This document shows, piece by piece, positions 1 to 63,768 of a DNA stretch of 63,768 nt. The notes under the pieces are model-generated. The model ran no database searches. It was not told the origin of the DNA and worked only from the letters and a program-made list of their open reading frames with translations. Numbering within the stretch: the stretch's first letter is position 1; each line of letters begins with the position of its first letter. The DNA comes from a virus. Both the position numbers and the translations under genes were made by a program. The stretch is taken from the IMG/VR virus record IMGVR_UViG_3300036398_002458, positions 1 to 63,768 of that record; one strand, 5' to 3'.

Positions 1-1
1 T

Positions 2-160
2 TCGTTTGTGCCCTACGCACAATTGACAGAGAATGAGGTTCTGGGCTGGTGCTGGGCAAACGGCGTAGACAAGGCCGCAACCGAAGCCGCCGTTGAGCAA
101 CAAATCCAGAACCAGATCAACCCGCCCGTGGTGACGCCCGCACTTCCCTGGAGCAACTGA
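2..160 (+). CDS. 3' end of a small late protein (partial; full-length version at 63055-63390)
   Basis: The window opens inside this gene. The visible 52 residues begin SFVPYAQLTENEV and are identical to the C-terminal half of the 111-residue protein at the other end until the last few residues. There the tail is PVVTPALPWSN instead of PIVQPPLPWAAPVTA. It follows the tail-fibre genes across the circle junction, so it is probably a fibre-associated or late accessory protein. The function is unknown. Confidence 0.7.
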   Translation, partial: SFVPYAQLTENEVLGWCWANGVDKAATEAAVEQQIQNQINPPVVTPALPWSN

Positions 161-162
161 AC

Positions 163-339
163 ATGACGCAACCCACCAACGATACCCCCATCACGCTGAC
201 CCTTGGCTTGGTCAACGGCATCCTGCAATATCTGGGTACCCGGCCTTACGCTGAAGTGTTCCCTTTAATTCAAGCCATTCAGGAGCAGGCCACGCCGCAG
301 GTGCCGGTGCCTGAAGTTAAAGACGAGCCGGTGCAGTGA
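163..339 (+). CDS. 58-residue late protein, variant A
   Basis: A short protein whose core LTLGLVNGILQYLGTRP is shared with the 57-residue protein at 63412-63585, while both ends differ. It starts two bases after the preceding stop, and its own stop overlaps the next start (TGATG). No membrane segment or cysteine motif is visible. Its place just before the lysis genes suggests a late accessory role, but the function is unknown. Confidence 0.65.
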   Translation: MTQPTNDTPITLTLGLVNGILQYLGTRPYAEVFPLIQAIQEQATPQVPVPEVKDEPVQ

Positions 340-536
340 TGGAAGAGTCGGTCGAAGTGCGCGTAGCGGTGCATGAGGCCGTCTGCGCCCAGAGGTACGA
401 GGCGATTGAAAAGCGCCTTGAAGATGGCAGCAAGCGGATGCGAAACATCGAAGTCTGGCTGTACATCACTCTGGGCGCTGTTCTGCTTGGCCCTGGCGCA
501 ATGGCAGAGGTGGTCAAGAAGTTCTTCGGGCTGTAG
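339..536 (+). CDS. Small membrane protein, XhlA/holin-accessory-like
   Basis: 65 residues. The N-terminal half is a charged amphipathic helix (residues 1-38) and is followed by one hydrophobic span (about 40-56, WLYITLGAVLLGPGA). This resembles the layout of XhlA-type hemolysin/holin-accessory proteins: a coiled-coil head and a C-terminal transmembrane anchor. I chose the ATG at 339, which overlaps the upstream stop, over a GTG one codon earlier. It lies four genes ahead of the lysozyme, so a role in lysis is plausible but inferred. A partial near-identical copy closes the window at 63585. Confidence 0.6.
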   Translation: MEESVEVRVAVHEAVCAQRYEAIEKRLEDGSKRMRNIEVWLYITLGAVLLGPGAMAEVVKKFFGL

Positions 537-1031
537 ATGGAACCGATTACCGGCATTCTCGCGGCAGTATCAGCGGCGAATGCCGCCTTCGGAGCAGTTA
601 AGAAACTCGTCGCTACGGGCCGCGAGATTCAAGATGTTGCCGGTCAGATCGGCAAGTGGTACGGGGCGTTTGGGGACTTCAACCGCCTCGCCACCGAGAA
701 GGCCAACAAGAAGCCCTCGGTCTTCAAGCGGCTGCTGCACGACGACAGCATTGAGAATGAAGCCTTGCAGATCACGATGCACAAGCAGGCGCTGATCAAA
801 CAGGAGTATGAACTGAAGATTCTGATCATCGCTCACTACGGTGAGAACGTGTACAACGAGATGATCATGGAGCGCATCCGGCTGAAGAAGGAGCGCGAGA
901 AGAAGGAGCGTGAGCACCGCCTACGGCAACAGGAGTTCATGCTCAACGCCAAGTACGGCGCAGCAATTGCCTTCGTAGCCGTCGCCCTGATTGGGGTGGG
1001 TTACTACTTACTCGACAAGGTACAGCAATGA
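537..1031 (+). CDS. Coiled-coil protein with C-terminal membrane anchor
   Basis: 164 residues. A glycine/alanine-rich N-terminus (MEPITGILAAVSAANAAFG) is followed by a long charged region ending in KKEREKKEREHRLRQQ (about 117-133) and one C-terminal transmembrane span (GAAIAFVAVALIGVGYYLL, about 140-158). It starts immediately after the upstream stop and overlaps the next gene by 4 bp. Membrane topology and position in the lysis cluster suggest a holin- or spanin-like accessory protein, but no family is recognised. Confidence 0.6.
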   Translation: MEPITGILAAVSAANAAFGAVKKLVATGREIQDVAGQIGKWYGAFGDFNRLATEKANKKPSVFKRLLHDDSIENEALQITMHKQALIKQEYELKILIIAHYGENVYNEMIMERIRLKKEREKKEREHRLRQQEFMLNAKYGAAIAFVAVALIGVGYYLLDKVQQ

Positions 1032-1504
1032 GTTTCAGGAAGCCGCCGGAAGGCGCAAGCCGTTCAGAGAGGGAGGCCCATGTCAAGGCTCTTGCTGCGG
1101 TTTCTATTAGCCTGCTTGCTCTACTCCTTGCTGTTACAAATTACTTTGCCGGAAGGAACTCCTCTGCAGTTCTCAATGGAACCATAGAGTCCAACAACCT
1201 GTGGGCGTGGTATCAGGCCAAGAACGTCCGGGCGACCATCTACGAGGTCACCAACAACGAGCAGAAGGCCACCAAGCAGCGCGCCGACATGGACGAGATC
1301 ATGGAGAAGGCCCGTGCTGCTGAAGCCAAGCGCGATGCTGCCAAGGCCAAGTCTTCCTACTATTCCTACTCGGGCATGGCGCTGCAACTGGCCATCGTCC
1401 TGTCCTCTGCCGCCATCCTGGCCGTCACCCTGAGCCTGTTCTACGCCTCACTTGGCGTGGGGGCGGTTGGGGTGCTTCTGTTCTTCTTTGCTCTAGGAGC
1501 CTGA
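1028..1504 (+). CDS. DUF4337-like membrane protein
   Basis: 158 residues with one N-terminal hydrophobic span (about 22-40) and two C-terminal spans (about 117-140 and 142-157). Between them is a soluble stretch containing NNLWAWYQAKNVR. That NNLWA-YQAK pattern with flanking membrane helices is typical of DUF4337 proteins, recalled from family knowledge rather than searched. It lies in the lysis cluster, translationally coupled to the gene upstream. It may help disrupt or remodel the inner membrane. Confidence 0.6.
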   Translation: MSFRKPPEGASRSEREAHVKALAAVSISLLALLLAVTNYFAGRNSSAVLNGTIESNNLWAWYQAKNVRATIYEVTNNEQKATKQRADMDEIMEKARAAEAKRDAAKAKSSYYSYSGMALQLAIVLSSAAILAVTLSLFYASLGVGAVGVLLFFFALGA

Positions 1505-1505
1505 G

Positions 1506-2009
1506 ATGCTGTCGCTTCTTTCCACCCTCGGGGGCTTGCTGCTCTCGGGCCTGCCCAAATTGCTCGAATACTTTCAGAACAAGGCAGATCAAGCCCATGA
1601 ACTGAAGTTGGCTCAGGTTCAGACCGAGCGGGAGTTGCAACTGGCCGCAGCAGGTTTTGCCGCCCAGGCCCGGATGGAGGAGATTCGCACTGAGCAGGTG
1701 GCGATGGAGACTGACGCTCGGATGACCGAGGCGGCTCTGGCGCACGACCAGAAGATCATGGACAAGGCTTCCCGGTGGGTGGTGAACTACACCGGCACCG
1801 TCCGTCCCACGGTTACTTACATCTTCGTCTTCGAGTTGGTGGCCATCAACGCCTTCATGGCGTGGTATCTGTGGAACCACCCGACGCTCATTCAAAGCAT
1901 GGATGACATCATTCTGTACTCTGACCTGATCTTCTCTGCCGACGAGATGGCGATCCTCGGGGGGATCATCGGCTACTGGTTCGGGTCGCGCCAGTGGAGT
2001 AAGAAGTGA
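1506..2009 (+). CDS. Holin, 3-TM gene-transfer-agent type
   Basis: 167 residues. A hydrophobic N-terminal segment (about 2-18) is followed by a charged helical region and two C-terminal spans. It ends GGIIGYWFGSRQWSKK; the G-YWFGSR signature is characteristic of the GTA_holin_3TM family. Holins of this type oligomerise in the inner membrane and release the endolysin. The gene overlaps the lysozyme gene by 4 bp (ATGA), as expected for a holin/endolysin pair. Confidence 0.75.
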   Translation: MLSLLSTLGGLLLSGLPKLLEYFQNKADQAHELKLAQVQTERELQLAAAGFAAQARMEEIRTEQVAMETDARMTEAALAHDQKIMDKASRWVVNYTGTVRPTVTYIFVFELVAINAFMAWYLWNHPTLIQSMDDIILYSDLIFSADEMAILGGIIGYWFGSRQWSKK

Positions 2010-2509
2010 AACTGAGCAAGGTGGGCGAGGCTCTCATGCACAAGTATGAGGGCTTTAGAAGTAAACCCTACCTTTGCCCTGCCCACATCTGGACGATTGG
2101 CTACGGCCACGTCCTGTACCAAGAGCAGATTAGGCTCCCGGTCATCCGCAAGGAAGGCTACACCGGGATGCTCCGCAATGAGTTCCCCCTGAAGCCGGAG
2201 GACAGCCGTGTCTGGACTAAGACGGAGATCGACGAACTATTCCGTGATGATGTCGGGACTTTTGAACGTGGTGTTCTTCGACTTGTTCCCGGCGTATCTG
2301 GCCGTCAAGGCTCTTTTGACGCTCTGGTCAGTTTTTCCTTTAATGCAGGGCTAGGCAATCTTCAGCGCAGTCAGATCAGGATGCGGGCCAACCGGGATGA
2401 CTGGAGCGGGGCGGCAGACGCCTTCCGCCAGTGGACTATGGGTGGTGGCAAAGTCCTGCCCGGTCTGGTTAAACGCAGGGAAGCCGAGATTGCCCTTTTC
2501 CTGTCTTGA
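2006..2509 (+). CDS. Endolysin, GH24 lysozyme
   Basis: 167 residues, normal length for a phage lysozyme of glycoside hydrolase family 24, which cleaves the glycan strands of peptidoglycan. The catalytic spacing is visible: Glu15 (KYEGFRSKPY), Cys24 in place of the T4 Asp20, and Thr30 just before GYGH. This is the E-8aa-C-5aa-T pattern. No signal peptide or SAR anchor is evident, so export should depend on the holin encoded just upstream. The start overlaps the holin stop. Confidence 0.9.
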   Translation: MKLSKVGEALMHKYEGFRSKPYLCPAHIWTIGYGHVLYQEQIRLPVIRKEGYTGMLRNEFPLKPEDSRVWTKTEIDELFRDDVGTFERGVLRLVPGVSGRQGSFDALVSFSFNAGLGNLQRSQIRMRANRDDWSGAADAFRQWTMGGGKVLPGLVKRREAEIALFLS

Positions 2510-2524
2510 CGGGAGAATACCGCT

Positions 2525-4405
2525 ATGCCGCTGAAGAAACTCACACTGCGCCCAGGGGTGAACAAAGAGAACACCCGCTACACGTCGGAGAACGGTTGGT
2601 ATGAGTGCGACAAGGTGCGCTTCCGTCAGGGCACTCCAGAGAAGATTGGTGGGTGGACCCGCATCTCTGCCAGTACGTTCCTTGGTGTCTGCCGTTCCCT
2701 GTGGAACTGGGTCACGCTTGCGAACCTGAACCTGATTGCGCTGGGCACCAATCTCAAGTTTTACATCGCCCGTGGGGGCGTTTACTACGACATCACCCCC
2801 ATCCGTGCGACGGTCACGATCAACAACAACCCCTTTGCGCTGACTGCCTCGACCACGGTCACGGTCACGGACACAGCACATGGCTGCGTCACGGGGGACT
2901 TTGTGACCTTCAGCGGCGCCGTTGATATTGGTGGCGTGGGCACCAACGTGACTGCTGCCGTCCTGAACCAAGAGTTTCAGGTCACCGTACTTACGGTTGA
3001 TACCTACACCATTACCATCTCGGTCACTCCCAACGCAACCGCCATCGCCGGTTCCCCCGGAGGCGGAGCGGCAGTAGTTGCTGCCTATCAATTAAACACC
3101 GGATCGGCCACGGCAATTCCTCTTACGGGGTGGGGAGCCGGTGCGTGGAGCGCGGGCACTTGGGGTTTTGGTGGAACCTCCAACACAGCAATCCAGTTAT
3201 GGAGCCAGAAGAACTGGGGCGAGGACTTGGTGTTTGGACCTCGCGGTGGCGGCATGTACTACTGGGACGCCACGACCGGTGTAAACACCCGTGGGGTCGA
3301 TCTCTCTACCTTGTCCGGGGCCAACGGTGTACCGACCAAGCAAAACTTGGTCTTCGTGTCCGACATCAATCGTTTTGTGTTTGCCCTCGGATGCAACGAG
3401 ATTGGATCATCTGTGCTCGACCCCATGCTGATTCGGTGGTCGGATCAGGAGAGTGCAGTTGACTGGACCCCGGCAGCGACCAATCAGGCAGGCAGTCTCC
3501 GTCTTTCTGATGGCAGCGAGATCATTGCAGCCATCCAGGCCCGTCAGGAAATCGTAGTCTTCACGGACTCTGCTGTTTACTCCTTGCAGTATCTCGGCGC
3601 ACCAGAGGTTTGGGGTGCTCAGACCCTGGGCAGCAACATCTCGATCCTCAGTCCGAATGCCTTGGCCATCGGTTCCGGTGTGATCTACTGGATGGGGGTG
3701 GACAAGTTCTACGCCTACGACGGTCGTATTCAGACTTTGCCAAGTGACCTGCGTCGTCATGTGTTTGGAGACTTCAATCAGTCTCAGGCGGCTCAGGTCT
3801 TTGCCGGAACGAACGAAGGTTTCAATGAGGTCTGGTGGTTCTACTGCTCGGCCAACTCTATGGAAATCGACAGGTACGTTGTCTTCAACTACCTTGAGAA
3901 GATTTGGTACTACGGCACGATGGCCAGGACGGCATGGCTTGACTCCGGCTTGCAAGACTACCCAATCGCCGCGACGTACCTGGGCAACATCGTAGAGCAC
4001 GAGAACGGCGTCGATGACAACGCCACCGGGACGCCCGCTGCAATCAATGCCTACATTGAATCTGCCGAGTTCGACATTGAAGACGGCCAGAACTTTGGCT
4101 TCATCTGGCGCATGTTGCCGGACGTGACGTTTGTAGGCTCGACGGCCAACAATCCGCAATTAACCATGTCGCTCATTCCCATGAAGGGGGCAGGTTCCGG
4201 GTTTAACAACCCTCAGTCTTTGGGCGGATCAAGCAGTGCAGCGGTCACGCGCACGGCCACAGTGCCGATTGAGCAGTTCACCAACATCGTTTACATCCGG
4301 GTTCGTGGGCGTCAGTTGATTATGAAGGCTGAGTCGAATGCTCTCGGCGTGACGTGGCAGTTGGGTTCCCCCCGTATCGACGTTCGGATGGATGGTCGCA
4401 GATGA
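2525..4405 (+). CDS. Virion protein, possibly a P22 gp10-like tail hub
   Basis: 626 residues, starting about 15 bp after the lysozyme gene. The N-terminus (RPGVNKENTRYTSENGWYE, then VRFRQGTPEKIGGW) is of a kind seen in many environmental podoviruses. The body is beta-rich with many aromatic residues, suggesting a propeller. A packaged-DNA-stabilisation or tail-hub protein like P22 gp10 fits the presence of P22-like portal and adaptor genes, but this is inference; gp10 itself is shorter. It overlaps the next gene by 4 bp. Confidence 0.6.
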   Translation: MPLKKLTLRPGVNKENTRYTSENGWYECDKVRFRQGTPEKIGGWTRISASTFLGVCRSLWNWVTLANLNLIALGTNLKFYIARGGVYYDITPIRATVTINNNPFALTASTTVTVTDTAHGCVTGDFVTFSGAVDIGGVGTNVTAAVLNQEFQVTVLTVDTYTITISVTPNATAIAGSPGGGAAVVAAYQLNTGSATAIPLTGWGAGAWSAGTWGFGGTSNTAIQLWSQKNWGEDLVFGPRGGGMYYWDATTGVNTRGVDLSTLSGANGVPTKQNLVFVSDINRFVFALGCNEIGSSVLDPMLIRWSDQESAVDWTPAATNQAGSLRLSDGSEIIAAIQARQEIVVFTDSAVYSLQYLGAPEVWGAQTLGSNISILSPNALAIGSGVIYWMGVDKFYAYDGRIQTLPSDLRRHVFGDFNQSQAAQVFAGTNEGFNEVWWFYCSANSMEIDRYVVFNYLEKIWYYGTMARTAWLDSGLQDYPIAATYLGNIVEHENGVDDNATGTPAAINAYIESAEFDIEDGQNFGFIWRMLPDVTFVGSTANNPQLTMSLIPMKGAGSGFNNPQSLGGSSSAAVTRTATVPIEQFTNIVYIRVRGRQLIMKAESNALGVTWQLGSPRIDVRMDGRR

Positions 4406-5775
4406 CACTGCTTGTCGAAAATGTCACCGTACCTGCGCCGCCCAATCTTCCCCTGGCACCAGGGGATTACGACTCTCGGTATCAGGAGCAGTTCAACAAC
4501 GTCCTGCGTCTGTACTTCAACCGTTTGGACGCAATACTGAGGGGCATCGTGGCAACCACATCACCCATCCCAATCTCCATCGGCGGCACCAACACGGATG
4601 CCTTCGGGCGCCTGCGCGTCAGTCAGCCCTACACGCTCTTCGACAGCCAGAACCGATACGCCGCAGACAACCAATTTGATGTAGCCACGACCGGCACGGG
4701 TTCAACCACATACCTGCCCAACGAAGCGGCAGTGAAGATGGAAGTGACCGCAGGTGGTGTGGGCACCGTCGTTCGGCAGACCTATCGCTCATTCCCCTAT
4801 CAGCCGGGTAAGGGGTTGTTGGTGCTTGCCACCTTTGTGATGGACAGCAACCAGAGCCTGAACCTCACGCAGCGGGTGGGCTACTTCAACGACAGCAACG
4901 GAGTGTTCTTTCAGCGCGTGGACGGCGTTTCCTCATTTGTTCTCCGGTCTTCGGTCACGGGGACGCCCTCCGATGCCCGCACAGTAAATCAATCGGACTG
5001 GAACGGCGATAAGTTGGATGGCACGGGGGACTCTGGCTACACACTCGACCCGTCCAAGGCTCAGATTTTGTGGATGGACTTTGAGTGGCTCGGCGTCGGA
5101 TCAGTCCGGTGCGGCTTCATCATCAATGGCCAGTACATCGTCTGCCACACATTCAACAACGCCAACAACATCACCAACGTCTACATGACCACGGCTATCC
5201 TGCCGGTGCGGTATGAGATTAGAACCGCGACTTCTGCGGTGGCGGCTTCGATGAAGTCTATCTGCTCATCCGTAATCTCTGAAGGCGGATATGAGGCAAC
5301 CTCCATCGAGCATGTGGCAAGACGGATAAACGCGACTTCCGGTTCAACCATCACGACTTCGTTCTACCCCATGGTGTCCATACGGTTGGCGTCAACGGCG
5401 CTTGGGGCGGTTGTCGTTCCTTCTTCTCTTAACTTCCTGCCCACAACGGCGGACAACTACGAACTTGCGCTGATTAAAAATCCAACGCTGACCGGACCGT
5501 CGTGGTCTGCCGTGTCTTCGGATGTAAACGTCGAATCTGATATTTCGGCCACCGCCATGACGGGCGGCATCATTGCGTCAAGTTCTTTCACCACGGGCAA
5601 GTCCGGCCCCACGCCGCTTGCTTCTGTGAATTCCTACAACTGGGATTTGCAACTTGGCGCATCTTTGGCGGGCGTGAGCGACATCTACACCTTGGCTGCT
5701 AGAGTGGTGACAACAGGCGGCGCGGGTTCCGGCGGCGGCATCGGGTCGCTTTCCTTCTACGACCTGACGCAATAA
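4402..5775 (+). CDS. Virion structural protein
   Basis: 457 residues. The ATG at 4402 overlaps the upstream stop (ATGA) and is preferred over an in-frame ATG 48 bp earlier, which lies inside the upstream gene. The protein is serine/threonine-rich and beta-rich, with no transmembrane segment and few charges. The segment [16 protein letters not shown] recurs in structural proteins of environmental phages. Its position between the tail hub and the internal proteins suggests a tail or fibre component. The exact role is unknown. Confidence 0.65.
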
Positions 5776-5779
5776 GATC

Positions 5780-8700
5780 ATGGCGCGACTGTCCACAGAA
5801 GAAGAGTTTGAAACATTCCCGGAAGATGGGGGCGACGTCGCGCCCGCGCCCGCGCCTGCGCCTGCCCCTCCTTTTGATCTCAAGGCGTACATGTACGCGC
5901 TTGACCCCAACGATCATGCGCTTGCTACAAAGCGAGGCCTTGAATATGCAAAACAGCAGGGGTGGTCTCCCGAACGCACCGTAGCGGAGTGGAATAAAGC
6001 CCTTGGCACGTCCTTTACGCTCGCCGACTACTACCGCGTCACCGGTACGCAGCCTACCCCCACACCCACGGCTACACCCACGGCCACGCCCACGGCTACG
6101 CCTACGCCTACGCCCATGGCCACGCCTACGCCCACGGCCACGGTTGTTACTACACCTGAGCCCACGGCTACGGTTGCGCCTACGCCTGAACCTACGCCCA
6201 CGGCAGTAGTTACGCCCACGGCTACGGTTGCGCCTACGCCTGAACCTACGCCCACGGCAGTAGTTACGCCCACGGCTACGCCCACGGCTACGACTACACC
6301 GACGCCCGCTCCCACGCCTGCGCCCGCTACACAGGGCCCCCCGCTGCCCGCATGGGCGCGGAACATGCCAACTACGTACAGCGAAGAAGGTCGTAAGTTG
6401 CCGGACGGAACTTACGTTGGCGACGCTTACGGCTACTTCTTTACCGACTTTCGCGCCGCGTACAACGATACAAGTCCAAGTTACCCGGACGATCTGCGCC
6501 GATTTTTTGCTGCGCAGAAAGTGCAGTCCACGCTTGATACCTACGGGGTCACTGATCCTGAGCAACTGAAGAACTTCAAGATAGCCACGACCCCCAGTGG
6601 CGTCATTGCGATATTCAACCCGGACGGCTCCATCCGGTCCCAACGCTACGACGCACTGCTGGATACACGTGGTGCGGGCTTTGGCGACTTCCTCAAGAGC
6701 GCGGCGTCGATCGCCGTCATGGCGTTCCCGGGCATCGGTACCGCAATCGGCAGCGCACTTACCTCTGCTGCGGGCGTAACGGTAAGCGCCGCCACAAACG
6801 CTTTTATCGGCAGCGTCGTCATGAACACGGCGCTCAGCGGCGGAAATATCAAGGCTGCGGTAACGCAAGCGGTCGCATCAGTTGCCAGTTCGGCAGCGGC
6901 CAACGCCGTTGGAAATGCGGCGGCGGGTTTGTTTGACGGCGAGTTAGGTACTCGGTTCGTTGAGTCTGTCACACGAGATGTGACCCGCGCTGCCATTCTG
7001 GGGCAAGACCTAACGTCAGCGGCTACTGCATCCGTACTGGGCAATGCAACCGAGTTGGCGCTAAGCAAGATTCCCGGCTTTTCGTCTTTGCCGCCCACGG
7101 CTCAGTTGGCAGTGCGGCAGTCGGTGTACACAACGCTTCAGGGTGGCGACATGTCCAACCTGGGGGCATCCATCACCAATGCGGTGACCAATGGAGCGAT
7201 TGCATTTGGCATTTCGCAGATACCGGGCTTCGATCAACTGACCCGGTTCCAACAGCGCGTTGCTACCTCTTTGCTGACTACCGCCATCAAGGGTGGAGAT
7301 CTTTCGGCAGCGGCTATCAATCTGGCCATCAATCAGGTCGGACGTACGCTCTCGTCTGCTTCTTCTAAGACATTCCGTGATGTTGGCAAGAGCGCGGGGT
7401 TCTACGAGTTTGCGGACGGGTCGTACCTAGACGGCGACAAGTATTACGACAAAGGCGGCAATCTTGTCTCTACGGGGCAGACCCGGGAGTCTATAGGTAA
7501 GCCCTTGGCGGGAGAGGCCGAAACCGCCGTCACAACTCCTACCCCCACCGCCACCGAGCAGGTGACGGTCACCACGGCGACGCCGCTCCCCACGGAAGTC
7601 GTTGCACCCACTGCCACGCCTATTCCTACGCCGGTAATTACTCCCGTAGTTACGCCTACGCCTACGCCTACGCCTACGCCTACTCCTACGCCCACTGCCA
7701 CCGAGCAGGTGACGGTCACGGCTACGCCCACGCCAGAGCCCACGGATATTGTGGTTACTCCCACACCGTCTCCGGTTGTCACGCCAGTGATCACGCCGGT
7801 AGTTACTCCCGTAGTTACGCCTACGCCCACCGCTACGGAACAAGTGACGGTCACGGCTACGCCCACGCCAGAGCCTACGGATATTGTGGTTACTCCGGTT
7901 GTTACTCCGGTCGTGACACCCGTGATCACGCCGGTTGTCACCCCCGTAGTTACGCCCACTGCCACCGAGCAGGTGACGGTCACGGCTACGCCTACACCGG
8001 AGCCTACGGATACTGAGGTTATCCCCACACCGTCTCCGGTCGTCACGCCCGTGATCACGCCGGTCGTCACCCCCGTAGTTACGCCCACTGCCACCGAGCA
8101 GGTGACGGTCACGGCTACGCCCACGTCGGAGCCTACGGATACTGAGGTTACTACCACACCGTCTCCGGTTGTCACGCCCGTGATCACGCCGGTCGTCACC
8201 CCGACGCCTACCCCCACGGCTACTCAGACCGTGACGGTTACGACAACGGTTTTGCCAACCGATACGGTTACGCCTACTCCGGTCACGACGCCAACGCAAA
8301 CCGTGACGGTCACGACGCCAACGCCCACGGGAACGCCAACTCAGACCGTTACTGTGACGGCTACAACGCTGCCGACGGACACGCCGACGCCTACCCCGAC
8401 CCCGACCCCGACAGTGGAGCCTACGGTAGAGCCTACGGTGGAACCTACGGTGACGCCTACGGTAGTAACGAACACCCCAACTCAAACCGTAACAGTCACG
8501 GCAACAAAACTGCCGACGGATACGCCTACCCCGACACCCACGCCTACTCCTACTCCTACTCCTACTCCTACTCCTACCCCGACGCCGACGCCGACACCCA
8601 CGCCCACGCCCACGCCCACGCCCACGCCTACCTTCGTAGTACGTCCCAGGACGCCAACGCCAAACTTAACAGTACCTGAGGGCGCAGGGGCGCAAATGAC

Positions 8701-8890
8701 AACCATATCGCCGGTCTATGGGGGCAAATACACCGCAGTCGATCCCTACCGCACTCTGGACGAAATCTTGCAGGGCGGTAAAGGTGACCTTTTTTCTCTC
8801 CTACAAACTAGAATGGCCGAAGGCGGCCACGTAACCAATCAACCCAAGCGGCCCGGTACGTTGGAAGACCTGCTGCGCCTGCTGAAATGA
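5780..8890 (+). CDS. Giant Pro/Thr-repeat virion protein with an alanine-rich core
   Basis: 1036 residues. In order: a short acidic head; a first Pro/Thr tract (about 92-178); a folded region (about 185-300); a hydrophobic Ala/Gly-rich helical core (about 310-520) that looks membrane-active ([20 protein letters not shown]); then a second tract of about 380 residues dominated by TP repeats. The tail contains MAEGGHV. The gene sits among probable ejection proteins. I infer an internal or tail-associated protein with a long extended spacer. Base composition in the repeats is biased to ACG/CCN codons, so long valine/glycine frames on the other strand are artefacts. Confidence 0.6.
6055..6315 (+). 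repeat. Pro/Thr-coding microsatellite tract 1
   Basis: Degenerate ACGCCTACGCCC-type hexamer repeats coding for TP/TA units. They include a duplicated block coding [18 protein letters not shown] (about 6166-6215 and 6223-6272). They are in frame within the 5780-8890 gene and are likely prone to length change by slippage. Confidence 0.85.
7546..8215 (+). repeat. Tandem 42-48-codon repeats coding a Thr/Pro/Val spacer
   Basis: Five in-frame units begin with TEQVTVT (near 7552, 7698, 7833, 7962 and 8089), roughly 127-146 bp apart. Most contain PTPEPTD followed by runs of [11 protein letters not shown]. The first unit is the most diverged. Units differ mainly by loss or gain of TPVV steps, pointing to expansion by recombination within the gene. 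Confidence 0.8.
8521..8637 (+). repeat. Pure (Thr-Pro)n microsatellite
   Basis: About 19 consecutive TP dipeptides coded by ACN-CCN hexamers, close to the 3' end of the 5780-8890 gene. This is the most homogeneous repeat tract in the window and a likely hotspot for length variation or assembly error. Confidence 0.85.
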
Positions 8891-8897
8891 GGTCAAT

Positions 8898-10847
8898 ATG
8901 AGCAATCGAGACGATGAAATTGGTGGCGACGACGAAGTTGACTCTTCTTGGGAAGACGAGCCCATTGAACGGATTGCCATCAGCGAAGGCGCCAAAGAGA
9001 TCGTCAACAATGCTCTGCCGGGCCAAAACGGTTACGGTTGGAAATATTACGACAACGGTACGGCCATCAGCCCCGACGGTAAGTATTACTACAAGGGTGA
9101 TCTGGTCTGGAGCCCGGGGGATGCCGAAGGCAACAAGATCTTCAACAGCCTCAAGGGCGCGTTTGTAAACCCCAACGGCAGCATCAACTGGGCCGGGCTT
9201 GCTACCGCAGCGGCGGGTATTTACGGCATGCGAGGCGGAAACGACATCAGGACTGGCGGATACAACGTGCCGGTGCCAAAGATGACGGCCACCCGAGAAG
9301 CCGTGAACATTCAGGACCCCAATCGTCGTCCCGGCCAAGGCGGACTGCGGTACTTCACTGATGTGCAGTACACCCCGAGAGGGGACGAAGCTGCGCTGAC
9401 CGCCGCAAAAGAAGCCTCTGCTGCGCAAGCCGCCGGGCTACGCGCGGCCTATACGCCCACTGCCGCTCCTCCGCCCACAAGCCCCTATGCAGGCACGTTC
9501 AAGATGCCGTGGGAAAAGACTTCCGCTCCCGCGCCCGCCCCAGCCCCTGCTGCCCAGGGCGCATCGAACGTGGCGACTGTTCTCAAACCTGAAGACCGTA
9601 TGCCGGTAGACACGGATAAGAGCCTACCTGCCCAACCAAAACGAGGAGCCGCAACCATGGCTGATGGCGGTATTGCGATGTTGGCTCGTGGAGGTCGTTA
9701 CCTTCAAGGCGCTACGGACGGAATGGCTGACGAGATTCCCAGTTCAATTGACGGCAAGCAAGCTGCGGCCCTGAGCCACGGTGAGTTTGTGATTCCTGCG
9801 GACGTCGTGTCGCACCTGGGTAACGGCAACTCTGATGCAGGTGCCAAGAAGTTGTACGACATGATGGCGCGTGTGCGCAAAGCCCGCACGGGTAACCAGA
9901 AGCAGGGCAAGAAGATCAACCCAGACAAGTTCATGCCCGGCGGCCTTGCAGGCTACGCCGGAGGCGGCGTGGTGGCGTTCCAAGCCGGTGGTGCTGCTGG
10001 TACCGGCGGTACCGGTGGTGCCGCTTCGGGAGTTACCAGTTACGGCACCTCGCAAGCCTCTACTCTGTCTCCGTGGGCCGGTGAGTACGTCACCAATCTA
10101 TTGGGTGAGGCTGAAGCCCTGACCAAGCAGCCGTACCAAGCCTATCAAGGCCCTCTGACGGCGGGCGCGTCCAACTTGCAGCAGCAAGCATTCGCGGGCG
10201 CCGGTGAAATGGCTAAGACGGGCTACACCCCCGGTACGTTCACATCAGGTACGTTTGGTCTGGATGCGGCCAAGCAGTACATGAATCCGTACCTGAGCGC
10301 GGCTTTGGATCCCACATTGGCGGAGATGCGTAGGCAGTCAGACATTGCCCGCTTGGCCGACGCTGCGCGACTGACCAAGGCCGGTGCTTTTGGCGGTAGC
10401 CGTCAGGCCATCATGGAGTCTGAAGGCCGTCGAAACCTGCTTGAAAAACAACGACAGGCCATTGGTGAAGGCTATGCGTCCGCATACGACAAAGCCATGG
10501 CGCAGTTCAATGCCGAGCAAGGTCGCCAGATGGAGGCCCAGAAAGCCGGTGAAGCCTCGCGCCAGTTCAGTGCAGACTTTGGCGCTAAGTCGATTGCAGA
10601 CCTTGCCAAGTTGGGCGCGGAGCAACGCGAGATCGAGCAGCAGGGGCTGACGGCGGAGCGTAAAGCGTTTGAAGAGGAGCGCGCGTATCCGTTCTCCATG
10701 CTGGATTACCGGCGCAAAATGATTGAAGGGCTGCCAATCGGTGCTTCTACCAGTACCCCCAATACAACTGGGCTTAGCCAATTGACGTCCCGTATCAATG
10801 ATCTTGAGTCGTTGTACGAAACTCTCAAGAAACTTATTCCCGGCTGA
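8898..10847 (+). CDS. Internal/ejection-type virion protein
   Basis: 649 residues. The head is acidic (residues 1-25). It is followed by a domain with repeated Tyr/Gly motifs (GWKYYDNGTAISPDGKYYY), a Pro/Ala linker, and a glycine-rich centre with MADGGIAMLARGG and EFVIPADVVSHLGNG. The C-terminal half is charged and helical (about 470-620). The motif ADGGIAML...IPADVVSHLG recurs in large virion proteins of freshwater phages. No enzyme motif is seen. Its position between two other large internal proteins suggests a DNA-ejection or core protein. Confidence 0.55.
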   Translation: MSNRDDEIGGDDEVDSSWEDEPIERIAISEGAKEIVNNALPGQNGYGWKYYDNGTAISPDGKYYYKGDLVWSPGDAEGNKIFNSLKGAFVNPNGSINWAGLATAAAGIYGMRGGNDIRTGGYNVPVPKMTATREAVNIQDPNRRPGQGGLRYFTDVQYTPRGDEAALTAAKEASAAQAAGLRAAYTPTAAPPPTSPYAGTFKMPWEKTSAPAPAPAPAAQGASNVATVLKPEDRMPVDTDKSLPAQPKRGAATMADGGIAMLARGGRYLQGATDGMADEIPSSIDGKQAAALSHGEFVIPADVVSHLGNGNSDAGAKKLYDMMARVRKARTGNQKQGKKINPDKFMPGGLAGYAGGGVVAFQAGGAAGTGGTGGAASGVTSYGTSQASTLSPWAGEYVTNLLGEAEALTKQPYQAYQGPLTAGASNLQQQAFAGAGEMAKTGYTPGTFTSGTFGLDAAKQYMNPYLSAALDPTLAEMRRQSDIARLADAARLTKAGAFGGSRQAIMESEGRRNLLEKQRQAIGEGYASAYDKAMAQFNAEQGRQMEAQKAGEASRQFSADFGAKSIADLAKLGAEQREIEQQGLTAERKAFEEERAYPFSMLDYRRKMIEGLPIGASTSTPNTTGLSQLTSRINDLESLYETLKKLIPG

Positions 10848-10861
10848 TAAGAGGTATAGAC

Positions 10862-12535
10862 ATGCCCGCACCAAATCTCGTTCAGATCCAACGCGACCTG
10901 CAAATGCTGCCCCCTGGGCCGCAGACGATGATGTACCTCAAACGCGCCAAAGACGGTATGGTGGCGTCTGTGCCTCCGTACTTGGCCGCTGCGGAACTTG
11001 CAGGGCGCGAAAAAATGGCGCAGCGTCAGGCTATGTCCGACGGTGCCGTACCGGGCGAGCAGCCCACGGTCTCGCAGCAGTTGTCGCAGAAGGCTGATCT
11101 TTTGGCGCTTCAGGCCATGAAGAAGCAGGCCATGGAGCAGCAGTCTGCGAACCAAGCCAGGGAAGCCGTGATGCCCGCTCCCGAAGGCACACCTGAGCCC
11201 AAAGAACAGCCCCGCCGCGAAGGCGGTATTGACCAGTTGCCGGTTGACTTCGGTCTGGCTGGCGGCGGTATCGTGGCGTTCACCCCGGGCGGTACTGTCT
11301 CTACGGAAGCAGAAGACATCAGCGGTATGTTGCCGCAAGCGGGTCAACTGCCAAAGACCCGCAAGCAATTAGAAGAAGAACGTCAGCGCGAAGAACGTCA
11401 GCGCGAAGAGGCTGAGCGCATGGCGTTCCTTGAAGCAAGTGCCCCTGAGTTGGCGGCGCGTATGAAAGCCGAACAAGCCGCGAGAAAGCAAGCCGTTAAT
11501 TCGTTTGTTGCGCCAACCGGAAACATGCAACAAATCGAGGCTGCGGCGCAACAGCGTCCCCCCGCTGCGCCTCCGGCCCCGCCCCAACAGCGTCCTCCCG
11601 CCGCCCCTGCGGCTCAAGCGGCCCAAGCGGCCCAAGCGGCCCAAGCGGCTCCCGCTGCGCCTTCGCCTCAGCAGACTATTGAGTCTGCCCTCATGCAGCG
11701 TCTTGGTCTCACCCCCGGCGGCGCCGGTCTGCCCGCAGCACTTGGCGCTCCGGCACAAGCCCCCACCATGGCCGGTACGGCGGGAGACGTTAAGGCAGCA
11801 CAAGCCCAGTTTGGGCTCAACGCTCCCATGGGCGCGGAAGAGCGCGAGATGATTGCGCAGATGCGTGCACGCCACGCGCAGCAAGAGCAAGAACGAGCCC
11901 GCATGGGACTCAAGGCTGTGCTCGGCGGTTTTAGCCGTGGCTACGGCGGCGCAGCGGCCTCAGAGGCGGAGTTCAAACAGCGTGCGTATGCTGAGGACAT
12001 GCAGCATCAGCAGCAGATGTACAACCTCATCAACGCTCTCAACACCGGCAACCGCAAAGAGGCTGAGAAGGCGTTTGAGAAAACCGTTGGGTTGCAGCAG
12101 CAGCGCGAAACGGACCTGCGTTCAAAGTCCAATACCGAACTGCAAGCCTTGACAAGTATGTACGGCAACATGCTTCAAGCAGGCAGCAGCAGGTACAACA
12201 CGGATATGCATTTCAAGGCGGCTATGCTGCAAGCAGCCCGGGCCGAGGCAAGCGGAAACCGGGCCGACAAGGAGCAGTCCATCAATACGCTTCGTGTTTT
12301 GTTGGATGGACAAGTAAAGGAACTTACCGGAATCTCCGCAGAACTTCGCGCCACTCAGGTCGGGCCCGCACGTAAGGAAATCAAGGAACGCTACGATCGC
12401 GTGGAGAGAGAATTGAACGAGACGCGAGCAAGACTCAAACGTCTTGAAGGGGTGCCAGATGATGCTCCTACCTCCGGCACTGCTCCTACCACTGCCACTA
12501 AGGGTCGCGTGGTCAACTGGGCTGACATCAAGTAA
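10862..12535 (+). CDS. Coiled-coil internal virion protein
   Basis: 557 residues, rich in Ala, Gln and Glu. It contains LAGGGIVAFTPGG (about 132-144), a charged coiled coil with a duplicated RQREE unit (about 165-205), a Pro/Ala linker with a fourfold AQA repeat (four 9-bp repeats near 11617-11650), and a second long helical region (about 320-525). A Shine-Dalgarno-like GAGG lies 8 bp before the ATG. Organisation and position match podovirus internal core or ejection proteins; no catalytic motif is visible. Confidence 0.55.
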   Translation: MPAPNLVQIQRDLQMLPPGPQTMMYLKRAKDGMVASVPPYLAAAELAGREKMAQRQAMSDGAVPGEQPTVSQQLSQKADLLALQAMKKQAMEQQSANQAREAVMPAPEGTPEPKEQPRREGGIDQLPVDFGLAGGGIVAFTPGGTVSTEAEDISGMLPQAGQLPKTRKQLEEERQREERQREEAERMAFLEASAPELAARMKAEQAARKQAVNSFVAPTGNMQQIEAAAQQRPPAAPPAPPQQRPPAAPAAQAAQAAQAAQAAPAAPSPQQTIESALMQRLGLTPGGAGLPAALGAPAQAPTMAGTAGDVKAAQAQFGLNAPMGAEEREMIAQMRARHAQQEQERARMGLKAVLGGFSRGYGGAAASEAEFKQRAYAEDMQHQQQMYNLINALNTGNRKEAEKAFEKTVGLQQQRETDLRSKSNTELQALTSMYGNMLQAGSSRYNTDMHFKAAMLQAARAEASGNRADKEQSINTLRVLLDGQVKELTGISAELRATQVGPARKEIKERYDRVERELNETRARLKRLEGVPDDAPTSGTAPTTATKGRVVNWADIK

Positions 12536-12541
12536 TACGCC

Positions 12542-15500
12542 ATGGCCTACTCAATTCGCTTGCCTGACGGCACTCTGGTTGAAGGGATCCCCGATGAAGT
12601 TACGCCAGAGCAAGCCAAGGCGCGAATTCTGGCGTCGCGCCCGGAGTTAGCCCCCACACCCAAAGCCGCGCCGTTCTCTCTGCGAGACGTGGCCCTGTCT
12701 TTGGGCCAAGGTGCCGTTGGCGGCGTCAAGGCCCTGACCGATGTGTTCGGTGCAGGCAACGTAGCCTCCGAAACCTTGGAGCGCGGTCAACGCGCACTGG
12801 GCGAAGCCATGACGCCCGAGCGTCAGGCAGAGTTGCAGCGGCGTGCCCAGATGGCAAAAGCCGCTGAAGAGCAAGGTGTTGGCGCGGAAGTCAGCACGGC
12901 TCTGGGCGGCGTGGCCGAAGCGCCCCTGCAAAGCGCGGCGCAAGCGGTGGGTTCGTTCCTACCCTTCATGCTTGCGGCCCCGGTCGGCGCTGCGGCCAAA
13001 CTGCTGCCCGCCACCATGAAGGCCATCAACACTGTGATCGGTACTGCACAGGGTGTGGGCGCCGTCAAGGGCTCTATCTACGACTCTGTAAAAGAACGTC
13101 TGGTATCCGAAGGGATGCCGGAGCAACTGGCTGAGCAGCAGGCACAGGCCGCGCAAGCCTATACGGGCAAGAACCTCGAACAGATCGGTCTGGGCGGCGC
13201 ACTGGGCGCTGTGGCCGGTAGGTTCGGTGCAGAAAGTTTGCTGTCCAAGGCCGGGGCCCAACAGGCGGCTCCCGGCATGCTGCGTCGTGCAGGCACGGCA
13301 GCGTTGGCCGAAGCCCCTACGGAAGCCGCACAGGGCGGTCAGGAACGCATGGCAGCCAACATTGCGTTGCAGCGTGAAGGGTTTAACGTCCCGACGTTCC
13401 AAGGCGTAGCCGGTCAGGCTGCGCAAGAAGCCGCCATGGGCGCCCTTGGCGGTGCTGCGGTTGGTGCTGTTCGCGGGCCCGAGGTCCAACCTCCCCCTGC
13501 TCCTCCCGCACCGCCCGCTCCTCCTGCTCCGGCCCCGGCACCCGCTGCCCCCGCCGTAGATCTCACCAAGTCGTACGGAGAACTTTGGAAGCAGCGCGAA
13601 GAACTGCGGGCTGCGGAAAAGACGCCAGAGATCGAGGCGGCTATTGGCCAACTGTCGCAGCGGATTCGGGAACTGGACACCGAGGGCATCAATGCTGCAC
13701 GGCAGCAAAAAGCCCAGGAGCAGGCTGATGCAGAGAAGGCAGCGCGCAGCGCCTTCACGCAGCCCGGTCAGCAGATGGAGATGCGGGAGTTCCTGCCTCC
13801 TGGCGGCGCCCAACTTGCAACCGAAGTCGAAACCGAACCCACACTGCGTGAGCAGCGCGCAGAGTACCGCCAAGATCGTCGGGAGTTGCGTGAGCAGGGG
13901 CAGATGCGCCTGCCATTCCGCTACACGGGCGAGGGAGAACCCACGTCTACTACGCCGCCCCCGGCGCCGCGCATCTATATGCCGGACATCGAAGCCGTTG
14001 GCGTGCCGTTCAAGACCGCAAAGGATTGGTTCAACCGTAACGTCGTCAACCGCACCAAGGAAGATGTCGCTGCTCTTGTGCAGCAGGATCCTTCTCTGGT
14101 AAAAGGTCAGGGGTCGCGGGCCAAGATTCTCCGTGCCTTGTTGGGCCCGGACGTACCCGCATTCAAGGAGGCCCCCCGTGGAGCGCCAACGTCAGCACCT
14201 GTTAGTGCAAAACCTCAGCCCGGAGGAGATCAGCGAGGCATGGGCGTACCTAGCGCGCCTCCCGTCGCCGGACCTCCCGCAGCCGCTGCTCCCGCCGCAC
14301 CTAAAAGACCTGTCGCCCCTAGATTGGCACCTGTTGCACCACCTGCTCCAGCAGGAGTTGCAGGAGAGGGACAGCAGCCCCTTGCACTGACTCCGGCTCC
14401 GGCCCCCGTTGCGCCTGTAGAAGATACCCGCACGGCGGCTGAGGTTCAGACTGCGATCGACTCGCTGCGCAACAAGCAGCGCGGACTGCTGCTCAAGAGC
14501 GGCAAGGTGCCGATGCCCAACTCCAAGGCGCGTAGTTCCTACGATGCTTTGGAAACCCAGGTGCAGGAACTGATCCCCGTCTACGACCGCAAGGCCGAGG
14601 AAGAGCGCCAGCGTGACGCCGCCGAGATGCAGCGTCGCTTGGACGAGCAGCAGAAGAAGACTGCGGAAGGCAAACGTAAGGCACACCCTGCGGCTGCCCC
14701 GACTCCGGCCAAGCCCACGCCGCCCATCTCCGAAGAGATGCGCGAGCCCATCGGCACGTCCACGTTTGGCATGGAAGAAGGCGAGGTCGAGATCCGTCGT
14801 GGCCCGCAGGCTGAGTTGTTCCCGTCAAGCAAGGCTGAAACGCGCAAGCGCGCCGAGGCCGCTGATGAGCGCGAACGCGCCGCTGCCGAAGAGCCCGCCG
14901 CCGAAGTCCCTGCCGTTGATGAGCGGCAGATGGTATTCGACCTTCAACCCCGCGCCGAACCGACGGTGCCTGCCTGGGCAGACGAGCGGGCCAAAGAATT
15001 CACGGGCGGCAAGGCTGTTTACGCTGAGGGCGATGTTGCCCTGGTGCGCAGTACAAATCGGTTTGGCTTCATCACATATATTGCGGTCCACAAGGACGGA
15101 CGTGCTGAGCGGGTGGATGTTCGCTCATCTACTAGCCCCCTGCTGACCGCAGAGGAACGTGCTAGGTTCGTTGAGGCCCGCAACCGCGCCGTTGATGCTG
15201 ATGCCGCTGAGTACGCCGCCAACCCGGACGGCCCGTTTGCCGGTGCGGCAACCAACGTGGTTGGGTCTGACGGTATCTCCAAAAAGTACACCGACTACTT
15301 GGCCGAACTCACGAAGTCTCTGGGTATTGGCGATGTGCGGTTCTTCGTGCACAACGGCGCGGATCTGGATGGGGAAACCGACCGCTACGGATTCCATGGC
15401 CCGTACTTGTCGGGCCTCAACACAACCAACGAATCCTCATCTACCAACGGGTCTGTGGTTTCTTTTGGCCCCAACCGCAACGACTTCATCATCTACCTCA

Positions 15501-18500
15501 AGCCGGAGATGAGTGAGACCAAAACGCTCGAAGTCATTGCACACGAACTCGGCCACGCCATTCAGCAGATCGCCTACGACAACGCTCCAACGCAAGTGCA
15601 GTTCGCCATTCGTAAGGAGTACGAGGCATGGCTGAAGGAGAACAAGAAACCCGGACACACGGCCATTGACCTTGCGCACAACTTGCGCACCAGGGAGCAG
15701 GCCCAAGACATCGAAGCGTCGCTCCGGGCACGGGGCAAGGCCGAGATGACCGCTGACGCCATGGACAACGTGGATTCGTACTGGCGTTCGTTTAGTGAAT
15801 GGTTTGCAGACAACACGGCGCGGTGGGCCACCACTGCGGACAAGCCGCTGACCATCACCGAGAAATTCTTCTCCCAGGTTGCGCAGAAGTTGCGTGACCT
15901 GCTGCGCATCGTCACGGGACGGCAGTACCTGCCCGCCAAGACGGTCAAGGACTTCTTGGATTCGATGGGCCCTGGCTCATCGAAGATGTGGTTCGAAGAC
16001 ACCACCCGCACGGAACAGGCGCCGCAGAAGCAGTTCTCCCTGTCCTACGGCGCACAGCAGATCATCGACGCTATGGGTCCGATCGAGCCCGAGCGCATGC
16101 CTTGGTACAAGGCCATGGTGCAGGGCATCACGACCCAGCCCGGGGATCCGACTCTTGGCACCAAGTTCCGCGTCATGATGGCGGACTCGGCTGCGGCTGT
16201 GGAGCAGCGCCTTCAGGCCAAGTTCAACGGCGCCGTGCGGGACGCGTTGGGCAACCTCAACCCCATGGGTGCACTGCGGCAGGCGCAGGACTACGTAAAA
16301 CTCCTGCCGGAATACTTCCAGAAAGGCTCGATCGAGAAAGATCCGACGACCGGGCTGTGGAAGGTAGTTGAGAAGAAGGACGTGCCTCCCCCAGTCGAAG
16401 TGTTTGCGGCTTTGGAAAAGTGGTCCAAGAAGAACGGCTACTCGATGGAAGGCGGTACCCGTGCGGCAAGCCGCATCCTCGAAGCCATGCGCTTGAAGGA
16501 GTTGCTGAAGTCCAACCAGACGAAGGGCACCGAGTTCGTTATCCACATGCCGGAGGCCGACATCGACGCCCTGGCAAAAGAGTACAACGCCGACCCCGAC
16601 CTGCAAGAGATCAGCGCGCTGATGGACAAGGCCCGTATCGCCATGGTGGACAACATGGTTGCCGTGGGGCGACTGTCTAAGGCCGAGGGCGATGCGTGGA
16701 AGTCGGTAGTCAACTACGTGCCGTTTGACCGCATATCGGATGAGATCTCCTCGTTCGATCGCATCAAGAAACTGTCTGGCAAGGGCGTGGCGCAGTTGGG
16801 CAAACTGCCAGAACTGGTCGGCTCCCTGGAGCGCCCGGTGGGCAACGTGTTCACCAACTACGCAAACACGCTCGGTTGGATGCTGCGGCAGACAACCAAC
16901 GCCGACGCCACGCGCACCACGATCGAAGTCATGGAAAGCATGGGCTTGGCCAAACCGCTTGGCACAACCACGCAGCACAAAGACAACACCGTCGGCGCGT
17001 ACGTGGATGGAGAACTTCGGTACTGGCAAGTGCCGAGCAAGTACGACGTGCTGGCGTTCAAGGATCTGACGCTGCCCAAGAGCGGGCTGATGAAGTTCCT
17101 CGGGGCGTTCTCCAACGTGCTGCGCACCACGGTTACCGCACTGCCGCCTTTCGCGCTCAAGCAGGTGGCAGACGACGTGCAACGCGCCATCTTCACGTCA
17201 GGCGTTCGCAACCCGGGCCCCATGATCCGCATGGCTCTGACGAACTTCCCGAAGATCGCCCTGGCCGAAATGCGCGGCATCAAGCATCCCATCGTGCGGG
17301 AACTGGGCGACCTGGGCCTGACCGGCGAGTACGACTTCCAACAGGGACGCCCTGCCGAGTCGCTGCTCAAAGAAGCGGGCTACATGAAGCGTGGTCGGTT
17401 CGAGACTTTGCTGCATCGACTGGATGGCATTACGCGGGCATCCGACATCGCGGTGCGCAAGGCCATCTACGATCAGACCAAGCGCGAGACGAACGACGAG
17501 TTGCTGGCCCAGGTGCGGGCCCGAGAGTTCATCAACTTCCGTCGGCGCGGAGCAAGTAACTTCGCCGCTTCGCTCACGTCCACCATCCCGTTCTTCAACG
17601 CCTACATCCAGGGTACCGACGTGCTGTACCGTGCGGCCACCGGCCAAGCGGCAGCATCAGGGCTTGAAAGAACCGCCGCCCGTCGGCTGTTCTGGAGCCG
17701 CGCGGCCATGCTCACTGCGTTCGCTACGCTGTATGCCCTCGGCAAGTCCGACGACGAGGACTACAAGGACATGGACCTGCGCACCCGGGACGGCAACTGG
17801 ATCTTGGGCGACGGCCTGAAGATCGGGGTGCCGACCGAACTGGGCGCCATCTTCAAGGTGATCCCGGAGCGCATGGTCGAATACTACAAGCGCAAGGGTA
17901 CGCCGGAGGAGCAGGAGGCCATGGAGGCTGTCCGCACCGCTGTGGCTTACATCGCGGAGCAATACTTCGGACGCGCCATGCCGATCCCGCAGGCTGCCAA
18001 GCCGCTGCTTGAGGCATGGACCAACTTCTCGTTCCTGACCATGCGCCCCCTGGAAGGCATCTTCCAGAAGGGCCAACTGCCCAGTGAGCGCCGCACGGCC
18101 ACAACCAGTGAACTGGCAATCGCCATGGCAGGATTTAGCCGGGATATGGTTGGCGTTCAGATCTCCCCGATCATGATCGACAACGTGCTGCGCGGGTACT
18201 TCGGCTCTACGGCGGCCATGGTCACCATGGCAACGGACAGCCTGCTGAACCCGACGCGAGTCGATCGCCCCCTGCACAAGTACGCGTTGCTGTCGAACTA
18301 CCTGTACGACCCGGTTGGCACCCGTCAACTCTCGGAGTTCTACGAAGAGCGCGAAAAGGTTGGGCAGATCAACGCTACGCTCAACGAGTTGGCAAAGACG
18401 GATCCCGTACGTGCCGAAGCGTTTGCCATAGAAAACGAAGACCGCCTCATGCTAGAACGGTCGATCAACGCTACGCTGAACCAGTTGAAAGACACCCGCG

Positions 18501-18661
18501 CGTACCGCAAATATCTCAACAGCCCGATCGGGGCCGAAGAGATGTCCAAGGACGAGCGGGAGCGCGAACTGGAAGAGATCCGCAAGTTGGAAGCCGAACT
18601 CACCGGGTGGCTGCGAGAAGCCAAGACGGAGATCCGCAAAGCGGGTCGGATGGCGGTCTAG
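12542..18661 (+). CDS. 2039-residue polyvalent-like internal protein with zincin motif
   Basis: The largest gene. Order: N-terminal region (MAYSIRLPDGTLVEGIPDEVT); an Ala/Gly-rich helical part (about 60-310); Pro-rich linkers; a globular region; a zinc-metallopeptidase motif H1001-E-L-G-H1005 followed by a possible third ligand Glu1086 in SEWFADN; then a C-terminal helical region (about 1500-1960) resembling the LPD38 domain of large polyvalent proteins. Such proteins are thought to be packaged and injected with DNA, where the protease and associated domains act on the host. Stop TAG shares CTAG with the convergent leftward gene. Confidence 0.65.
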   Translation: MAYSIRLPDGTLVEGIPDEVTPEQAKARILASRPELAPTPKAAPFSLRDVALSLGQGAVGGVKALTDVFGAGNVASETLERGQRALGEAMTPERQAELQRRAQMAKAAEEQGVGAEVSTALGGVAEAPLQSAAQAVGSFLPFMLAAPVGAAAKLLPATMKAINTVIGTAQGVGAVKGSIYDSVKERLVSEGMPEQLAEQQAQAAQAYTGKNLEQIGLGGALGAVAGRFGAESLLSKAGAQQAAPGMLRRAGTAALAEAPTEAAQGGQERMAANIALQREGFNVPTFQGVAGQAAQEAAMGALGGAAVGAVRGPEVQPPPAPPAPPAPPAPAPAPAAPAVDLTKSYGELWKQREELRAAEKTPEIEAAIGQLSQRIRELDTEGINAARQQKAQEQADAEKAARSAFTQPGQQMEMREFLPPGGAQLATEVETEPTLREQRAEYRQDRRELREQGQMRLPFRYTGEGEPTSTTPPPAPRIYMPDIEAVGVPFKTAKDWFNRNVVNRTKEDVAALVQQDPSLVKGQGSRAKILRALLGPDVPAFKEAPRGAPTSAPVSAKPQPGGDQRGMGVPSAPPVAGPPAAAAPAAPKRPVAPRLAPVAPPAPAGVAGEGQQPLALTPAPAPVAPVEDTRTAAEVQTAIDSLRNKQRGLLLKSGKVPMPNSKARSSYDALETQVQELIPVYDRKAEEERQRDAAEMQRRLDEQQKKTAEGKRKAHPAAAPTPAKPTPPISEEMREPIGTSTFGMEEGEVEIRRGPQAELFPSSKAETRKRAEAADERERAAAEEPAAEVPAVDERQMVFDLQPRAEPTVPAWADERAKEFTGGKAVYAEGDVALVRSTNRFGFITYIAVHKDGRAERVDVRSSTSPLLTAEERARFVEARNRAVDADAAEYAANPDGPFAGAATNVVGSDGISKKYTDYLAELTKSLGIGDVRFFVHNGADLDGETDRYGFHGPYLSGLNTTNESSSTNGSVVSFGPNRNDFIIYLKPEMSETKTLEVIAHELGHAIQQIAYDNAPTQVQFAIRKEYEAWLKENKKPGHTAIDLAHNLRTREQAQDIEASLRARGKAEMTADAMDNVDSYWRSFSEWFADNTARWATTADKPLTITEKFFSQVAQKLRDLLRIVTGRQYLPAKTVKDFLDSMGPGSSKMWFEDTTRTEQAPQKQFSLSYGAQQIIDAMGPIEPERMPWYKAMVQGITTQPGDPTLGTKFRVMMADSAAAVEQRLQAKFNGAVRDALGNLNPMGALRQAQDYVKLLPEYFQKGSIEKDPTTGLWKVVEKKDVPPPVEVFAALEKWSKKNGYSMEGGTRAASRILEAMRLKELLKSNQTKGTEFVIHMPEADIDALAKEYNADPDLQEISALMDKARIAMVDNMVAVGRLSKAEGDAWKSVVNYVPFDRISDEISSFDRIKKLSGKGVAQLGKLPELVGSLERPVGNVFTNYANTLGWMLRQTTNADATRTTIEVMESMGLAKPLGTTTQHKDNTVGAYVDGELRYWQVPSKYDVLAFKDLTLPKSGLMKFLGAFSNVLRTTVTALPPFALKQVADDVQRAIFTSGVRNPGPMIRMALTNFPKIALAEMRGIKHPIVRELGDLGLTGEYDFQQGRPAESLLKEAGYMKRGRFETLLHRLDGITRASDIAVRKAIYDQTKRETNDELLAQVRAREFINFRRRGASNFAASLTSTIPFFNAYIQGTDVLYRAATGQAAASGLERTAARRLFWSRAAMLTAFATLYALGKSDDEDYKDMDLRTRDGNWILGDGLKIGVPTELGAIFKVIPERMVEYYKRKGTPEEQEAMEAVRTAVAYIAEQYFGRAMPIPQAAKPLLEAWTNFSFLTMRPLEGIFQKGQLPSERRTATTSELAIAMAGFSRDMVGVQISPIMIDNVLRGYFGSTAAMVTMATDSLLNPTRVDRPLHKYALLSNYLYDPVGTRQLSEFYEEREKVGQINATLNELAKTDPVRAEAFAIENEDRLMLERSINATLNQLKDTRAYRKYLNSPIGAEEMSKDERERELEEIRKLEAELTGWLREAKTEIRKAGRMAV

Positions 18662-18909
18662 TTCATGCGCCAGACGCGCACCCCGTAGCGACCATACTCG
18701 CGCCGGGTGCGCAGTTCGACTATGTAGCCATGGTGCCGCACTGCGTCGCGTATGGCCCGCTTGACCTGTGCAATCGTGCCCGTGGTGGGCAGGAAGAACG
18801 ACGCGCCAAGCGTCAGTTTTTCCCAGTAGACGTAGTATTCAACGTCCTGCACCACCACTAAGCGGAAGTCATGCGGCTTGCCCGGCGGCTTGGCTTTGGT
18901 CCTGGGCAT
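18658..18909 (-). CDS. Small basic protein, unknown function
   Basis: 83 residues from the ATG at 18909, beginning MPRTKAKPPGKPHDF. The middle contains FFLPTTGTIAQVKRAIRDAV and the end RTRREYGRYGVRVWRMN. It looks like a compact alpha/beta nucleic-acid-binding fold but no family is recognised. The start overlaps the end of the primase-helicase gene by 41 bp, as expected for a coupled last gene of the leftward operon. Longer in-frame starts up to 18963 would overlap further. Confidence 0.6.
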   Translation of the reverse strand: MPRTKAKPPGKPHDFRLVVVQDVEYYVYWEKLTLGASFFLPTTGTIAQVKRAIRDAVRHHGYIVELRTRREYGRYGVRVWRMN

Positions 18910-21766
18910 CGTCTTCGTTGGAAGTGAACGAGGTCTCGTCGATACCAAGCGCGGTGCCATCAATCACGTAGCACCGGACGCACAGGCCGGACAGCCCGCC
19001 CACTGCGCCTGCACCGATCCGCTTGGCAACAGCGGTGCCGTTGTGCTTAATCACGTTGATGGCTGTCAGGGCACGGATGCTCTCCCGCACATCCACCTGC
19101 TTCTTGGTGAAGTGTGCGCGGAAGTCCGCCACCGTTATGAACAACTCCTTGGTATCAGGCTCGTAGCGCATGCGCAGCACGTTGCGTGGGGACACGATCG
19201 GCGCCGTTGGCATGGCACCCTTGACGGGGCTGTTGATGACGAGCGCGTTAGACACGTTCTCGTTGATGAACGACGACAGGGTTTCCTGGGCCACCACAGT
19301 CGGGCCGCCCACGCTGCTGATCTGAAGCGCCTTGTTCTGCCGCACCAGTTCCAGGGCGTAGTTGTAGATGCGGTTGATCTCGATGTCGAACAGACCCAGT
19401 TTGCGGGCGATGAGCGCGGCAACGAATGCACAGGCCAGGACGCAGGAATAGAAGCGATCGTTCTGCTCCAACGACAAAGCTGCGTCGATCTTGGCCTGCA
19501 TGTCCTTGAGCGCCGCGAGAACGAGTTGCTGATTGGACACCACGTACTTGATGAACACGGGGCCTGCCACCCCATAGTTCTCTGTCAGTTGCCCGAACAG
19601 CCGGTCCACATCGGCCTTGGCTACGTTGCGCAGACGCGGCACTTCGATTTCCAACGTACGCTTGAGTTCGCCGTCGGCGGTGCTTTTGAGTTGCGCCAAC
19701 TTGTCAATCATCGACCCGTTAGAAGACGTGATAGTGATGGCATTCCACGTGGTGTTGTTGGTACGCAGTCGGTTGGTCTGCGACTCCATGCGGTGCCGAT
19801 CCCGGCCCGTGGTAAAGCCGTAGGCCATAGACGACAACTCTTTGTCTTCCGCGTTCGTGATCTCGTCCACGGTGTAGGCAATGCTGTTAAGCAAGCCGAT
19901 GCGGTGCATCTTGGCGGCGTAGGTATCGTCCTTGGTCATGAGCAGTTCAGACGGGTGGCCGAAGATGGAGTTCACCATCATCTGCACCGTGGTCTTGCCC
20001 GACCCAGACTCGTTGGACTTCAAATGGATCAGGGCGCCCTTGACCGCCTCCCCGCCGATGAACTTCAGCAGCGGTGAGCCAAACCCAAAGAAGAAGGCCA
20101 GAGCGTGCGGCTCAAGTCCGGGCGTGTTGTAGAAGTTCGCCATTTCCTTCCACGCATCGAGGGAGCCGCGCGGCACGAAGGCCGGGGCCAACTGCCGAAT
20201 GCCACTGGCAGGGGGCGCCAGTTTGGTGCCGTCAGGGGTGTACTCCAGTTCCCCCACCACGAACCCTTGCATGTCGGGGGTCCAGCCCATCTGACTGCGG
20301 GTCTTGGATGCTGCGTACTGCGATTGCAGTTTGCGAATGCTTGACGCGAAGTAGGCCATGAGAACGTCCAGTTGTTTGCCGTAAGCGATTGCTCCGTTTT
20401 TGTTCAGAAGGTCGCGCAGTGAATCTTTGGCGAACAGGTCTGTAACCCGAGCGTGGAACCTGCGCACTCCGTCTTTGCGCATGTGCAGGTTGATCCCCAC
20501 CAGTTCGCCGTCGCCATCTCCGTGTATGTCGGAATCGAAGAACCTACCCGTGATGTAGAGGTCGCTTGGGTAGACTTCAATGTCGATGGTCTCTTGGTCA
20601 ACGACCGTGCGCTTGAACACGCCGCCGTTGGCGCCCCGGAAGTACGGGAAGGGGTAGGCCGGAATCTCTACAGTGACCTTGGCGTCTGGATCCTCGTCGC
20701 CCTCGGTCGAAACCTCCACCACGTAGGCGTCGTTGACCGGCGTAGATTCCTGCACAATCTTGCCCAGCACGATGGGGCTAGAGATCTGCTGCTTGCACCC
20801 CTTGCACTGTGCGGGGTTGTTGGTGCGGTACCAGTCGCAGGTGTAAGGGCCCTTGGTCTCGGACGCCTTCTTCTCGGTGGCCGACGGGCTGTAGCCGGGG
20901 TGGGCCTTGGACACCTTGTGGATGGCTTCGCCACCATCTACGCACCGCACCGCGATTGACAGGACGCCCCGCCACAGCGGTTCTTCCAGGGTGGCTGCGT
21001 TCTGCACGGCATGCGCCATCTGCGCACACCCGTTGCCCTTAACACTTAACCGTACGATCTTTGCAAACTCACTGGGCGGGTGGTCTTCCGCTGCGAGGTC
21101 CTTGGTCACATCGTCCGTGCCGAACTGCTTGGCGGCGAAGATGGACGTGGGCGCCACAAGCGTGGGGGGCGCAGGAAGTACCTTCACGATGTCGGCCAAG
21201 GGCACAGGCTGCCCCTGGTAGACGACCATCACCGGACGCGGGTTGGTCTCTTTGAAATTCTGGGTGCCGGGAACACGCAGGATGCGGGCAGCGTCCGCAG
21301 TCACCGCAGGGTCGGCATCAAGCCCGTGCAGTTTGCACAGGGTCTTCAGTTTCTTGGCGTGCTCTACCCAGTCCTTTGCGGGGACGTCCTCAGTCAGAGG
21401 CCAGTAGACATGCAAGCCGCCGCCAGAACTAACGATGATGGGCAGCGGCAAGCCCGTGGTGTTGATGAATTGTCGGAGCGCCTTTGCCGCGTCCGATTGT
21501 GTGGCGTAGGCTTTTGTTGGACCTACGTCGAGGTCAAGGAAAAAGCACCGCAGGTAGACAGCGTTTGCGGCTGTGCGTCCCAGTGCGGGGTCGTCGAAAC
21601 TGGCTAGTGCGAAGTAGGCATCTGCGCCTTTGCTGCCTGCGGCTTGAGCCGCTGCATCGACATCAGCAATAGTTCCATGGAATGACGGCTTTACCTTTCC
21701 CCCCTTGATCGCCACAGCGCAGTACATGCCCTGCGTAGGCAATACGGAGTCGAGGAAGGAATGCAC
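18869..21766 (-). CDS. Primase-helicase (AEP/PrimPol-like head, DUF927/D5-like ATPase)
   Basis: 965 residues, GTG start at 21766 after GAGAGG. The N-terminal part matches archaeo-eukaryotic primase logic: a D78-L-D80 acidic pair (FFLDLDVG), S114-GGGLHVYW with H119, and AARILRVPGTQN. A cysteine cluster (CDWYRTNNPAQCKGC) suggests a zinc finger. The C-terminal half carries a Walker A (NESGSGKTT) and an acidic VDE in a DUF927-like helicase core with TSSNGSM. It should synthesise primers and unwind DNA at the phage fork. It clusters with SSB-like, helicase and polymerase genes in the leftward block. Confidence 0.8.
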   Translation of the reverse strand: MHSFLDSVLPTQGMYCAVAIKGGKVKPSFHGTIADVDAAAQAAGSKGADAYFALASFDDPALGRTAANAVYLRCFFLDLDVGPTKAYATQSDAAKALRQFINTTGLPLPIIVSSGGGLHVYWPLTEDVPAKDWVEHAKKLKTLCKLHGLDADPAVTADAARILRVPGTQNFKETNPRPVMVVYQGQPVPLADIVKVLPAPPTLVAPTSIFAAKQFGTDDVTKDLAAEDHPPSEFAKIVRLSVKGNGCAQMAHAVQNAATLEEPLWRGVLSIAVRCVDGGEAIHKVSKAHPGYSPSATEKKASETKGPYTCDWYRTNNPAQCKGCKQQISSPIVLGKIVQESTPVNDAYVVEVSTEGDEDPDAKVTVEIPAYPFPYFRGANGGVFKRTVVDQETIDIEVYPSDLYITGRFFDSDIHGDGDGELVGINLHMRKDGVRRFHARVTDLFAKDSLRDLLNKNGAIAYGKQLDVLMAYFASSIRKLQSQYAASKTRSQMGWTPDMQGFVVGELEYTPDGTKLAPPASGIRQLAPAFVPRGSLDAWKEMANFYNTPGLEPHALAFFFGFGSPLLKFIGGEAVKGALIHLKSNESGSGKTTVQMMVNSIFGHPSELLMTKDDTYAAKMHRIGLLNSIAYTVDEITNAEDKELSSMAYGFTTGRDRHRMESQTNRLRTNNTTWNAITITSSNGSMIDKLAQLKSTADGELKRTLEIEVPRLRNVAKADVDRLFGQLTENYGVAGPVFIKYVVSNQQLVLAALKDMQAKIDAALSLEQNDRFYSCVLACAFVAALIARKLGLFDIEINRIYNYALELVRQNKALQISSVGGPTVVAQETLSSFINENVSNALVINSPVKGAMPTAPIVSPRNVLRMRYEPDTKELFITVADFRAHFTKKQVDVRESIRALTAINVIKHNGTAVAKRIGAGAVGGLSGLCVRCYVIDGTALGIDETSFTSNEDDAQDQSQAAGQAA

Positions 21767-21787
21767 GATACCTCTCGGGTAGAACGA

Positions 21788-22033
21788 TCAGGCGCGGTTC
21801 CAACGCGCCAGGATCTGCTTGATTTTTTCTTGGTGTCGCGCCCGTGGCTCAGACCTTCCGGTGAACCACGAGTACACGGTTGCCCGTGTGACGCCGAGTC
21901 TTTCCGCCACGGCTGATACGGGGATCTCCCGTACCAAGCACTCGTGGACGAACTGGAACATCAGGTCAGACAGGCAACCGTGTGCAACGGCTGCGACAAA
22001 GGAGGTGCTATACCCCCTGAGTCCTTTAGGCAT
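21788..22033 (-). CDS. Helix-turn-helix DNA-binding protein
   Basis: 81 residues. VSAVAERLGVTRATVYSWFTGRSEPRARHQEKIKQIL (about 39-75) is a clear HTH of the XRE/Cro or Fis-like kind: helix, turn at LGVT, and recognition helix RATVYSWFTG. It overlaps the upstream SSB-like gene by 8 bp and precedes the primase. It could be a small repressor or a replication accessory factor. No other domain is present. Confidence 0.7.
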   Translation of the reverse strand: MPKGLRGYSTSFVAAVAHGCLSDLMFQFVHECLVREIPVSAVAERLGVTRATVYSWFTGRSEPRARHQEKIKQILARWNRA

Positions 22034-22913
22034 CGTCGTCGGTGCCCCACTCGCTCAGAATGGAAGAGACGTCCTTTGGCGCGGCGGCGGGCTCGGCCTT
22101 CTTGGTGGTGCGCTTCACAGGTTCGGCCACTTTGGCTTCCTGCTGAACCGGGGCCTCCTTGAACGCGGCGGGCAGGGCGGGGGCGCTGCTACCCGTGTCG
22201 GCCTTGGAAGGCACCATCTTGAAGTCGATGGCCTGACGTGCGTCGTCGGTCTGGCTCTGGGCCTTGGCTGAGTCCCACTCTTCGCGGGTCAGCGGGCGCA
22301 CGGCGCGGAACTTCAGCACGGGGACAGCCTCGGACGTGTCGAAGCGGGCCTCGGTCACGATGCCGGTGATGGGAATGCCATGACCTGCCAGGAACTTGCC
22401 GAATGCTTGCAGGGGCATCTTGTCGCCGTCGGGCTTGCCGAAATACGACTTGGCCGGGATCGACATGCGGTAGATGTTGCCGGTGATGTCGTTCTCCAGA
22501 GCCACGGCCAGACGCTTGCTATAACGGCAAGCGCGGGATTTGCCCTCACCGGAGCCCTCGATGTTCTGGGGGCAGGTGGCGCAGGACGATGCTTGGGGGT
22601 TGGGCACCTCGGGGTTGGGCTTCTCGCCTTCGGCGGACCAGCAGGAGGGCTTGACATCCTTGCCTTCCTCGTACTTCTCTGCATAGAAGGTACGCGTGAT
22701 CCCCTTGCCCGCTGCGATCACCACAAGGTTCATGGAGCGATCTTCGTTCTTGGCAACCTCTTCGCCACCAACGATCATGCGCCACACACCCCCACGGATG
22801 GAGATCTGCTTGCCACCGGAACTACCGGCGATGTCCTTGGTGGTGGAGTCTGCGGCTTCGCGCAGGTAATCGGGAACGACGGAACCAGACTTGAAGAGAG
22901 TGATGTTACTCAT
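22026..22913 (-). CDS. Putative ssDNA-binding protein
   Basis: 295 residues. The N-terminal two thirds look like a beta-rich core with a cysteine cluster (CW, then CATCPQN, then ACRYSKRL; about 90-140) that could bind zinc. The C-terminal third is a low-complexity Ala/Pro/Lys linker ending in the acidic tip SEWGTDDDA. A folded core, flexible linker and acidic tail are typical of single-stranded DNA-binding proteins such as T7 gp2.5. It is encoded beside primase and helicase. AAGGA precedes the ATG. Confidence 0.6.
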   Translation of the reverse strand: MSNITLFKSGSVVPDYLREAADSTTKDIAGSSGGKQISIRGGVWRMIVGGEEVAKNEDRSMNLVVIAAGKGITRTFYAEKYEEGKDVKPSCWSAEGEKPNPEVPNPQASSCATCPQNIEGSGEGKSRACRYSKRLAVALENDITGNIYRMSIPAKSYFGKPDGDKMPLQAFGKFLAGHGIPITGIVTEARFDTSEAVPVLKFRAVRPLTREEWDSAKAQSQTDDARQAIDFKMVPSKADTGSSAPALPAAFKEAPVQQEAKVAEPVKRTTKKAEPAAAPKDVSSILSEWGTDDDA

Positions 22914-22932
22914 GTGATTTCCTTGAGTGAAG

Positions 22933-23319
22933 TTACTTGGCGCGGCGCACGGTGACGGAGTACCGTGAGTCCACGTTCATGCCTTGCGGCATCTTGTCAG
23001 GGTTCTCTTGGAGGAACTCCTTGAAGTTACCCTGGTGCACACGGCGCTCCAACAGTTCGGGGGCGTCGTGATCTTTGATGAACTGGTACATGCTATCCCA
23101 GTCCGAGGTCCAGTAGCGGGTCTTGACCGTACGGGTAAACGAGCCATACTGGGTCTTGCCGCCGTCCTGGCCGGTGTTCTTGCAGATCTCCAATAGAGAT
23201 TCCTCAACGGCAGCGAGTTGCTCATCGAGTGCGGCTATCTCTTCTTCGTGCTGCTTGGTTTTGATTTCCTTGGCGTCGCGGATCTTGATGTAGACCTGCA
23301 CAAGTTTGTTGGCGTCCAT
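22933..23319 (-). CDS. Conserved replication-cluster protein, unknown function
   Basis: 128 residues. The first 45 residues form a charged coiled coil (IRDAKEIKTKQHEEEIAAL), followed by TVKTRYWTSDWDSMYQFIKDH and FLQENPDKMPQGMNVDSRY. The RYWTSDW block is a recurrent feature of small proteins beside phage SSB genes. It is the first gene after the strong promoter at 23354-23381. A Gam-like or recombination-accessory role is possible but unsupported. Confidence 0.6.
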   Translation of the reverse strand: MDANKLVQVYIKIRDAKEIKTKQHEEEIAALDEQLAAVEESLLEICKNTGQDGGKTQYGSFTRTVKTRYWTSDWDSMYQFIKDHDAPELLERRVHQGNFKEFLQENPDKMPQGMNVDSRYSVTVRRAK

Positions 23320-23353
23320 GATGATTCCTGTTGACTAGCGTTGATGTGATTGA

Positions 23354-23381
23354 AGTATACAGTGTTTAGTTTGGTCGTCAA
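23354..23381 (-). promoter_or_regulatory. Sigma-70-like promoter for the SSB/primase operon
   Basis: Read on the minus strand: -35 TTGACG (23381-23376), a 16-bp spacer, and -10 TATACT (23359-23354). The next gene starts 35 bp downstream at 23319. The fit to consensus is the best found in the leftward block. It should let the host polymerase transcribe the 23319-18658 genes independently of the helicase gene upstream. Confidence 0.75.
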
Positions 23382-23385
23382 GGGG

Positions 23386-24933
23386 TCATGTGATCTCCTG
23401 TTTGTAGAGATCGACGAGGCTCAGGTGCATGTCGATCTTGTTCTGCAACATGTGGAACACCCTGCGCTCCACGGGACTACCCTGTAGATGCGTGACCGTG
23501 ACCTTGTTGGTCTGCCCGGCGCGGTGTGCACGGGCATTGGCCTGCATGTAAATTTCTGTGGAGGGCACCGGGCCCCACCACACCACTTGGTCAGCGCGTG
23601 TCAGCGTGATGCCGTGAGCGGTGGCCTGCGGCACGAGCAGCAGAACGCGTGGGTCGTCCTCTGACTGGAACTGCTTGATGATCTCCGCTCGACGGGTGGG
23701 CGACACGTCGCCATGGATTGCCTCCACGGTGTAGCCTGCCTTGAGCAGATCTTCGTGCAGGACCTCCAACGAGTGCCGGAAGGGCACGAACACGAGCACC
23801 TTGTTGTCGGTGCTCTCGATGACGCTGACCAGTTCGTTGAAGCGGTTGCTCATGTCGAACGACACCACGTCCCTATCGTCCGTATAGGCCGCACCCTGGG
23901 AGATCTGCAACAACTTGTTGAGCATGCCCGCTGCGTTGCTCGCCGTGATCTCGGCGCCTGCGGCCACCGTAATCATCTCCTTGCGGATCGCGTCGTAATA
24001 CTTCTGCTGCTGCGTCGTCAGCGGCACGTCGCGTGTGGTGTAGAGCATGTCCGGCAGATCCAAGCATTCGTCCTTGGTGAACCGGATGGCCGGTTGCAGG
24101 GCAGCATGCACGATGTCTCGTGCGGCAGGGCGCGGCATCCACTTGTACTGGGTGACCTTAATCATCACCTTGTCGCGGAACGCACCGAAGAAGCGCGGCA
24201 CCCCGTCGGGGTTGACCAACTTGGCAAGCCCGTAAGCGTCGAGCGGCGACTGCGATGCGGGCGTGCCCGTCATGAGCCACAGCCGGGTGTTGGCCTTGAC
24301 CAAAGATGCGATGGCCTTCCAACGCTCTGTGGTCACTGACTTGATGGCATTGGCTTCGTCTACGATGATGAGGTCGAACCCGCCGTTGCGCAACTCGTCT
24401 GCCACCACCTTCACGCCATCGAAGTTGATGATGACGAACTCGAAGTTGCCTGCGATCACCTTGCGTCGTTGTTCCTTGGAACCCATGGCGATAGCCACCG
24501 TGCGGTGCATCACGGTCTTGAACAGATCCGATCGCCACGCAGTCTCCATGATGGACACCGGGCACACCACGAGGACGCGAGTCACGCGGCCCTGCTGCAT
24601 CAGGTAGTCGGCAGCCCACGCTGCGGCGCTTGTCTTGCCCGTGCCTGCCTCGTTAAACACGAAGCACCGGGGGTGCAGGGTCAGGAACTCAGCAGTTGTT
24701 TTCTGGTGGACGAACGGGGCAAAGATGCCCGGCCATTTGTAGCGCCCAACGATGGGAGAGGGCACGTTCTTGACGCCCAGGTTGCGCAGGAGTTGCACCT
24801 CCTCGAACCCCCAGTTGACGAGTATCTGCGGCTCGTCGCTGTCGTCTAGCACCTTGCTCTTGGGGATGAGCGCGGTGATCTGATCCGCTGCGCGAGTGCG
24901 GAAGAGTAACGCGCGGTCTTGCACGATTTCCAT
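23386..24933 (-). CDS. SNF2/superfamily 2 DNA helicase
   Basis: 515 residues. Motif I EAGTGKTS (95-102); motif II V-D-E-A-N (about 191-195, DEAN in place of the usual DEAH); motif III LMTGTPASQSPLDAYGLAKLVNP; motifs V/VI ATAHGITLTRADQVVWWGP and QANARAHRAGQ. This is the order of SNF2-type helicases found in many phages. It probably remodels DNA or recombination intermediates during replication. Its start lies 29 bp from a strong hairpin pair. The ribosome site is weak. Confidence 0.85.
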   Translation of the reverse strand: MEIVQDRALLFRTRAADQITALIPKSKVLDDSDEPQILVNWGFEEVQLLRNLGVKNVPSPIVGRYKWPGIFAPFVHQKTTAEFLTLHPRCFVFNEAGTGKTSAAAWAADYLMQQGRVTRVLVVCPVSIMETAWRSDLFKTVMHRTVAIAMGSKEQRRKVIAGNFEFVIINFDGVKVVADELRNGGFDLIIVDEANAIKSVTTERWKAIASLVKANTRLWLMTGTPASQSPLDAYGLAKLVNPDGVPRFFGAFRDKVMIKVTQYKWMPRPAARDIVHAALQPAIRFTKDECLDLPDMLYTTRDVPLTTQQQKYYDAIRKEMITVAAGAEITASNAAGMLNKLLQISQGAAYTDDRDVVSFDMSNRFNELVSVIESTDNKVLVFVPFRHSLEVLHEDLLKAGYTVEAIHGDVSPTRRAEIIKQFQSEDDPRVLLLVPQATAHGITLTRADQVVWWGPVPSTEIYMQANARAHRAGQTNKVTVTHLQGSPVERRVFHMLQNKIDMHLSLVDLYKQEIT

Positions 24934-24962
24934 GATTTTCTGATGACTAGAGGTGACAAAGA

Positions 24963-24986
24963 GGCCCGGTAGCGAACTACCGGGCC
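24963..24986 (-). terminator. Perfect 10-bp hairpin, possible terminator
   Basis: GGCCCGGTAG and CTACCGGGCC pair perfectly around a four-base loop. On the minus strand the stem is followed by TCTTTGT, a weak U-rich tail. It lies between the HNH-like gene and the SNF2 helicase, so it could attenuate leftward transcription. Confidence 0.55.
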
Positions 24987-25010
24987 AAAGGTCTTACGAC
25001 CAAGGAGAAA

Positions 25011-25033
25011 CCGCCCTGTGCCTATCAGGGCGG
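25011..25033 (-). terminator. 8-bp hairpin, possible terminator
   Basis: CCGCCCTG and CAGGGCGG flank a 7-base loop. On the minus strand it is followed by TTTCTCC. It lies 13 bp after the stop of the 25046-25336 gene and 24 bp upstream of the second hairpin. Two tandem hairpins suggest partial termination or an mRNA processing site. Confidence 0.5.
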
Positions 25034-25045
25034 ATAAATACTACC

Positions 25046-25336
25046 TCAGCGCGATCGCTCGCGCTTGGAAATTTCTGACTTCAGTTTATTGGTAGAAGTC
25101 CTAGCAAAACTGCGATTGCCGCTTCGCCCTTCTGCCTTTAGATTACTGACATTGACCGGCGCACCGCCCTTGGACAAGGCCCTCTTGTGCGCCACGTCCG
25201 TGGTGGATGGCAGGTCGCCATTCTTCTTTTCGTACGCCCGCCTAGCCTTGTTGCGGTTGGACCGCGCGGCGATCTGCTCGGGGGTGCCCTGGTACTTGCG
25301 GTACTCGGCGGCGTAATCGCGTTTTTTCGTAGCCAT
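25046..25336 (-). CDS. HNH-like small protein
   Basis: 96 residues from the ATG at 25336, chosen because AAGGAGATAGCC precedes it; a start 63 bp upstream is less likely. The protein is very basic. The segment DVAHKRALSKGGAPVNVSNL resembles a degenerate HNH core (D-H-x-P-L-S-K-G-G...N-L), then GRSGNRSF. In HNH relatives the first residues read DHxxPLSKGG. Here Val-Ala-His replaces the usual D-H pair, so catalysis is uncertain. It may be a DNA-binding derivative. Confidence 0.6.
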   Translation of the reverse strand: MATKKRDYAAEYRKYQGTPEQIAARSNRNKARRAYEKKNGDLPSTTDVAHKRALSKGGAPVNVSNLKAEGRSGNRSFARTSTNKLKSEISKRERSR

Positions 25337-25346
25337 GGCTATCTCC

Positions 25347-26003
25347 TTAGCCCGGATGGTTTGCACAATCCTTGACCGGGCAGAACTTGCACAGCGCACT
25401 GGGGCGCGGATTCCACACGTTCACTTCGACGGCCTTCTCCACTGCCCCGATGCGTCCGGCCCACTTGGACCAGATCTCCGGCAACTGGGCTCGGGTGAAC
25501 TCGGCCTTGATGACATCTTTGGCAACAACGAACAACAGTGCGGCCTTGACTGTTTGCACCTCGGAATGATGCGCCATGACCATGGCCGCCATCAACTCCA
25601 ACTGCGCCATGTCGGCGTACCTGCTGCTCTTGCCTGTTTTGTAATCAGCGACACGGGCCACGCCTTTGGCCCGGTTGACAGCCAGATAGTCTGGGATGCC
25701 CCGGATCCAAACATCTGGATCGAAGAAGGTGCAGGGGCTAAAGTCGCGTCGGACCCCCAATTTCTCTTCGCACCGGATGTCTCCGGCCAGGGTGGCAAGG
25801 GGCTCGACGAACGGTTGGAACTGGCCGAACTGCTCAGGCAGGGGCGTCTTGTCCCGTACGTATTCCTCGAACGCCTTGTGCACCGCCGTGCCGTACAGCG
25901 TGGCCTCGGTGTCTTGGTTCTTGAAACGCTTGGCGATACGGACTGCGTGGTACCGCTTGGGGCAGCCTTCGAAGTCCTTGACTGACGAGTAGGAATGAGC
26001 CAT
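25347..26003 (-). CDS. RecB/Cas4-like PD-(D/E)XK nuclease
   Basis: 218 residues from the ATG at 26003. Catalytic pattern: H42 (GTAVHKAFEEY), D105 (GIPDYL), and D120-Y-K122 (VADYKTGK). Four cysteines, C14 (GCPKRY) and C205, C208 and C213 (CKFCPVKDC), are placed as in AddB/Cas4-type iron-sulfur nucleases. It probably trims or degrades DNA ends in recombination or replication. An in-frame extension to 26234 runs into the polymerase gene and is rejected. Confidence 0.8.
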   Translation of the reverse strand: MAHSYSSVKDFEGCPKRYHAVRIAKRFKNQDTEATLYGTAVHKAFEEYVRDKTPLPEQFGQFQPFVEPLATLAGDIRCEEKLGVRRDFSPCTFFDPDVWIRGIPDYLAVNRAKGVARVADYKTGKSSRYADMAQLELMAAMVMAHHSEVQTVKAALLFVVAKDVIKAEFTRAQLPEIWSKWAGRIGAVEKAVEVNVWNPRPSALCKFCPVKDCANHPG

Positions 26004-26088
26004 ACGACGCGCGTGAACTGGAGTTATTTGAAGCCCCAGTGTAGCAATCAGAGGCAGCGCAAGGAAGCCCCGCCGTCTAACGGTTAGA

Positions 26089-27996
26089 TCAGCAGTCGCC
26101 ATAGGTCGTTCCCACCCCAGACTCGCACGCCAGGGGCAGCGTCTGGGCCCAGTCCGGGCGCCAGGACATGCACTCCTCGACGTACCGCTGAGCCTCAGCC
26201 TTCTCCTCCACGGGGGCGATACAGGCCACGGCATCGTGAACTGTCAAGACCGCCTTGTAACGCTTGGCAATGCGCAGCATCTGCTCCCCGACCACGCACC
26301 GGGCGATAGCCTGGGTGAAGTTCTCCACAACGAGTCCGCCATAAACCTTGGTGGCGATGCCCCGGGACACGTAGACCGTCTGGGGTTTGCCGTCCCCGAA
26401 AACCGTGGTCAAGCCGGGATACTGGATCCACAGCCCGGAGGGCAGGGTAATTCCCCACTCGGCGCCGCTGAGCCCCTTGGGGATGCGCGCCGTGCGGCAC
26501 AGGCCCTGCACGTCGATCTCGTACTCCTGCTCACTCTGAAGATAGGACAGCGCCATCTGCGCTTTCTGCCACAACTCCGGGATTCGGTAGTACGTGGTGC
26601 GATAGGTGTCCACAATGTTCCGCGCCTGAAGTTCGGTGACATCAACCCCCGCCTGCATCTTCAAGAACGTCCGCAGTTTGACGTGCCCGACTCCGTAGCC
26701 TGCGCCCAGGATCACGACCTTGCCCACCTGCCGTTCGGACTTGGTGATCTGGTCTTCGTGCTTGCCGTAGATGCGGCTTGCCATGATTCTGTATACATCC
26801 CGCTTGTTCTCGAAGGCGGTGACCAGATCTTCCTGTCCGGCCAACCACGCCAGGGTCCGCGCTTCGATCTGTGAGGAGTCCGCGTCGATGATGACGTGTC
26901 CGGGCGGCGCTTGGATGGCCCGCTTTATCTTGCCTGCGTTCTCTCCGCGCGATGGCAGGTTCTGGAGGTTGATCTTGTCCTGGCCCGACCACCGGCCCGA
27001 GTGCGCCCCGTAGTAGCGCAGAGGCACCGGGAACTTGCCCCGGAACGACATGTCGATGAACCGCTCCGTGCGAGTCTCTTCAAGCGTAGTCTTGTTACCC
27101 AGGCGGGCGGCCACCAGGGCCTGCACCTGCTCGTTCGGATGATCTTGCAGGGCGATCATGCCCGGGTCGGTCTTGGCAAAAGCGTAGGTCGTGCGGCCCG
27201 TGGTCGGGCTTACCTTCAGCGGCGGGATCACGCCCAACAACTCAAGCGCGGCGGCGAACTTGTCGTTGGACATCAGGAGTTTCTTCAGCCCCTCGGTGCC
27301 CTCGGTGAAGATGGTCTGCACGAAGTCGGCGTTGCCCTCCTCGATCATCTTGTCGCGCAAGGTTGCCAAAAGGTTGGCTTTGCGGTCCTTGACTTCTTGC
27401 AAATGTGTGATAAGCAGATCGCGGTCCAACTCCAACACGGGCTCGATGAACATGCGCAGGGTCAGGTCGATCAGTTTGAGTTCGCGCGTCGGGAACCCCC
27501 GCTTGAGGTAGATGTGGAAGAGTTTGTGCGTGAGGTCTACGTCGTTGCGGCAGTAGGCGGCGTACCCGGCGATCGCGTAGGCGGAGAAGTCTTTGCGCCG
27601 CATGCCCATGGCATGCACCACCTCGTCGCCCTTGGCACCGATGGCTTCGCGCTCAGCCTGTGCGGCCAGACCGTGAGACTTCTCATGCGGGAACAGGGAG
27701 CGTGACATGCCCAGGGTGTCGGCCCACGCCTTCGGGTTGACTCCGTAGCGCCAGTTCAGGATGGCGCCATCGAACATCGTGTTTTGAGCCAAGACCATCT
27801 TGTCAGACCAATCAATCTCCCCCAACACCCGGGCCACCTCGGGTTGGTCCACCCACACCGTCGGTTCATTGTCGTGCTTGATGCCCACACCGATCACCTC
27901 GAACTCGGGGCGTCGGATGTACTCCTCCGTGGTCATCTTGGACAGCGAATATTCGCGGTCGTAGTAGGTCTCGAAGTCAATCGTTATTAGTTTCAT
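26089..27996 (-). CDS. Family A DNA polymerase with 3'-5' exonuclease
   Basis: 635 residues, T7-like size. Exonuclease motifs: D7-F-E9, NTMFD, and YCRNDVD. Polymerase motif A is DSSQIEARTLAWL. Motif B is R422-QVGK426-VVIL430-GAGY434-G. Motif C is H587-D588-A589. Two features are odd. The residue at the E. coli Phe762 position is Leu430. The motif C glutamate is replaced by alanine. Phage PolA variants with Leu at this position are known from environmental surveys. This should be the replicative polymerase; it works with the primase-helicase and SNF2 protein encoded downstream. Confidence 0.9.
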   Translation of the reverse strand: MKLITIDFETYYDREYSLSKMTTEEYIRRPEFEVIGVGIKHDNEPTVWVDQPEVARVLGEIDWSDKMVLAQNTMFDGAILNWRYGVNPKAWADTLGMSRSLFPHEKSHGLAAQAEREAIGAKGDEVVHAMGMRRKDFSAYAIAGYAAYCRNDVDLTHKLFHIYLKRGFPTRELKLIDLTLRMFIEPVLELDRDLLITHLQEVKDRKANLLATLRDKMIEEGNADFVQTIFTEGTEGLKKLLMSNDKFAAALELLGVIPPLKVSPTTGRTTYAFAKTDPGMIALQDHPNEQVQALVAARLGNKTTLEETRTERFIDMSFRGKFPVPLRYYGAHSGRWSGQDKINLQNLPSRGENAGKIKRAIQAPPGHVIIDADSSQIEARTLAWLAGQEDLVTAFENKRDVYRIMASRIYGKHEDQITKSERQVGKVVILGAGYGVGHVKLRTFLKMQAGVDVTELQARNIVDTYRTTYYRIPELWQKAQMALSYLQSEQEYEIDVQGLCRTARIPKGLSGAEWGITLPSGLWIQYPGLTTVFGDGKPQTVYVSRGIATKVYGGLVVENFTQAIARCVVGEQMLRIAKRYKAVLTVHDAVACIAPVEEKAEAQRYVEECMSWRPDWAQTLPLACESGVGTTYGDC

Positions 27997-28168
27997 CAGT
28001 CAGTCCCTGCGCGCGCCGACGGTATCGGTCACGGCCAGTTCGTTCGTATTGGTCGCGTTGTCGGAATCGCTTCTGCGTGATTTGCAGTTCTTCATTCGTC
28101 GGTTCCTTCAAGTGGCGATGCAAAAAGGTGGTAATTGGATGTGGGGGAACGGTTTTCTTGGATGACAT
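27977..28168 (-). CDS. Small basic protein overlapping both neighbours (tentative)
   Basis: 63 residues, Arg-rich (RFRQRDQYERTGRDRYRRRAQ), preceded by GGAG 7 bp before the ATG at 28168. It overlaps the VRR-NUC gene by 77 bp and the polymerase start by 20 bp. A competing 31-residue frame (28000-28095) starts with an ATGA overlap at the VRR-NUC stop and ends 3 bp before the polymerase ATG. Only one of the two is likely real. The longer one has the more protein-like composition. Confidence 0.35.
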   Translation of the reverse strand: MSSKKTVPPHPITTFLHRHLKEPTNEELQITQKRFRQRDQYERTGRDRYRRRAQGLTDETNND

Positions 28169-28448
28169 CAAGGCACTCCGTTAGGTACTCAATGTTCTTC
28201 TCGTTGATGACGAGGGCCACGCCCCCGGCATCGTCGATGTCGCGCAGGTGTTTGATCTGTAGCGCCGTGGGCTTGCCCCGCCCGGCCTTGCACTCGATGC
28301 CGATGAACCTGCCGCAGTAGCAAACCAGAATGTCAGGCGTGCCGTTGTTGGCATACGCCCCACCGATGTAGTTGACTGCGTACGCACCGCGCTCTTTGAG
28401 CATGGCGTGCACCTTCTTCTTGACCTTGGACTCTGGCGTTGCTACCAC
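28092..28448 (-). CDS. VRR-NUC domain nuclease
   Basis: 118 residues, GTG start. It has the compact VRR-NUC layout of the restriction-endonuclease-like superfamily: N-terminal helix (ESKVKKKVHAML), then NNGTPDILVCY with the catalytic Asp, then FIGIECKAGRGKPTALQ with the E-x-K pair. Stand-alone phage versions are thought to act on branched DNA such as Holliday junctions. It lies immediately upstream of the polymerase and overlaps the preceding gene by 7 bp. Confidence 0.85.
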   Translation of the reverse strand: MVATPESKVKKKVHAMLKERGAYAVNYIGGAYANNGTPDILVCYCGRFIGIECKAGRGKPTALQIKHLRDIDDAGGVALVINEKNIEYLTECLDVIQENRSPTSNYHLFASPLEGTDE

Positions 28449-28621
28449 GGGGCTTCCTCGTACTGCTGTGCAGTTTCCTTGATCTGCTTGACGTTGCGCT
28501 TACACCATCGCTCCAGATCTGCCGGGTTGACGACCGTGAACGGCCACGTCGGGTATGGGTCAGTAGGCTTGAGCCGCACCCCTTGCGGGGGCGGGGCCTG
28601 GGGCTTGGCACGTTTGATCAT
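28442..28621 (-). CDS. Small basic protein, unknown function
   Basis: 59 residues from the ATG at 28621, which overlaps the upstream stop (ATGA). It has a proline-rich start (KPQAPPPQGVRLKPTDPYPTWPF) and a helical end (LERWCKRNVKQIKE). No family is recognised. The tight coupling on both sides supports a real gene. Confidence 0.6.
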   Translation of the reverse strand: MIKRAKPQAPPPQGVRLKPTDPYPTWPFTVVNPADLERWCKRNVKQIKETAQQYEEAPW

Positions 28622-29091
28622 GGCTTGAACATGCTGTTCATGGTTTCTTGGTAATCGAACACGCTGTCGAAGCAGTCCATCACCCGGACCTGTGCGGAAC
28701 TGACGCCGCGCAAGCGGTCGTTGTACGTAAACACTTCCTTGGGAATCGCCGCGTGGCCCAGTGCGAAGTCGCGCCCCAGTTGCGTGGGACGCCACAGCCC
28801 CGAGTGCTTGGACTTGCTGCCCTTGACGGGTGCGTTGCGCTCGATCAGCCCCCAGAACTTCAGCGTGGACATGGAGTTGGTGCGCACCAACCACCGGGGC
28901 GCCGTGTTCGGCACGTCGATCCATCCGTTGCTGAGCGGCGTCTGACATAGCCAGAGCAGGGCCCGCACTCGGGCGCGGGTCACGGCATGTTTGTACGTCT
29001 TGCCCCACCGTGCACACACGAGGCAGTGCCCGCCCTTGCGGTCTATCGTCTCATGCCACGCGGTTTGCAGTTGGCTCAGGGTCGGTTCCAT
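28618..29091 (-). CDS. Conserved phage protein, possibly DNA-binding
   Basis: 157 residues. It contains CLVCARWGKTYKH (about 23-35), the helical stretch RARVRALLWLCQTPLSNGWIDV, and FWGLIERN...GLWRPTQLGRDFA, which reads like a winged-helix DNA-binding domain. It overlaps the DUF3310 gene upstream by 41 bp. Function unknown; a regulator is a guess from the fold-like pattern. Confidence 0.6.
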   Translation of the reverse strand: MEPTLSQLQTAWHETIDRKGGHCLVCARWGKTYKHAVTRARVRALLWLCQTPLSNGWIDVPNTAPRWLVRTNSMSTLKFWGLIERNAPVKGSKSKHSGLWRPTQLGRDFALGHAAIPKEVFTYNDRLRGVSSAQVRVMDCFDSVFDYQETMNSMFKP

Positions 29092-29425
29092 TGTGTTTCT
29101 CCATTTCAGTTTCTAGTAATTTGTCGATGTAGTGGCGCGCCTTCTTCAGATCTTCTATTCCATTCTTGTGTCGCCATCGGCTGAGGTACTTGACGGCGTT
29201 GCCATCCAAGTAGCCAAGACCCCAGTCAAGGATAACGTCCCAGGTTTCGTACCTGAACTGCTTGTAGTGAGCGCCTCCTTCCTGGCGATCATTTGCGCGT
29301 AGTAGGCTTTCTCCTGCCTCGATGTCCTCACTGCCTGCTCGTGGCGGTGGGGGTTGTTGTGCAACCCCAGTCTCAGGTCTTCTGCTGTTCCCATTGTCGT
29401 AAAGCGTGTTCCACAGGTCTTGCAT
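29051..29425 (-). CDS. DUF3310 protein
   Basis: 124 residues. The conserved core RQEGGAHYKQFRYE, then GLGYLDGNAVKYLSRWRHK and DLKKARHYIDKL (about 47-108), is a textbook DUF3310 domain, common in phages. It is sometimes described as nucleotide-kinase-related, although no Walker motif is present. Its first 45 residues are low-complexity and lie entirely inside the overlapping zinc-ribbon gene. No alternative start exists in between, so the long overlap appears genuine or reflects a frameshift. Confidence 0.75.
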   Translation of the reverse strand: MQDLWNTLYDNGNSRRPETGVAQQPPPPRAGSEDIEAGESLLRANDRQEGGAHYKQFRYETWDVILDWGLGYLDGNAVKYLSRWRHKNGIEDLKKARHYIDKLLETEMEKHNGTDPEPTANRVA

Positions 29426-29508
29426 TCATATCTCCTTCGCTTCAAGCCATTTGCGGCTCTTCGGGTTTCAAGGGTGTATGTGTTAGCACCGCACTCAGGG
29501 CATTGCAT
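29155..29508 (-). CDS. NrdR-like zinc-ribbon protein, overlapping DUF3310 in another frame
   Basis: 117 residues. CPECG at 3-7 and CKTCGTRFTT at about 29-38 form a four-cysteine zinc ribbon like the N-terminus of NrdR. A plausible helix (RHEQAVRTSRQEKAYYAQMIARKEA) reaches about residue 78. The remaining 39 residues look like read-through of the DUF3310 coding sequence in a different frame. It overlaps the DUF3310 gene by 271 bp and the upstream regulator by 67 bp. It lacks the NrdR ATP-cone. Confidence 0.55.
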   Translation of the reverse strand: MQCPECGANTYTLETRRAANGLKRRRYECKTCGTRFTTMGTAEDLRLGLHNNPHRHEQAVRTSRQEKAYYAQMIARKEALTTSSSGTKPGTLSLTGVLATWMATPSSTSADGDTRME

Positions 29509-29849
29509 CTAATTAACTCCATGATCTTTATCTGTTTCTTCTTGGCGCGATAGGCGATCTGTCGTTCAGCCTGCGTCTTCTTCTGACGCCGCTTGTCGTT
29601 GCCCTCACCAAGTTTGTAGATCTTAGACAGGTCCCGACCCCGTGGGTCTTTCTCCCACCCGCTAATGTGGGCAGCGCCCGCACGGTGCAGTTCCCTGGTG
29701 TACTGGCACACGGTCACGTAGTGCAACCCGGTCATCTCCGCCAGTTCGGCACAGGTGTACGTGCCTTCGAGTAGTAGTTTGATGAGTTGCGCCTGCATGA
29801 TCGCGTTGATCTTGATCTGCCGTTTACCCTTGGGGTTTGGTGGGTTCAA
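29442..29849 (-). CDS. Winged-helix/HTH protein
   Basis: 135 residues. An N-terminal HTH (QAQLIKLLLEGTYTCAELAEMTGLHYVTVCQYTRELHRAG, about 19-58) is followed by a basic wing region (GWEKDPRGRDLSKIYKLG) and a Lys/Arg-rich C-terminus. It looks like a MarR/ArsR-style or phage replication-associated DNA-binding protein. It overlaps both neighbours. Its last 22 codons overlap the zinc-ribbon gene. Confidence 0.65.
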   Translation of the reverse strand: MNPPNPKGKRQIKINAIMQAQLIKLLLEGTYTCAELAEMTGLHYVTVCQYTRELHRAGAAHISGWEKDPRGRDLSKIYKLGEGNDKRRQKKTQAERQIAYRAKKKQIKIMELIRCNALSAVLTHTPLKPEEPQMA

Positions 29850-30069
29850 GTTTTTTCCTCAGTCGAATCAGTTCATCGAGCATCCGCTCCATCTGGTCTG
29901 CGGCGTGTAGGTGGAACGGACTGATGGGGATGTTGCGTGCGAGGCTTCGCATCATGCCGATGGTGACTCGCACTGATCTCTCAGACACCTTCTGCCTTGA
30001 CTTGGGCTCCGCATCTATCTGCGCCAGTACCTTGGTTGCCTTCTGATTTGCGTTGTGGTCGCCGCTCAT
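29824..30069 (-). CDS. Small helical protein, unknown function
   Basis: 81 residues from the ATG at 30069, which overlaps the upstream stop (ATGA) and follows GGGGGCGGG. It is helical, with a basic N-terminal half and HAADQMERMLDELIRLRKKLEP at the end suggesting a coiled coil. No family is recognised. A 24-residue longer start is possible but would overlap the neighbour. Confidence 0.55.
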   Translation of the reverse strand: MSGDHNANQKATKVLAQIDAEPKSRQKVSERSVRVTIGMMRSLARNIPISPFHLHAADQMERMLDELIRLRKKLEPTKPQG

Positions 30070-30287
30070 TCCCGCCCCCTTGCTCTGATTGCTGCGGCGC
30101 AGTCCATCGTTGCTGCCTTCCGTGTGCTGTCTTGGTTCCAAGCCAAAATCTCACACACATTTGCACACGCCTCACGCTCGGCCTCCAACGCCCGGTTCGC
30201 CAGTTCTAGCGCGTTCTTCAGTCGATGCAGTTCTGCCTCAACCTCTTTAAGTTTGTCGATGGCAGCAAATGTTTTCGCGTGGGTCAT
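30066..30287 (-). CDS. Ea22-like small helical protein
   Basis: 73 residues, almost entirely helical (KLKEVEAELHRLKNALELANRALE). It ends with the pattern EREACANVCEI...AAAIRARG. The ERExCA...AIRAR signature recurs in small accessory proteins of many phages (Ea22 and relatives) and in the gene at 30508-30726. Coupled on both sides by ATGA overlaps. Function unknown. Confidence 0.6.
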   Translation of the reverse strand: MTHAKTFAAIDKLKEVEAELHRLKNALELANRALEAEREACANVCEILAWNQDSTRKAATMDCAAAIRARGRE

Positions 30288-30511
30288 TTCTTCCCCCTGT
30301 CTTTGAGTTGCCCCGGTTCAGGTGCCAACAGTGCCGCATCAAACAACTGTCGCAGCGTCGCAAAGATTCGATCTTGCTCGTACCGGGCAACGAGATCAGC
30401 GAACCGTTCCATCTCCTCCGTCCAGTACCCATCTGTGATCCATACCCCCTCGTCGGTGGTGTCGGTAAACCCGGCTTCTCGCGCCAGTTCAAGTACCTTC
30501 CAGTTTTTCAT
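30284..30511 (-). CDS. Small acidic protein, unknown function
   Basis: 75 residues. It starts MKNWKVLELAREAGF and contains DEGVWITDGYWTEEMERFADLVARYEQDRI. The aromatic/acidic first half is typical of phage accessory proteins that precede Ea22-like genes. Start and stop overlap the neighbours by 4 bp. No enzyme or DNA-binding motif is visible. Confidence 0.55.
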   Translation of the reverse strand: MKNWKVLELAREAGFTDTTDEGVWITDGYWTEEMERFADLVARYEQDRIFATLRQLFDAALLAPEPGQLKDRGKK

Positions 30512-30726
30512 TCCTTGCTCCTTGCTCTGATGGCGTCCCCATATGTGCCGCCGCCTTCCTTGAGTATGTGGTCAACCAACTTCGCGCACTCCTCTCGTTC
30601 CCGTTCAGCCACCAGTCGAGCAAAGTGTTCAAACGAAGCGATGCCCGTGCTAGAAGCGACCATGAAACGCCGGTCAATGTAGGCGTGTGCCTTGTTTGCC
30701 AGTTCAATGATTTCTTCTTGGGTCAT
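30508..30726 (-). CDS. Second Ea22-like small protein
   Basis: 72 residues from the ATG at 30726, which overlaps the upstream stop. It carries EREREECAKLVDHI...GDAIRARSKE, the same ERExCA...AIRAR signature as 30066-30287, preceded by FEHFARLVA. The two genes may be diverged paralogues separated by one gene. Function unknown. Confidence 0.55.
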   Translation of the reverse strand: MTQEEIIELANKAHAYIDRRFMVASSTGIASFEHFARLVAEREREECAKLVDHILKEGGGTYGDAIRARSKE

Positions 30727-31034
30727 ATCCCGCTCCCCTTCCGGCATGGCCACGCTGCGCGCATTGCCTGGGAGGCCAAGAAGTCGGCAGACAAGTGCCT
30801 CTGCTCTGGCCTGTTTTCCAGATAGCGTTTAACCACATCAAGCGCCTGCCCCAATGTCACATCGCTTGGTGAGCAGAACAGAACCTTGTCGTTGGCATCA
30901 TGGACACCCGCCACATAGAACATGACCTGAGAAAGCCGCCCATCTCGCAGGCGCTCGTAGAGTTCGTTCCCGCTGAAGAACTGTGCCTGGGCGGGGCCGC
31001 TGCACAGCGCCAAGACTGCAATCCATTTCTTCAT
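30723..31034 (-). CDS. Exported Rap1a/Tai-like protein
   Basis: 103 residues from the ATG at 31034 (ATGA overlap). There is a clear signal peptide ([18 protein letters not shown]). The mature part contains FYVAGVHDAND, FCSPSDVTLGQALDVVKRYLENRPEQRH and a C-terminal AAWPC. The order YV-GV, FC-P--VT-GQ and WPC with two conserved cysteines matches Rap1a/Tai immunity proteins (PF18602), small periplasmic proteins that neutralise type VI effectors. The family assignment is from memory. A periplasmic host-interaction role is inferred. Confidence 0.6.
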   Translation of the reverse strand: MKKWIAVLALCSGPAQAQFFSGNELYERLRDGRLSQVMFYVAGVHDANDKVLFCSPSDVTLGQALDVVKRYLENRPEQRHLSADFLASQAMRAAWPCRKGSGI

Positions 31035-31150
31035 ATCATTCCCCACAAGTAAGTCAGCAACATCATCAGCGTCACGAACGGGGCGAGGAACACCACGACC
31101 ATGACGGTGATCAGCCAGTACAGGACGATGAATTCACCAAGCCATCTCAT
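31031..31150 (-). CDS. 39-residue membrane protein
   Basis: Starts at 31150 (ATGA overlap with the regulator upstream) and ends in an ATGA overlap with the exported protein. After MRWLGEF it is almost wholly hydrophobic, with enough length for one long or two short spans. No family is recognised. The perfect coupling supports it as real. Confidence 0.6.
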
Positions 31151-31875
31151 GTTTGCGTCTCCTTCTTCTCTTTCTTGCGCTGCTCTTCTTCCCACGCAGC
31201 GCGTTCGTCCGGGCTCATCTTGGCCCACTCATGCGCTTGCCTGATGGCGTCGAAGTCCACGCCCTTTGAAATCCCTGCGCATTCGCGCAGTGTGTCCACG
31301 CGGGTAGGGTGCTTGAGTTTACGGATGGCCTTTGTCTCGATCTGACGGATGCGTTCCCGGCACACATCGAACTTGGCGCTCACCTCTTCCAACGTGAGTT
31401 CGCTCTGAGTGTCGATACCAAACCGCAGACGTAACACCTTGGCCTCTCGCGGCGTTAGGCTGTCGAGCATCTCGGCTACAACACGATGCCGATCTTCTTC
31501 CTCCAGGCCCGCATCGGGGGCGGGGGCCTCAAGCAACTCCCCGGTGTGCCGTGCAAGCATCTCCACCATCGCCCTGTGGCTCATGCCAAAGTGCGACTTG
31601 TTGGTGGGCAGCACAAACAGCAACTGCTCAGGCGTCCACAGGTCTTCGGGCAACACCCCCAGGAACTCGCAAAGGCGTTGAGCGGTGGGAATGATCTCCC
31701 CGCTCTTGCCCATCGGTGACGCCTTGAAGTTAATCAAATTACCGATGTGCGTCGGGGTCAGGTTTGCAGCCTTGCAGAACTGCGCCACATTTGCGTAGCC
31801 CGCCTTCTCGATGGCGTTGAGGATGAGGTTGTTCCTGACCTTGAGGTCTATGCGGTATTCGCCGTCGTCGCTCAT
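31147..31875 (-). CDS. HTH plus sigma-70 region 4 regulator
   Basis: 242 residues from the ATG at 31875. Residues about 14-75 form an XRE-like HTH ([20 protein letters not shown]). Residues 137-192 are a good sigma-70 region 4 ([15 protein letters not shown]...[27 protein letters not shown]). Region 2, needed for -10 recognition and core binding, is missing, so it cannot be a normal sigma factor. It may act as a region-4 decoy or activator that redirects host RNA polymerase. The C-terminus is a charged helix. It is coupled to tiny membrane genes on both sides. Confidence 0.75.
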
Positions 31876-31994
31876 GTCAACCACCCTGCCCAGTGAAGGA
31901 AGTACACCAGGGAGAAGAACAGAAAGCCCAGTGCCATCAGCATGGCGATGAGCCACCCCAACTCTTCCATGCCATCGTCTTCATAACGATTCAT
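31872..31994 (-). CDS. 40-residue membrane protein
   Basis: Starts at 31994 with an ATGA overlap. An acidic head ([12 protein letters not shown]) is followed by one long hydrophobic span ([20 protein letters not shown]). It ends in an ATGA overlap with the sigma-like gene. Function unknown. Confidence 0.6.
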
Positions 31995-32101
31995 TGCTTG
32001 TTCCTCCAGAACCATCTCTCGATGGCGATGCGAATACCAAACGCTACGACGGCCATGAATAGCCACCACAGCACCAGATAGAAGACCATCTCAGCGTCCA
32101 T
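31991..32101 (-). CDS. 36-residue membrane protein
   Basis: Reading from the ATG at 32101: MDAEMVFYLVLWWLFMAVVA, then [16 protein letters not shown]. It has one hydrophobic span and a basic tail. It overlaps the upstream gene by 11 bp and the downstream start by 4 bp (ATGA). It is very short, but the junctions are exactly those of its neighbours. Confidence 0.55.
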   Translation of the reverse strand: MDAEMVFYLVLWWLFMAVVAFGIRIAIERWFWRNKQ

Positions 32102-32309
32102 TTGGTTTCTCCGCTAAACCGCGCCACTCGTCATTGCGGCAAATCCACAGCCCCACAACCTTGTCTTTGGGCTGCCACATCCACCGCTTGCCGGTCCAGT
32201 ACGCACGCACCCCCACGATACCTACGCCATGGTAGTCATACCACCCCACGTGCATCGGGCGGAACTCTTTGGCGCGGAACCACTGCGTAAGTTTGGGCTT
32301 GGTCTTCAT
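32091..32309 (-). CDS. Small tryptophan-rich protein, unknown function
   Basis: 72 residues with seven tryptophans (WFRAKEFRPMHVGWYDYHG, YWTGKRWMWQP). The spacing of W, P, G-Y and Y-W residues recalls DUF551-type small phage proteins, a weak resemblance. It overlaps the upstream HTH gene by 4 bp. Function unknown. Confidence 0.55.
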   Translation of the reverse strand: MKTKPKLTQWFRAKEFRPMHVGWYDYHGVGIVGVRAYWTGKRWMWQPKDKVVGLWICRNDEWRGLAEKPNGR

Positions 32310-32842
32310 GCGAACATCCTCTTGAGTGCGGCGAACAGGTCGCGGGCTTGGGCGATGGTCAGCGTGGAGATCAGCGCGTCTACGTCGTAGGCGGGAGTCA
32401 CGGGCGCCGGGGCGGCGGGCACTTCTTTACGAGTGAGCACGACCTTGGGCTTGTCGGCCTTCGGGTTGCGCCCCGTGGGCGTGGGAGTGTTGCGGGCCTT
32501 GCGCAGTTTGCTCAGTTTGACCGGCGAGTATTCCTGAAGGTTTGTGAAGTACGTGCCGTTGGGCGCGCGAGTGATGATGCCTGTGCGGGACATCTGCGAC
32601 ACCAGTGCAGATACGGATGAGTCCTTGTGTCCCTTGGCTACCAGAGCATCGCGGATCTGGCGGGTGGTGCGGTGCGGGTTGTCGCGCACGTAGTTGAACG
32701 TCTCCCGCGTCACGTCAGTGGTGCGAGTAAAGAACGGGGGTAAGTTGGGTTTATGTTGTGTTTGCACGGTTTGCTCCGGTTGGTTCCATTCGTTAAGGAC
32801 TGATTGCAGTGCTGATTTCAGATCAGGCATGGTGGGCTCCAT
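32306..32842 (-). CDS. Winged-helix DNA-binding protein
   Basis: 178 residues. A central domain (ETFNYVRDNPHRTTRQIRDALVAKGHKDSSVSALVSQMSRTGII, about 47-92) is a good winged HTH; it is followed by a basic linker (KLSKLRKARNTPTPTGRNPKADKPK) and a C-terminal helical segment. The start codon lies inside a copy of the 15-bp palindrome (32841-32855), so the protein could be regulated through, or bind, that element. An internal ATG at 32830 is the alternative start. Confidence 0.65.
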   Translation of the reverse strand: MEPTMPDLKSALQSVLNEWNQPEQTVQTQHKPNLPPFFTRTTDVTRETFNYVRDNPHRTTRQIRDALVAKGHKDSSVSALVSQMSRTGIITRAPNGTYFTNLQEYSPVKLSKLRKARNTPTPTGRNPKADKPKVVLTRKEVPAAPAPVTPAYDVDALISTLTIAQARDLFAALKRMFA

Positions 32843-32855
32843 CTAAGGCTTAGAA
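32841..32855. promoter_or_regulatory. Palindromic element, copy 1 (one mismatch)
   Basis: ATCTAAGGCTTAGAA. It includes the start codon of the wHTH gene (ATG at 32842) and the stop of the 32850-33044 gene. Confidence 0.6.
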
Positions 32856-33044
32856 GAGTTCAAGTTGACGGTCGTCCGGGTGCGGACGTGGGGCTTGCGG
32901 ATCGCGCTTGGCTTGCGCGTGTTGAAACTCGTCGATGTCCCGAAGGCGCATCTCCAGTCGCTCTCCCACGGCACGTGCCAGGGCGTCGCCCTTCAGGTAC
33001 ACCATGTTCAGCAACTCCTCATCACTTAGGTTCTCGTATCTCAT
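32850..33044 (-). CDS. Small acidic protein, unknown function
   Basis: 64 residues (MRYENLSDEELLNMVYLKGDA...DDRQLELF). It is helical and charged. Its stop lies within the 32841 palindrome; its start overlaps the upstream stop by 4 bp. The C-terminal QLELF resembles a beta-clamp-binding peptide (QxxLF-like), which is suggestive only. Confidence 0.55.
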   Translation of the reverse strand: MRYENLSDEELLNMVYLKGDALARAVGERLEMRLRDIDEFQHAQAKRDPQAPRPHPDDRQLELF

Positions 33045-33442
33045 TTGCGCGGGTCCTCTAGGTCAATGAATGTGGTTAGGTGATGGTTCTTGTCGGTACG
33101 GAACCACAGGATCTCGTCCGGTGGCGGCTCGTTGGTCTTGCGTAGATGGCCGGATATCTTCGCCACCACGAGGATTGGCACAAGCCATACCGGCACGTTG
33201 TCTGTGTTTCCACGGTCAGTCCATTCGGTGCCGTCGTACCAACGCTTGATGAGATAGACATCCCCACGTCGCTCGTACCGGAACTCGTATTCGTCGTTTG
33301 TCATGTGGATTGATTTGTGTTGATGTCGGGCTCGTCGCAGTCCGTCGGCCCAGACAATCTCGTCTATCGATCGGTACCAGTCCTCATGGTCAGCAACCGT
33401 CTGCCTGATCTGCTCAAGCCAATACTGTTTGATCAGACCCAT
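33041..33442 (-). CDS. Hypothetical protein
   Basis: 133 residues from the ATG at 33442, preceded by GGGAGTGGACG. It contains YWLEQIRQTVADHEDWYRSIDEI, a beta-looking middle (YEFRYERRGDVYLIKRWYDG) and a short hydrophobic segment (VPVWLVPILVVAKI). It overlaps the DUF3150 gene by 29 bp. Not recognised. Confidence 0.5.
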   Translation of the reverse strand: MGLIKQYWLEQIRQTVADHEDWYRSIDEIVWADGLRRARHQHKSIHMTNDEYEFRYERRGDVYLIKRWYDGTEWTDRGNTDNVPVWLVPILVVAKISGHLRKTNEPPPDEILWFRTDKNHHLTTFIDLEDPRK

Positions 33443-34331
33443 CGTCCACTCCCCAGTCGAATGCCGCCAGGATCGCGTCCACCTTCTGCTTGGTGGCCGC
33501 ACGGGTACCGTCGGACTCTCGCAAGTCCTTTGGTGTTACGCCAGACAGAACTTCCTCCAGACGACGCCGCGCCTTCTCCAGTGCAGGGTCGTTGGTGATG
33601 TTCATGTGCGTCAACAACTCGCACAACTCCACGGCGCCAGTGACCATGGTGTCGTGGAACTTGCGCTTCTTGCCGTCCTCTTCGATCACGAGCCGGTCGC
33701 TCAGGCGGGACAGCGCATCGTGCAGTCGAGTCCATGAGTCCTGCGCCGCCGCTTCCAACTGCTGCTCCATGCGCTTGTCGTACTGACGCATGAGATCGCG
33801 TTGCACTTCGCTCTCGATGTCGAGCCGGAAGTCGCCCGCCGTGGGCAGGGGAGAGAACGCAATGTCGAACCGGAACTTGCGCGCCACCTGCTCACGGGTG
33901 GGGTACTCATCACGATCAAAGAGCGTGCCCAACTGGAACGCGGCGGCGGCCACGAGCGTGTCGTACTTGTCGAGGAACGCCTCGACCAGACGGTTGAACT
34001 CAGCCTCATGCACATTCATCTCCGCCTTGTAGGACTGCAACAGGGCAGTGGGCAACAAGCGCGCGCCGTAGTCGTTCCAGGGCTTCGTGAGCCGGTAGTG
34101 GTCGGCACGGGCACGGGCTTGGTACTTGGTGATGGCGTCCAGTTCGGCACACTCTGCGAACAGAGACTTGTAGACAGACGCCGCCTTGGACGACTTCGCG
34201 CCCTTGGATTGCGTCACCTCGGCTTGCGTAGCCTTGTCCTGCTTGCGCCCCGAGTACAGGGAGATTTGCAGGTCCACGAGCATGGCCGCACGTGCCACGC
34301 CTGCTACGGGGTTGGTTTCGATGTAGTTCAT
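33414..34331 (-). CDS. DUF3150 protein
   Basis: 305 residues, helical and charged. It has the DUF3150-like start (two residue blocks around LVDLQISLYSGRKQDKAT) and LAxYKAEMNVHEAEFNRLVEAFLDKY-type helices in the middle, read in pieces by eye. DUF3150 proteins are often encoded beside MoxR ATPases and VWA proteins. That is the case here: the MoxR and VWA genes lie 2-4 kb upstream in the same operon. It is probably a substrate or partner of that ATPase module. Confidence 0.65.
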   Translation of the reverse strand: MNYIETNPVAGVARAAMLVDLQISLYSGRKQDKATQAEVTQSKGAKSSKAASVYKSLFAECAELDAITKYQARARADHYRLTKPWNDYGARLLPTALLQSYKAEMNVHEAEFNRLVEAFLDKYDTLVAAAAFQLGTLFDRDEYPTREQVARKFRFDIAFSPLPTAGDFRLDIESEVQRDLMRQYDKRMEQQLEAAAQDSWTRLHDALSRLSDRLVIEEDGKKRKFHDTMVTGAVELCELLTHMNITNDPALEKARRRLEEVLSGVTPKDLRESDGTRAATKQKVDAILAAFDWGVDDGSDQTVLA

Positions 34332-34591
34332 TCTGATTTCTCCTGTTGCTTTTGAACGAATTTAATTGCTTCGACTTGCTCGTCGCTTACGACATTGATG
34401 GTCAGTTGCTCTAGCGGGTTGAATGGTTGGATGATTGGCAGGTAGTTGTTGCCGCTTCCAGTAGTCCCCTTGCCGTTGCCAATCCATTTGGTTTGCATGC
34501 TCTCGGCTTTGCACAGCAGCGTTGACAACGCTTCCAACTGCTCGTACGTCAGCAGCACCGTGTGGTCGCTGATCTCGACTTTGAATCTCAT
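34328..34591 (-). CDS. Hypothetical protein
   Basis: 87 residues. It starts MRFKVEISDHTVLLTYEQLEAL and has a glycine-rich middle (NGKGTTGSGNNYLP) and ends VEAIKFVQKQQEKSE. It is coupled by 4-bp overlaps to DUF3150 downstream and the 204-residue gene upstream. Not recognised. Confidence 0.55.
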   Translation of the reverse strand: MRFKVEISDHTVLLTYEQLEALSTLLCKAESMQTKWIGNGKGTTGSGNNYLPIIQPFNPLEQLTINVVSDEQVEAIKFVQKQQEKSE

Positions 34592-35202
34592 ACGGTTTCT
34601 CCTTCGATTTCAAACTTCACTTCGTTGATCTCGCACGACTCTATGAAATACTCCTCGGACGAGATGTGGTCCCACTCCGACCGCAACGCGTCGAGCAGAA
34701 CGTCGGCTTTTTCTTGTGCGAACTCCCGCACCACTTCCTCGATGCGGGACTCTCGCCACTGGTCGTCTAGCAGTTCTTCCCAAGTCTCTTCGTCCAACTC
34801 GGAGAAGATTCCGCGCGGCGCCATGAAGCGGGTGTTTTCCTGAATGTCTACCTCCAGGGTCTTGTTCCGCCATCCAGTCAGATACACCCGTGCCCACGAG
34901 CGATCGTGCTCCACAGCGATGTACAAAGCCGGGTAGCGTTCGTCCAGCCCCTTGCGCTTCATGAAGGGAGCGAGGTGAAACGAGCCCTGCCAAGCGGCAT
35001 CAGCGTGGCCGTAGTCGATGCCCTCGAACTGGATGTCCGCCACCTGCACTCCCAACTCGTCCATCTGCTGTTTGAAGTCGTCCTCCACCGTGTCCCACCA
35101 CTCGGGGTGAAGGCAGTTGTCGAGGAAGCCCTGATGCTCTTTCTCAAACCGCTTTGGGTCTAGCGTCTTGAGTTCGTGGATGTCTACTTCGCGTGTAGTC
35201 AT
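34588..35202 (-). CDS. Acidic protein of the MoxR/VWA island, unknown function
   Basis: 204 residues, strongly acidic, with many Trp (HPEWWDTVEDDF, AWQGSFHLAPF, WDHISSEEYF). It carries IQFEGIDYGHADAAWQGSF, seen as a conserved block in related phage proteins. No enzyme motif. Just upstream lies a perfect palindrome (35214-35228) and GGAG. Confidence 0.55.
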   Translation of the reverse strand: MTTREVDIHELKTLDPKRFEKEHQGFLDNCLHPEWWDTVEDDFKQQMDELGVQVADIQFEGIDYGHADAAWQGSFHLAPFMKRKGLDERYPALYIAVEHDRSWARVYLTGWRNKTLEVDIQENTRFMAPRGIFSELDEETWEELLDDQWRESRIEEVVREFAQEKADVLLDALRSEWDHISSEEYFIESCEINEVKFEIEGETV

Positions 35203-35213
35203 TTCATTTCTCC

Positions 35214-35228
35214 ATCTAAGGCTTAGAT
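35214..35228. promoter_or_regulatory. Palindromic element, copy 2 (perfect)
   Basis: ATCTAAGGCTTAGAT. It includes the stop of the VWA gene and lies directly before GGAGAAATG of the 34588-35202 gene. Confidence 0.75.
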
Positions 35229-36407
35229 GTCCAGGTGAATCGTGGTGCCGAACGGCGCCACAAGGTTAGAAGTCACAGCCCACAGGGTTGGGATGGTGGT
35301 GCGTCCCCAGTCCCCGACATACCCGTCGGTGAACTGCACGATGGCCTGGGGAGCCAAACTTTTTTCTTTCAAGTAATCAAACAACACCGACCCGTCGGTG
35401 CCGCCGCCACCCTTGATCTTCAGGTCCTGCACGGCGAACTGACCATCCTCGAAAGTTTGATGCCCGGCCACCTCGGTGTCCCAATAGATCACGTGGACCT
35501 TGCCCGGCTTGACCTGTTCGATGATGGTGCGCAACTCCGAAACGAACCGCGTCATTTCATCGCCGCCGAAAACCGAGCCGGAGGTATCGAACCCGATCAC
35601 CAACTCGGTGATAGTGATGCCCTGCATGGACGGCATGTAGATGTCGTCGGCCAAGAACCTACGGTTGGGCTTGCGCCACGTGGACTCGTCGCGTCCCTGG
35701 CACATCTCTTGGATGAACTCACGCAACGCCTTGCGCCAGTCAACCTTGGGTGCAAGCAAGTCGCCGAAGATACCGTCGGCCATGCCCGCGCCCTTGCCTG
35801 CCAACTTCTGACGCAACATCTCGCCCTGGCGCACGGCACGTGCGATCTCCTGGGCTTGTGCTTCTGCGGCTTTCTTGGCCTCATCGCCACCGTCCCTGGC
35901 GTTCTCCCAGTCGTGCGTGTCGAGCCCGCCATCGCCGTCCCCATCGCCGCTCTCGCCCCCATCAGGCGGCGGGTTCTTCTTCAGGTCGTCGAAGATCTGA
36001 CGCACCGACCAGCCCCGGTACTTCTCGTCGGGCTTGATGCCGATCTTGGGCATGCGGATGAACCCCTCGCCCGCATCCATGTCCACGAGTGCGAGGTTGA
36101 CAAAGTAGTCGGCGGCTACGTTGGCAAGGTGCGGGTCCTCGTCGTGCAGGTCCTGCCACGTGTGCAGGTGGCGATACGCCTTGTGCGTGGCCTCGTGCAA
36201 CACCACGAAGCGCAACTCCGGGTCGGTCGGCATGTACTGCTTCATGAACTCGGGGTTGTACTTCACGTCCCAACCATTCGTGGCGGCGGTGGGCACCTCG
36301 TCGGTGACCTCGACCTTGCCGCATGCCAGGACCCCGGCATACACGCATGCCTTCTTGTGTTGCATGATGGCGATGTGCGCCTTGCGGATACGATCAATCG
36401 GTTCCAT
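35223..36407 (-). CDS. VWA-domain metallopeptidase-like protein (DUF2201 type)
   Basis: 394 residues. The N-terminal part carries a zincin motif H71-E-A-T-H75. A glycine/aspartate-rich linker follows (about 147-165). The C-terminal half is a von Willebrand A domain with MIDAS residues D274-T-S276-G-S278, a GGGGTDGS loop and FTDGYVGDW. This two-domain layout is the usual partner of MoxR-type AAA+ ATPases, comparable to the CobT/CobS pair. It may be a chaperone- or protease-like complex. Its stop sits inside one palindrome and another lies just upstream of its ribosome site. Confidence 0.8.
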   Translation of the reverse strand: MEPIDRIRKAHIAIMQHKKACVYAGVLACGKVEVTDEVPTAATNGWDVKYNPEFMKQYMPTDPELRFVVLHEATHKAYRHLHTWQDLHDEDPHLANVAADYFVNLALVDMDAGEGFIRMPKIGIKPDEKYRGWSVRQIFDDLKKNPPPDGGESGDGDGDGGLDTHDWENARDGGDEAKKAAEAQAQEIARAVRQGEMLRQKLAGKGAGMADGIFGDLLAPKVDWRKALREFIQEMCQGRDESTWRKPNRRFLADDIYMPSMQGITITELVIGFDTSGSVFGGDEMTRFVSELRTIIEQVKPGKVHVIYWDTEVAGHQTFEDGQFAVQDLKIKGGGGTDGSVLFDYLKEKSLAPQAIVQFTDGYVGDWGRTTIPTLWAVTSNLVAPFGTTIHLDI

Positions 36408-36423
36408 GGTTTCTCCTGTTGTG

Positions 36424-36438
36424 ATCTAAGGCTTAGAT
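36424..36438. promoter_or_regulatory. Palindromic element, copy 3 (perfect)
   Basis: Between the small 36446-36613 gene and the VWA gene. On the minus strand it is followed by CACAACAGGAGAAACC and then the ATG at 36407. Nearly the same leader follows copy 5. Confidence 0.75.
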
Positions 36439-36445
36439 GTTGTGG

Positions 36446-36613
36446 CTACTTGATTCCCCTGCCTATGAAGGCAGTCTGGATACGGTGCGCATCACGGGAT
36501 TCGACGTGGTTCTTCATGGGTGGGGTGTATGCCTTGCTGATGCGAGCAGGGCTCCAGTCCTTGTGCAAGCGCACACGGCGCGTTCCGTTGCTGAGGTATT
36601 CGATGACTAGCAT
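36446..36613 (-). CDS. Small basic protein between MoxR and VWA genes
   Basis: 55 residues from the ATG at 36613, preceded by AAGGGGG. MLVIEYLSNGTRRVRLHKDW, then SPARISKAYTPPMKNHVESR. It is basic and probably beta-rich. It lies 10 bp after the MoxR stop and before a palindrome at 36424. Not recognised. Confidence 0.5.
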   Translation of the reverse strand: MLVIEYLSNGTRRVRLHKDWSPARISKAYTPPMKNHVESRDAHRIQTAFIGRGIK

Positions 36614-36623
36614 GGCGGCCCCC

Positions 36624-37685
36624 TTAGAAATACTTGCCCAACTTAGCGGCGGCTGCGGTGAAGCGGCGGTTCTTGCACGCCATCGCCACCTTGGACTTGT
36701 TGCCCGCAAGTGAGGATACGAACAGCGAGTAGGCTTCGAACGACGTGATGCGTTCGGCGTACACCATGACTGCATCGAGATCGTCCTCGGTCACACGGTT
36801 GGCAAGCATGAAGGCCAGGATAAACATGGCACCCACGGCGTCCTCTTTCGGAACCTTGGTCTTGTGCGGATCCTTGACGATGTTCTCGTACAGGGGCAGG
36901 GAGTCAGCGAGGTTGACCAAAGCCACCATGAGTTGCGCCGCCGACTCGCCGATCGTGCCTGCTAAAGCCGGCAAAAATGCGTCCCCCAAAACAGACCTTT
37001 GTTTCACGATGTTCGATCCACGCTCCATGGAACGCGGTGAGCAGAAGGTCCGCGTGTTGCCAGTCAGGGGGTTGAAGATGTACGGGTTCTTCTCGTTGCG
37101 ACCCAGGTCGGTGTAGCACTGGAACACCTCGGGGTTTTGCTTGGCGAACGCCATCATCTCGGGGGCGATGTCGTTGTCCGCCGCCCAGTGCAACCACTCG
37201 TCAGCGGTGGGGTTGGCCACCACGAGTTCAGTCATGCGGTTGTAGGCATGCGCCGGGATGTTGTCGCCCACCCCGTCGGTGTCGAGGTTTGTGGTTGCGA
37301 TGACGATCGACCCGGTAGTCAGGCCACGGTCAGCGATGCGCTTCTCGTTGACGAGCGGCAACAGCATGTTCAGCACAGGGCGGGACGCCTTGCCCAACTC
37401 GTCAAGCATGATGAGCAGGGGGCGGTTGCTGCCGTTGGCAAGCCCGAAGCGGGCGTTCGGTGCGTAGTTGGTAACCATGGCTTCGCGGTCGATGACGGGC
37501 ATGCCCAGGTCACCGAGGTCAAGGTTAGCCACGTCGATATAGCAGGGGATGTAGTCCGGCAGTTCCTTGGCGAGCATGGTCAGGATCGCTGACTTGCCCA
37601 CACCGGGTTGGCCCCGCAGGATCACGGTGTTGGTGGTGCCGACGGCACGGATCACGGTAGCGGCTTGGTTCAGATTGACTTTCAT
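36624..37685 (-). CDS. MoxR/CobS-like AAA+ ATPase
   Basis: 353 residues. Walker A GQPGVGKS (25-32), Walker B LLIMLDE (90-96), sensor-1 N133 in ATTNLDTDGVG, and a following helical lid. Sequence order fits the MoxR/CobS branch, which remodels or activates VWA-domain partners. The partner is encoded next in the operon (35223-36407), with DUF3150 after it. CobS-like ATPases occur in some phages, but a role in cobalamin synthesis is unlikely without other pathway genes. Confidence 0.85.
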   Translation of the reverse strand: MKVNLNQAATVIRAVGTTNTVILRGQPGVGKSAILTMLAKELPDYIPCYIDVANLDLGDLGMPVIDREAMVTNYAPNARFGLANGSNRPLLIMLDELGKASRPVLNMLLPLVNEKRIADRGLTTGSIVIATTNLDTDGVGDNIPAHAYNRMTELVVANPTADEWLHWAADNDIAPEMMAFAKQNPEVFQCYTDLGRNEKNPYIFNPLTGNTRTFCSPRSMERGSNIVKQRSVLGDAFLPALAGTIGESAAQLMVALVNLADSLPLYENIVKDPHKTKVPKEDAVGAMFILAFMLANRVTEDDLDAVMVYAERITSFEAYSLFVSSLAGNKSKVAMACKNRRFTAAAAKLGKYF

Positions 37686-37705
37686 GATGGGTTCCTATTG
37701 CGTTG

Positions 37706-37720
37706 ATCTAAGGCTTAGAT
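37706..37720. promoter_or_regulatory. Palindromic element, copy 4 (perfect)
   Basis: In the 74-bp gap between the 37760-38533 gene and the MoxR gene, about 20 bp upstream of the MoxR start. Confidence 0.75.
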
Positions 37721-37759
37721 GTTGATGAGTGATTTTGCTTTGGTTGGCTTACGGATGGT

Positions 37760-38533
37760 TTACTTGGTCGGGGTGGGTGCGGTTACGGTCTCATACAGAT
37801 CCTCCTTGGCGGCTTTCATGATGGCGGTCCACGCTTGGCCTGCCGGGAGTTTGGTGTACTCGTAGGAGCGGCTTGCCCAGTTGAACCCGTGGGTGAACGC
37901 ATACCTGCGGATGATGCCCGGCCAGTTGTGGCTCCGGTCAGGGTTGGTGAGGATGTCGCGCAGTTGCGGGGCGATGCGCCCACCTGCGTTTTGCCACCCT
38001 ACGTCGTCGGACGTAGCGGCGGCATGCAGGAGTTTGAACACGTCCTTGAACCCGGACGCCTTGACTCCATCGTGCAGTTCCTTGGTTTCGCTCTTGTCGA
38101 TGCGCTTGGCTTCGAAGGGCTTGGGTTGAGAAAGTAACTCCCCGGACGATGAGAATGAAATTCCATCGTAGTACCGATACTCCTTGCCGTTGACGCTCAC
38201 GATCGGTTGGTTCTTGCTGAACTTGACGCCGTTGTAGACCGACACGCGAAGCCCGGCGTCGTGGAAGAAAGCACCAAACGCATCGTTCATGCAGATGCGG
38301 GTGGTCGGGGAGCGGAACCAGTTGTCGCAGTTGAGGACGAAGGAATCGTCGGGCTGCACGGTGATGACGTCGGTGTTGTGGAAGCGCACGGCCATGTTGC
38401 CCACGGCAGTCTCGCGCACCCTCTCGTGGTTGCGCCCACGGCGAGAGCCGTCGAGCGGCGCCGTGCCTTTGTGCTTGCCGCGCTTGTACATGTGGCGGGC
38501 TACGTGAAGTTGCATTGCGGTGTAGACAGTCAT
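37760..38533 (-). CDS. Conserved hypothetical protein
   Basis: 257 residues. The N-terminus is basic (HMYKRGKHKGTAPLDGSRRGRNHERVRET). It is followed by a folded core with FHNTDVITVQPDDSF, NCDNWFRSPTTRICMNDAFG and a C-terminal helical part ending APTPTK. It is the first large gene of the MoxR/VWA island and is preceded by GGAG and a palindrome (38552-38566). No motif is recognised. Confidence 0.6.
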   Translation of the reverse strand: MTVYTAMQLHVARHMYKRGKHKGTAPLDGSRRGRNHERVRETAVGNMAVRFHNTDVITVQPDDSFVLNCDNWFRSPTTRICMNDAFGAFFHDAGLRVSVYNGVKFSKNQPIVSVNGKEYRYYDGISFSSSGELLSQPKPFEAKRIDKSETKELHDGVKASGFKDVFKLLHAAATSDDVGWQNAGGRIAPQLRDILTNPDRSHNWPGIIRRYAFTHGFNWASRSYEYTKLPAGQAWTAIMKAAKEDLYETVTAPTPTK

Positions 38534-38551
38534 TTGGTTTCTCCGGTTGTG

Positions 38552-38566
38552 ATCTAAGGCTTAGAT
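38552..38566. promoter_or_regulatory. Palindromic element, copy 5 (perfect)
   Basis: Contains the stop of the zinc-ribbon gene. On the minus strand it is followed by CACAACCGGAGAAACC and then the ATG at 38533, the same leader as copy 3. Confidence 0.75.
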
Positions 38567-38767
38567 GGTTCGCTTGGGGTTGAGTTGGGACAGCAGTGCG
38601 GTGTCGGTGAAGAGCATGTAGTTGGACTTGTTGAGGGGCGCCACGCACCAGTGGCGGCGTTCCTCCTTGGCTTGTTCGTCGCCGCACTCCAGGCAGATGG
38701 GCTTGATGGCCGCCCGTTCGGGCGGGTCGATCTCATGGCCGCAGATGCGGCACTTGGGTATGGTCAT
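38561..38767 (-). CDS. Small zinc-ribbon protein
   Basis: 68 residues. CRICGHEID at 6-14 and CLECGDEQ at about 25-32 give a four-cysteine zinc ribbon like that of DksA/TraR-type proteins, followed by RRHWCVAPLNKSNYMLF. It could bind RNA polymerase or nucleic acid. The stop lies in a palindrome (38552-38566). Starts 1 bp after the upstream stop. Confidence 0.6.
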   Translation of the reverse strand: MTIPKCRICGHEIDPPERAAIKPICLECGDEQAKEERRHWCVAPLNKSNYMLFTDTALLSQLNPKRTI

Positions 38768-38768
38768 T

Positions 38769-38981
38769 TCAGTCCTCCAGTTGGGTTATCACGGCGTCGA
38801 TCCGGGCCATCTGATCGGCCAACACCTTGGCCTTGAACGCGTACCAACCTTCGGGCAGGTCGGCGTCGCCGTAGCGGTCCTGCATGTACCCGTCGAGCGG
38901 TGTGCGTACGTTGCGCCATTCGCGCAGGATCGTGAGCAGGGTGTACGCCGTGTCCGGCGTCAGGTTCAGACTGGTTTTCAT
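38769..38981 (-). CDS. Small protein, first gene of the leftward operon
   Basis: 70 residues (MKTSLNLTPDTAYTLLTILREW...LADQMARIDAVITQLED), helical. GGAG precedes the ATG at 38981. It is the first open frame downstream of the control hub. A palindrome and a candidate promoter lie within 62 bp upstream. Function unknown. Confidence 0.55.
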   Translation of the reverse strand: MKTSLNLTPDTAYTLLTILREWRNVRTPLDGYMQDRYGDADLPEGWYAFKAKVLADQMARIDAVITQLED

Positions 38982-39007
38982 GTGGTTTCTCCAGGTTGGG
39001 CCCCGCC

Positions 39008-39022
39008 ATCTAAGGCTTAGAT
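39008..39022. promoter_or_regulatory. Palindromic element, copy 6 (perfect, extended stem)
   Basis: CATCTAAGGCTTAGATG flanked by CCCCG and CGGGG, giving a longer imperfect hairpin. It lies 27 bp upstream of the first leftward gene and could overlap the -10 of a promoter. Confidence 0.75.
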
Positions 39023-39043
39023 GACGGGGGTTTGGGTTGTTAA
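39016..39043 (-). promoter_or_regulatory. Candidate leftward promoter overlapping palindrome copy 6
   Basis: On the minus strand: -35 TTAACA (39043-39038), 16-bp spacer, and -10-like TCTAAG (39021-39016) inside the palindrome. The upstream block ATCTAAC/AAACACTT/ACAACCCA is shared almost exactly with the promoter at 40949-40977. The -10 is weak. If real, anything bound to the palindrome would block it. Confidence 0.4.
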
Positions 39044-39059
39044 GTGTTTGGTTAGATGT

Positions 39060-39392
39060 TTGGGTGTTGTTGAGTGCGATAGGACGTGTCAGCGTGGCAT
39101 CTCCCGCATCACTGCGGCTCCACGCTCAAGGGAACGTACCGGTTTCCCGGCATAGGTTCCCATCCATTTAGGCACTATGCGTCGGCTTTGCATCACGCTA
39201 TCCCCGTTCGGAGCCGGGCAGGGCTCACTACTCTACGGGTACACCACGGATGCACCGGACTGACTACCGGACGCCTTCTCGCGCAGGGAGGTTACTTGGA
39301 TGTACCGGGCGTCTCACGACGTGGACCGGGCTAGCCTATCTTTCACCTATGGCGCTTCTGCCATGTGGCAGCGGCGGTTTGTTTGCCCCGGC
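39060..39392 (-). ncRNA. Candidate structured RNA between two palindromes
   Basis: About 330 bp with no convincing gene. Read on the minus strand it forms several clean hairpins: CCGCA-GTGA-TGCGG (39104-39117) nested in AGCGTGG/CCACGCT (39091-39126); CCGG-GAAA-CCGG (39139-39150); GCATAG/CTATGC (39150-39180); and CGTC-GTGA-GACG (39310-39321). Three have GNRA tetraloops only on this strand, which fixes the orientation. It does not match tRNA, tmRNA, RNase P or the group I core as I know them. An open frame at 39086-39334 on the plus strand has no ribosome site and looks accidental. Confidence 0.45.
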
Positions 39393-39407
39393 ATCTAAGG
39401 CTTAGAT
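39393..39407. promoter_or_regulatory. Palindromic element, copy 7 (perfect, extended stem)
   Basis: CATCTAAGGCTTAGATG flanked by CCCG and CGGG, again extending the stem. It forms the upstream boundary of the candidate structured RNA; copy 6 forms the downstream boundary. Confidence 0.75.
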
Positions 39408-39412
39408 GACGG

Positions 39413-39577
39413 GACGGGTCAGCGGATTGTTAAGGAGCGCGGGTTGGCATGGGGTAGGGGAAATGGCAACCGCATCGGAGATCGCAGGGCGAAGTCCGAC
39501 TGAACCCTTATTATGCCTGAAAGCGGGGCGTTTGTCAAGTCTCCAGAAAATGTTTTGGAGAGTGAGATTGGAGGGGG
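39413..39577. other. Intergenic, no feature seen
   Basis: 165 bp between palindrome copy 7 and the iteron region. It contains TCCAAAACATTTTCTGGA-type short inverted sequence near 39540-39560 and a second TTAACA on the minus strand near 39430. No gene is supported. Confidence 0.4.
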
Positions 39578-40022
39578 TTGTAACGGATGTAACGAAATTG
39601 GCGAGGTTGTAACGAAATTCGCGTAACAACACTAACCCTTAGGGGGACAATGAATGGCGTGGTAGTGGGGGCTTACTTCAGGGGCGAAAATGGGGGGTGC
39701 AACGGTGTAACGCGGTTTTAGAGAGAGAAAGCGAAAAAACAAGAATTTTCGCTCAAAAAACAAGTCACCAAGGGTTTACACCTACAAAATGAGCGAAATT
39801 TGGGAATCATATAAAAATCCGCGTTACAGCGTTACATCCTATCTATCTATCTATTATGTAGTGTAGTAACAACACAAACACCTGCTTTTTCCTACGGGTT
39901 GCTACCTACTTTTGCTACATTTTGCAGCAACTCGGGGTGTTTTCGTTCGGGTTAACCCGAGGGTTAGTGTTGTAACGCCGATTTCGTTACATCGAGGCAA
40001 ATTTCGTTACATCCGTTACAAG
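39578..40022. other. Candidate replication origin: iterons in nested inverted repeats
   Basis: Left arm 39578-39644 and right arm 39957-40021 form an imperfect inverted repeat of about 65 bp; their first 22 bases match exactly when one is reversed. A second nested pair is at 39698-39717 and 39815-39835. GTAACG/CGTTAC occurs about ten times over the whole dyad. The centre is AT-rich, with (TATC)4 at 39840-39855 and a CGGGTTAACCCG palindrome at 39948-39959. No gene is present. An iteron origin bound by a phage initiator is the likeliest reading; a multi-operator control region is the alternative. Confidence 0.5.
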
Positions 40023-40025
40023 GTC

Positions 40026-40040
40026 ATCTAAGGCTTAGAT
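40026..40040. promoter_or_regulatory. Palindromic element, copy 8 (perfect)
   Basis: CATCTAAGGCTTAGATG, 4 bp from the right arm of the iteron inverted repeat and next to the 40062-40090 terminator. Confidence 0.75.
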
Positions 40041-40061
40041 GCGAAAGTGCTTGACGCCGCG

Positions 40062-40090
40062 CAAAAAAGCGCGCACACTACGTGTGCGCG
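40062..40090 (-). terminator. Intrinsic terminator, leftward
   Basis: Stem CGCGCACAC/GTGTGCGCG (9 bp, 3-base loop; 40070-40090) followed on the minus strand by C and TTTTTT. A strong rho-independent terminator. It would end any transcript coming from 40.1-40.3 kb before the iteron region. Confidence 0.75.
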
Positions 40091-40093
40091 GTC

Positions 40094-40108
40094 ATCTAAG
40101 GCTTAGAT
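40094..40108. promoter_or_regulatory. Palindromic element, copy 9 (perfect, extended stem)
   Basis: CATCTAAGGCTTAGATG with GCGG before it and CCGC after it, extending the stem through one bulged base. It lies directly upstream (leftward reading) of the 40062-40090 terminator. Confidence 0.75.
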
Positions 40109-40117
40109 GCCGCCCCT

Positions 40118-40268
40118 GCGTGATAGTGTCTAATCTTAGATGCGGCGGGGTCGGCCCGGCGATCTAAGATTAGATGCGGCGCTTCGCGCGCCTGCTCCCC
40201 CACGCGCCCTCTCGCTCACGCGCCTTCGGACTACTATCACGCAAACGTAGCGCAGGCTACGTTTGCGT
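40118..40268. repeat. Nested inverted repeats in the control hub
   Basis: TGCGTGATAGT (40118-40128) pairs with ACTATCACGCA (40232-40242). Overlapping its right end, ACGCAAACGTAGC (40239-40251) pairs perfectly with GCTACGTTTGCGT (40256-40268) around a 4-base loop. The outer loop encloses the two variant palindromes. No U-tract follows, so these are not simple terminators. Confidence 0.65.
40128..40175. promoter_or_regulatory. Two variant palindromes in inverted orientation
   Basis: GTCTAATCTTAGAT at 40128-40141 and ATCTAAGATTAGAT at 40162-40175. Each lacks one central base, and they are reverse complements of each other at 13 of 14 positions. Both are followed by GCGGCG. Confidence 0.6.
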
Positions 40269-40275
40269 AGGCAAC

Positions 40276-40298
40276 AAAAAAGCCCGCCGAGGCGGGCT
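40276..40298 (-). terminator. Intrinsic terminator of the 40329-40886 gene
   Basis: On the minus strand: AGCCCGC-CTCG-GCGGGCT followed by TTTTTT. It lies 30 bp downstream of the stop codon at 40329. A strong rho-independent terminator. Confidence 0.85.
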
Positions 40299-40328
40299 GT
40301 GGGGGCAAGGGGCCGAAGCCCCTGCTGA

Positions 40329-40886
40329 TCACTCTGCGGTTTCCTTGAACCCGTCCAGGGATTCGATCGCCACGTCCAAGACTTGCGCGGCGAACTCTGT
40401 CAGGCCGAGCATGCGGGCCTGGGCGATCGCCTTGGACAACGTTTTGTCCAGATCCTCGCGTGACGTGGACGTCACGGCGCCTGCCTTGCTCGCGCCACCC
40501 TTGCCCGCCTTGCCCCAGGGCAGGCCAAATTCCGGGCGATTCTTGATATCGGCGAACCATTCAACGCCGTGGTGCAAGGCGCGGGCGGCGCCCTGCGCAT
40601 ACTCTGTAACCGTGCTACGGTGCAACAGGCCGTCCGCAACAGCCCGGACAAACGCATCGGATTCCCGGATCGCCTTTTGCACGGCCTTGCAAGACTCTTG
40701 ATCCTTGCCGATGCCCGGGGCAACGCGCACCGCGTCAATGTATTGATTCATTGTGCGGGACAGTTGATCGGCAAAATTGGACGCGGCCTTGTCAAATTTC
40801 CCGTAGGATTTGACGATCGTCAGGGCAAATGGGTTGAAGGCCGGGGCGGTGACAGCGGGCTTCGTGGGGGTCTTGATAACTGACAT
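40329..40886 (-). CDS. Monocistronic hub protein, unknown function
   Basis: 185 residues from the ATG at 40886, chosen because AAAGGAAATCACC precedes it; a start 81 bp upstream overlaps the promoter. The N-terminus is Pro/Thr-rich (VIKTPTKPAVTAPAFNPFAL). The rest is helical, with SNFADQLSRTMNQYIDAVRV and TSREDLDKTLSKAIAQARML. It has its own promoter and terminator and sits alone beside the candidate origin, so it is probably expressed first. An early host-takeover or initiator protein is plausible; no family is recognised. Confidence 0.65.
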   Translation of the reverse strand: MSVIKTPTKPAVTAPAFNPFALTIVKSYGKFDKAASNFADQLSRTMNQYIDAVRVAPGIGKDQESCKAVQKAIRESDAFVRAVADGLLHRSTVTEYAQGAARALHHGVEWFADIKNRPEFGLPWGKAGKGGASKAGAVTSTSREDLDKTLSKAIAQARMLGLTEFAAQVLDVAIESLDGFKETAE

Positions 40887-40948
40887 GGTGATTTCCTTTG
40901 ATTGACGTTGATTGAATTGCCGATCGCGTGTCGCAATCGACAAGGCCG

Positions 40949-40977
40949 ATTGTGCATGGGTTCGCATGGGTTGTCAA
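40949..40977 (-). promoter_or_regulatory. Sigma-70-like promoter of the 40329-40886 gene
   Basis: On the minus strand: -35 TTGACA (40977-40972), 17-bp spacer, -10 CACAAT (40954-40949). The consensus -35 and ideal spacing make it convincing. A variant palindrome lies just upstream, and the flanking sequence is shared with 39016-39043. Confidence 0.7.
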
Positions 40978-40989
40978 GTGTTTAGTTAG

Positions 40990-41004
40990 ATCTAAGGGTT
41001 AGAT
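40990..41004. promoter_or_regulatory. Variant palindrome (one mismatch)
   Basis: ATCTAAGGGTTAGAT, 12 bp upstream of the -35 of the leftward promoter at 40949-40977. Confidence 0.6.
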
Positions 41005-41269
41005 CCTGGGGGCCCCTGGCGCGACCCCACCGCCCCCCGGGGCCCCATGTGGCGCTTGGGACTCCGCGCGCTGCGCTTGTGCTGAGTGTTGCACGCTCCC
41101 ACACCTCCCCAAAACAACGTACTGTATAAAGCTCCAGTACAAAATAAAATTTCCCGCCAGCCCGACCCCACCCCCCTTAAAAGGGAAACACCCCCCGTCA
41201 AGGGGACCCAAACTACCCAACACACAAAAAATACCCTACACTCGCGCCGTCCAGGGCTGCGCAATCGCC
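41005..41269. other. Intergenic region upstream of the late genes
   Basis: 265 bp without a gene. It holds GC-rich runs, an inverted pair GTACTG/CAGTAC (41119-41140) enclosing TATAAA, and CCCTT-AA-AAGGG near 41174-41185. No good -35/-10 pair for the rightward genes was found. The late promoter may need a phage factor, perhaps the sigma-region-4 protein. Confidence 0.5.
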
Positions 41270-41845
41270 ATGTTCGTACCGTCAATCGATTTTGATACCC
41301 CCCTTGCGGACTTCTCGCCGACGTTTGAGTCGCTTGAAGATCGAGTAACCGCCGCCCTCCAATCCTTGATGGATGTGGGGCACTTGCCGACTCCGACGGA
41401 GCAAGACCGCAAAATCGGTCGGGCAGCCCTGATGGGCAACTCGGTATCCGAGGAAGAACTCTCCAGGCCGGAAGTAATCGTTCACATCGCGGCCATGCTG
41501 GACGAGTACGACAAGACGGTCGTGAAATCTGCCCAGCAGATGCGGACCTACGTCACGAACAAACTGATCCTGGAGACCGAGAACCCCGACCCCCGGATCC
41601 GCCTGAAATCCCTGGAACTGCTGGGCAAGATCTCCGACGTGGGACTGTTCACGGACAAGACCGAAATCACGCTGCGCCACCGTCCGACCGAAGAGTTGGA
41701 GCAGATGCTGCGCGAAAGGCTGACGCAGGTCATCGAAAACGAGGTGTTCGAGCCCCGTGCCGACGCCAAAACCCCTGCCAAACTAGACCTGTCAGAGATT
41801 ACGGACGTGGAATCCCGCGAAGAAGCGGATGAAAATTCCCTCTAG
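41270..41845 (+). CDS. Terminase small subunit (putative)
   Basis: 191 residues directly before, and overlapping by 17 bp, the large terminase gene. It is charged and helical, with SPTFESLEDRVTAALQSLMDV, PDPRIRLKSLELLGKISDVGLF and an acidic C-terminus. Position, size and helical composition fit a DNA-recognition subunit that starts packaging. No clear HTH was seen, so the call rests mainly on position. The ribosome site is weak. Confidence 0.6.
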   Translation: MFVPSIDFDTPLADFSPTFESLEDRVTAALQSLMDVGHLPTPTEQDRKIGRAALMGNSVSEEELSRPEVIVHIAAMLDEYDKTVVKSAQQMRTYVTNKLILETENPDPRIRLKSLELLGKISDVGLFTDKTEITLRHRPTEELEQMLRERLTQVIENEVFEPRADAKTPAKLDLSEITDVESREEADENSL

Positions 41846-43355
41846 TTTTACCCCTGCCATGCTTGACCGCTTGGTCAAGTCGCTGCCGCCCGACGAGGCC
41901 GTCGAGTTGCTGGCCATGTTTGATGAGTTGGAAGAACGCAGGCGCATGACCCTGTGCCAGAACGACTTTCTGGCGTTCATCGGGGCGCTGGACCCCAAGT
42001 ACAAGTTCGGTTTGCACCTCAAACGCCTGGGCGGACTGCTCATGGACGTGGAAAAGGGGTACAAAGACCGGATCGCGGTGTCAATGGCACCCCGTATGGG
42101 TAAGTCGCAGATGATTTCCATCTACTACCCGGCTTGGTATCTGGGGCGAAACCCCGACCACAAGGTGATTGTGGCGTCGCACACGGCGGATTTGGCCGTC
42201 GTGATGGCCCGCAAGGTGCGAAACCTGATGCAGACGCCGGAATACCAGAAGGTTTTCCCCAAAACGCAGATTGCGTCGGACGCCAAGGCCGCTGGCCAGT
42301 GGAATACGACCGCCGGAGGCGAGTATTTCGCCATCGGTGTGGGCGGTGCACTGGCCGGACGGGGTGCTCACCTCATCATTGCCGACGATCCGCACTCAGA
42401 ACAGGACCTGAAATCGTCGAATTTCACGTCTTTGGACGCTACATACGAGTGGTTTACGGCGGGCCTGCGTACTCGTCTGATGCCCGAGGGCAAGATCTGC
42501 GTGTTGCACACGCGGTGGCACCTGCGGGATCTCATTGGACGGCTGACCAAAGACTCGGCCATGAACGAAGACGGCGACAAGTACGAAGTCTTCGAGTTCC
42601 CCGCGATTCTGAACGAGAACACCGAGGAAGAGAAGTCAATTTGGCCCGAACAGTGGGCACTTGAGGCGTTGCAGAAGACCCGGGCGTCCATGCACCACAT
42701 CATGTGGCAGTGGTACGCGCAATACCAGCAGAATCCGACGGCCTCTGAGGCTGCCATCATCAAGCGGGATTGGATCCAGTGGTGGAAAGAGCGCGATCCG
42801 CCCGAAATTGACTTTATCGTGCAGGCGTACGACACGGCCCTGACCACCAAGGAGCGATCGGACTTCACCGTGTGCCAAACCTGGGGCGTTTTCAAGGACC
42901 TCAAGGGCGTGGACAACGTGATCCTGCTCAATTCTGTGCGCGACAAGTACGAATTCCCCGAACTCAAGGTCATGGCGCTCGAACAGGCCAAGGAATGGGA
43001 GCCGGACTCGGTAATCGTGGAAGCCAAGGCGTCTGGCCAGCCGCTGATCGACGAAATGCGCAGATCTGGGATATTTGTGCAGGACTTCAGCCCCGGGAAA
43101 GGGCAAGACAAGATTGCGCGCCTGAACGCCGTGGCCGATATGTTCGCCTCCGGGCAGGTTTGGTTCCCCGAAACGTCATGGGCATCCACGGTAGTTGAAG
43201 AGATACTGGCTTTCCCTGCCGGAGAGCACGACGACACGGTAGACGCGTGCACGCTCGCATTGATGCGGGTCCGCAAAGGTGGGATGATGCGACTGGTTAC
43301 GGATCAGGCCGACAACGAGCCTTTGTACCGGTCGCGCCGTTCGGCGTATTACTGA
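41829..43355 (+). CDS. Terminase large subunit
   Basis: 508 residues. ATPase half: a Walker A-like MAPRMGKS (86-93) and Walker B LIIADD (182-187), with a coupling HTRWHLRDL. Nuclease half: AYDTAL, VEAKASGQPL and HDDTVDACT provide the acidic metal ligands of the RNase H-like fold. Length and motif order are normal for the phage DNA-packaging motor. It cleaves concatemers and drives DNA into the head through the portal encoded next. Confidence 0.9.
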   Translation: MKIPSSFTPAMLDRLVKSLPPDEAVELLAMFDELEERRRMTLCQNDFLAFIGALDPKYKFGLHLKRLGGLLMDVEKGYKDRIAVSMAPRMGKSQMISIYYPAWYLGRNPDHKVIVASHTADLAVVMARKVRNLMQTPEYQKVFPKTQIASDAKAAGQWNTTAGGEYFAIGVGGALAGRGAHLIIADDPHSEQDLKSSNFTSLDATYEWFTAGLRTRLMPEGKICVLHTRWHLRDLIGRLTKDSAMNEDGDKYEVFEFPAILNENTEEEKSIWPEQWALEALQKTRASMHHIMWQWYAQYQQNPTASEAAIIKRDWIQWWKERDPPEIDFIVQAYDTALTTKERSDFTVCQTWGVFKDLKGVDNVILLNSVRDKYEFPELKVMALEQAKEWEPDSVIVEAKASGQPLIDEMRRSGIFVQDFSPGKGQDKIARLNAVADMFASGQVWFPETSWASTVVEEILAFPAGEHDDTVDACTLALMRVRKGGMMRLVTDQADNEPLYRSRRSAYY

Positions 43356-43367
43356 TGAGGATTTGAG

Positions 43368-45887
43368 ATGGCAACCAATTCCATGATGCCTTCGGTTTAT
43401 TCCGCCCCACAGGGTTTGGAAACGCTGGCCGAAGATCTACCTGTAATCGAAATCGAGGTTGAAGACCCGGAATCTTTGAAGATCGCCATGGGCGGCGTCG
43501 AGATCGAACTGGAGCCCGAAAGCGAAACCGGCGACGAAGCGTTTGACGCCAACCTTGCCGAGTACATGGACGAGAACGAACTCCAGAAGGTCGCCTCCGA
43601 TCTGATGGGCGAAGTGGACGGCGACATCAACTCCCGCAAAGACTGGGTGGAGATGTTCGTCAAGGGGCTCGAAGTCCTGGGCATGAAGTACGAGGAGCGC
43701 ACCGAGCCGTGGAACGGCGCGTGTGGCGTGTACTCCACGATCCTGACCGAAGCCGCAGTGCGCTTTCAGTCCGAGACGATCATCGAGACTTTCCCCTCCG
43801 TCGGGCCCGTCAAGACCGAAATCGTCGGTGCAATCGACAAACTCAAGGAAGAAGCAGCCGAGCGCGTGCGCGACGACATGAACTACCAGTTGACGGAGGT
43901 CATGTCCGAATACCGCCCCGAGCATGAACGCATGCTGTTCAACCTGGGCTTGGCAGGTTCGGCGTTCAAGAAGGTGTACTTCGACCCCAGCCTGGGTCGG
44001 CAGGTCTCGATCTTCGTCCCGGCAGAAGACGTCATCATTCCCTACGGTGCTACCAGCGCCATGGAAGCGCAGCGGGTCACGCACCTCATGCGCAAGACCA
44101 AGAACGACATCAGGAAACTCCAAGTCGAGGGGTTCTACCGCGACGTTGACCTGGGCGACCCGGTTCAGATCCACACGGACGTGGAGAAAAAGAAAGCCGA
44201 GGATCAGGGCTACAGCCTGACGGATGACGACCGGTACCAGATCGCAGAGATTCAGGTCGATTACGACCTGCCGGGATACGAGGACAAGGACGGTATCGCG
44301 CTGCCCTACATCATCACCATCGACCGGGGCACTTCCAAGGTCCTGGCCATCCGTCGCAACTGGCAGCCTGACGACGAGAAGAGACTCAAGCGTCAGCACT
44401 TCGTACAGTACACCTACATCCCAGGGTTTGGCGCTTATGGCTTCGGCTTCATACACCTCATTGGTGGATACGCTCGTGCTGGTACTTCTCTCATCCGGCA
44501 GTTGGTTGATGCCGGTACTCTCAGCAATCTTCCGGGCGGTCTGAAATCGCGCGGCTTGCGCGTCAAGGGCGACGACACGCCCATCGCCCCGGGTGAGTTC
44601 CGCGACGTGGACATCCCGTCTGGTGCGCTGCGCGACAACATCATGCCGCTGCCGTACAAGGAGCCGTCACAGGTCCTGGCAGCACTGCTTGAGCGGATCA
44701 CCGAAGAAGGCCGCCGTCTGGGCTCCATCGCGGACATGAAGGTCAGCGACATGTCGGCCCAAGCCCCGGTGGGCACGACGCTGGCCCTGTTGGAGCGGCA
44801 ACTCAAGACCATGAGCGCGGTGCAGGCACGTGTGCACTTCGCCATGAAGCAGGAGTTCAAACTCCTCAAGGCCATCATCCGCGACTACACCCCGTCGGCG
44901 TATTCCTACGACCCGGAGAAGGGCAGCCGCCGCGCCAAGCAAGAGGACTACGACATGGTGGAGGTTATCCCCGTGTCGGACCCCAACAGCAGCACGATGG
45001 CGCAGCGGATCATGCAGTACCAAGCGGTCATTCAGTTGGCTGCGCAGGCTCCGCAGATCTACGACCTGCCCCAGTTGCATCGGCAGATGATCGAGGTCCT
45101 GGGCGTGAAGAACGCCGAGAAGTTGGTGCCAATCGAAGACGACATGACCCCGCGCGACCCGCTGTCGGAGAACATGGCGTTCCTCAACGGCAAGCCGGTC
45201 AAGGCGTTTATCTACCAAGATCACGACGCCCACATCGCCACCCACATGGCGCTGATGCAAGACCCGCTGATGGCGCAGCAGATCGGCCAGAACCCGATGG
45301 CTCAGCAGATGATGTCGTCCATCCAGGCGCACATCATGGAGCACTTGTCCTTCGCCTACCGGGCCAAGGTCGAGGAGCAACTGGGCGTGCCGCTGCCCCC
45401 GCCCAACGAGCAGTTGCCCGAGGAAGTCGAGGTCAACCTCTCGCGCATCATCGCGCAGGCTGCACAGCAGTTGTTGGCCAAGGACAAGGCTCAGGCTTCG
45501 CAACAGCAGGCGCAGGAGATGCAGCAGGATCCGCTGATCCAGATGCAGCAGAAAGAACTCCAGATCAAGGCCCAAGAAGCCCAGATCAAAGCGCAGAAGG
45601 TCATGGGCGACTTGCAGGTCAAGCAGCAGGAACTGGCGCTCAAGGCCCAGGAAGCGGCGGCTCGCAGCGGAGAAGATCCGCAACTCAAGGCCATGGCGCA
45701 GCAAATGGAGATGCAGATGCGGCAGCAGTCGCACAATCAGAACCTCCAGCAAAGCGCCCAGACGCATCAGCAAAAGATGGCCCAAGCCGCCCAGACGGCT
45801 GAGCAGCAGGCCAAGATCCGGGCCTTCAACGCCGCCACGGCTGCGATGAACAAGGCCAACCAACCCAAGAAGGAGAAGCCTGAGTGA
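43368..45887 (+). CDS. Portal protein, P22-like
   Basis: 839 residues, in the large podovirus portal range. The N-terminal 60 residues are acidic. The core includes EEAAERVRDDMNYQLTEVM, FNLGLAGSAFKKVYFDP and PAEDVIIPYGAT. The C-terminus (about 680-839) is a Gln-rich coiled coil (QAQEMQQDPLIQMQQKEL), like the barrel of P22 gp1. It forms the dodecameric DNA channel and lies next to the large terminase. It overlaps the glycosyltransferase gene by 4 bp. Confidence 0.85.
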   Translation: MATNSMMPSVYSAPQGLETLAEDLPVIEIEVEDPESLKIAMGGVEIELEPESETGDEAFDANLAEYMDENELQKVASDLMGEVDGDINSRKDWVEMFVKGLEVLGMKYEERTEPWNGACGVYSTILTEAAVRFQSETIIETFPSVGPVKTEIVGAIDKLKEEAAERVRDDMNYQLTEVMSEYRPEHERMLFNLGLAGSAFKKVYFDPSLGRQVSIFVPAEDVIIPYGATSAMEAQRVTHLMRKTKNDIRKLQVEGFYRDVDLGDPVQIHTDVEKKKAEDQGYSLTDDDRYQIAEIQVDYDLPGYEDKDGIALPYIITIDRGTSKVLAIRRNWQPDDEKRLKRQHFVQYTYIPGFGAYGFGFIHLIGGYARAGTSLIRQLVDAGTLSNLPGGLKSRGLRVKGDDTPIAPGEFRDVDIPSGALRDNIMPLPYKEPSQVLAALLERITEEGRRLGSIADMKVSDMSAQAPVGTTLALLERQLKTMSAVQARVHFAMKQEFKLLKAIIRDYTPSAYSYDPEKGSRRAKQEDYDMVEVIPVSDPNSSTMAQRIMQYQAVIQLAAQAPQIYDLPQLHRQMIEVLGVKNAEKLVPIEDDMTPRDPLSENMAFLNGKPVKAFIYQDHDAHIATHMALMQDPLMAQQIGQNPMAQQMMSSIQAHIMEHLSFAYRAKVEEQLGVPLPPPNEQLPEEVEVNLSRIIAQAAQQLLAKDKAQASQQQAQEMQQDPLIQMQQKELQIKAQEAQIKAQKVMGDLQVKQQELALKAQEAAARSGEDPQLKAMAQQMEMQMRQQSHNQNLQQSAQTHQQKMAQAAQTAEQQAKIRAFNAATAAMNKANQPKKEKPE

Positions 45888-46624
45888 GTGGACCGCTAGT
45901 CTCGCTGATGATGATCTCGTACAACAACGTGGCCTACCTCAAGGCCGCGATTGATAGCGTGTTGGCTCAGACCCACACGAACTGGGAAATGGTCATCAGC
46001 GATGACTGCTCCACTGACGGCTCCTGGGAATTGGCTCAAGTGCTTGGCGCCCGGGACAGCCGGATCAAGGTCGTCCAGAACGAGCGCAACCTCAAGACTC
46101 CGGGCAATCGCGCCGCTGCCATGAAGCACCTGAGCGGGGAGTTTGTGGGCCACATCGACGCGGACGACATGCTCTATCCGTACTCGGTGGAGCACATGCT
46201 GCGGCTGTTCGCCTCCCGTCCAGATGTAGGCATGGCGTACTCCGACATGTCTGACATCAACACCAAGAGCAAGGTGACGGGCTATCGAGCCCACCCCGAG
46301 GAAGATTCCAATCTAGCGCACCACGGATGGCGGCACTTTGGCATGTACCGCATGAGCGCGTATCAAACGGTGGCTGGGTACAACGACAAGTTGACCCAGG
46401 GCTGCGAAGACGGAGACTTGTTTCTTCAAATCGCAGAGCATCACAAGTTTGTGCGTATCCCTGAAGTGCTCTACGCCTACAGATCTCATGGGGACAACAA
46501 CAGCACCAAGAACCACAAGTGTGAGTCTTGCCCCGACCGACCGGTGTGTAACTACGTGCGGATCTGGTCCAAGCACGCTGGGTACGACCCCGTAACCTTT
46601 ACTCCGCTGAAGAAGGATTCCTGA
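45884..46624 (+). CDS. GT2 family glycosyltransferase
   Basis: 246 residues. GT-A fold features: LVSLMMISYNNVAYLKAAID at the start, D40-D41 in VISDDCSTDGSW, the metal-binding I-D92-A-D94-D, then GMAYSDMSDI and GCEDGDLFLQI with the catalytic ED. The C-terminus has a cysteine pair (CESCPDRPVC). It probably transfers a sugar from a nucleotide donor to a phage or host surface structure. Its position between portal and scaffold genes is unusual; the 4-bp overlap shows it is expressed with the capsid genes. Confidence 0.8.
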   Translation: MSGPLVSLMMISYNNVAYLKAAIDSVLAQTHTNWEMVISDDCSTDGSWELAQVLGARDSRIKVVQNERNLKTPGNRAAAMKHLSGEFVGHIDADDMLYPYSVEHMLRLFASRPDVGMAYSDMSDINTKSKVTGYRAHPEEDSNLAHHGWRHFGMYRMSAYQTVAGYNDKLTQGCEDGDLFLQIAEHHKFVRIPEVLYAYRSHGDNNSTKNHKCESCPDRPVCNYVRIWSKHAGYDPVTFTPLKKDS

Positions 46625-46821
46625 TGGCAACGACAGTGTTTGATGTACTTACTCGGGACATCGAAGAGAAGCGGGAAACGATCGCCCGTGCTCTCGTAGA
46701 CGGCGCTGCGCGGGACTACGCGGAATACAAATCCATGTGTGGCGAGATCCGGGGTCTCTCGGTTGCACATGCCTATATCAATGACCTCGTGCGACGAATG
46801 GAGCAAGACGACGATGAGTGA
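46624..46821 (+). CDS. Small helical protein, unknown function
   Basis: 65 residues, charged and helical (FDVLTRDIEEKRETIARALVDG...YINDLVRRMEQDDDE). It overlaps the gene before by 1 bp and the GroES-like gene by 8 bp. Small proteins of this form often sit before GroES-like genes in phage head operons. No motif is recognised. Confidence 0.6.
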   Translation: MATTVFDVLTRDIEEKRETIARALVDGAARDYAEYKSMCGEIRGLSVAHAYINDLVRRMEQDDDE

Positions 46822-47215
46822 ACTACTTGTAAGCCAGGACGGTGAGACCGCAACCACGCTGCCCCAAACAGCGGAGGAGAAGGCTCGCCAGATCCCGGAT
46901 CCCTCAACCTTTCATCTCCTGTGCGTTCTCCCAGAGATTGATGAACAGTACGACAGCGGACTGGTCAAGGCCAGTCAAACGATGCACTTTGAAGAAGTGC
47001 TCTCACCTGTCCTGTTCGTCGTCAAGATGGGGCCGGACGCTTACAAGGACGAGAAACGATTCCCTTCTGGCCCTTCGTGCAAGGTCGGAGATTTCGTTCT
47101 GGTGCGGCCCAATACGGGTACGCGCATCAAGATCCACGGCAAGGAGTTTCGGATCATCAACGATGACTCCGTGGAAGCCGTGGTCCAAGACCCCCGGGGT
47201 ATTTCCCGTGCGTAA
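46814..47215 (+). CDS. GroES-like co-chaperonin
   Basis: 133 residues from the ATG at 46814. After a 30-residue acidic lead, SPVLFVVKMGPDAYKDEKRF, then GPSCKVGDFVLVRP and GTRIKIHGKEFRIINDDSVEAVV, reproduce the Cpn10 pattern of beta strands with KVGDxVLV. No long GroES mobile loop is obvious. It may help host GroEL fold the capsid protein, as T4 gp31 does, or serve as a structural protein with the same fold. It is adjacent to scaffold and capsid genes. Confidence 0.75.
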   Translation: MSELLVSQDGETATTLPQTAEEKARQIPDPSTFHLLCVLPEIDEQYDSGLVKASQTMHFEEVLSPVLFVVKMGPDAYKDEKRFPSGPSCKVGDFVLVRPNTGTRIKIHGKEFRIINDDSVEAVVQDPRGISRA

Positions 47216-47225
47216 GGAGTAGACC

Positions 47226-48179
47226 ATGCCACTTGATAAAGAAGAGTTCAAGTTCCCCGACGAGAAGGTCGAGGACAAGAAAGACGACGTGGAGTTCGAA
47301 GTCGAGGGTGAGGGTAAACCCGAAATCGAGGTGGTGGATGACACCCCCGAGGAAGACCGTGGCCGCGCTCCCATGAAGGAGCCGCCCAAGGAACTCACTG
47401 ACGACGAACTAAACAAGTACGACGAAGGTGTGCGCAAGCGCATCCAGCATTTCACCAAGGGCTACCACGAAGAGCGCCGGGCTAAAGAAGCCGCCCTGCG
47501 CGAGCGCGAAGAGGCCATTCGAATCGCCAAGGCCGTAGCCGACGAGAACAAGAAACTCAAGGGTTCGCTGTCTGAGGGTAAGAAGGCACTGCATGAGCAG
47601 GCGCTCAAACAGGTGGAAGGAGAAGTCGAGACCTTTAAGGCTCGACTGCGCGACGCCCTGGAGGCAGGCAATGCCAACGATATGGCGTACTGGCAAGATC
47701 AGTTGACCAGCGCCAAGATCAAACAGGACCGTTTGCAGAATTTGCAAATCGAACCTTTACAGGAAAATGATTTTGGGGTACAAATCCCTCAACCGGCTGA
47801 ACCAGAACCGGCGGCAGATCCCAAACTACTTGCATGGCGGGAAAAGAATCAGTGGTTTGGGCCCAATAAGCGCATGACCGCATACGCCCTGGGACTGCAC
47901 GACGATCTGGTAGCAGAAGGAATACCGCCCGGCAGTGATGAATACTGGAGACGGATCAACACTGACGTGCGGACAAGGTTCCCAGAGCAGTTTGGATCTG
48001 AGGAGCCCGCTGATGCGCCCAAAACTCAGCGTGTGAAGACCAACGTTGTCGCCCCGGCGACTCGTAGCACAGCGCCCAAGAAAATCGTGCTCACGAAGTC
48101 ACAGGTCGAAATCGCCAAGCGGCTTGGAGTTCCCCTGGATCTCTATGCTCGTAAGGTTGCGGAAGAGATGAGGAAATAA
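47226..48179 (+). CDS. Scaffolding protein (putative)
   Basis: 317 residues. It has a very acidic N-terminus (EEFKFPDEKVEDKKDDVEF), a long central coiled coil (RRAKEAALREREEAIRIAKA, about 82-180), a proline-rich linker and a basic C-terminus. High charge, coiled coil and position immediately before the capsid genes are the hallmarks of a capsid scaffold. GGAG precedes the ATG. Confidence 0.7.
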   Translation: MPLDKEEFKFPDEKVEDKKDDVEFEVEGEGKPEIEVVDDTPEEDRGRAPMKEPPKELTDDELNKYDEGVRKRIQHFTKGYHEERRAKEAALREREEAIRIAKAVADENKKLKGSLSEGKKALHEQALKQVEGEVETFKARLRDALEAGNANDMAYWQDQLTSAKIKQDRLQNLQIEPLQENDFGVQIPQPAEPEPAADPKLLAWREKNQWFGPNKRMTAYALGLHDDLVAEGIPPGSDEYWRRINTDVRTRFPEQFGSEEPADAPKTQRVKTNVVAPATRSTAPKKIVLTKSQVEIAKRLGVPLDLYARKVAEEMRK

Positions 48180-48181
48180 TC

Positions 48182-48634
48182 ATGGCCGAGCAAGAACGCA
48201 AGAGTCGAGATCTGGAATCCCGTGAACAGGTGTCGCGTCCCAAACTTCAATGGGCGCCGCCCCAACTGCTACCTGACCCTGAGCCTGAGCCGGGTTACGC
48301 TTTCCGTTGGATTCGCCTGAGCACGCTCAACAATCCCGACCCCACGAATATCTCCTCGAAACTCCGCGAAGGCTGGGAGCCGGTAAAGGCAAGCACGCAG
48401 CCCAAACTGTTTGCTATGTCTAATCCCCAGAGTCGATTCCCTGATGGGGTCGAAATTGGTGGCCTGCTCCTGTGCAAGACCCCGGTTGAGTTGACGGAAC
48501 AGCGCAACGCCTATTACCAAAATCAGGCGGACGCGCAGATGAACTCCGTTGACAACAACTTCATGCGCGAGAGCAACCCGAAGATGCCGCTCTTCAATGA
48601 GCGTCGTTCTGAGGTGAAGTTCGGACGTGGTTAA
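48182..48634 (+). CDS. Head-region protein, unknown function
   Basis: 150 residues. It has a charged N-terminus, PEPEPGYAFRWIRLSTLNNPD, WEPVKASTQPKLF and NEDERRSEV-like C-terminal charges. No motif is recognised. It is encoded between scaffold and the first capsid-type protein, so it is probably a minor head protein or capsid assembly factor. Confidence 0.6.
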   Translation: MAEQERKSRDLESREQVSRPKLQWAPPQLLPDPEPEPGYAFRWIRLSTLNNPDPTNISSKLREGWEPVKASTQPKLFAMSNPQSRFPDGVEIGGLLLCKTPVELTEQRNAYYQNQADAQMNSVDNNFMRESNPKMPLFNERRSEVKFGRG

Positions 48635-48653
48635 ACCCTGTTAGGAGTCACAA

Positions 48654-49529
48654 ATGGCATACCCTGTTGTTGACGCTCCCTACGGTTTCAAAGCCATCAA
48701 CGAGTTGAATGGCCTACCGTACGCTGGAGCAATCCGACAAATTCCTATTGCCCGAAACTACGGCACCGCCCTTTTCAATGGCGACCTGTTGCAGTTGACG
48801 ACAGACGGAACCATCATCAAGACCGGCTACTCTGCCGCATCCAGCCCGAGCACGGTTATTGCCGGGGCTATCGGAGTGTTCGTTGGTTGTTCTTACACCA
48901 ACCCTTCCACGGGTCAGAAGTTGTTTGCCCAGTACTACCCCGGTAGTGTTCTGGCTAACGACATCGTGGCCTTCGTTGTGGATGATCCTTCGGCACTGTT
49001 CAAGGTGGCGATGGTTGGTCAAACGTCCAGCGAGAGCAACACCGTTTCGACCATTGGCTACGCCAACCAGTCTTTCATTGGAACCAACGTGTACGCGATT
49101 ACCGGCGTTGCTGGTAGCACCGTCACGGGCAATTCCAAGATGGCTGTGTCTGGCGACGGCCCGAGCAACGGCACCGGCAACGTCCGCGTGGCGTCCACCT
49201 CGCTGCCGTTCCGCGTTGTGGCTGTGGTTCCTGAAACGGCTTACTCCGTGTCTGGCACGGGTACTTCCGCTTCTACGACCATCACGCTGGATGCTGCGGT
49301 TACTGGCCTTCAGGCCGGTATGGCAGTTGTCTGCCCCGATGCAAGTGCTGGCGGCACCCCTGGCGACTTCAACTATGTGACCAACGTGAACGGCACGACC
49401 GTCACCGTGGCGAAGACGCTGACCGCCGCTACTGCTGGCAGCAGTTTCACCTTTACCGGCTTCCCTGAAGTCCTGGTGAAGTGGAACCAAGGCTGGCACT
49501 CGTACCAATTCGCTACGGCGCTCGCGTAA
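48654..49529 (+). CDS. Head decoration/structural protein (putative)
   Basis: 291 residues, rich in Ser, Thr, Val and Gly and almost free of charged clusters. It starts YPVVDAPYGFKAINELNG. Beta-rich Ig-like stretches (SGTGTSASTTITLDAAVTGL, NGTTVTVAKTLTAAT) fill the second half. It has good coupling (AGGAG) and sits just before the main capsid gene. A decoration or head-fibre protein is likely. Confidence 0.55.
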   Translation: MAYPVVDAPYGFKAINELNGLPYAGAIRQIPIARNYGTALFNGDLLQLTTDGTIIKTGYSAASSPSTVIAGAIGVFVGCSYTNPSTGQKLFAQYYPGSVLANDIVAFVVDDPSALFKVAMVGQTSSESNTVSTIGYANQSFIGTNVYAITGVAGSTVTGNSKMAVSGDGPSNGTGNVRVASTSLPFRVVAVVPETAYSVSGTGTSASTTITLDAAVTGLQAGMAVVCPDASAGGTPGDFNYVTNVNGTTVTVAKTLTAATAGSSFTFTGFPEVLVKWNQGWHSYQFATALA

Positions 49530-49542
49530 GGAGTAATTCAAA

Positions 49543-50451
49543 ATGGCAATTTCTCGTGCCCAACTACTGAAGGAACTCCTGCCCGGCCTGAACGCGCTGT
49601 TTGGTCTGGAGTACGCCCGCTACGGCGAAGAACACAAAGAGATCTACGAAACGGAGACCTCTGAGCGTTCGTTTGAAGAGGAGACGAAACTCTCCGGCTT
49701 CAGCGCCGCACCCGTCAAGCCGGAAGGCCAAGCCATTGCGTATGACAATGCGCAGGAAGCCTGGACTGCCCGCTACAACCACGAAACCATCGCCATGGGT
49801 TTCTCAATCACCGAAGAGGCGATCGAGGACAACCTGTACGACTCCCTGTCGTCCCGGTACACCAAGGCCCTGGCTCGTGCGATGGCCTACACCAAGCAGG
49901 TCAAGGCTGCTGCTGTTCTGAACAACGGTTTCAACTCCGCCGTGACCTACGGCGACGGTGTGAGCCTGTTCTCGACGGCGCATCCGCTGATCTCTGGTGG
50001 CAGCAACAGCAACCGCCCCACGGTGGCTGCTGACCTGAATGAAACGTCTCTTGAGAACGCCGTCATTCAGATCGCTGGTTGGACGGATGAACGCGGTCTG
50101 CTGATCGCTGCCAAGCCCCGGAAACTGATTGTTCCCCCGGCTCTGATGTTCGTGGCAACCCGCCTGCTCGAAACCGAGTTGCGCGTGGCTACCGCCGACA
50201 ACGACATCAACGCCCTGAAGAACAACGGTTCGATCCCCGAGGGTTACACCGTTAACCACTTCTTGACCGACACGAACGCGTGGTTCCTGACCACGGACGT
50301 GCCCAACGGCCTGAAGCACTTTGTCCGTACCCCGATGTCTACGTCCATGGACGGAGACTTCGACACCGGCAACGTCCGCTACAAGGCGCGCGAAAGGTAT
50401 TCGTTCGGAGTGAGCGATCCGTTGGGTATCTTCGGTTCGCCCGGAGCTTAA
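49543..50451 (+). CDS. Major capsid protein, Mu gpT-like
   Basis: 302 residues, a typical size. MAISRAQLLKELLPGLNALF, then YDNAQEAWTARYNHETIAMG and SITEEAIEDNLYDSLSSRYT are characteristic of the Mu gpT (HK97-fold) family, followed by GVSLFSTAHPLISGG and the C-terminal RYKARERYSFGVSDP. A strong terminator follows, which would limit read-through from the high-output head operon. Confidence 0.85.
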   Translation: MAISRAQLLKELLPGLNALFGLEYARYGEEHKEIYETETSERSFEEETKLSGFSAAPVKPEGQAIAYDNAQEAWTARYNHETIAMGFSITEEAIEDNLYDSLSSRYTKALARAMAYTKQVKAAAVLNNGFNSAVTYGDGVSLFSTAHPLISGGSNSNRPTVAADLNETSLENAVIQIAGWTDERGLLIAAKPRKLIVPPALMFVATRLLETELRVATADNDINALKNNGSIPEGYTVNHFLTDTNAWFLTTDVPNGLKHFVRTPMSTSMDGDFDTGNVRYKARERYSFGVSDPLGIFGSPGA

Positions 50452-50483
50452 CCCAATAAAATCAAGCACTTGCGCTTGGTTGG

Positions 50484-50505
50484 AGGCCCCTTCGGGGGCC
50501 TTTTT
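50484..50505 (+). terminator. Intrinsic terminator after the capsid gene
   Basis: AGGCCCC-TTCG-GGGGCCT followed by TTTT. The UUCG tetraloop and 7-bp GC-rich stem make it strong. It lies 33 bp after the capsid stop. Confidence 0.9.
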
Positions 50506-50514
50506 ATTTGCCTG

Positions 50515-50543
50515 TTGACTTCTTGGGGTACCACCGGTACATT
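50515..50543 (+). promoter_or_regulatory. Sigma-70-like promoter of the homing endonuclease gene
   Basis: -35 TTGACT (50515-50520), 17-bp spacer, -10 TACATT (50538-50543). The spacer contains the inverted pair GTACC/GGTAC, which could be an operator. It starts 10 bp after the terminator. Confidence 0.7.
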
Positions 50544-50579
50544 ACGGTCATGTTCCTTAGCCCTGTAACGGAGAGCAAC

Positions 50580-51473
50580 ATGACCCAGGTCATCTACAAG
50601 ATCATCAACCTCGTAAACGACAAGTTCTACGTCGGAAGCACTACGAATCAGAAAGTGCGGTTTCGCCAACACCGTAAGTTGCTGCGCGGGGGCCGTCACC
50701 ACTGCAAACATCTTCAAGCAGCCTGGAACAAGTACGGCGAAGAGAAGTTTGCTTTCCGGGTCATTGAAGAGGTCGCAAGTGTGGAGTCTTTACAGGGCGT
50801 GGAAGAACGCTATCTTGCAGAGCATGTCGGGAAGCCGTACTGCTACAACACCGGCCATTCGGCGGACGCGCCCTGGCGCAATGCGCCTGCCCACAAAACC
50901 CCTAACTTTGGCCGTCCTGTCGCCCCTGAGCAAAAAGCCCAAATCTCCAAGACCTTGAAGGAGTTCTACGCCGCCGACTACTTCAACCATCCCCGTGTGG
51001 GGAAGGCGCATACGGAGGAAACCAAGGAGAAGATTCGCCAAGCCAAACTGGCTAACCCACAGACACCATGGTTGGGCAGAGAGCGAAGCGACGAAACCAA
51101 GGCCAAGATCGGTGCAGCGCAGCGTGGCAAACCCAAGGCTCCGGGGCGAAAGGTGTCGGAAGAGGGGCGAGCCAAGATCCAGGCCAACATCGAGGCCGGG
51201 CGTAGCCACAAGCACTGGACGGGGCGTAAGCACACGGAAGAAGCCAGGGCAAAGATGTCCAAGGCGGTGTTTGTTATGCCTGACGGGCTGATGTTCCCAA
51301 GCCTGACCGCTGTGCTTGAGCGGTACCAGATCAAGATGCCGACGTTGCGCCGTGCATTGGCCTCCGGCAAACCCATTACCAAGGGAAAGTTGGCCGGATA
51401 CTCGTTCAAGTACGGCGGGGTAAATCCTCAGTTCACGCTCACGGACAAACTTCTTGCGTTTCCCAAGAAGTGA
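50580..51473 (+). CDS. GIY-YIG homing endonuclease with NUMOD3 repeats
   Basis: 297 residues from the ATG at 50580, preceded by GGAG. The N-terminal GIY-YIG nuclease reads VIYKIINLVNDKFYVGSTTN with the arginine helix FRQHRKLL and an E in VIEEV. Four NUMOD3 DNA-binding repeats follow (GKAHTEETKEKIRQA; GRERSDETKAKIGAA; GRKVSEEGRAKIQAN; GRKHTEEARAKMSKA). A C-terminal IENR/NUMOD-type module comes last (FPSLTAVLERYQIKMPTLRRAL). It is free-standing between the capsid gene and its neighbour, with its own promoter, so it looks like a mobile insertion. Confidence 0.85.
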   Translation: MTQVIYKIINLVNDKFYVGSTTNQKVRFRQHRKLLRGGRHHCKHLQAAWNKYGEEKFAFRVIEEVASVESLQGVEERYLAEHVGKPYCYNTGHSADAPWRNAPAHKTPNFGRPVAPEQKAQISKTLKEFYAADYFNHPRVGKAHTEETKEKIRQAKLANPQTPWLGRERSDETKAKIGAAQRGKPKAPGRKVSEEGRAKIQANIEAGRSHKHWTGRKHTEEARAKMSKAVFVMPDGLMFPSLTAVLERYQIKMPTLRRALASGKPITKGKLAGYSFKYGGVNPQFTLTDKLLAFPKK

Positions 51474-51567
51474 GGGTATAAACACACCAGTCCAAGATTT
51501 CCCACTGCTTGCTGACCGGCTTGGCGGACTGACCTCACAGACAGCAAGCGCAATTGAGGAGCCTTCA

Positions 51568-52209
51568 ATGGCACGCACTACCTTCTCCGGCCCAGTCAAA
51601 TCCGATAACGGTTTTGAGGGCAGTTTCATTGGTACGCTGACGATCACGTCGGGCGGCAACACCATCACCACAACCAATTCTGCAACCAGCGGCACTTATC
51701 AGCCTTTGGTTGTTTCAACGGCCATGACCGGCGCTGGCGCTGATGGCGGTCGTGCAAAGTTTGACATGACCACCAATGTGGCTTTGGGATCGTTTTCCAA
51801 TGCCCTGAAGGCGGAAGTCACTTACGGCGCGTCTGGTCGTACCACGGGCCTGGGCTCGGCATTTGTTGCTGAAATGACCTTGTCGGCTGGCACCTCCTCG
51901 GGAACCTATGCTCCTATTGAGATTGAACTCAATATGGGCACTGCGGGTTCTACGGGCACTTCTACGTCGCTCATTTATGCCTCCGTAAACGGCAACGCCG
52001 CTACCACATTTGACAGCAATGGCTTCATTATGACGCTTGCGGGCTTGACTGCTGGTGCTGCTGACGCGGTCGCCACCCCCGGCGCGACATTTGCCGCTAC
52101 GGCAACTGGCACCGCCTTGGGTGGTGCAAATCTGCGTGGTCTGAAGGTCAAGATTGGAACTTCAACTTTCTATCTTGCTGCGATTCCTTCTGCAACTTAC
52201 GAAGCATGA
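51568..52209 (+). CDS. Beta-rich virion protein
   Basis: 213 residues from the ATG at 51568 (TTGAGGAGCC precedes it). It is Ser/Thr/Gly/Ala-rich with very few charged residues: ARTTFSGPVKSDNGFEGSF, then many Thr-rich strands. It is likely a decoration or head-fibre protein. It is the first structural gene after the homing endonuclease, which presumably separates it from the capsid gene in this strain. Confidence 0.6.
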   Translation: MARTTFSGPVKSDNGFEGSFIGTLTITSGGNTITTTNSATSGTYQPLVVSTAMTGAGADGGRAKFDMTTNVALGSFSNALKAEVTYGASGRTTGLGSAFVAEMTLSAGTSSGTYAPIEIELNMGTAGSTGTSTSLIYASVNGNAATTFDSNGFIMTLAGLTAGAADAVATPGATFAATATGTALGGANLRGLKVKIGTSTFYLAAIPSATYEA

Positions 52210-52373
52210 GCCTAACCAAAGAGCAATTGTTGGAAACTCGTCAGCAAGCAGTTGCTAAACGACAGCAATTGTTTGAGATGATTCAACAGGCTAATGGCGC
52301 AATCGACATGATTGATCACTTGCTTCAACAATTAGATCAAACAGAATTGGAGCCGCAAGATGATGCAAACTGA
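52206..52373 (+). CDS. 55-residue coiled-coil protein
   Basis: Starts in an ATGA overlap with the upstream stop: MSLTKEQLLETRQQAVAKRQ, then a Gln-rich helix with QLFEMIQQANGAIDMIDHLL, ending DQTELEPQDDAN. It overlaps the next gene by 14 bp. Short helical proteins like this commonly precede small head genes. Function unknown. Confidence 0.65.
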   Translation: MSLTKEQLLETRQQAVAKRQQLFEMIQQANGAIDMIDHLLQQLDQTELEPQDDAN

Positions 52374-52641
52374 CGTTAAATCGGGCACAGCGGCGGCGGC
52401 AACCAGTACGGCTGTCACGTCGTTCCGTGCCCGTATCAAGGCGCTTGCGCTGACCTACACCTCGTCTGCCGGGAACATTGCGATCACGGACGGCAACGGT
52501 GGGGCCACGCTGTTCTCGTTTACACCGGCTGCTGCCGCAGGTTCGTTGTACATGCTATTCCCTGGCGAGGGCATCCTTGCTGAGACTGGCATTTACGTGA
52601 CCAACGGCACCGGCACCGCTGCGACGGTGTTCTATGGCTAA
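52360..52641 (+). CDS. Small beta-rich virion protein
   Basis: 93 residues. TSFRARIKALALTYTSSAGN, then ITDGNGGATLFSFTP and GEGILAETGIYVTNG form a regular beta pattern. GGAG lies 8 bp before the ATG. Probably a head-tail or decoration subunit; no family name is assigned. Confidence 0.6.
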   Translation: MMQTDVKSGTAAAATSTAVTSFRARIKALALTYTSSAGNIAITDGNGGATLFSFTPAAAAGSLYMLFPGEGILAETGIYVTNGTGTAATVFYG

Positions 52642-52888
52642 GAGCCCAGCATGGCAGCGCAAGGAAGGCAAAGCGGAGAGTGGCGGATTGAACGCCAAAG
52701 GCCGCGCCTCCTACAACCGCGCCAATCCTGGGAAGCCGGGTCTGAAAGCCCCTCAACCGGAGGGCGGACCTCGGCGCGACTCCTTCTGTGCTCGGATGAA
52801 GGGCATGAAGAAGAAGTTGACAAGCGCCAAGACCGCCAATGACCCGAACAGCCGGATCAACAAGTCCTTGAGGGCGTGGAACTGCTGA
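52634..52888 (+). CDS. Basic virion-associated protein, DUF6321-like
   Basis: 84 residues. SPAWQRKEGKAESGGLNAKG, then SYNRANPGKPGLKAPQPEGG and FCARMKGMKKKLTS are a highly conserved set in environmental phages, as I recall under DUF6321. It is strongly basic, so DNA or nucleoprotein binding inside the head is plausible. It overlaps the upstream gene by 8 bp. Confidence 0.65.
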   Translation: MAKSPAWQRKEGKAESGGLNAKGRASYNRANPGKPGLKAPQPEGGPRRDSFCARMKGMKKKLTSAKTANDPNSRINKSLRAWNC

Positions 52889-52889
52889 C

Positions 52890-53225
52890 ATGCCAAGCAC
52901 AAGCGGTAAGCAGCACAGGTTCATGGCGGCGGTGGCGTCAAACCCCAAGTTCGCCAAGAAGGTAGGTGTCCCTACGTCCGTAGGGGAAGAGTTCATCCAG
53001 GCCGACAAAGGCCGCAAATTTTCAAGCAAGGAGTCCGACATGAAGGGCATGAAGACAAAGAAGATGATGGGTGGTGGCTACGCCAAGGGCGGTATGGCTC
53101 CCTCCAAGATGGGCGCCGTGAAGACCGCTGCCCCCAGCCGTGACGGCGTTGCTGTCAAGGGCAAGACCAAGGGCACCATGGTCAAGATGGCCAAGGGCGG
53201 CAAGATGATGGGCGGGAAGTGCTGA
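52890..53225 (+). CDS. Lys/Gly-rich basic protein
   Basis: 111 residues. The first half (STSGKQHRFMAAVASNPKFAK, then VGEEFIQADKGRKF) is a conserved block. The second half is Lys/Gly/Met-rich with YAKGGMAP and MAKGGKMMGG. It probably packages with DNA or occupies the portal region. The AKGG motif recurs in several late proteins here. Confidence 0.6.
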   Translation: MPSTSGKQHRFMAAVASNPKFAKKVGVPTSVGEEFIQADKGRKFSSKESDMKGMKTKKMMGGGYAKGGMAPSKMGAVKTAAPSRDGVAVKGKTKGTMVKMAKGGKMMGGKC

Positions 53226-53226
53226 C

Positions 53227-53514
53227 ATGATGCCCAGTCGCGGGATGGGGGCCATGCTCCCATCCAAGATGCCCAAGGGTGAGCGCAAGACTCGGCGTGA
53301 TGACACGGATTTCGCGGAGTACGCCGAAGGCGGCGAGGTGAAGTCCAAGGTCAACGAGGCCGGGAACTACACCAAGCCCGGTATGCGCAAGTCTCTCTTT
53401 GAGAAGATCAAGGGGCAGGCTACGCAGGGCACTGCGGCAGGGCAGTGGAGCGCGAGAAAAGCGCAGTTGCTTGCCAAGCAGTACAAGGCCAAGGGCGGCG
53501 GGTACCGTGACTAA
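53227..53514 (+). CDS. Basic protein with AEGG motif
   Basis: 95 residues. The core RRDDTDFAEYAEGGEVKSKVNEAGNY... and the end KAQLLAKQYKAKGGGYRD are conserved features in phage genomes of this type (read in parts). It starts 1 bp after the upstream stop. The C-terminal basic half resembles DNA-condensing peptides. Function unknown. Confidence 0.6.
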   Translation: MMPSRGMGAMLPSKMPKGERKTRRDDTDFAEYAEGGEVKSKVNEAGNYTKPGMRKSLFEKIKGQATQGTAAGQWSARKAQLLAKQYKAKGGGYRD

Positions 53515-53743
53515 GAAGCCGCAGCAGTCGTTGAAGGACTGGACTGCCCAGAAGTGGAGGACAAAAAGTGGTAAACGATCTTCTGACACGGGTGAAAGAT
53601 ATCTTCCAGAGGCTGCGATCAAAAGTCTTTCCCCCCAAGAGTACGCCGCCTCAACCCGAGCAAAACGAGCAGGCAAAGCCTCCGGCAAGCAGTTCGTAGC
53701 GCAACCCAAGGCCATCGCTAAGAAGACCGCGAGATTCAGATGA
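53507..53743 (+). CDS. Basic protein, DUF5872-like
   Basis: 78 residues from a GTG at 53507, overlapping the upstream stop. TKKPQQSLKDWTAQKWRTKS, then GERYLPEAAIKSLSPQEYAA and a basic tail PKAIAKKTARFR. The ERYLPEAAIKxLSPxEYAA block recalls DUF5872, a tentative name. The ATG-initiated alternative frames lie inside the previous gene and lack a ribosome site. Confidence 0.6.
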   Translation: MTKKPQQSLKDWTAQKWRTKSGKRSSDTGERYLPEAAIKSLSPQEYAASTRAKRAGKASGKQFVAQPKAIAKKTARFR

Positions 53744-54672
53744 CCACTTCCGGTACCGCATCGTTCAACCTCGATCTGACGGAGATCGTGGAGGAAGCCT
53801 TCGAGCGTTGCGGGGCTGAATTGCGCACGGGCTATGACCTGCGCACGGCGCGGCGTAGTCTGAACCTCATGTTTGCCGACTGGGCCAACCGGGGCGTGAA
53901 CATGTGGACGTTCGAGCAAGGGACGATCCAACTGGTGCAGGGTCAGAACACCTACGCCCTGCCGGACGACACGGTGGACCTGCTTGAGCACGTCATCCGC
54001 ACGGGGGCCAACAGCAGCACCAATCAGGCAGACCTGACCATTACCCGGATCAGCGTATCCACGTACGCCACGATCCCGAACAAACTGCAACAGGCCCGTC
54101 CCATTCAAGTGTGGATCCAACGGCTGAACGCGCAGACTTCGCCCACTGGGTATACGCTGCCCGCGCTCATCACTGCCTCAGCCACCACGATTACGCTGAG
54201 TTCGACCATTGGCCTTCCGGCCAACGGCTTTATCCTGCTCGACAGCGAACTGATCTATTACGGCTACATCAGCGGCAACACGCTCTACAACTGCGCCCGT
54301 GGGCAGCAGAACACGACGGCGGCGTCGCACCCCCAGGGAACTGCGGTCTACATCAAGCAGGTCCCGGCGGTCACGGTGTGGCCCACCCCGGACAATACGC
54401 AGACGTATACCTTTGTGTACTGGCGCCTGCGCCGTACGCAGGACGCCGGAGATGGCGTCAATGTCATGGATGTCCCGTTCCGGTTCATCCCGTGCATGGT
54501 GGCAGGCTTGGCCTACTACATGAGCATGAAGATTCCCAAGGCTCTGGAGCGTATGGACACGCTCAAGGCGCAGTACGAAGAGGCTTGGCAGTTGGCCGCA
54601 GACGAAGACCGCGAGAAGGCAGCGATTCGGTTTGTGCCACGGCAGATGTTTATTGGCGGGGGGTATACCTAA
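53740..54672 (+). CDS. Head-tail adaptor / tail accessory protein (P22 gp4-like)
   Basis: 310 residues. The N-terminal helical domain (FNLDLTEIVEEAFERCGAEL, RRSLNLMFADWANRGVNMWT) is typical of the phage adaptor family to which P22 gp4 and related accessory proteins belong. A beta insertion (SATTITLSSTIGLPANGFIL) and the C-terminal helix KALERMDTLKAQYEEAWQLA follow. It probably docks under the portal ring. ATGA overlap with the gene before. Confidence 0.7.
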   Translation: MTTSGTASFNLDLTEIVEEAFERCGAELRTGYDLRTARRSLNLMFADWANRGVNMWTFEQGTIQLVQGQNTYALPDDTVDLLEHVIRTGANSSTNQADLTITRISVSTYATIPNKLQQARPIQVWIQRLNAQTSPTGYTLPALITASATTITLSSTIGLPANGFILLDSELIYYGYISGNTLYNCARGQQNTTAASHPQGTAVYIKQVPAVTVWPTPDNTQTYTFVYWRLRRTQDAGDGVNVMDVPFRFIPCMVAGLAYYMSMKIPKALERMDTLKAQYEEAWQLAADEDREKAAIRFVPRQMFIGGGYT

Positions 54673-55089
54673 ATGGGTAACCGGTTCGCCTCTGGCAAAT
54701 ACAGCATCGCCATGTGCGATCGCTGTGGGCAGCAGTTCAAACTCAAGGTACTGCGCAAAGAGATCATCAAGACCAAAATCTACGATCTCTTGGTTTGCCA
54801 GGAGTGCTGGGATCCCGACCATCCGCAGTTGCTGCTTGGCATGTACCCGGTGGACGACCCCCAGGCTGTGCGCAACCCCCGCAAGGACAATACGTACATC
54901 ACGGCGGGCGTCAACGGTTTGGAGTTGGATCCCAACTCGACGTTTGCGGGTTTCCCAACCGGCGGCTCTCGGGATATTCAGTGGGGTTGGAATCCGGTTG
55001 GCGGAGCACGTGCAAATGAAGCAGGGCTGACGCCAAATTACTTGGTGGCAACCACCTCTGTTGGTACAGTAACCATCCAAACGACGTAA
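54673..55089 (+). CDS. Zinc-ribbon virion protein
   Basis: 138 residues, starting right after the adaptor stop. CDRCGQQF at 15-22 and CQECWDPDHPQ at about 42-52 form a four-cysteine zinc ribbon, with LKVLRKEIIKTKIYDLL between them. The C-terminus is Gly/Thr-rich and beta-like. The CQECWDPDHPQ signature is frequent in phage late proteins next to adaptors. A structural role is inferred. Confidence 0.65.
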   Translation: MGNRFASGKYSIAMCDRCGQQFKLKVLRKEIIKTKIYDLLVCQECWDPDHPQLLLGMYPVDDPQAVRNPRKDNTYITAGVNGLELDPNSTFAGFPTGGSRDIQWGWNPVGGARANEAGLTPNYLVATTSVGTVTIQTT

Positions 55090-55099
55090 GGAGTCGATC

Positions 55100-55306
55100 A
55101 TGGACAAGAAAGATCTGGCACAGGACAAGAAGACGGCGGCTTCCGCAGTGCACAAGCACGAGAAGGCCATGCACCCGGGCAAGCCCATGACCAAACTTGC
55201 CAAGGGCGGCAAGACCAACCTCCAGATGAGGCAGTTGGGCCGTGGGCTGGCAAAGGTTGCCAACCAGAAGAAGTCGGTGCGCAAGGTGCCGAAGTCGGGG
55301 ATCTGA
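55100..55306 (+). CDS. Small basic late protein
   Basis: 68 residues, nearly one quarter lysine: DKKDLAQDKKTAASAVHKHE, then MTKLAKGGKTNLQMRQLGRG. It has the shared LAKGG motif. GGAG precedes the ATG. Likely virion-associated and nucleic-acid-binding. Confidence 0.6.
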   Translation: MDKKDLAQDKKTAASAVHKHEKAMHPGKPMTKLAKGGKTNLQMRQLGRGLAKVANQKKSVRKVPKSGI

Positions 55307-55308
55307 TC

Positions 55309-55569
55309 ATGGCAAAGTTCAGCAAAAAGGTTATGGGCAAAGAGGTTGGCGAAGCCGCCGTCTATGCCGAGCCCCACACCATGAAGGGGGGCAAGGTTGC
55401 TCTTGGCAACGGCACCCAGGCGGAGCCCACGCGGGCTAACCGCGTGAACATGTCCGTGGGCAACATCGACCGCGACGGGTATGACCCCGCTCCCAAGACC
55501 TCGGGTATCAAGATTCGTGGGACTGGCTGCGCAACCAAGGGCACGATGGCGCGAGGCCCGATGGCCTGA
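55309..55569 (+). CDS. Small basic late protein
   Basis: 86 residues: AKFSKKVMGKEVGEAAVYAE, KGGKVALGNGTQ and a C-terminal GIKIRGTGCATKGTMARGPM. The last block recurs at the C-terminus of small proteins in related phages. It starts 2 bp after the upstream stop. Function unknown. Confidence 0.6.
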   Translation: MAKFSKKVMGKEVGEAAVYAEPHTMKGGKVALGNGTQAEPTRANRVNMSVGNIDRDGYDPAPKTSGIKIRGTGCATKGTMARGPMA

Positions 55570-55582
55570 GCGTGAGGCGTAG

Positions 55583-56248
55583 ATGAACTACACCGAGTTG
55601 AAGACCAACATCGCAGACATCTGCGAGAACACGTTCACTGAGGACGAGTACGCGCTGTTTACCAAGCAGGCTGAGCAGCGCATCTACAACACGGTCCAAC
55701 TCGCCAATCTGCGCAAGAACGTCACCGGTACGCTGACTTTGGGCAACAAGTATCTTGAGTGCCCGTCAGATTTCCTGTCGGTGTACTCTCTGGCCATCGT
55801 CAAGGCCAACGGAGAGTATGAGTACCTGTTGAACAAGGATGTGAACTTCATCCGGCAGGCGTACCCGAATCCGGCTACCACGGGAGTGCCCAAGCACTAC
55901 GCCATCTTTGGCCCTCGGTCAGACAATGTGAACGAGTTGGCATTCATTTTGGGTCCGACCCCCAACGCGGCGCTGACGGCAGAACTTCACTATTACTACT
56001 ACCCGGTGTCGATGGCTGACACAGTGCTGAACCCGACCGGCACCACGTGGTTGGGTGACAACTTCGACTCCGCCCTGCTGAATGCGGCTCTGGTGGAAGC
56101 CATCCGGTTCATGAAGGGCGAGCCCGACATGGTGCAGTTTTATGAGCGCATGTACATGCAGTCTATTGCTCTGCTCAAGAACCTGGGCGATGGCAAGCAG
56201 CGCATGGATGCGTACCGCGACGGCCAACTGCGCATTGAGGTCAACTGA
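55583..56248 (+). CDS. Tail tubular/adaptor-like protein
   Basis: 221 residues. MNYTELKTNIADICENTFTE, then ALFTKQAEQRIYNTVQLANL at the N-terminus, a beta-rich centre, and a C-terminal helix with EAIRFMKGEPDMVQFYERMY. The layout matches the T7 gp11-type tail tube/adaptor superfamily. It is probably the second ring beneath the portal. It overlaps the next gene by 1 bp. Confidence 0.65.
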   Translation: MNYTELKTNIADICENTFTEDEYALFTKQAEQRIYNTVQLANLRKNVTGTLTLGNKYLECPSDFLSVYSLAIVKANGEYEYLLNKDVNFIRQAYPNPATTGVPKHYAIFGPRSDNVNELAFILGPTPNAALTAELHYYYYPVSMADTVLNPTGTTWLGDNFDSALLNAALVEAIRFMKGEPDMVQFYERMYMQSIALLKNLGDGKQRMDAYRDGQLRIEVN

Positions 56249-56670
56249 TGACTTCGATCGTCCAAACGCAGACCACCTCCTTCAAGAAGGAGTTGTACCA
56301 GGGCATCCACGATCTCACGACGGATGTCCTGAAGATTGCGCTGTACACAGCCAATGCGGACCTCAACGAAGACACCACCGTTTACACCACGACGGCAGAG
56401 ATCATAGGGACTGGGTATGTGTTAGGGGGCAAGACGCTGACCGGCACAACCATCAGCAGTTCCGGGTACACGGCCTTCGTGGACTTCGACAATGTGGAGT
56501 GGAACCCCGGCGTGTTTACCGCACGGTGTGCTCTGATCTACAACTCCAGTAAAGCCAACCGTTCCATCGCCGTGCTGGACTTCGGGTCAGACAAGACCTC
56601 GACGGCCACCTTCACCATCGTTATGCCGATCAATGACGCCAACAGTGCGCTGATCCGGTCTTCCAATTAA
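56248..56670 (+). CDS. Virion structural protein, unknown role
   Basis: 140 residues, beta-rich: FKKELYQGIHDLTTDVLKIA, then LYTANADLNEDTTVYTTTAE and GYTAFVDFDNVEWNPGVF. Proteins with this start are common before fibre genes in environmental podoviruses. A tail-tip or fibre-joining protein is possible. Confidence 0.6.
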   Translation: MTSIVQTQTTSFKKELYQGIHDLTTDVLKIALYTANADLNEDTTVYTTTAEIIGTGYVLGGKTLTGTTISSSGYTAFVDFDNVEWNPGVFTARCALIYNSSKANRSIAVLDFGSDKTSTATFTIVMPINDANSALIRSSN

Positions 56671-56679
56671 GGAGTCACC

Positions 56680-57252
56680 ATGTCCAACGAACGCGCTGTC
56701 GCCTCGGATTTCATCGGGAGCGGGCTGATTGCCGGAGCGCAGGGTCAAGAGCAAGCCCTTGCTGTGGGCCGCTACAAACTGGAGTGCCGTGACAAGGATG
56801 GCAACATCAAGTGGGTTGTTGAGGAAGACAACCTCGTGGTCAACGTCGGCCTTCAGTACATGGCCGGTACTGCGCTGACCTCCACCGCACAGATCACGAC
56901 TTGGTTCTTGGGCTTGATCACTGGCCCCGGCGTGACCACGAGCGCAACCGACACGATTGCCTCTAAGGGCTGGACTGAGTTCACGGGCTACAGCAACTCG
57001 ACCCGCGTGGCTCCGACGCTCACGGCTGCGACCAATGCCAACCCCTCGGTGGTGACCAACTCGGGCACCCCGGCCAACTTCAATATCAATACCTCTGGCA
57101 CGGTGGGCGGTGCGTTTCTAGTCTCCGACAGCACCAAGGGCGGCACGACTGGCACGCTGTTCTCAGAGAAAGCCTTCTCTGCTCCTGGGGATCGCACGGT
57201 GGTCAGCGGGGACATCATCGCAGTGACGTACACCTTCAGCCTCGCCGGTTGA
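56680..57252 (+). CDS. Tail-associated protein
   Basis: 190 residues. RYKLECRDKDGNIKWVVEED, then NLVVNVGLQYMAGTALTSTA and many Thr-rich strands follow. The KWVVEEDNLVVNVG block is a recurrent feature of phage tail proteins with an Ig-like look. AGGAG precedes the ATG. Probably part of the fibre base. Confidence 0.6.
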   Translation: MSNERAVASDFIGSGLIAGAQGQEQALAVGRYKLECRDKDGNIKWVVEEDNLVVNVGLQYMAGTALTSTAQITTWFLGLITGPGVTTSATDTIASKGWTEFTGYSNSTRVAPTLTAATNANPSVVTNSGTPANFNINTSGTVGGAFLVSDSTKGGTTGTLFSEKAFSAPGDRTVVSGDIIAVTYTFSLAG

Positions 57253-57261
57253 GGATGAGTT

Positions 57262-58110
57262 GTGGCAGAAGGCGGATGGGGTTCCGGCACCTGGGGTCAG
57301 GCCGGTTGGGGTGACTCTGTTTATGACCGGGCTGTCGATGAGTCGGCTACCGGTGCGGATACCGTCGCCTCCGCTGTTACCTTCGCCTCTTCCGTTACTG
57401 AATCTGCCACCGGCACGGATGACGTTTCTGCGCTCGCCACGTTTGGCGCGGTCATCACAGAGGTCGCTGAGGGGCAAGATACCGTTTCCGCTGCGGTCAC
57501 CTTCGGAGCCGCTGTCACTGAGTCCGCTACTGGTACGGATGCGATCAGCGCCGCACAGACTTTTGGGACAGCGGTTACAGAAAGCGCAAGCGGATCAGAT
57601 GCGGTCAGCGCAGCGCAGACGTTCAATGGACAGGTAACAGAAACTGCCACGGGCACGGATGCTATTGACTCAGCGTTCTTGTTCAACGCCTTTGTTGATG
57701 AGACTGCTACCGGCACAGACGCATTTTTGGCCAACGCCACGCTTGGGGCTTCGGTCTCTGAAACGGCAAGCGGGGCAGACGCAGTTTCTTCCGGGATTAC
57801 TTTCGGTGCTGCGGTTACGGAGACAGCCACCGGAACAGATGCTACGAGCGCAGAGGCTCGGTTCTTTGCCCAGATTCAAGAACTTGCCACCGCCACGGAC
57901 AACATCCCTGGCGGAAAACTCTGGGAACTCATCGACGATGTGCAGAACGCCAACTGGGGCAACATCGGAAATACGCAGTCGGCAGGGTGGGTTAATGTGA
58001 GTGACACCCAGACTGCTAATTGGCAGAATATCGGCAACACCCAGTCGCCTTCTTGGGGTAGTGTGAATACCAACCAGACCCCGACTTGGACGACCATCGA
58101 CACGCAATAG
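57262..58110 (+). CDS. Tandem-repeat fibre protein
   Basis: 282 residues, GTG start. After GGWGSGTWGQAGWGDSV come about nine and a half copies of a 20-residue repeat with consensus TESATGTDAVSAAVTFGAAV (57340-57890). Then come five copies of an 11-residue repeat built on W-x-N-I-G-N-T-Q (57945-58105). The codons of the 20-residue copies differ, so the array is old or under diversification. It likely forms an extended fibre shaft or adhesin. Confidence 0.65.
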   Translation: MAEGGWGSGTWGQAGWGDSVYDRAVDESATGADTVASAVTFASSVTESATGTDDVSALATFGAVITEVAEGQDTVSAAVTFGAAVTESATGTDAISAAQTFGTAVTESASGSDAVSAAQTFNGQVTETATGTDAIDSAFLFNAFVDETATGTDAFLANATLGASVSETASGADAVSSGITFGAAVTETATGTDATSAEARFFAQIQELATATDNIPGGKLWELIDDVQNANWGNIGNTQSAGWVNVSDTQTANWQNIGNTQSPSWGSVNTNQTPTWTTIDTQ

Positions 58111-58119
58111 GAGCATTAG

Positions 58120-61100
58120 ATGCCCACCTCATACACCTCCCTCCTTGGTCTGGCTCTGCCTGTTACGGGCGAACTGTCCGGCACCTGGGGCGACACGGTA
58201 AATGACTACCTGACCAAGTACCTCGATGCGGCTGTTGCGGGTGCTCAGACCATCAGCGGAAGCCAAACGGCGGTCACCCTGACCACCACAAACGGCTCAA
58301 CGCTCACCCAGGCAGGCTCCGGTTCAACGGGCTCGGCTCAGTACCAGATCATCAACTGCACGGGTAACCCCGCTTCGCTTCTGACGATCACGGTCCCGGC
58401 GCAGAGCAAGGCATACCTTGTTTTAAACGCAACTTCGACTTCGCAGTCGGTCAAGGTGGTGGGCGCAGGCCCGACCACGGGCGTGACGATGGTTTCGGGT
58501 GAGAAGGCTCTGATTGCCTGGGACGGCTCGGACTTCGTGAAGGTTGCGTCTAGCACGGCGGACGGTGTAACCACGCTGAGTTTCGGTACCACGGGTCTGA
58601 CTCCTAACTCGGCCACAGCCGGTGCGATCACGGTCGCGGGCACTCTGGTTGCTGCCAATGGCGGAACGGGGCAGTCTTCTTACACCACGGGTGATCTGCT
58701 GTACGCCACGGGCTCTACCGCCCTGAGCAAGTTGGGCATCGGCACCAACGGTCAAGTCCTGACCTCGACGGGAACGGCCCCTCAGTGGAGCACCTTGTCT
58801 GGTGTGGCAGTCACGACCTTTAGCGCAGGCACGACGGGCTTTACTCCCTCAACTGCCACCTCCGGCGCAGTCACCCTGGCAGGAACGCTTGCCACCACGA
58901 ACGGCGGCACGGGGCTGACATCGTTCACGGCCAACCGGGTCTTCTACGCCTCGTCCACGAGCGCCATCGCCCAGTCTGCCAATCTGACTTTCGACGGTAC
59001 GACCCTTACGGCAGCAGGCTTCTCCGGCCCTCTGAATGGCACTGTTGGGGCTACGACTCCTAACACGGGATCGTTCACCACCCTGACCACTTCCTCGACG
59101 GTCACGATCAACGGAGGCACCGCCAATTGCGTGGCCTACCTCAATGGCAGCAAGGTTCTGAGCGCGGGGGTGAACCTGACGTTTAATGGGTCAACCCTCG
59201 GTGTTGGTAGCGGTCTAGATTTGGGATTGGCATCCGCTACGCCGACTATCACTTTCAACAGCAACGGCAGTTTCCGGGCGTCACTTAGTTACAGCAACAG
59301 CACCGGCGCCGTAACTCTCAACAACGCTTACGGCCCGTTTGCTGTTTCCGTTGGGTCAGGAGGCTCTAGTTCCGAAGGTATGCGACTGACCTCTACCGGG
59401 TTAGGCGTGGGTACGAGTTCGCCTGCTAGTCGTCTTACTATTTCTGGGACTTCTACGGGCGCGTGGTTGACGATCAACAGAACCGACAGCGGAACAAACA
59501 TTGTTGATTTTACGGAGTCGGGTTCACGTCTTGGTTATATTGGATACAGCGGAAGTACCCTAAATATCCTTCAGGCACAAGCGGCCAGCATTGTATTTAG
59601 TACTTCTGGCAGTAGCCGAGCAACCATTGATTCTTCCGGCAATTTCGGTCTGGGTGTTACTTCGCCGCTTTTCAGGTTTGATGCTCGTGGCGCGTCTGGC
59701 ACTGGAATCAGTTACATCGAAACAACTACAGGCAATACCAACCGAATCCAACTTGGCGCAACCACGGGCGCAGGGTATATCAATGCAACAGCAGGCTCTG
59801 GCAGCCCTGTCCTGCAATTACAAGTGGCGGATTCAACCAGAGCCACCCTCGACTCCTCCGGCAACCTCGGTCTGGGGGTGACGCCGAGTGCTTGGGGTAG
59901 TACATGGAGAGTGCTTGACGCAGGAAATCTTTCGTCATTTGCAAATAACACTGGTAGCAGCGTAACAGATATTTGGCATAACGCATTCGTTAATAGCGGC
60001 GGTGTTCCCACATACAAAACGACTGCTGCGGCGGGTTTTTACCGATTAGAGGGCGGCACATTTAAATGGTTTAACGCCTCCTCCGGCACAGCAGGAACCA
60101 CCGCCACCTTCACGCAGGTGATGACGCTTGATGCTGATGGTGACTTGGGTATCGGTACAACTTCGCCGGGGCAGAAACTGACTGTTCAGGGTGGAATTAC
60201 CGTAACGTCCTCGGCAACGCTGCCCGTTGCTCAGGGCTCAATGCTGTTCAGTTACGAAGCCCCCATCAATCGAATCTATATGGGGGACGGCACTGGATAC
60301 AGTTTTGCGTTCAGCAAGCGCGCGTCATCTACCACGACGGATTTGATGACGCTGACTGATGGAGGCAACCTCGGCATTGGGACGAGTTCGCCTACAACCA
60401 AGTTGGATGTAAAGCAAAGTGGCGCTAATTGGTATGACGGTATTGAGGTAGTTCGTTCCACCACCGATAACCAAAGGCTTGTACTTGGAAACACAAGTGG
60501 CGCAAGTTGGATTGCAAGCGTAGATGCCGCCGGTGGTTCAAATAACGCAATGATATTTGGTCGTTCTACCAACGGAACTACCTTTACTGAATCTGCAAGG
60601 TTTGACTCCTCCGGCAACCTCGGCATTGGGACGAGTTCGCCGGGATACCCATTGGATGTGAATGGCGCAGGAAGGTTTGGTGCTACGTCGAGCGTTAGCC
60701 TGTACTTCAACAGCAACTTACGCCATACAAATGCCAGCGGGTCTGCTCTTTATCTGGACGTTTGTGCAGGCGGTGCTGCCGGAGACTTAATTATCCGCAA
60801 CAGCAGTTCGTTTACCACGCAACTGACCCTTTCCTCGGGAGGCAACCTCGGTCTGGGGGTGACGCCGAGTGCTTGGGGCAGTTCTGAAAGATTTATTGAT
60901 GTTGGTAATAGTGTGGCCTTTGGTAGAAGTTCGGCCGGTGGTGGGGCGGTTGTTGCATATAACGCTTTTATCAATTCTTCTGGGCAGATTATTTATAAAA
61001 TTAATGCCCACGCAACATATTATCAGTCTGTATTAGGCCAACACCAATGGTACACCGCAGCCTCCGGCACCGCAGGAAACATTATCAGTTTCACGCAGGC

Positions 61101-61845
61101 GATGACTTTGTCTGCTGCTAACAACTTGCTTGTTGGCGTGACGACTGATACAGCGTCTGCGCGGGCAGTTGTTGGTGGTACGGTTATATCTACAACAAAT
61201 ACAGTATCTACTTTTAGTGGTGACTACGCAGGTTTTGACCGCACATCGTCAAAAAACATGCGTATTTTTTCAGGGTCTTCAGACGCAACTGGCTCAAGCA
61301 TTGAGTTTTACGCTGGGGTTTCTGGCTCAGTTGCCGAACGCGCACGGATTACGTCGGTCGGTAATATGTCCTTGGGCGGCACGGCAAACCGTGGAACGAC
61401 GGTTGGCACTAACGCTCTCCAAATCTTCAACGGCACTGCCCCTGCGGGTACGCTGACCAACGGCGTATCTCTGTACTCCTCATCCGGCGATCTGTTCTTC
61501 ATGGACGCTGCCGGTACTGCTTCTAGGGTTGGCTTCCGTGGGGTTCCTCAGTCGGGTTCTGCCAAGACGGGTTCTTACACCCTGGCCACGACGGATGTGG
61601 GTGACTACATTGAAGTCGGTTCAGGAGGCAGCATCACGATCCCTGACGCGACCTTCTCTACTGGGGATGTGGTGAGCATCTTCAACAACACCACGGGCAA
61701 CATCACGATCACCTGCTCGATCACCACGGCCTACATCGCGGGTACGGACTCCGACAAGGCTACGATGACTCTGGCAACTCGGGGTGTGGCAACCGTCCTG
61801 TTCATCAGCAGCACCATCTGCGTCGTTACCGGGAACGTGTCATGA
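58120..61845 (+). CDS. Long tail fibre / receptor-binding protein
   Basis: 1241 residues. The conserved base MPTSYTSLLGLALPVTGELS, GTWGDTVNDYLTKYLDAAVA is followed by Thr/Gly-rich beta regions. The shaft is made of repeated blocks (SSGNLGIGTSSP, LGLGVTPSAWGS), and the end is VGDYIEVGSGGSITIPDATF. No peptidase chaperone domain was seen at the end. It probably makes a trimeric fibre that binds the host surface. Nearly identical DNA repeats (for example 59862-59895 and 60841-60880) would promote recombination. Confidence 0.75.
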   Translation: MPTSYTSLLGLALPVTGELSGTWGDTVNDYLTKYLDAAVAGAQTISGSQTAVTLTTTNGSTLTQAGSGSTGSAQYQIINCTGNPASLLTITVPAQSKAYLVLNATSTSQSVKVVGAGPTTGVTMVSGEKALIAWDGSDFVKVASSTADGVTTLSFGTTGLTPNSATAGAITVAGTLVAANGGTGQSSYTTGDLLYATGSTALSKLGIGTNGQVLTSTGTAPQWSTLSGVAVTTFSAGTTGFTPSTATSGAVTLAGTLATTNGGTGLTSFTANRVFYASSTSAIAQSANLTFDGTTLTAAGFSGPLNGTVGATTPNTGSFTTLTTSSTVTINGGTANCVAYLNGSKVLSAGVNLTFNGSTLGVGSGLDLGLASATPTITFNSNGSFRASLSYSNSTGAVTLNNAYGPFAVSVGSGGSSSEGMRLTSTGLGVGTSSPASRLTISGTSTGAWLTINRTDSGTNIVDFTESGSRLGYIGYSGSTLNILQAQAASIVFSTSGSSRATIDSSGNFGLGVTSPLFRFDARGASGTGISYIETTTGNTNRIQLGATTGAGYINATAGSGSPVLQLQVADSTRATLDSSGNLGLGVTPSAWGSTWRVLDAGNLSSFANNTGSSVTDIWHNAFVNSGGVPTYKTTAAAGFYRLEGGTFKWFNASSGTAGTTATFTQVMTLDADGDLGIGTTSPGQKLTVQGGITVTSSATLPVAQGSMLFSYEAPINRIYMGDGTGYSFAFSKRASSTTTDLMTLTDGGNLGIGTSSPTTKLDVKQSGANWYDGIEVVRSTTDNQRLVLGNTSGASWIASVDAAGGSNNAMIFGRSTNGTTFTESARFDSSGNLGIGTSSPGYPLDVNGAGRFGATSSVSLYFNSNLRHTNASGSALYLDVCAGGAAGDLIIRNSSSFTTQLTLSSGGNLGLGVTPSAWGSSERFIDVGNSVAFGRSSAGGGAVVAYNAFINSSGQIIYKINAHATYYQSVLGQHQWYTAASGTAGNIISFTQAMTLSAANNLLVGVTTDTASARAVVGGTVISTTNTVSTFSGDYAGFDRTSSKNMRIFSGSSDATGSSIEFYAGVSGSVAERARITSVGNMSLGGTANRGTTVGTNALQIFNGTAPAGTLTNGVSLYSSSGDLFFMDAAGTASRVGFRGVPQSGSAKTGSYTLATTDVGDYIEVGSGGSITIPDATFSTGDVVSIFNNTTGNITITCSITTAYIAGTDSDKATMTLATRGVATVLFISSTICVVTGNVS

Positions 61846-62672
61846 GCGGCGCAATGATGATGCTGTTGGGGCGAACGTCAATAGCGAACCCGCCACCTAC
61901 CGTTGAATATCTTGTAGTTGCGGGCGGGGGCGGTGGCGGTCATGATGATGGCGGTGGCGGCGGTGCCGGTGGCTATCGCACCGCATCTGGGTTTTCTGTC
62001 TCCGCAGGCGTTTCGCTAACTGTTACCGTTGGTGCGGGGGGTGCGGGCTCTTTGGGCGGTGGCGGTTCCGGTGGAGGCGGAAGCAACTCCGTCTTTTCCT
62101 CTATTACCTCGACAGGTGGAGGTGGCGGCGCGGGGTCTAATACCGAAATAGGGTCTAACGGCGGTTCCGGCGGCGGCGGGGTAAATATTTCCGGCGGCAC
62201 AGGCACTTCCGGTCAAGGCAATGATGGTGGTGTAGCAACTGGCGGGCGCAGTGGCGGTGGCGGTGGCGGCGCAGGCGCAGTGGGCGGCGACTCTAGCACC
62301 TTTGAAGTAGCCGGAAATGGCGGCGCCGGTACGGCATCTTCTATTTCTGGGACATCGACCACCTATGCGGGTGGTGGAGGTGGCGGTGGTAGGCAGACCT
62401 CAGGTGGCGCTGCGGGTAGCGGTGGCGGCGGTGTTGGTGCTGCGGCCAATTTAAGAGCAGCAACGAATGGAACGGTAAACACTGGTGGTGGCGGCGGTGG
62501 CGGAGCCGGTTCCGGCAATACAACCGCAAGGGCCGGTGGGTCAGGAATTGTGATTATTCGATACGCTGATACTTACGCCCTTGCGTCATCGACAACGGGT
62601 TCCCCGGCAGTAACTACTTCCGGTGGCTATCGCATCTACACATTTACTGCTTCGGGCAGCATCACTTTCTGA
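61842..62672 (+). CDS. Glycine-rich fibre-tip protein
   Basis: 276 residues, over one third glycine. YLVVAGGGGGGHDDGGGGGA, then polyglycine runs separated by short polar strands, and a conserved end SGIVIIRYADTY...GGYRIYTFTASGSITF. Such polyglycine sandwiches form receptor-recognition tips in phage adhesins, for example the T-even gp38 type. ATGA overlap with the long fibre gene supports a joint product. Confidence 0.7.
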   Translation: MSGAMMMLLGRTSIANPPPTVEYLVVAGGGGGGHDDGGGGGAGGYRTASGFSVSAGVSLTVTVGAGGAGSLGGGGSGGGGSNSVFSSITSTGGGGGAGSNTEIGSNGGSGGGGVNISGGTGTSGQGNDGGVATGGRSGGGGGGAGAVGGDSSTFEVAGNGGAGTASSISGTSTTYAGGGGGGGRQTSGGAAGSGGGGVGAAANLRAATNGTVNTGGGGGGGAGSGNTTARAGGSGIVIIRYADTYALASSTTGSPAVTTSGGYRIYTFTASGSITF

Positions 62673-62680
62673 GGCAACGT

Positions 62681-63052
62681 ATGGCGCACTTTGCCGAACT
62701 CAACGCAAACAACGTGGTGCTGCGGGTCATTGTTGTTCACAACAACGAGTTGATGGAGAACGGTGGCGAGTCCGAAATCAAGGGTATTGCGTTCTGCCAA
62801 TCCCTGTTTGGCGGCAATTGGATGCAGACTTCCTATAACGCCACATTCCGCAAGAACTACGCGAGCGAGGGATTCACTTATGACGCACAACGCGATGCGT
62901 TTATCCCTCCCAAGCCGTTTGCTTCATGGGTGTTGAACGAAGATACTTGCCGGTGGAATTCTCCCGTTCCATACCCCACTGACGGCAAACGCTACAAGTG
63001 GGACGAATCAATCGTTAACTGGGTCGAAGTGACCCTTTCTGAAGGAGCATAA
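62681..63052 (+). CDS. Fibre-associated conserved protein
   Basis: 123 residues. MAHFAELNANNVVLRVIVVH, then CQSLFGGNWMQTSYNATFRK and AFIPPKPFASWVLNEDTCRW are a frequent conserved set behind phage tail-fibre genes. It may be a tail-fibre assembly or tip protein. Two residues upstream of the next start the gene ends SEGA. Confidence 0.65.
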   Translation: MAHFAELNANNVVLRVIVVHNNELMENGGESEIKGIAFCQSLFGGNWMQTSYNATFRKNYASEGFTYDAQRDAFIPPKPFASWVLNEDTCRWNSPVPYPTDGKRYKWDESIVNWVEVTLSEGA

Positions 63053-63054
63053 AA

Positions 63055-63390
63055 ATGGCTACGACTATTACCTGGGTAATCTCTGCCCTTGATTGCATCC
63101 CCAACACCCCTGAAGGTGCTGACTACGTTGTCACGGCCCACTGGTCCTGCAACGGCACGGACGGCACTTATAGCGGCAGCGTCTACTCGACCTGCTCGTT
63201 CCCGGTGGTGCAGGGTTCTTCGTTTGTGCCCTACGCACAATTGACAGAGAATGAGGTTCTGGGCTGGTGCTGGGCAAACGGCGTAGACAAGGCCGCAACC
63301 GAAGCCGCCGTTGAGCAACAAATCCAGAACCAGATCAACCCGCCCATCGTGCAACCCCCGTTGCCCTGGGCTGCTCCCGTAACTGCTTAA
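63055..63390 (+). CDS. Small late protein (full-length form of the gene truncated at position 2)
   Basis: 111 residues. TTITWVISALDCIPNTPEGA, then YVVTAHWSCNGTDGTYSGSV and a C-terminal helix AATEAAVEQQIQNQINPP. Three cysteines. The W-V-I-S-x-L-D-C-I-P block is common in phage genes after fibres. Its tail differs from the other copy. Function unknown. Confidence 0.65.
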   Translation: MATTITWVISALDCIPNTPEGADYVVTAHWSCNGTDGTYSGSVYSTCSFPVVQGSSFVPYAQLTENEVLGWCWANGVDKAATEAAVEQQIQNQINPPIVQPPLPWAAPVTA

Positions 63391-63411
63391 CCCAACTCCG
63401 AAAGGAAACCC

Positions 63412-63585
63412 ATGAACGACAAGACTGAAATCAAACTGACCCTCGGCTTGGTCAACGGCATCCTGCAATACCTGGGCACCCGCCCGTATTCGGAAGTGTT
63501 CCCGTTGATCGCGGAAATCCAGTCGCAGGCTACGCCGCAGGTGCCGGTGCCTGACGTCGCTCAAGGCGAAACCCAGGTGCAGTGA
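63412..63585 (+). CDS. 57-residue late protein, variant B
   Basis: Shares the core LTLGLVNGILQYLGTRP with the 58-residue protein at 163-339, but starts MNDKTEIK and ends VAQGETQVQ. GGAAA precedes the ATG. It ends in a TGATG overlap with the partial membrane protein. It is an allelic form of, or a diverged copy of, variant A. Function unknown. Confidence 0.65.
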   Translation: MNDKTEIKLTLGLVNGILQYLGTRPYSEVFPLIAEIQSQATPQVPVPDVAQGETQVQ

Positions 63586-63768
63586 TGGAAGAGTCGGTCG
63601 AAGTGCGCGTAGCGGTGCATGAGGCCGTCTGCGCCCAGAGGTACGAGGCGATTGAGAAGCGCCTTGAAGATGGCAGCAAGCGGATGCGAAACATCGAAGT
63701 CTGGCTGTACATCACTCTGGGCGCTGTTCTGCTTGGCCCTGGCGCAATGGCAGAGGTGGTCAAGAAGT
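63585..63768 (+). CDS. 5' part of the small membrane protein (partial)
   Basis: The first 61 codons of the same 65-residue protein as 339-536, cut off by the window end. The single base difference at 63656 is silent (GAA/GAG). Function as described there. Confidence 0.6.
   Translation, partial: MEESVEVRVAVHEAVCAQRYEAIEKRLEDGSKRMRNIEVWLYITLGAVLLGPGAMAEVVKK

What the first reader, a model, noticed from the sequence alone, without database searches (positions are those of the whole stretch)
32841..41004. A 15-bp palindrome punctuates the MoxR/VWA island and control hub
ATCTAAGGCTTAGAT occurs perfectly at 35214, 36424, 37706, 38552, 39008, 39393, 40026 and 40094. Variants occur at 32841, 40128, 40162 and 40990. 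A GC-swapped relative (GTCTAACGGTTAGAT) lies at 26075. I did not notice it in the late genes. Most copies sit at a gene junction, covering the upstream stop and ending just before the next Shine-Dalgarno. Three copies (39008, 39393, 40094) have different flanking bases that still pair (CCCCG/CGGGG, CCCG/CGGG, GCGG/CCGC), which argues for a real two-fold structure. It could be the operator of a phage regulator (one site per gene), an RNA hairpin controlling processing or translation, or both.
Basis: partly seen in the sequence, partly recalled or inferred. Interest (0 to 1): 0.85.

Follow-up and report, generated by a model that had tools for sequence, protein, structure and literature searches.

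The report
Phage-wide palindrome code at gene junctions
A family of apparently lytic freshwater phages stamps one short palindrome, spelled differently in each lineage, after its main early promoter and between its early genes, and a fast-changing protein encoded beside the first promoter tracks the spelling, which suggests a private genome-wide control code.

Summary
The 15-mer occurs at all the stated places (22 matches within 3 mismatches versus 0.4 expected) and only in the early half of the genome. It is one spelling of a half-site pair, NNNTAA-(2-4 bp)-TTANNN. About 70 related virus contigs carry 4-19 copies each at the same junctions, but the half-site differs by lineage: ATCTAA, TTCTAA, TTTTAA, TTATAA, TCTTAA, AACTAA, ATGTAA. 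Two copies have fixed promoter positions: about -55 at the first predicted sigma70 promoter (P1) and about +100 downstream of the main early promoter (P2). The evidence favours a DNA site, not an RNA hairpin. The best candidate recogniser is the gene driven by P1 (window 40329-40886, minus strand), a family with no database match. It is present in all 16 genomes checked, evolves fast, and its predicted recognition segment predicts the half-site better than any other protein tested. Most likely it is a self-regulated DNA-binding protein that blocks or slows RNA polymerase in the leader and at gene junctions, a stoperator-like network in phages with no integrase. Binding and roadblock are inferred, not shown. 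A separate conserved structured leader RNA lies between two copies.

The parts
40990..41004 (-). Motif copy (sense ATCTAACCCTTAGAT) at promoter P1, centred about -54 from the predicted start
40949..40977 (-). P1: TTGACA-17-CACAAT, predicted sigma70 promoter of the candidate regulator gene
   Evidence: same layout in most relatives
40329..40886 (-). Candidate recogniser ('hub protein'), 185 aa, ATG at 40886 after an AAAGGA ribosome site; predicted all-helical, recognition segment residues 90-106 (TEYAQ at 94-98)
40281..40298 (-). Intrinsic terminator after the hub gene, making it a separate unit
   Evidence: a terminator follows in 28 of 46 relatives
40162..40175 (.). Motif copy, 2-bp centre (ATCTAAGATTAGAT)
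40128..40141 (.). Motif copy, 2-bp centre (GTCTAATCTTAGAT)
40094..40108 (-). Motif copy, next to a second terminator-like hairpin (40070-40090)
40026..40040 (-). Motif copy in the non-coding interval
39510..39538 (-). P2: TTGACA-17-CATAAT, predicted main early promoter (11 of 12 matches), start near 39503
39393..39407 (-). Motif copy in the P2 leader, centred about +104
   Evidence: +90 to +120 in most relatives
39023..39392 (-). Conserved leader RNA flanked by two motif copies (separate feature, possibly connected)
39008..39022 (-). Motif copy before the first operon gene (ATG 38982)
38552..38566 (-). Motif copy at the junction before gene 37760-38533; holds the upstream stop
37706..37720 (-). 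Motif copy upstream of the MoxR ATPase gene (36624-37685)
36424..36438 (-). Motif copy upstream of the VWA/DUF2201 gene (35223-36407)
35214..35228 (-). Motif copy between VWA (stop inside motif) and gene 34588-35202
32841..32855 (-). Motif copy (one end base changed) before the wHTH gene 32306-32830
26075..26089 (-). Diverged copy (sense ATCTAACCGTTAGAC) at the DNA polymerase/exonuclease junction

Best explanation
The palindrome is a DNA site read as two 6-bp half-sites (here ATCTAA) 2-4 bp apart by a dimer of the protein encoded at 40329-40886 (minus strand), the first gene of the early strand. That gene has its own predicted sigma70 promoter (P1) with a site just upstream of the -35 (self-regulation), and its own terminator. 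The remaining early genes start from a stronger promoter (P2); a site about 100 bp into the leader and further sites at gene junctions let the bound protein block or slow host RNA polymerase once it has accumulated, turning the early genes down in a graded, polar way. SHOWN by computation: the repeat, its conservation at junctions, lineage-specific half-sites, the -55 and +100 positions relative to predicted promoters, the absence of RNA-type tolerance, the co-variation of the hub protein's central segment with the half-site. INFERRED: direct binding, dimerisation, roadblock rather than another effect, timing.
For: Concerted spelling: about 70 relatives with 4-19 copies each, 11 combinations of arm and spacing, TAA core constant. 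Placement: 699 exact sites; 41% have a ribosome site and start within 45 bp downstream in sense versus 13.6% control and 5% antisense; 58% have an upstream reading frame ending at or just before the site versus 18%. Promoters: of 70 strong sense promoter matches, 32 have a site centred +90..+120 and 14 at +30..+60; control windows 2 and 0; P1 sites at -44..-63. DNA not RNA. Recogniser: hub family in all 16 genomes, no convincing Pfam, PHROG or PDB match; its central segment best predicts shared half-site in close pairs, AUC 0.82 versus 0.71 for MoxR and 0.46-0.73 for families other than the hub protein; in distant pairs 0.76 versus MoxR 0.48 and its own C-domain 0.52. N-domain type A goes with purine-first half-sites 12/12, type B with T-first 25/26. 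L045 and L056 share a 90% identical C-domain but 28% N-domain and have ATCTAA versus TTCTAA. In type A, TEY goes with [AG]TCTAA in 10/10; all 3 AACTAA genomes have N or S at that residue. No tyrosine or serine integrase in 16 genomes.
Against: No binding or expression data exist. MoxR identity also predicts half-site somewhat, so shared ancestry is not fully removed, and permutation was limited to 300 shuffles. The predicted fold has no solved relative, so 'HTH' is a reading of helices only. The P1 site upstream of the -35 fits an activator or alpha-CTD contact as well as a repressor. Columns of MoxR reach similar association for half-site base 2. In L056/G015-type genomes TTCTAA and TTATAA halves coexist, so recognition is not strictly one-to-one. 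Spacer length varies between genomes, unusual for a rigid dimer. Some exact copies lie inside coding sequence in relatives.
Confidence: 0.6

Rival explanations
1. Same DNA sites and same hub protein, but the main effect is not a roadblock: the protein activates P1 and coats or organises the early region (nucleoid-like or partition-like), or tethers RNA polymerase for antitermination.
For: P1 sites centred near -55, a class I activator position; sites without promoters at most junctions.
Against: The fixed +100 position downstream of P2 and the placement between stop and ribosome site are best explained by an effect on elongation.
Confidence: 0.2
2. The sites are DNA operators but the recogniser is another protein, phage or host encoded; the hub protein only co-varies through linkage to the site-rich region.
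For: The hub gene sits amid the sites, so local recombination could carry both; MoxR also carries some signal (AUC 0.71).
Against: The signal is strongest in the central segment and absent in the hub C-domain in distant pairs; the only DNA-binding core protein recognised, 21788, is excluded; other early genes near the hub score lower.
Confidence: 0.2
3. RNA hairpin for processing, stability or translation control at each ribosome site.
For: Sense placement 10-20 nt before start codons; all 8 exact copies here have the same centre base orientation; flanks pair at three copies.
Against: Stems of A-U pairs mostly do not fold, no G-U tolerance, no compensatory stem changes within a genome; copies upstream of promoter -35 elements are not transcribed from them.
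Confidence: 0.04
4. Neutral repeat: junction linkers kept by recombination or a selfish palindrome.
For: Repeats at gene boundaries are seen as recombination linkers in other phages (own knowledge; see also PMC4351075).
Against: Copies within one genome change half-site together, the same junctions are kept at 60-70% protein identity, and promoter-relative positions are fixed.
Confidence: 0.04

Closest known systems
Stoperators of Cluster A mycobacteriophages (L5, Bxb1, TipsytheTRex; PMC6550527, PMC9283540)
   Same: Many sites per genome, mostly in short intergenic gaps plus a few at an early promoter; site spelling and regulator diverge together; proposed block of elongation.
   Different: Stoperators are asymmetric 13-bp sites bound by a monomer of a known repressor and serve lysogeny; here the site is palindromic with variable spacing, the candidate protein is unrelated, and no integrase was found.
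17-bp repeats of Cluster O mycobacteriophages (Corndog; PMC4351075)
   Same: Perfect arms with a variable 3-bp centre, more than 30 copies, enriched in one early strand, phage not obviously temperate.
   Different: Different sequence; recogniser and role unknown there; about a third of Corndog copies lie within coding sequence.
SPBRE element and MrpR repressor of Bacillus phage SPbeta (PMC10516654)
   Same: 15-bp repeated site read by one phage regulator.
   Different: Sites lie in promoter regions; MrpR has a tyrosine-recombinase fold and maintains lysogeny.
Repeats in Planktothrix phage Pag-Yong1 (GGTTCAGNCTGAACC x22) and Rhizobium phage RHph_TM3_14A (GTTACCT-N4-AGGTAAC), found here
   Same: Repeated palindromes, many at gene junctions, in phages that share MoxR/VWA and other genes with this one.
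   Different: Half-sites unrelated; the first-gene proteins there show no detectable similarity to the hub protein.

Membership tests
Cluster A stoperator system | Many sites in short intergenic gaps plus an early promoter | tested here: met
Cluster A stoperator system | Asymmetric 13-bp site | tested here: not met
   Site has two-fold symmetry; both centre orientations occur in relatives
Cluster A stoperator system | Site orientation follows transcription | tested here: inconclusive
   8 of 8 exact copies here share the centre base orientation; mixed in relatives
Cluster A stoperator system | Regulator homologous to the L5/TipsytheTRex repressor | tested here: not met
   No PDB sequence or fold match for the candidate protein
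Cluster A stoperator system | Temperate phage with integration or partition genes | tested here: not met
   No tyrosine or serine integrase in 16 genomes; partition genes not searched
Cluster A stoperator system | Bound protein halts elongation | not testable with these tools
   Needs in vitro transcription
Cluster O 17-bp repeat | Perfect inverted arms, variable 3-bp centre, many copies | tested here: met
   Arms fixed, centre 2-4 bp and variable, 4-19 copies
Cluster O 17-bp repeat | Arm sequence TGTTCGG | tested here: not met
   NNNTAA half-sites
SPBRE/MrpR | Regulator with tyrosine-recombinase fold, sites at promoters | tested here: not met
   No phage-integrase-family match in the genome; most sites at junctions
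N4-type hairpin promoter of virion RNA polymerase | Giant virion RNA polymerase gene | tested here: not met
   Largest proteins gave no RNA polymerase match; four N4-like phages with MoxR/VWA have no such repeat
RNA hairpin regulatory element | Stable stem kept by compensatory or G-U changes | tested here: not met

The most novel reading that the evidence does not exclude
A new family of phage DNA-binding proteins gives each virulent phage lineage a private palindromic address, placed about +100 after the main promoter and at successive gene junctions, that meters transcription elongation through the early genes without lysogeny. Address and reader co-evolve by recognition-helix changes and N-domain swaps, and the conserved leader RNA between two sites may be part of the same switch.
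Probability: 0.4. Interest if true: 0.85.

Novelty: new variant of a known kind. Interest (0 to 1): 0.74.

Why it matters
Genome-wide palindrome networks in phages without a known lysogenic cycle (Corndog and relatives) have had no assigned reader or role. Here about 70 related contigs give natural variation in both site and candidate reader, down to near-identical genomes with different spellings, so the question becomes directly testable. If correct, it shows elongation control at gene junctions as a way for virulent phages to shut down early genes, adds a new DNA-binding protein family with many naturally matched sites, and suggests the code could set which co-infecting phages interfere with each other.

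Tried and rejected
81-aa HTH (21788) as reader: rejected, identical protein with different half-sites. wHTH 32306: rejected as universal reader, absent in 7 of 15 genomes. Sigma-like 31147: not conserved. Link to MoxR/VWA: rejected, four N4-like phages with the pair lack a network. RNA hairpin: rejected. Known RNA families: none near the sites. tRNAs: none. Prophage state: one 4.4-kb MAG contig only. Homology of the hub protein to first-gene proteins of Pag-Yong1 and RHph_TM3: not detected, nor any isolated phage. Column-by-column association: only suggestive, MoxR columns reach similar values for base 2. An out-of-frame ORF inside VWA scored AUC 0.89 on 56 pairs and was set aside as not a gene. 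My gene caller is crude; 'CODING' flags are unreliable where a long antisense ORF was chosen. Corndog itself could not be fetched by the accession tried.
Full report
WHAT IS THERE. All 13 sites of the form TCTAA-N2/3-TTAGA lie between 26075 and 41004, the early, leftward half; the late genes have none. On the sense strand the copies read ATCTAA-GCC-TTAGAT. Three cover an upstream stop codon, others lie in gaps or in the non-coding control regions.

RELATIVES. The window is a 63.8-kb IMG/VR virus record with structural genes like Pelagibacter phage HTVC023P and phage DSL-LC04 and a replication module like Rhizobium phage RHph_TM3_14A. A scan with the MoxR ATPase brought 80 related contigs, and I put together 15 further near-complete phage genomes from the tool's pieces for comparison. 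Nearly every one carries its own repeated short palindrome. In 70 of them with at least 4 copies the half-site is one of ATCTAA/GTCTAA, TTCTAA, TTTTAA, TTATAA, TCTTAA, AACTAA or ATGTAA, with spacing 2, 3 or 4 bp; the TAA next to the centre never changes (the motif search looked for arms ending in TAA, the open search found the same arms). Copies inside one genome agree with each other. Upstream of the MoxR start an exact copy is found in 60 of 75 relatives, VWA 49 of 73, and the 257-aa gene 49 of 67, usually 10-50 bp before the start codon.

PLACEMENT. Over 699 exact sites, 41% are followed within 45 bp by a ribosome site and start codon in sense (control 13.6%, antisense 5%), and 58% have an upstream frame ending in or just before them (control 18%). 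Two sites are fixed relative to predicted sigma70 promoters. At P1, the promoter of the first leftward gene, the site is centred at -44 to -63, most often near -55. At P2, a near-consensus promoter 1.4-3 kb further on, a site is centred +90 to +120 downstream in most genomes, +30 to +60 in a divergent group. Of 70 strong sense promoter matches 32 have a site at +90..+120 and 14 at +30..+60; control windows gave 2 and 0. In the window P1 is 40977-40949 with a site at 40990, P2 is 39538-39510 with a site at 39393.

DNA OR RNA. Isolated sense-strand hairpins have no stable fold in 61-75% of TTTAA- and TATAA-type sites. Among 40 single-mismatch junction copies 39 break the pair and one keeps a G-U pair. 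The site upstream of the P1 -35 is not transcribed from P1. The centre is strand-biased in this genome and in some relatives but reversed in others. I conclude that the site is read as DNA.

WHO READS IT. The 81-aa HTH protein, the only DNA-binding core protein recognised by family libraries, is identical in L070, L071 (TTCTAA) and L063 (TTATAA), so it cannot set the spelling. Comparing near-identical genomes with different spellings pointed to the P1 gene, window 40329-40886. Its family is in all 16 genomes and in 46 of the related loci; the loci without it appear to be fragments that stop short of the control region, though I did not check each. It matches no Pfam or PHROG family convincingly, no PDB sequence, and no annotated phage record. 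AlphaFold2 gives a confident all-helical model (mean pLDDT 90): a long helix, three short helices ending in helix 90-106, a linker, and two C-terminal helices; no solved fold resembles it.

Its central segment (about 30 residues spanning helix 90-106) predicts whether two close relatives share a half-site better than any other protein tested: AUC 0.82, none of 300 within-clade label shuffles as good; MoxR 0.71, hub C-domain 0.68, families other than the hub protein 0.46-0.73. In distant pairs the values are 0.76 for the segment, 0.48 for MoxR, 0.52 for the hub C-domain. Two N-domain types go with two classes of half-site: type A with A/G-first in 12 of 12, type B with T-first in 25 of 26. The domains swap: L045 and L056 have C-domains 90% identical and N-domains 28% identical, with ATCTAA and TTCTAA. 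Within type A, residue 95 is E in all 10 [AG]TCTAA genomes and N or S in all 3 AACTAA genomes, at least two of which are not close relatives. In the G015/L056 lineage sites with one TTCTAA and one TTATAA half exist, which look like intermediates. This is good but indirect evidence: shared ancestry is reduced, not removed, and binding is untested.

HOW IT WORKS, MOST LIKELY. The hub gene is its own unit, with a promoter, a site beside it and a terminator (in 28 of 46 relatives an intrinsic terminator follows). A self-regulated DNA-binding protein made first, with sites placed in the leader of the strongest early promoter and then between genes, fits a roadblock that turns early transcription down as the protein accumulates. 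The genomes carry no tyrosine or serine integrase, and the only bacterial-genome hit is a 4.4-kb MAG contig, so lysogenic silencing is not the obvious purpose. The P1 position is equally compatible with activation, and other uses of the bound protein are not excluded.

COMPARED WITH WHAT IS KNOWN. Functionally the nearest system is the Cluster A stoperator network, in which asymmetric sites are bound by a monomeric repressor (PMC6550527, PMC9283540); symmetry, regulator family and lifestyle differ here. The nearest repeat by form is the 17-bp palindrome of Cluster O phages, present more than 30 times, of unknown function, in phages without an integrase (PMC4351075). I also found repeated palindromes in Planktothrix phage Pag-Yong1 and Rhizobium phage RHph_TM3_14A; their first-gene proteins have no detectable similarity to the hub protein. 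I file this as a new variant of distributed phage operator networks, not as a member of any named one.

SIDE RESULT. The 370-nt leader between the +104 site and the site before the first gene is conserved in relatives; a 16-sequence consensus fold has 23 pairs, 18 with changes on both sides. A lenient Rfam search of the region found no match to it. The window's own leader folds no better than shuffles (z -0.99), so the case rests on the alignment. It deserves its own study.

Noticed in passing
window 39023-39392 (minus strand): Conserved leader RNA of the main early promoter, flanked by two motif copies; 18 of 23 consensus pairs show changes on both sides; no Rfam match. Possibly a new structured phage RNA.
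   Followed up: partly
window 39480-40020: AT-rich non-coding stretch with repeated TGTAACG / CGTTACA words, possibly an origin of replication.
   Followed up: no
OL906435.1 (Planktothrix phage Pag-Yong1), L110: GGTTCAGNCTGAACC repeated 22 times, many copies at gene junctions; I found no report of it.
   Followed up: partly
MN988472.1 (Rhizobium phage RHph_TM3_14A), L111: GTTACCT-N4-AGGTAAC repeated about a dozen times.
   Followed up: partly
G001, G011, G013 MoxR gene (LMLDE motif) and the VWA gene 3' end in G010-G014: Exact motif copies inside coding sequence at homologous codons, using leucine codons CTA/TTA, each in its lineage's own spelling.
   Followed up: partly
window 31147-31956 (minus strand): Protein with a sigma-70 region 4 domain, not conserved among the 15 related genomes.
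   Followed up: no
window 12542-18661: 2039-aa protein with a 'large polyvalent protein' domain (LPD38), likely injected with the DNA.
   Followed up: no

Follow-up and report, generated by a model that had tools for sequence, protein, structure and literature searches.

A structured RNA family predicted to lead an early operon in uncultured podovirus-like phages

The DNA analysed here, referred to as the window, is an entire virus record of 63,768 bases that encodes a Terminase_6-type large terminase, a DNA polymerase A, a DUF927 protein and a helicase; ARAGORN detected no tRNA or tmRNA gene in it. In the annotated contexts of the RNA described below, portal, TerL and TerS genes on the opposite strand are followed by a variable gene pair and then by the RNA, behind which small genes, a gene of 250-265 amino acids, a MoxR gene and a 390-amino-acid gene lie in the same orientation. 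The last of these is presumably VWA-like, which we take solely from its MoxR neighbour. In the window the RNA is single-copy and belongs to the leftward operon only (Table 1).

Just upstream of its promoter, 10 of the 23 GTAACG words in the window are crowded into 440 bases (39580-40019), and such words recur at the corresponding place in loci L115-L117 and L123; the region is possibly a replication origin or a regulator-binding region. Behind a gene of 187 amino acids (40892-40332), the minus strand has two terminator-like hairpins with T-runs, at 40070-40090 and 40281-40298, which would insulate this gene from the promoter of the RNA.

Table 1. Coordinates of the RNA, its elements and neighbouring features in the window
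Feature	Position	Strand	Basis or remark
sigma-70 promoter TTGACA (39538-39533), 17-nt spacer, CATAAT (39515-39510)	39510-39538	minus	11/12 consensus positions
conserved RNA	39385-39070	minus	homologue comparison
H1, 5' hairpin CTGCC/GGCAG, flanked by conserved ACCGCCG and AAGC	39358-39371	minus	arm pairing, 35 members
variable region, contains first GTGA hairpin	39293-39353	minus	differs among members; outside covariance model
first GTGA hairpin CGTC-GTGA-GACG	39321-39310	minus	within variable region
conserved single strand CCTCCCTGCGCGAGAAGGCGT (family pattern CTCCCTNNGYGAAUAGGCGU)	39271-39291	minus	near-invariant; search seed
P2 hairpin CCGG-TAGTCAGT-CCGG	39255-39270	minus	100% of cells paired in 62 members
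P3 stem GCATC/GATGC, apical GGTGTA...GATAGC module	39190-39253	minus	87% of cells paired
PL 5' strand AGTGC, then conserved CTAAATGG	39172-39176	minus	pairs with 39077-39073
P4 GGGAAC/GTTCCC, inner CCGG-GAAA-CCGG	39130-39161	minus	covariation
P5 CGTGG/CCACG, internal loop, CCGCA-GTGA-TGCGG	39093-39124	minus	covariation
conserved CTATCG overlapping PL 3' strand GCACT	39073-39082	minus	conserved core end
leader 3' part: A/C-rich tail, palindrome hairpin, ribosome-binding site region of first gene	38995-39069	minus	
first ORF behind the RNA, 70 aa	38769-38981	minus	no family match
MoxR-type AAA ATPase, same operon	36624-37685	minus	Pfam AAA, PHROG 1297; query for fetching relatives
palindrome copies	32841, 35214, 36424, 37706, 38552, 39008, 39393, 40026, 40094, 40990		

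The first relatives were fetched through neighbouring proteins and had alignable sequence at the same place, further members were found with patterns taken from the conserved blocks, and an nhmmer profile search gave 64 distinct homologues, a count that overstates the independent evidence, all members being from one phage lineage. All of them are metagenomic DNA (IMG/VR and one MAG), nearly all in viral contigs; member L047, obtained by pattern search, lies in a contig of an alphaproteobacterial MAG. The length of the RNA ranges from about 315 nt in the window up to about 500 nt in relatives. A covariance model, R1, recovers all 62 members tested with E-values from 1.6e-4 to 8e-66, and it finds nothing at E<=1 in 71 control loci (806,541 bases, about 0.8 Mb). 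Searches of phage isolates by DNA gave chance matches only, none of them convincing, and the RNA is absent from 19-kb stretches of HTVC023P, HTVC027P, 023Pt_psg01, DSL-LC04 and Pag-Yong1, isolates with a related terminase. The family appears specific to a lineage of uncultured podovirus-like phages.

Within this phage group its distribution is evidently patchy. Many loci fetched in the third pattern scan lacked the RNA. A fetch that did not depend on the RNA, by alignment of MoxR, yielded 80 loci, some of the carriers among them being contigs already known from the pattern search. All of these loci with at least 61% MoxR identity and at least about 2.1 kb of upstream sequence have the RNA, except L134. 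It is also present in a more distant clade with 35-37% MoxR identity (L020, L038, L046, L031, L026), whereas lineages with 39-60% identity, such as L115-L117, L123 and L125, gave no profile or model match. Several related lineages have the same gene order without the RNA, which is therefore dispensable or replaced there.

Single-sequence folding could not decide whether the RNA is structured, because its folding energy was no better than that of shuffled sequences (MFE z-score -0.67; 25 of 100 shuffles fold equally well). In a structure-free MAFFT alignment of 13 members, 22 of the 34 pairs change on both sides, and 87.3% of cells are paired versus 66.2% after shuffling. The covariation score of this alignment was 0.549, compared with 0.192 for the shuffled and 0.035-0.109 for the slid control, the latter being biased in favour of the structure by a structure string drawn by eye from the window and other members, a bias of which the shuffle control and the fixed-offset reading of P2 and PL are independent. 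MAFFT misregisters P3 by one base in alignment A5, which lowers the count for this stem there (78%). In an alignment of 62 members that was itself fitted to R1, both sides change in 32 of the 34 pairs and 91.5% of cells are paired versus 60.6% when shuffled. The covariation exceeds that of all 500 shuffles.

Comparison of homologues was the check proposed with the original prediction, which had described a structured RNA at 39060-39392, and the strong covariation supports it; the segment almost certainly belongs to a family of structured RNAs, and the predicted limits were nearly exact. Its leftward orientation on the minus strand, likewise predicted, is indicated by the excess of G-U over A-C cells (96 versus 39). 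To judge from the alignments, selection acts strongly on the paired segments and on several unpaired ones. The opposite view, that the segment codes for protein or that its helices arose by chance, can point to an 82-codon frame on the plus strand; however, a frame spanning the core is open in antisense in only 7 of 53 homologous cores and in sense in one of 53, in agreement with the earlier statement that no credible gene is present. Together with the covariation, this leaves that view practically no probability, and we regard it as refuted.

The predicted minus-strand fold consists of H1, the variable region, P2, P3 and then the long-range helix PL, which closes a domain with P4 and P5. Four hairpins had been described beforehand, three of them with GNRA tetraloops and one, now P5, as a nested stem with an internal loop, and all are present in the sequence. 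As elements of a conserved structure, the two GNRA hairpins of the core (P4 and P5) covary, but the first GTGA hairpin falls into the variable region. The fourth hairpin, H1, is outside the covariance model; across 35 members, which show 16 distinct arm pairs, 136 of its 140 arm cells are paired, compared with 88.5 on average and 104 at most after shuffling. The best-conserved elements, P2 and PL, were both missing from the earlier list.

P2 and PL can be read without any alignment, through fixed offsets from conserved words, in many different sequences. In P2, the four bases that follow GGCGU form pairs with those behind UAGNCAGU, and for the arms CCGG, CCCG, TGGG, CTGG, CACG, CCAG, TGCG, AGGG, GCCG, ACCG and others the complement is always present. 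In PL, pairing joins the bases ahead of CUAAAUG to those behind CUAUCG; 94% of cells are paired, all five pairs have changes on both sides, and the variants include AGUG/CACU, ACUG/CAGU, CCCA/UGGG, CGUG/CACG, GGUG/CACC and CUUA/UAAG. Rows in which CTACCG had been mistaken for the CTATCG anchor (L011, L013, L091, L093, L096) were excluded as evidence. Changes on both sides were further found in all six outer and all four inner pairs of P4, in nine of the ten pairs of P5 and, among the 62 members, in all five pairs of P3.

The apical GGUGUA...GAUAGC module of P3 is swapped for a short GGUAACAGC in L013 (4280-4400), L028 (3629-3671), L033 and L118, and the replacement reads GGTAACAGC in L013, L028 and L033. 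P3 is thus, by comparison of the members, one stem with interchangeable modules. Two further pairings were considered and dropped: that of ACCGCCG with AGGCG, guessed by eye, leaves changes from GGCG to GACG uncompensated, and that of the 3' CUAUCG with GAUAGC is contradicted by the short form of P3, which lacks GAUAGC and still keeps CUAUCG. About 15-95 nt past the core, 36 of 53 members (L065, L004 and L020, for example) have a hairpin UAGGGCAUG...CAUGCCCUA, a raw count, without a shuffle control, of stems of 7 bp or more that begin with UAG, UAA or CAG. This hairpin is absent from the window and may mark where the RNA is processed or where it ends.

The original prediction recognised no RNA class in the segment, and Rfam 15 bears this out, with no match at the gathering threshold in the whole window or in 13 loci; permissive scans of the window, L058, L013, L028 and L047 returned weak sub-threshold matches only. 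No account of this RNA was found in the library of literature searched. Large phage RNAs are already known as a broad kind, and it is the family that appears to be new: within the catalogued RNAs that were searched, nothing related to it could be detected. Its closest parallels in function are GOLLD and ROOL, which phages and prophages encode as large RNAs of intricate fold with conserved loops and no known function (PMC12286853). The present RNA is likewise large, intricately folded, of phage origin and provided with conserved loops. It differs in that covariance models of GOLLD and ROOL give no match in the window or the 13 loci, in length (315-500 nt compared with about 660 and more than 800 nt) and in its surroundings, since GOLLD and ROOL lie beside tRNA islands, whereas this RNA is an early-operon leader in a window without tRNA.

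The RNA had been thought to occupy the place of a gene. Instead, it is very probably the untranslated 5' leader of the early operon transcript, because a strong promoter stands upstream of it in all carriers that could be assessed and terminators behind it are rare. All 51 loci that offer 500 nt or more of upstream sequence have a TTGAC(A/T) promoter that agrees with the consensus at 10 or more of 12 positions (shuffled expectation 1.6 loci), 190-450 nt upstream of the core, and a terminator-like site within 300 nt downstream occurs in 3 of 50 loci. Transcription in the window is predicted to start at about 39503. The RNA is codirectional with the operon in every annotated context, and the first gene downstream of it varies between members. 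In sister lineages without the RNA, by inspection, the promoter is followed by a gene at once. With a near-consensus sigma-70 promoter ahead of it and the first gene behind it, the RNA should be transcribed by the host polymerase as soon as infection starts.

We tentatively favour, with confidence not far short of even, a new family of leader RNAs that would be freed from the message and act in trans on a component of the host. The RNA would fold while being transcribed and could then be released, perhaps by a cut at or near the conserved 3' hairpin, as a free early RNA. This mode would resemble that of other large phage RNAs without an obvious controlled gene. Members differ in the first downstream gene, so that none stands out as consistently regulated; this variability and the near absence of intrinsic terminators argue against a switch dedicated to one gene and against antitermination at such terminators. 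That the RNA acts mainly in trans is a judgement rather than a result, held a shade more cautiously still: the early operon has almost no intrinsic terminators for a cis-acting RNA to overcome, but the RNA lacks its own terminator, and a free form would therefore need processing, which we infer, and a position right behind the promoter is equally expected of a cis-acting leader. It is rather unlikely, although conceivable, that the first product of infection is a large folded RNA that disables or reprograms the host polymerase, a nuclease, the ribosome or an antiviral system; in T7, the first protein serves a comparable host takeover.

We rank trans action above a role in cis, which nevertheless has a sizeable chance of being correct. 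A cis-acting leader could modify the polymerase as the HK022 put RNA and EAR elements do, block Rho on the untranslated leader or protect the 5' end of the message. It would account for where the RNA sits, after the promoter and ahead of the first gene, for its constant codirectionality and for the rarity of terminators behind it, and the window showed no further promoter-like site on the minus strand from 25.0 to 39.1 kb. Like put and EAR, this is a structured RNA heading an operon transcript, with the promoter in every locus assessed and the operon behind it. However, those antitermination elements are far smaller (roughly 70-130 nt), the present RNA is single-copy, and its operon has almost no intrinsic terminators to read through, terminator-like sites being as rare as 2 in 102 kb of carriers versus 5 in 104 kb of lineages without the RNA. 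Antitermination at intrinsic terminators is not supported, there being no terminator excess in the operon. A riboswitch, or another leader sensing a ligand or protein and governing the first gene, would suit the leader position, the conserved unpaired nucleotides and the hairpin that many members have close to the first ribosome-binding site. We consider it improbable, given that the first gene is not conserved, that no terminator or anti-terminator switch was found and that a phage early operon is an unlikely site of metabolite sensing.

Two further explanations seem very unlikely, to a similar degree. Group II introns occur in phages (PMC12350094), and a weak similarity to group II intron domain I (RF02005) was therefore followed up, the idea being a degenerate intron that retained domain I and lost its catalytic part. 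The short matches in L013 (21.0 bits, E 6e-4) and L028 (19.4 bits, E 2e-3) are in the same register, but they score far under the gathering score of 49 and pair bases assigned to P2 by covariation. Moreover, the window, L058 and L047 have no RF02005 match at E<=10, domains V and VI (D5/D6; RF00029 for domain V) were not matched at E<=10 in the regions scanned in the window, L058, L013, L028 and L047, and the reciprocal R1 search of nine group II loci gave noise (best 4.8 bits). Descent from a group II intron is thus not supported, whether judged by score, by domain V, by the other members scanned or by the reciprocal search. A packaging RNA used by the terminase, like the pRNA of phi29, would likewise be a phage RNA made from an early promoter, here one adjoining the terminase genes. 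It would differ from pRNA in size, phage and terminase type, the TerL being of the ordinary Terminase_6 type and not the phi29 ATPase; in addition, related phages with the same terminase genes, including a homologous TerL, lack the RNA, and so do the isolate stretches named above.

Large, strongly conserved RNAs without known function are rare, and few have such a clear place in infection; this one would make up the initial few hundred nucleotides of a transcript from a host-type promoter. With the model and the 64 members, the family can be searched for and tested. Should the RNA act in trans, it would bring early host takeover by RNA into phage biology as a new theme; should it act in cis, it would be a transcription-modifying leader of unusual size.

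The two palindromes (39008-39022 and 39393-39407) that had been proposed to frame the RNA lie outside its conserved part. They are two of ten dispersed copies of the 15-bp palindrome ATCTAAGGCTTAGAT, which is confined to one 8-kb stretch of the window (32841-41004) and is mostly intergenic, with a chance expectation of 0.01; they are a phage-specific dispersed repeat and not part of the RNA. Several relatives (L020, L022, L029, L030, L031, L033, L035, L038, L039, L042, L079) each have a repeated palindrome of their own, such as TTCATACCGTATGAA, TTCCCACGGTGGGAA or ATCTAATATTAGAT, with a copy inside the RNA core, at a hairpin tip where this was read. The palindromes look like mobile elements whose insertion is tolerated at the ends of RNA hairpins. 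The two ends of the record (1-522 and 63219-63768) form an imperfect direct repeat, with 85.8% identity and 28 gaps in 550 alignment columns.

Follow-up and report, generated by a model that had tools for sequence, protein, structure and literature searches.

Genomic setting of the array

The window, i.e. the whole 63,768-bp stretch of DNA analyzed, is the record of an uncultured water phage. Its large terminase is 44–45% identical to the terminases of Pelagibacter phage HTVC023P and phage DSL-LC04; a search for DNA similarity between the window and isolate phages gave no match. Since the genome encodes its own terminase, portal, major head protein and polymerase, it does not represent a helper-dependent satellite or island such as a PICI. 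Gene order runs on across the contig ends of relatives (in G004 the array lies at 66.7 kb of 67.5 kb and the next genes at the contig start), which indicates circular or circularly permuted genomes, in which the array does not mark an end.

The segment under study (39578–40022, Table 1) contains no gene, as originally predicted, and an Rfam search of the array region gave nothing above threshold. The segment does not, however, lie exactly at the divergence of the early and late blocks, where it had been placed: a leftward gene (40329–40967) is located to the right of the array, between it and the true divergence at 40967–41270. Next comes a putative terS (41270–41845), located 1.2 kb to the right of the array and also found in marine array-bearing genomes. 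The terminators and palindromes expected on the right side are present as two leftward-reading terminator-like hairpins (40070–40090 and 40281–40298) and a palindrome at the array edge.

Several other elements were observed around the array. A palindrome family, ATCTAAGGCTTAGAT and its variants, occupies early-block intergenic gaps and the surroundings of the array (sites 32842, 35215, 36425, 37707, 38553, 39009, 39394, 40027, 40095, 40129, 40163 and 40991) and is a candidate operator; the corresponding places in relatives hold other palindromes (TTCTAAGCTTAGAA, GTCTAATATTAGAC, AAGTTCTACATTGTAGAACTT). To the right of the array, a C-rich stretch without coding capacity (40185–40260) is 66–76% conserved in many relatives. 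On the minus strand of 39070–39290 there is a conserved structured RNA candidate, located in the leader of the leftward early transcript, which has no Rfam match; in seven sequences, 11 of its 30 predicted pairs are changed on both sides (for example, a GAAA-loop hairpin has CCGG/CCGG vs TGTG/CACA). Genes for an AAA ATPase, a VWA-like metallopeptidase and a DUF3150 protein (33414–37685) adjoin the candidate origin and are conserved in freshwater and marine relatives; a Rhizobium phage also has AAA and VWA-type homologues, and the AAA protein resembles proteins of N4-like phages as well. Farther left, a small early gene (30723–31046) encodes a Rap1a immunity-protein domain (Pfam E 4e-17) and has a 43% identical counterpart in DSL-LC04, and the product of 31147–31956, not found in the relatives tested, has a sigma-70 region 4 domain and is possibly a phage sigma factor. 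A glycosyltransferase family 2 gene between the portal and head genes (45884–46624) was likewise not found in relatives.

Architecture of the array

The segment is bounded by two inverted outer arms (39578–39639 and 39960–40021; 62 nt, 87% complementary, 320 nt apart), whose initial 22 bases, TTGTAACGGATGTAACGAAATT, are exact in both, and it encloses a second inverted pair (39695–39719 and 39815–39839; 25 nt, 84%). Both pairs, the exact start included, had been noticed in the original prediction and are confirmed here. The inverted-match score was 38, compared to at most 16 in 40 dinucleotide shuffles of the segment. The earlier estimate of about ten GTAACG/CGTTAC boxes was also correct: there are ten exact copies between the arms, five GTAACG and five CGTTAC. 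When the box is generalized to YGTWACR, itself close to a palindrome, 11 of the 22 copies in the whole genome fall in these 445 bp, while shuffled segments contained 0.54 on average and 5 at most (5000 shuffles). Altogether, 12 boxes (one of them degenerate) form two facing half-sites, each with four boxes and one close pair. The start positions of the four outer box pairs each sum to 79593; thus, the mirror symmetry of the outer arms is exact to the base pair.

An AT-rich centre with a (TATC)4 repeat had been described. The AT-rich tract is there, located off-centre next to the right-hand inner pair (C), on the side facing block D; the repeat does not hold, as there are only three and a half TATC units. 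The tract contains CTATCTATCTATCTATTATG within the 30-bp duplex that is the least stable in the genome. The genome-weakest 30-bp duplex lies within the array in eight of the nine genomes tested (the window, G001–G004, G007, G008 and Pseudomonas phage Rollin). In the exception, G006, an AT-rich genome (37% GC), the weakest duplex is elsewhere.

Table 1. Coordinates of the array, neighbouring elements and replication genes in the window
Feature	Position	Strand	Remarks
Palindrome CATCTAAGGCTTAGATG	39393–39409		left of array; candidate operator; word recurs in early-block intergenic gaps
Sigma-70-like promoter TTGACA-17-CATAAT	39510–39538	−	strong; leftward into early block; outside array
Left outer arm, block A	39578–39639	+	boxes start at 39579, 39588, 39608, 39622; spacing 9-20-14
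Inner pair B	39698–39712	+	TGCAACG (degenerate) at 39698, TGTAACG at 39706; 8 bp apart
Short inner inverted repeat AATTTTCGCTCA / TGAGCGAAATTT	39744–39801		near symmetry centre
Inner pair C	39822–39836	−	CGTTACA at 39822 and 39830; 8 bp apart; directly adjoins AT tract
Candidate DNA-unwinding element	39839–39868		genome-weakest 30-bp duplex
Right outer arm, block D	39960–40021	−	boxes start at 39971, 39985, 40005, 40014; spacing 14-20-9, mirrors block A
Palindrome CATCTAAGGCTTAGATG	40026–40042		right array edge; extra copy at 40094, variants at 40129 and 40163
PrimPol-DUF927 primase-helicase, 965 aa	18869–21766	−	C-terminal winged-helix-like domain, residues ~865–935; proposed box binder
SNF2-family helicase	23386–24933	−	core of shared replication module
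Family A DNA polymerase	26089–27996	−	same replication module

Conservation of the layout in close relatives

Contigs with a related terminase carry the same array. In ~40 related IMG/VR contigs the boxes follow one another in steps of 8-21-14-85-8-124-8-96-13-21-8 bp, a near-perfect mirror, with a limited range of variation (8, 20/21 and 13/14 in one arm; 85 or 96, 8, 124, 8, and 85, 96 or 106 between the arms; 13/14, 20/21 and 8 in the other arm), and in all these relatives the AT tract stands beside one inner pair. Beyond near-identical relatives the sequence between the boxes has turned over, and the DNA no longer aligns with the array of the window. It is the layout that is conserved and not the sequence. 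The comparison of arms and flanking genes in relatives, suggested in the original prediction as a check, thus came out in its favour: box positions and mirror symmetry are kept where the intervening DNA is unalignable. A cruciform or hairpin function of the arms is disfavoured, since relatives keep the positions of boxes and not the complementarity of arms.

In L017, L023 and L045 the mirror extends to all 12 boxes, with deviations of at most 1 bp (P ≤ 0.001 vs shuffled spacings); mirror statistics with strict boxes were not significant in L039, L041, L049, L064, L079 and L083, which have flank changes or shifted spacings. Two exact scans of the viral collection detected the four-box arm in 31 contigs. 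Thirty belong to this phage group (29 assigned by protein matches and L204 because its contig gave L057), and the only contig from outside, L206, has an irregular box run. There is one array per genome in G001–G004, and some relatives carry short inner pairs, GTCAAAAA..TTTTTGAC, similar to that of the window.

The A–B and C–D gaps vary among relatives in steps of approximately one helical turn (85, 96, 106–107). We treat helical phasing of the gaps as a lead only: the relatives share ancestry, and the gaps of the window itself, 76 (A–B) and 141 (C–D), depart from the series.

The array tracks the replication module

DUF927 homologues of ~34% identity led to a marine clade with the near-complete genomes G006–G008. 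Marine arrays are found at the syntenic locus, flanked on one side by the leftward AAA/VWA/DUF3150 genes and on the other by terS, with boxes AATGTTCC (G006), AATGTTAC (G007) and AATGTAAC/GTTACATT (G008) around an AT tract. Left boxes face one way and right boxes the other in G006 and, mostly, in G007. The start region of Rollin holds eight of the nine TATGCAA/TTGCATA boxes found in that genome, with mirrored arms (282–309/652–679) and a triple box directly beside the genome-weakest duplex (550–579). Rollin has replication genes in common with the window; homologues of the terminase genes were not detectable.

The PrimPol-DUF927 protein, the SNF2 helicase, the polymerase and nucleases are common to the window, Rollin and the marine genomes, and the PrimPol-DUF927 protein is encoded in every clearly array-bearing complete or near-complete genome. 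HTVC023P and DSL-LC04, which have a homologous terminase, contain no detectable homologue of the 965-aa DUF927 protein and no such box cluster (the search covered all but ~5 kb of DSL-LC04). With arrays present in Rollin and the marine genomes and absent from these two phages, the array follows the replication module and not the terminase or the 40329 gene. Rhizobium phage RHph_TM3_14A encodes a 25% identical DUF927 protein; no clear array was recognized there, although an AT-rich gap (19400–20050) has suggestive repeats, none definable as an array. No GTWAC cluster was found in cellular contigs with a PrimPol-DUF927 gene (L229–L233).

A candidate initiator protein

The DUF927 domain of the proposed initiator spans residues 397–670, and Pfam DUF927 is present in 26 of 26 homologues. 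By profile, the domain matches the helicases SaPIbov1 Rep (8tch, E 4.4e-22) and SCCmec Cch (5dgk, E 2e-15), which are also the top Foldseek matches of the helicase part; the assignment rests mainly on sequence profiles because the full-length model is poor in this region. The N-terminus has a PrimPol fold (Foldseek: S-2L PrimPol 6zp9, RepB' 3h20/3h25). The order of domains is AEP followed by DUF927, with a predicted winged helix at the C-terminus, an architecture described for PrimPol (archaeo-eukaryotic primase)-DUF927 proteins (PMC5862659). The C-terminal domain is predicted to fold as strand-strand-helix-helix-strand-strand (pLDDT mostly 75–89) and is similar to the end of Cch and to the winged helix of DNA-bound TcpK; Foldseek matches of this domain alone have E of 0.02–0.2 and probability of 0.9+.

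The DUF927 protein Cch is related to SaPIbov1 Rep, and the C-terminal domain of SaPI Rep recognizes origin iterons (PMC7581432). By homology, we infer that the PrimPol-DUF927 protein may bind the boxes. Among the binders named in the original prediction this primase-helicase fits best. The 40329 product was rejected: array-bearing G002, the marine genomes and Rollin yielded no homologue of it. The 81-aa HTH protein (21788–22033), not found in marine array-bearing genomes, is an unlikely binder.

Interpretation as a replication origin

We consider it highly probable that the segment 39578–40022 is the replication origin of the phage. This possibility, raised from the letters of the window, is now the best-supported reading, since relatives preserve the layout even where the DNA between the boxes can no longer be aligned. 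The segment is best read as an iteron origin that initiates replication in both directions, with binding of the boxes and firing inferred. The C-terminal winged-helix domain of the PrimPol-DUF927 protein would bind the boxes; two groups of protomers, one per array half, would assemble and melt the AT/pyrimidine tract; two oppositely facing helicase rings would load; and the fused PrimPol domain would prime synthesis, to be extended by the phage family A polymerase, resulting in bidirectional replication. In four of the five freshwater-clade genomes the GC-skew minimum, which is confounded with gene direction, is 4–5 kb to the left of the array; it is elsewhere in the fifth, and 1–2 kb to the right of the array in marine genomes. 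The AT-skew minimum follows the gene divergence, 1.1–1.8 kb right of the array (0.9 kb in Rollin).

The array might instead be a transcription-control centre, with boxes serving as operators through which a phage regulator would switch transcription of the leftward early and rightward late blocks, possibly via looping between the arms. The nearby divergent gene blocks, the strong leftward promoter adjoining the array and the small HTH proteins encoded by the phage are consistent with such a switch, and the gap differences of approximately one helical turn also fit looping. However, the promoter (39538–39510) is outside the array, the boxes form one cluster only, while the element spread over early intergenic gaps is the ATCTAAGGCTTAGAT palindrome, and neither the HTH protein 21788–22033 nor the 40329 product was found in marine array-bearing genomes. 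As the genome-weakest duplex inside the array is also left unexplained, we regard a transcription switch as improbable.

The proximity of the putative terS, observed in marine array-bearing genomes too, would fit a packaging (pac) site to which the small terminase binds. Yet HTVC023P and DSL-LC04, with a homologous large terminase but other replication genes, have no such array, Rollin has an analogous array without recognizable homologues of these terminase genes, and an AT-rich melting tract is not expected at a pac site, making this explanation very improbable. Lower still we place two others. Some plasmid partition sites have two iteron sets with a spacer between them, and the array could be a centromere-like site of this kind, as in plasmid parC, but a scan of early proteins that covered part of the small ORFs gave no ParA/ParM/ParR-like protein. 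A recent inverted duplication without a function of its own is suggested by the 87% match across the full 62-nt arms, non-box bases included, which may reflect copying or gene conversion between them; the comparative data already contradict it, given that box spacing and mirror order are kept in dozens of relatives with otherwise unlike arms.

Comparison with known origins

Read as a replication origin, the array is similar to PICI/SaPI origins (SaPIbov1, E. coli PICI pri-rep-ori; PMC6092414, PMC7581432) in that two groups of short iterons flank an AT-rich region, an organization that PICI origins always show and that was reported for 'no other known bacterial replicon' (PMC6092414). The initiator helicase is homologous by profile and fold (to SaPIbov1 Rep 8tch and Cch 5dgk), and primase and Rep are fused in some PICIs, as in the primase-helicase of the phage. 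In contrast to PICIs, the array belongs to a complete tailed phage that encodes a terminase, a portal and a DNA polymerase of its own, it has 12 boxes in exact mirror order and a different iteron sequence, and its AT tract is off-centre, beside one inner pair. The PICI ori is immediately 3′ of rep, with pri-rep-ori driving autonomous replication, whereas in the phage ~18 kb separate the initiator gene from the array, which is near terS in G001–G004 and G006–G008 too. Thus, with a PICI layout and a homologous initiator, but far from the initiator gene and in a complete phage, the segment probably works like a PICI origin and is none.

In lambdoid origins, too, O-protein iterons adjoin an AT-rich melting region. 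In lambda the iterons lie within gene O as direct repeats, and they recruit host DnaB through P, whereas the array is intergenic and mirrored and the primase-helicase is phage-encoded; no O-type protein was found among the proteins scanned, so the lambdoid arrangement of iterons inside an O-type gene with a loader does not apply. Phage P4 has two separate sites, ori and crr, with other iterons, which its alpha protein also binds. Alpha is a fused primase-helicase that starts satellite replication (PMC7145576). The putative SCCmec origin bound by Cch2 has, like the array, short iterons, which are recognized there by the C-terminus of the self-loading initiator helicase of a mobile element (PMC7581432), but Cch2 belongs to a helicase family different from DUF927, and its origin has three direct iterons and no mirrored array.

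A broader proposal, which we hold with more doubt than conviction, is that such arrays constitute a distinct class of phage origins. Two helically phased, base-pair-exact mirror half-origins would seat two opposed primase-helicase rings, so that geometry would encode bidirectionality and priming without host DnaA, DnaB or a loader; the class would be widespread among podophage-like viruses of fresh and marine waters and may have common ancestry with PICI origins. Our searches of the open literature turned up no description of such an array, although one may exist.

It is rare for the replication origin of an uncultured tailed phage to be located. By a test of layout, i.e. mirrored boxes together with the weakest duplex, equivalent arrays were detected in dozens of contigs, and the results single out one protein as the candidate initiator. 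If our reading is true, PICI-type origin organization would extend to autonomous phages, the fused PrimPol-DUF927 initiator could be tested on defined short DNA, and the natural box variants YGTWACR, AATGTTCC and TATGCAA could be used for mapping its recognition code.
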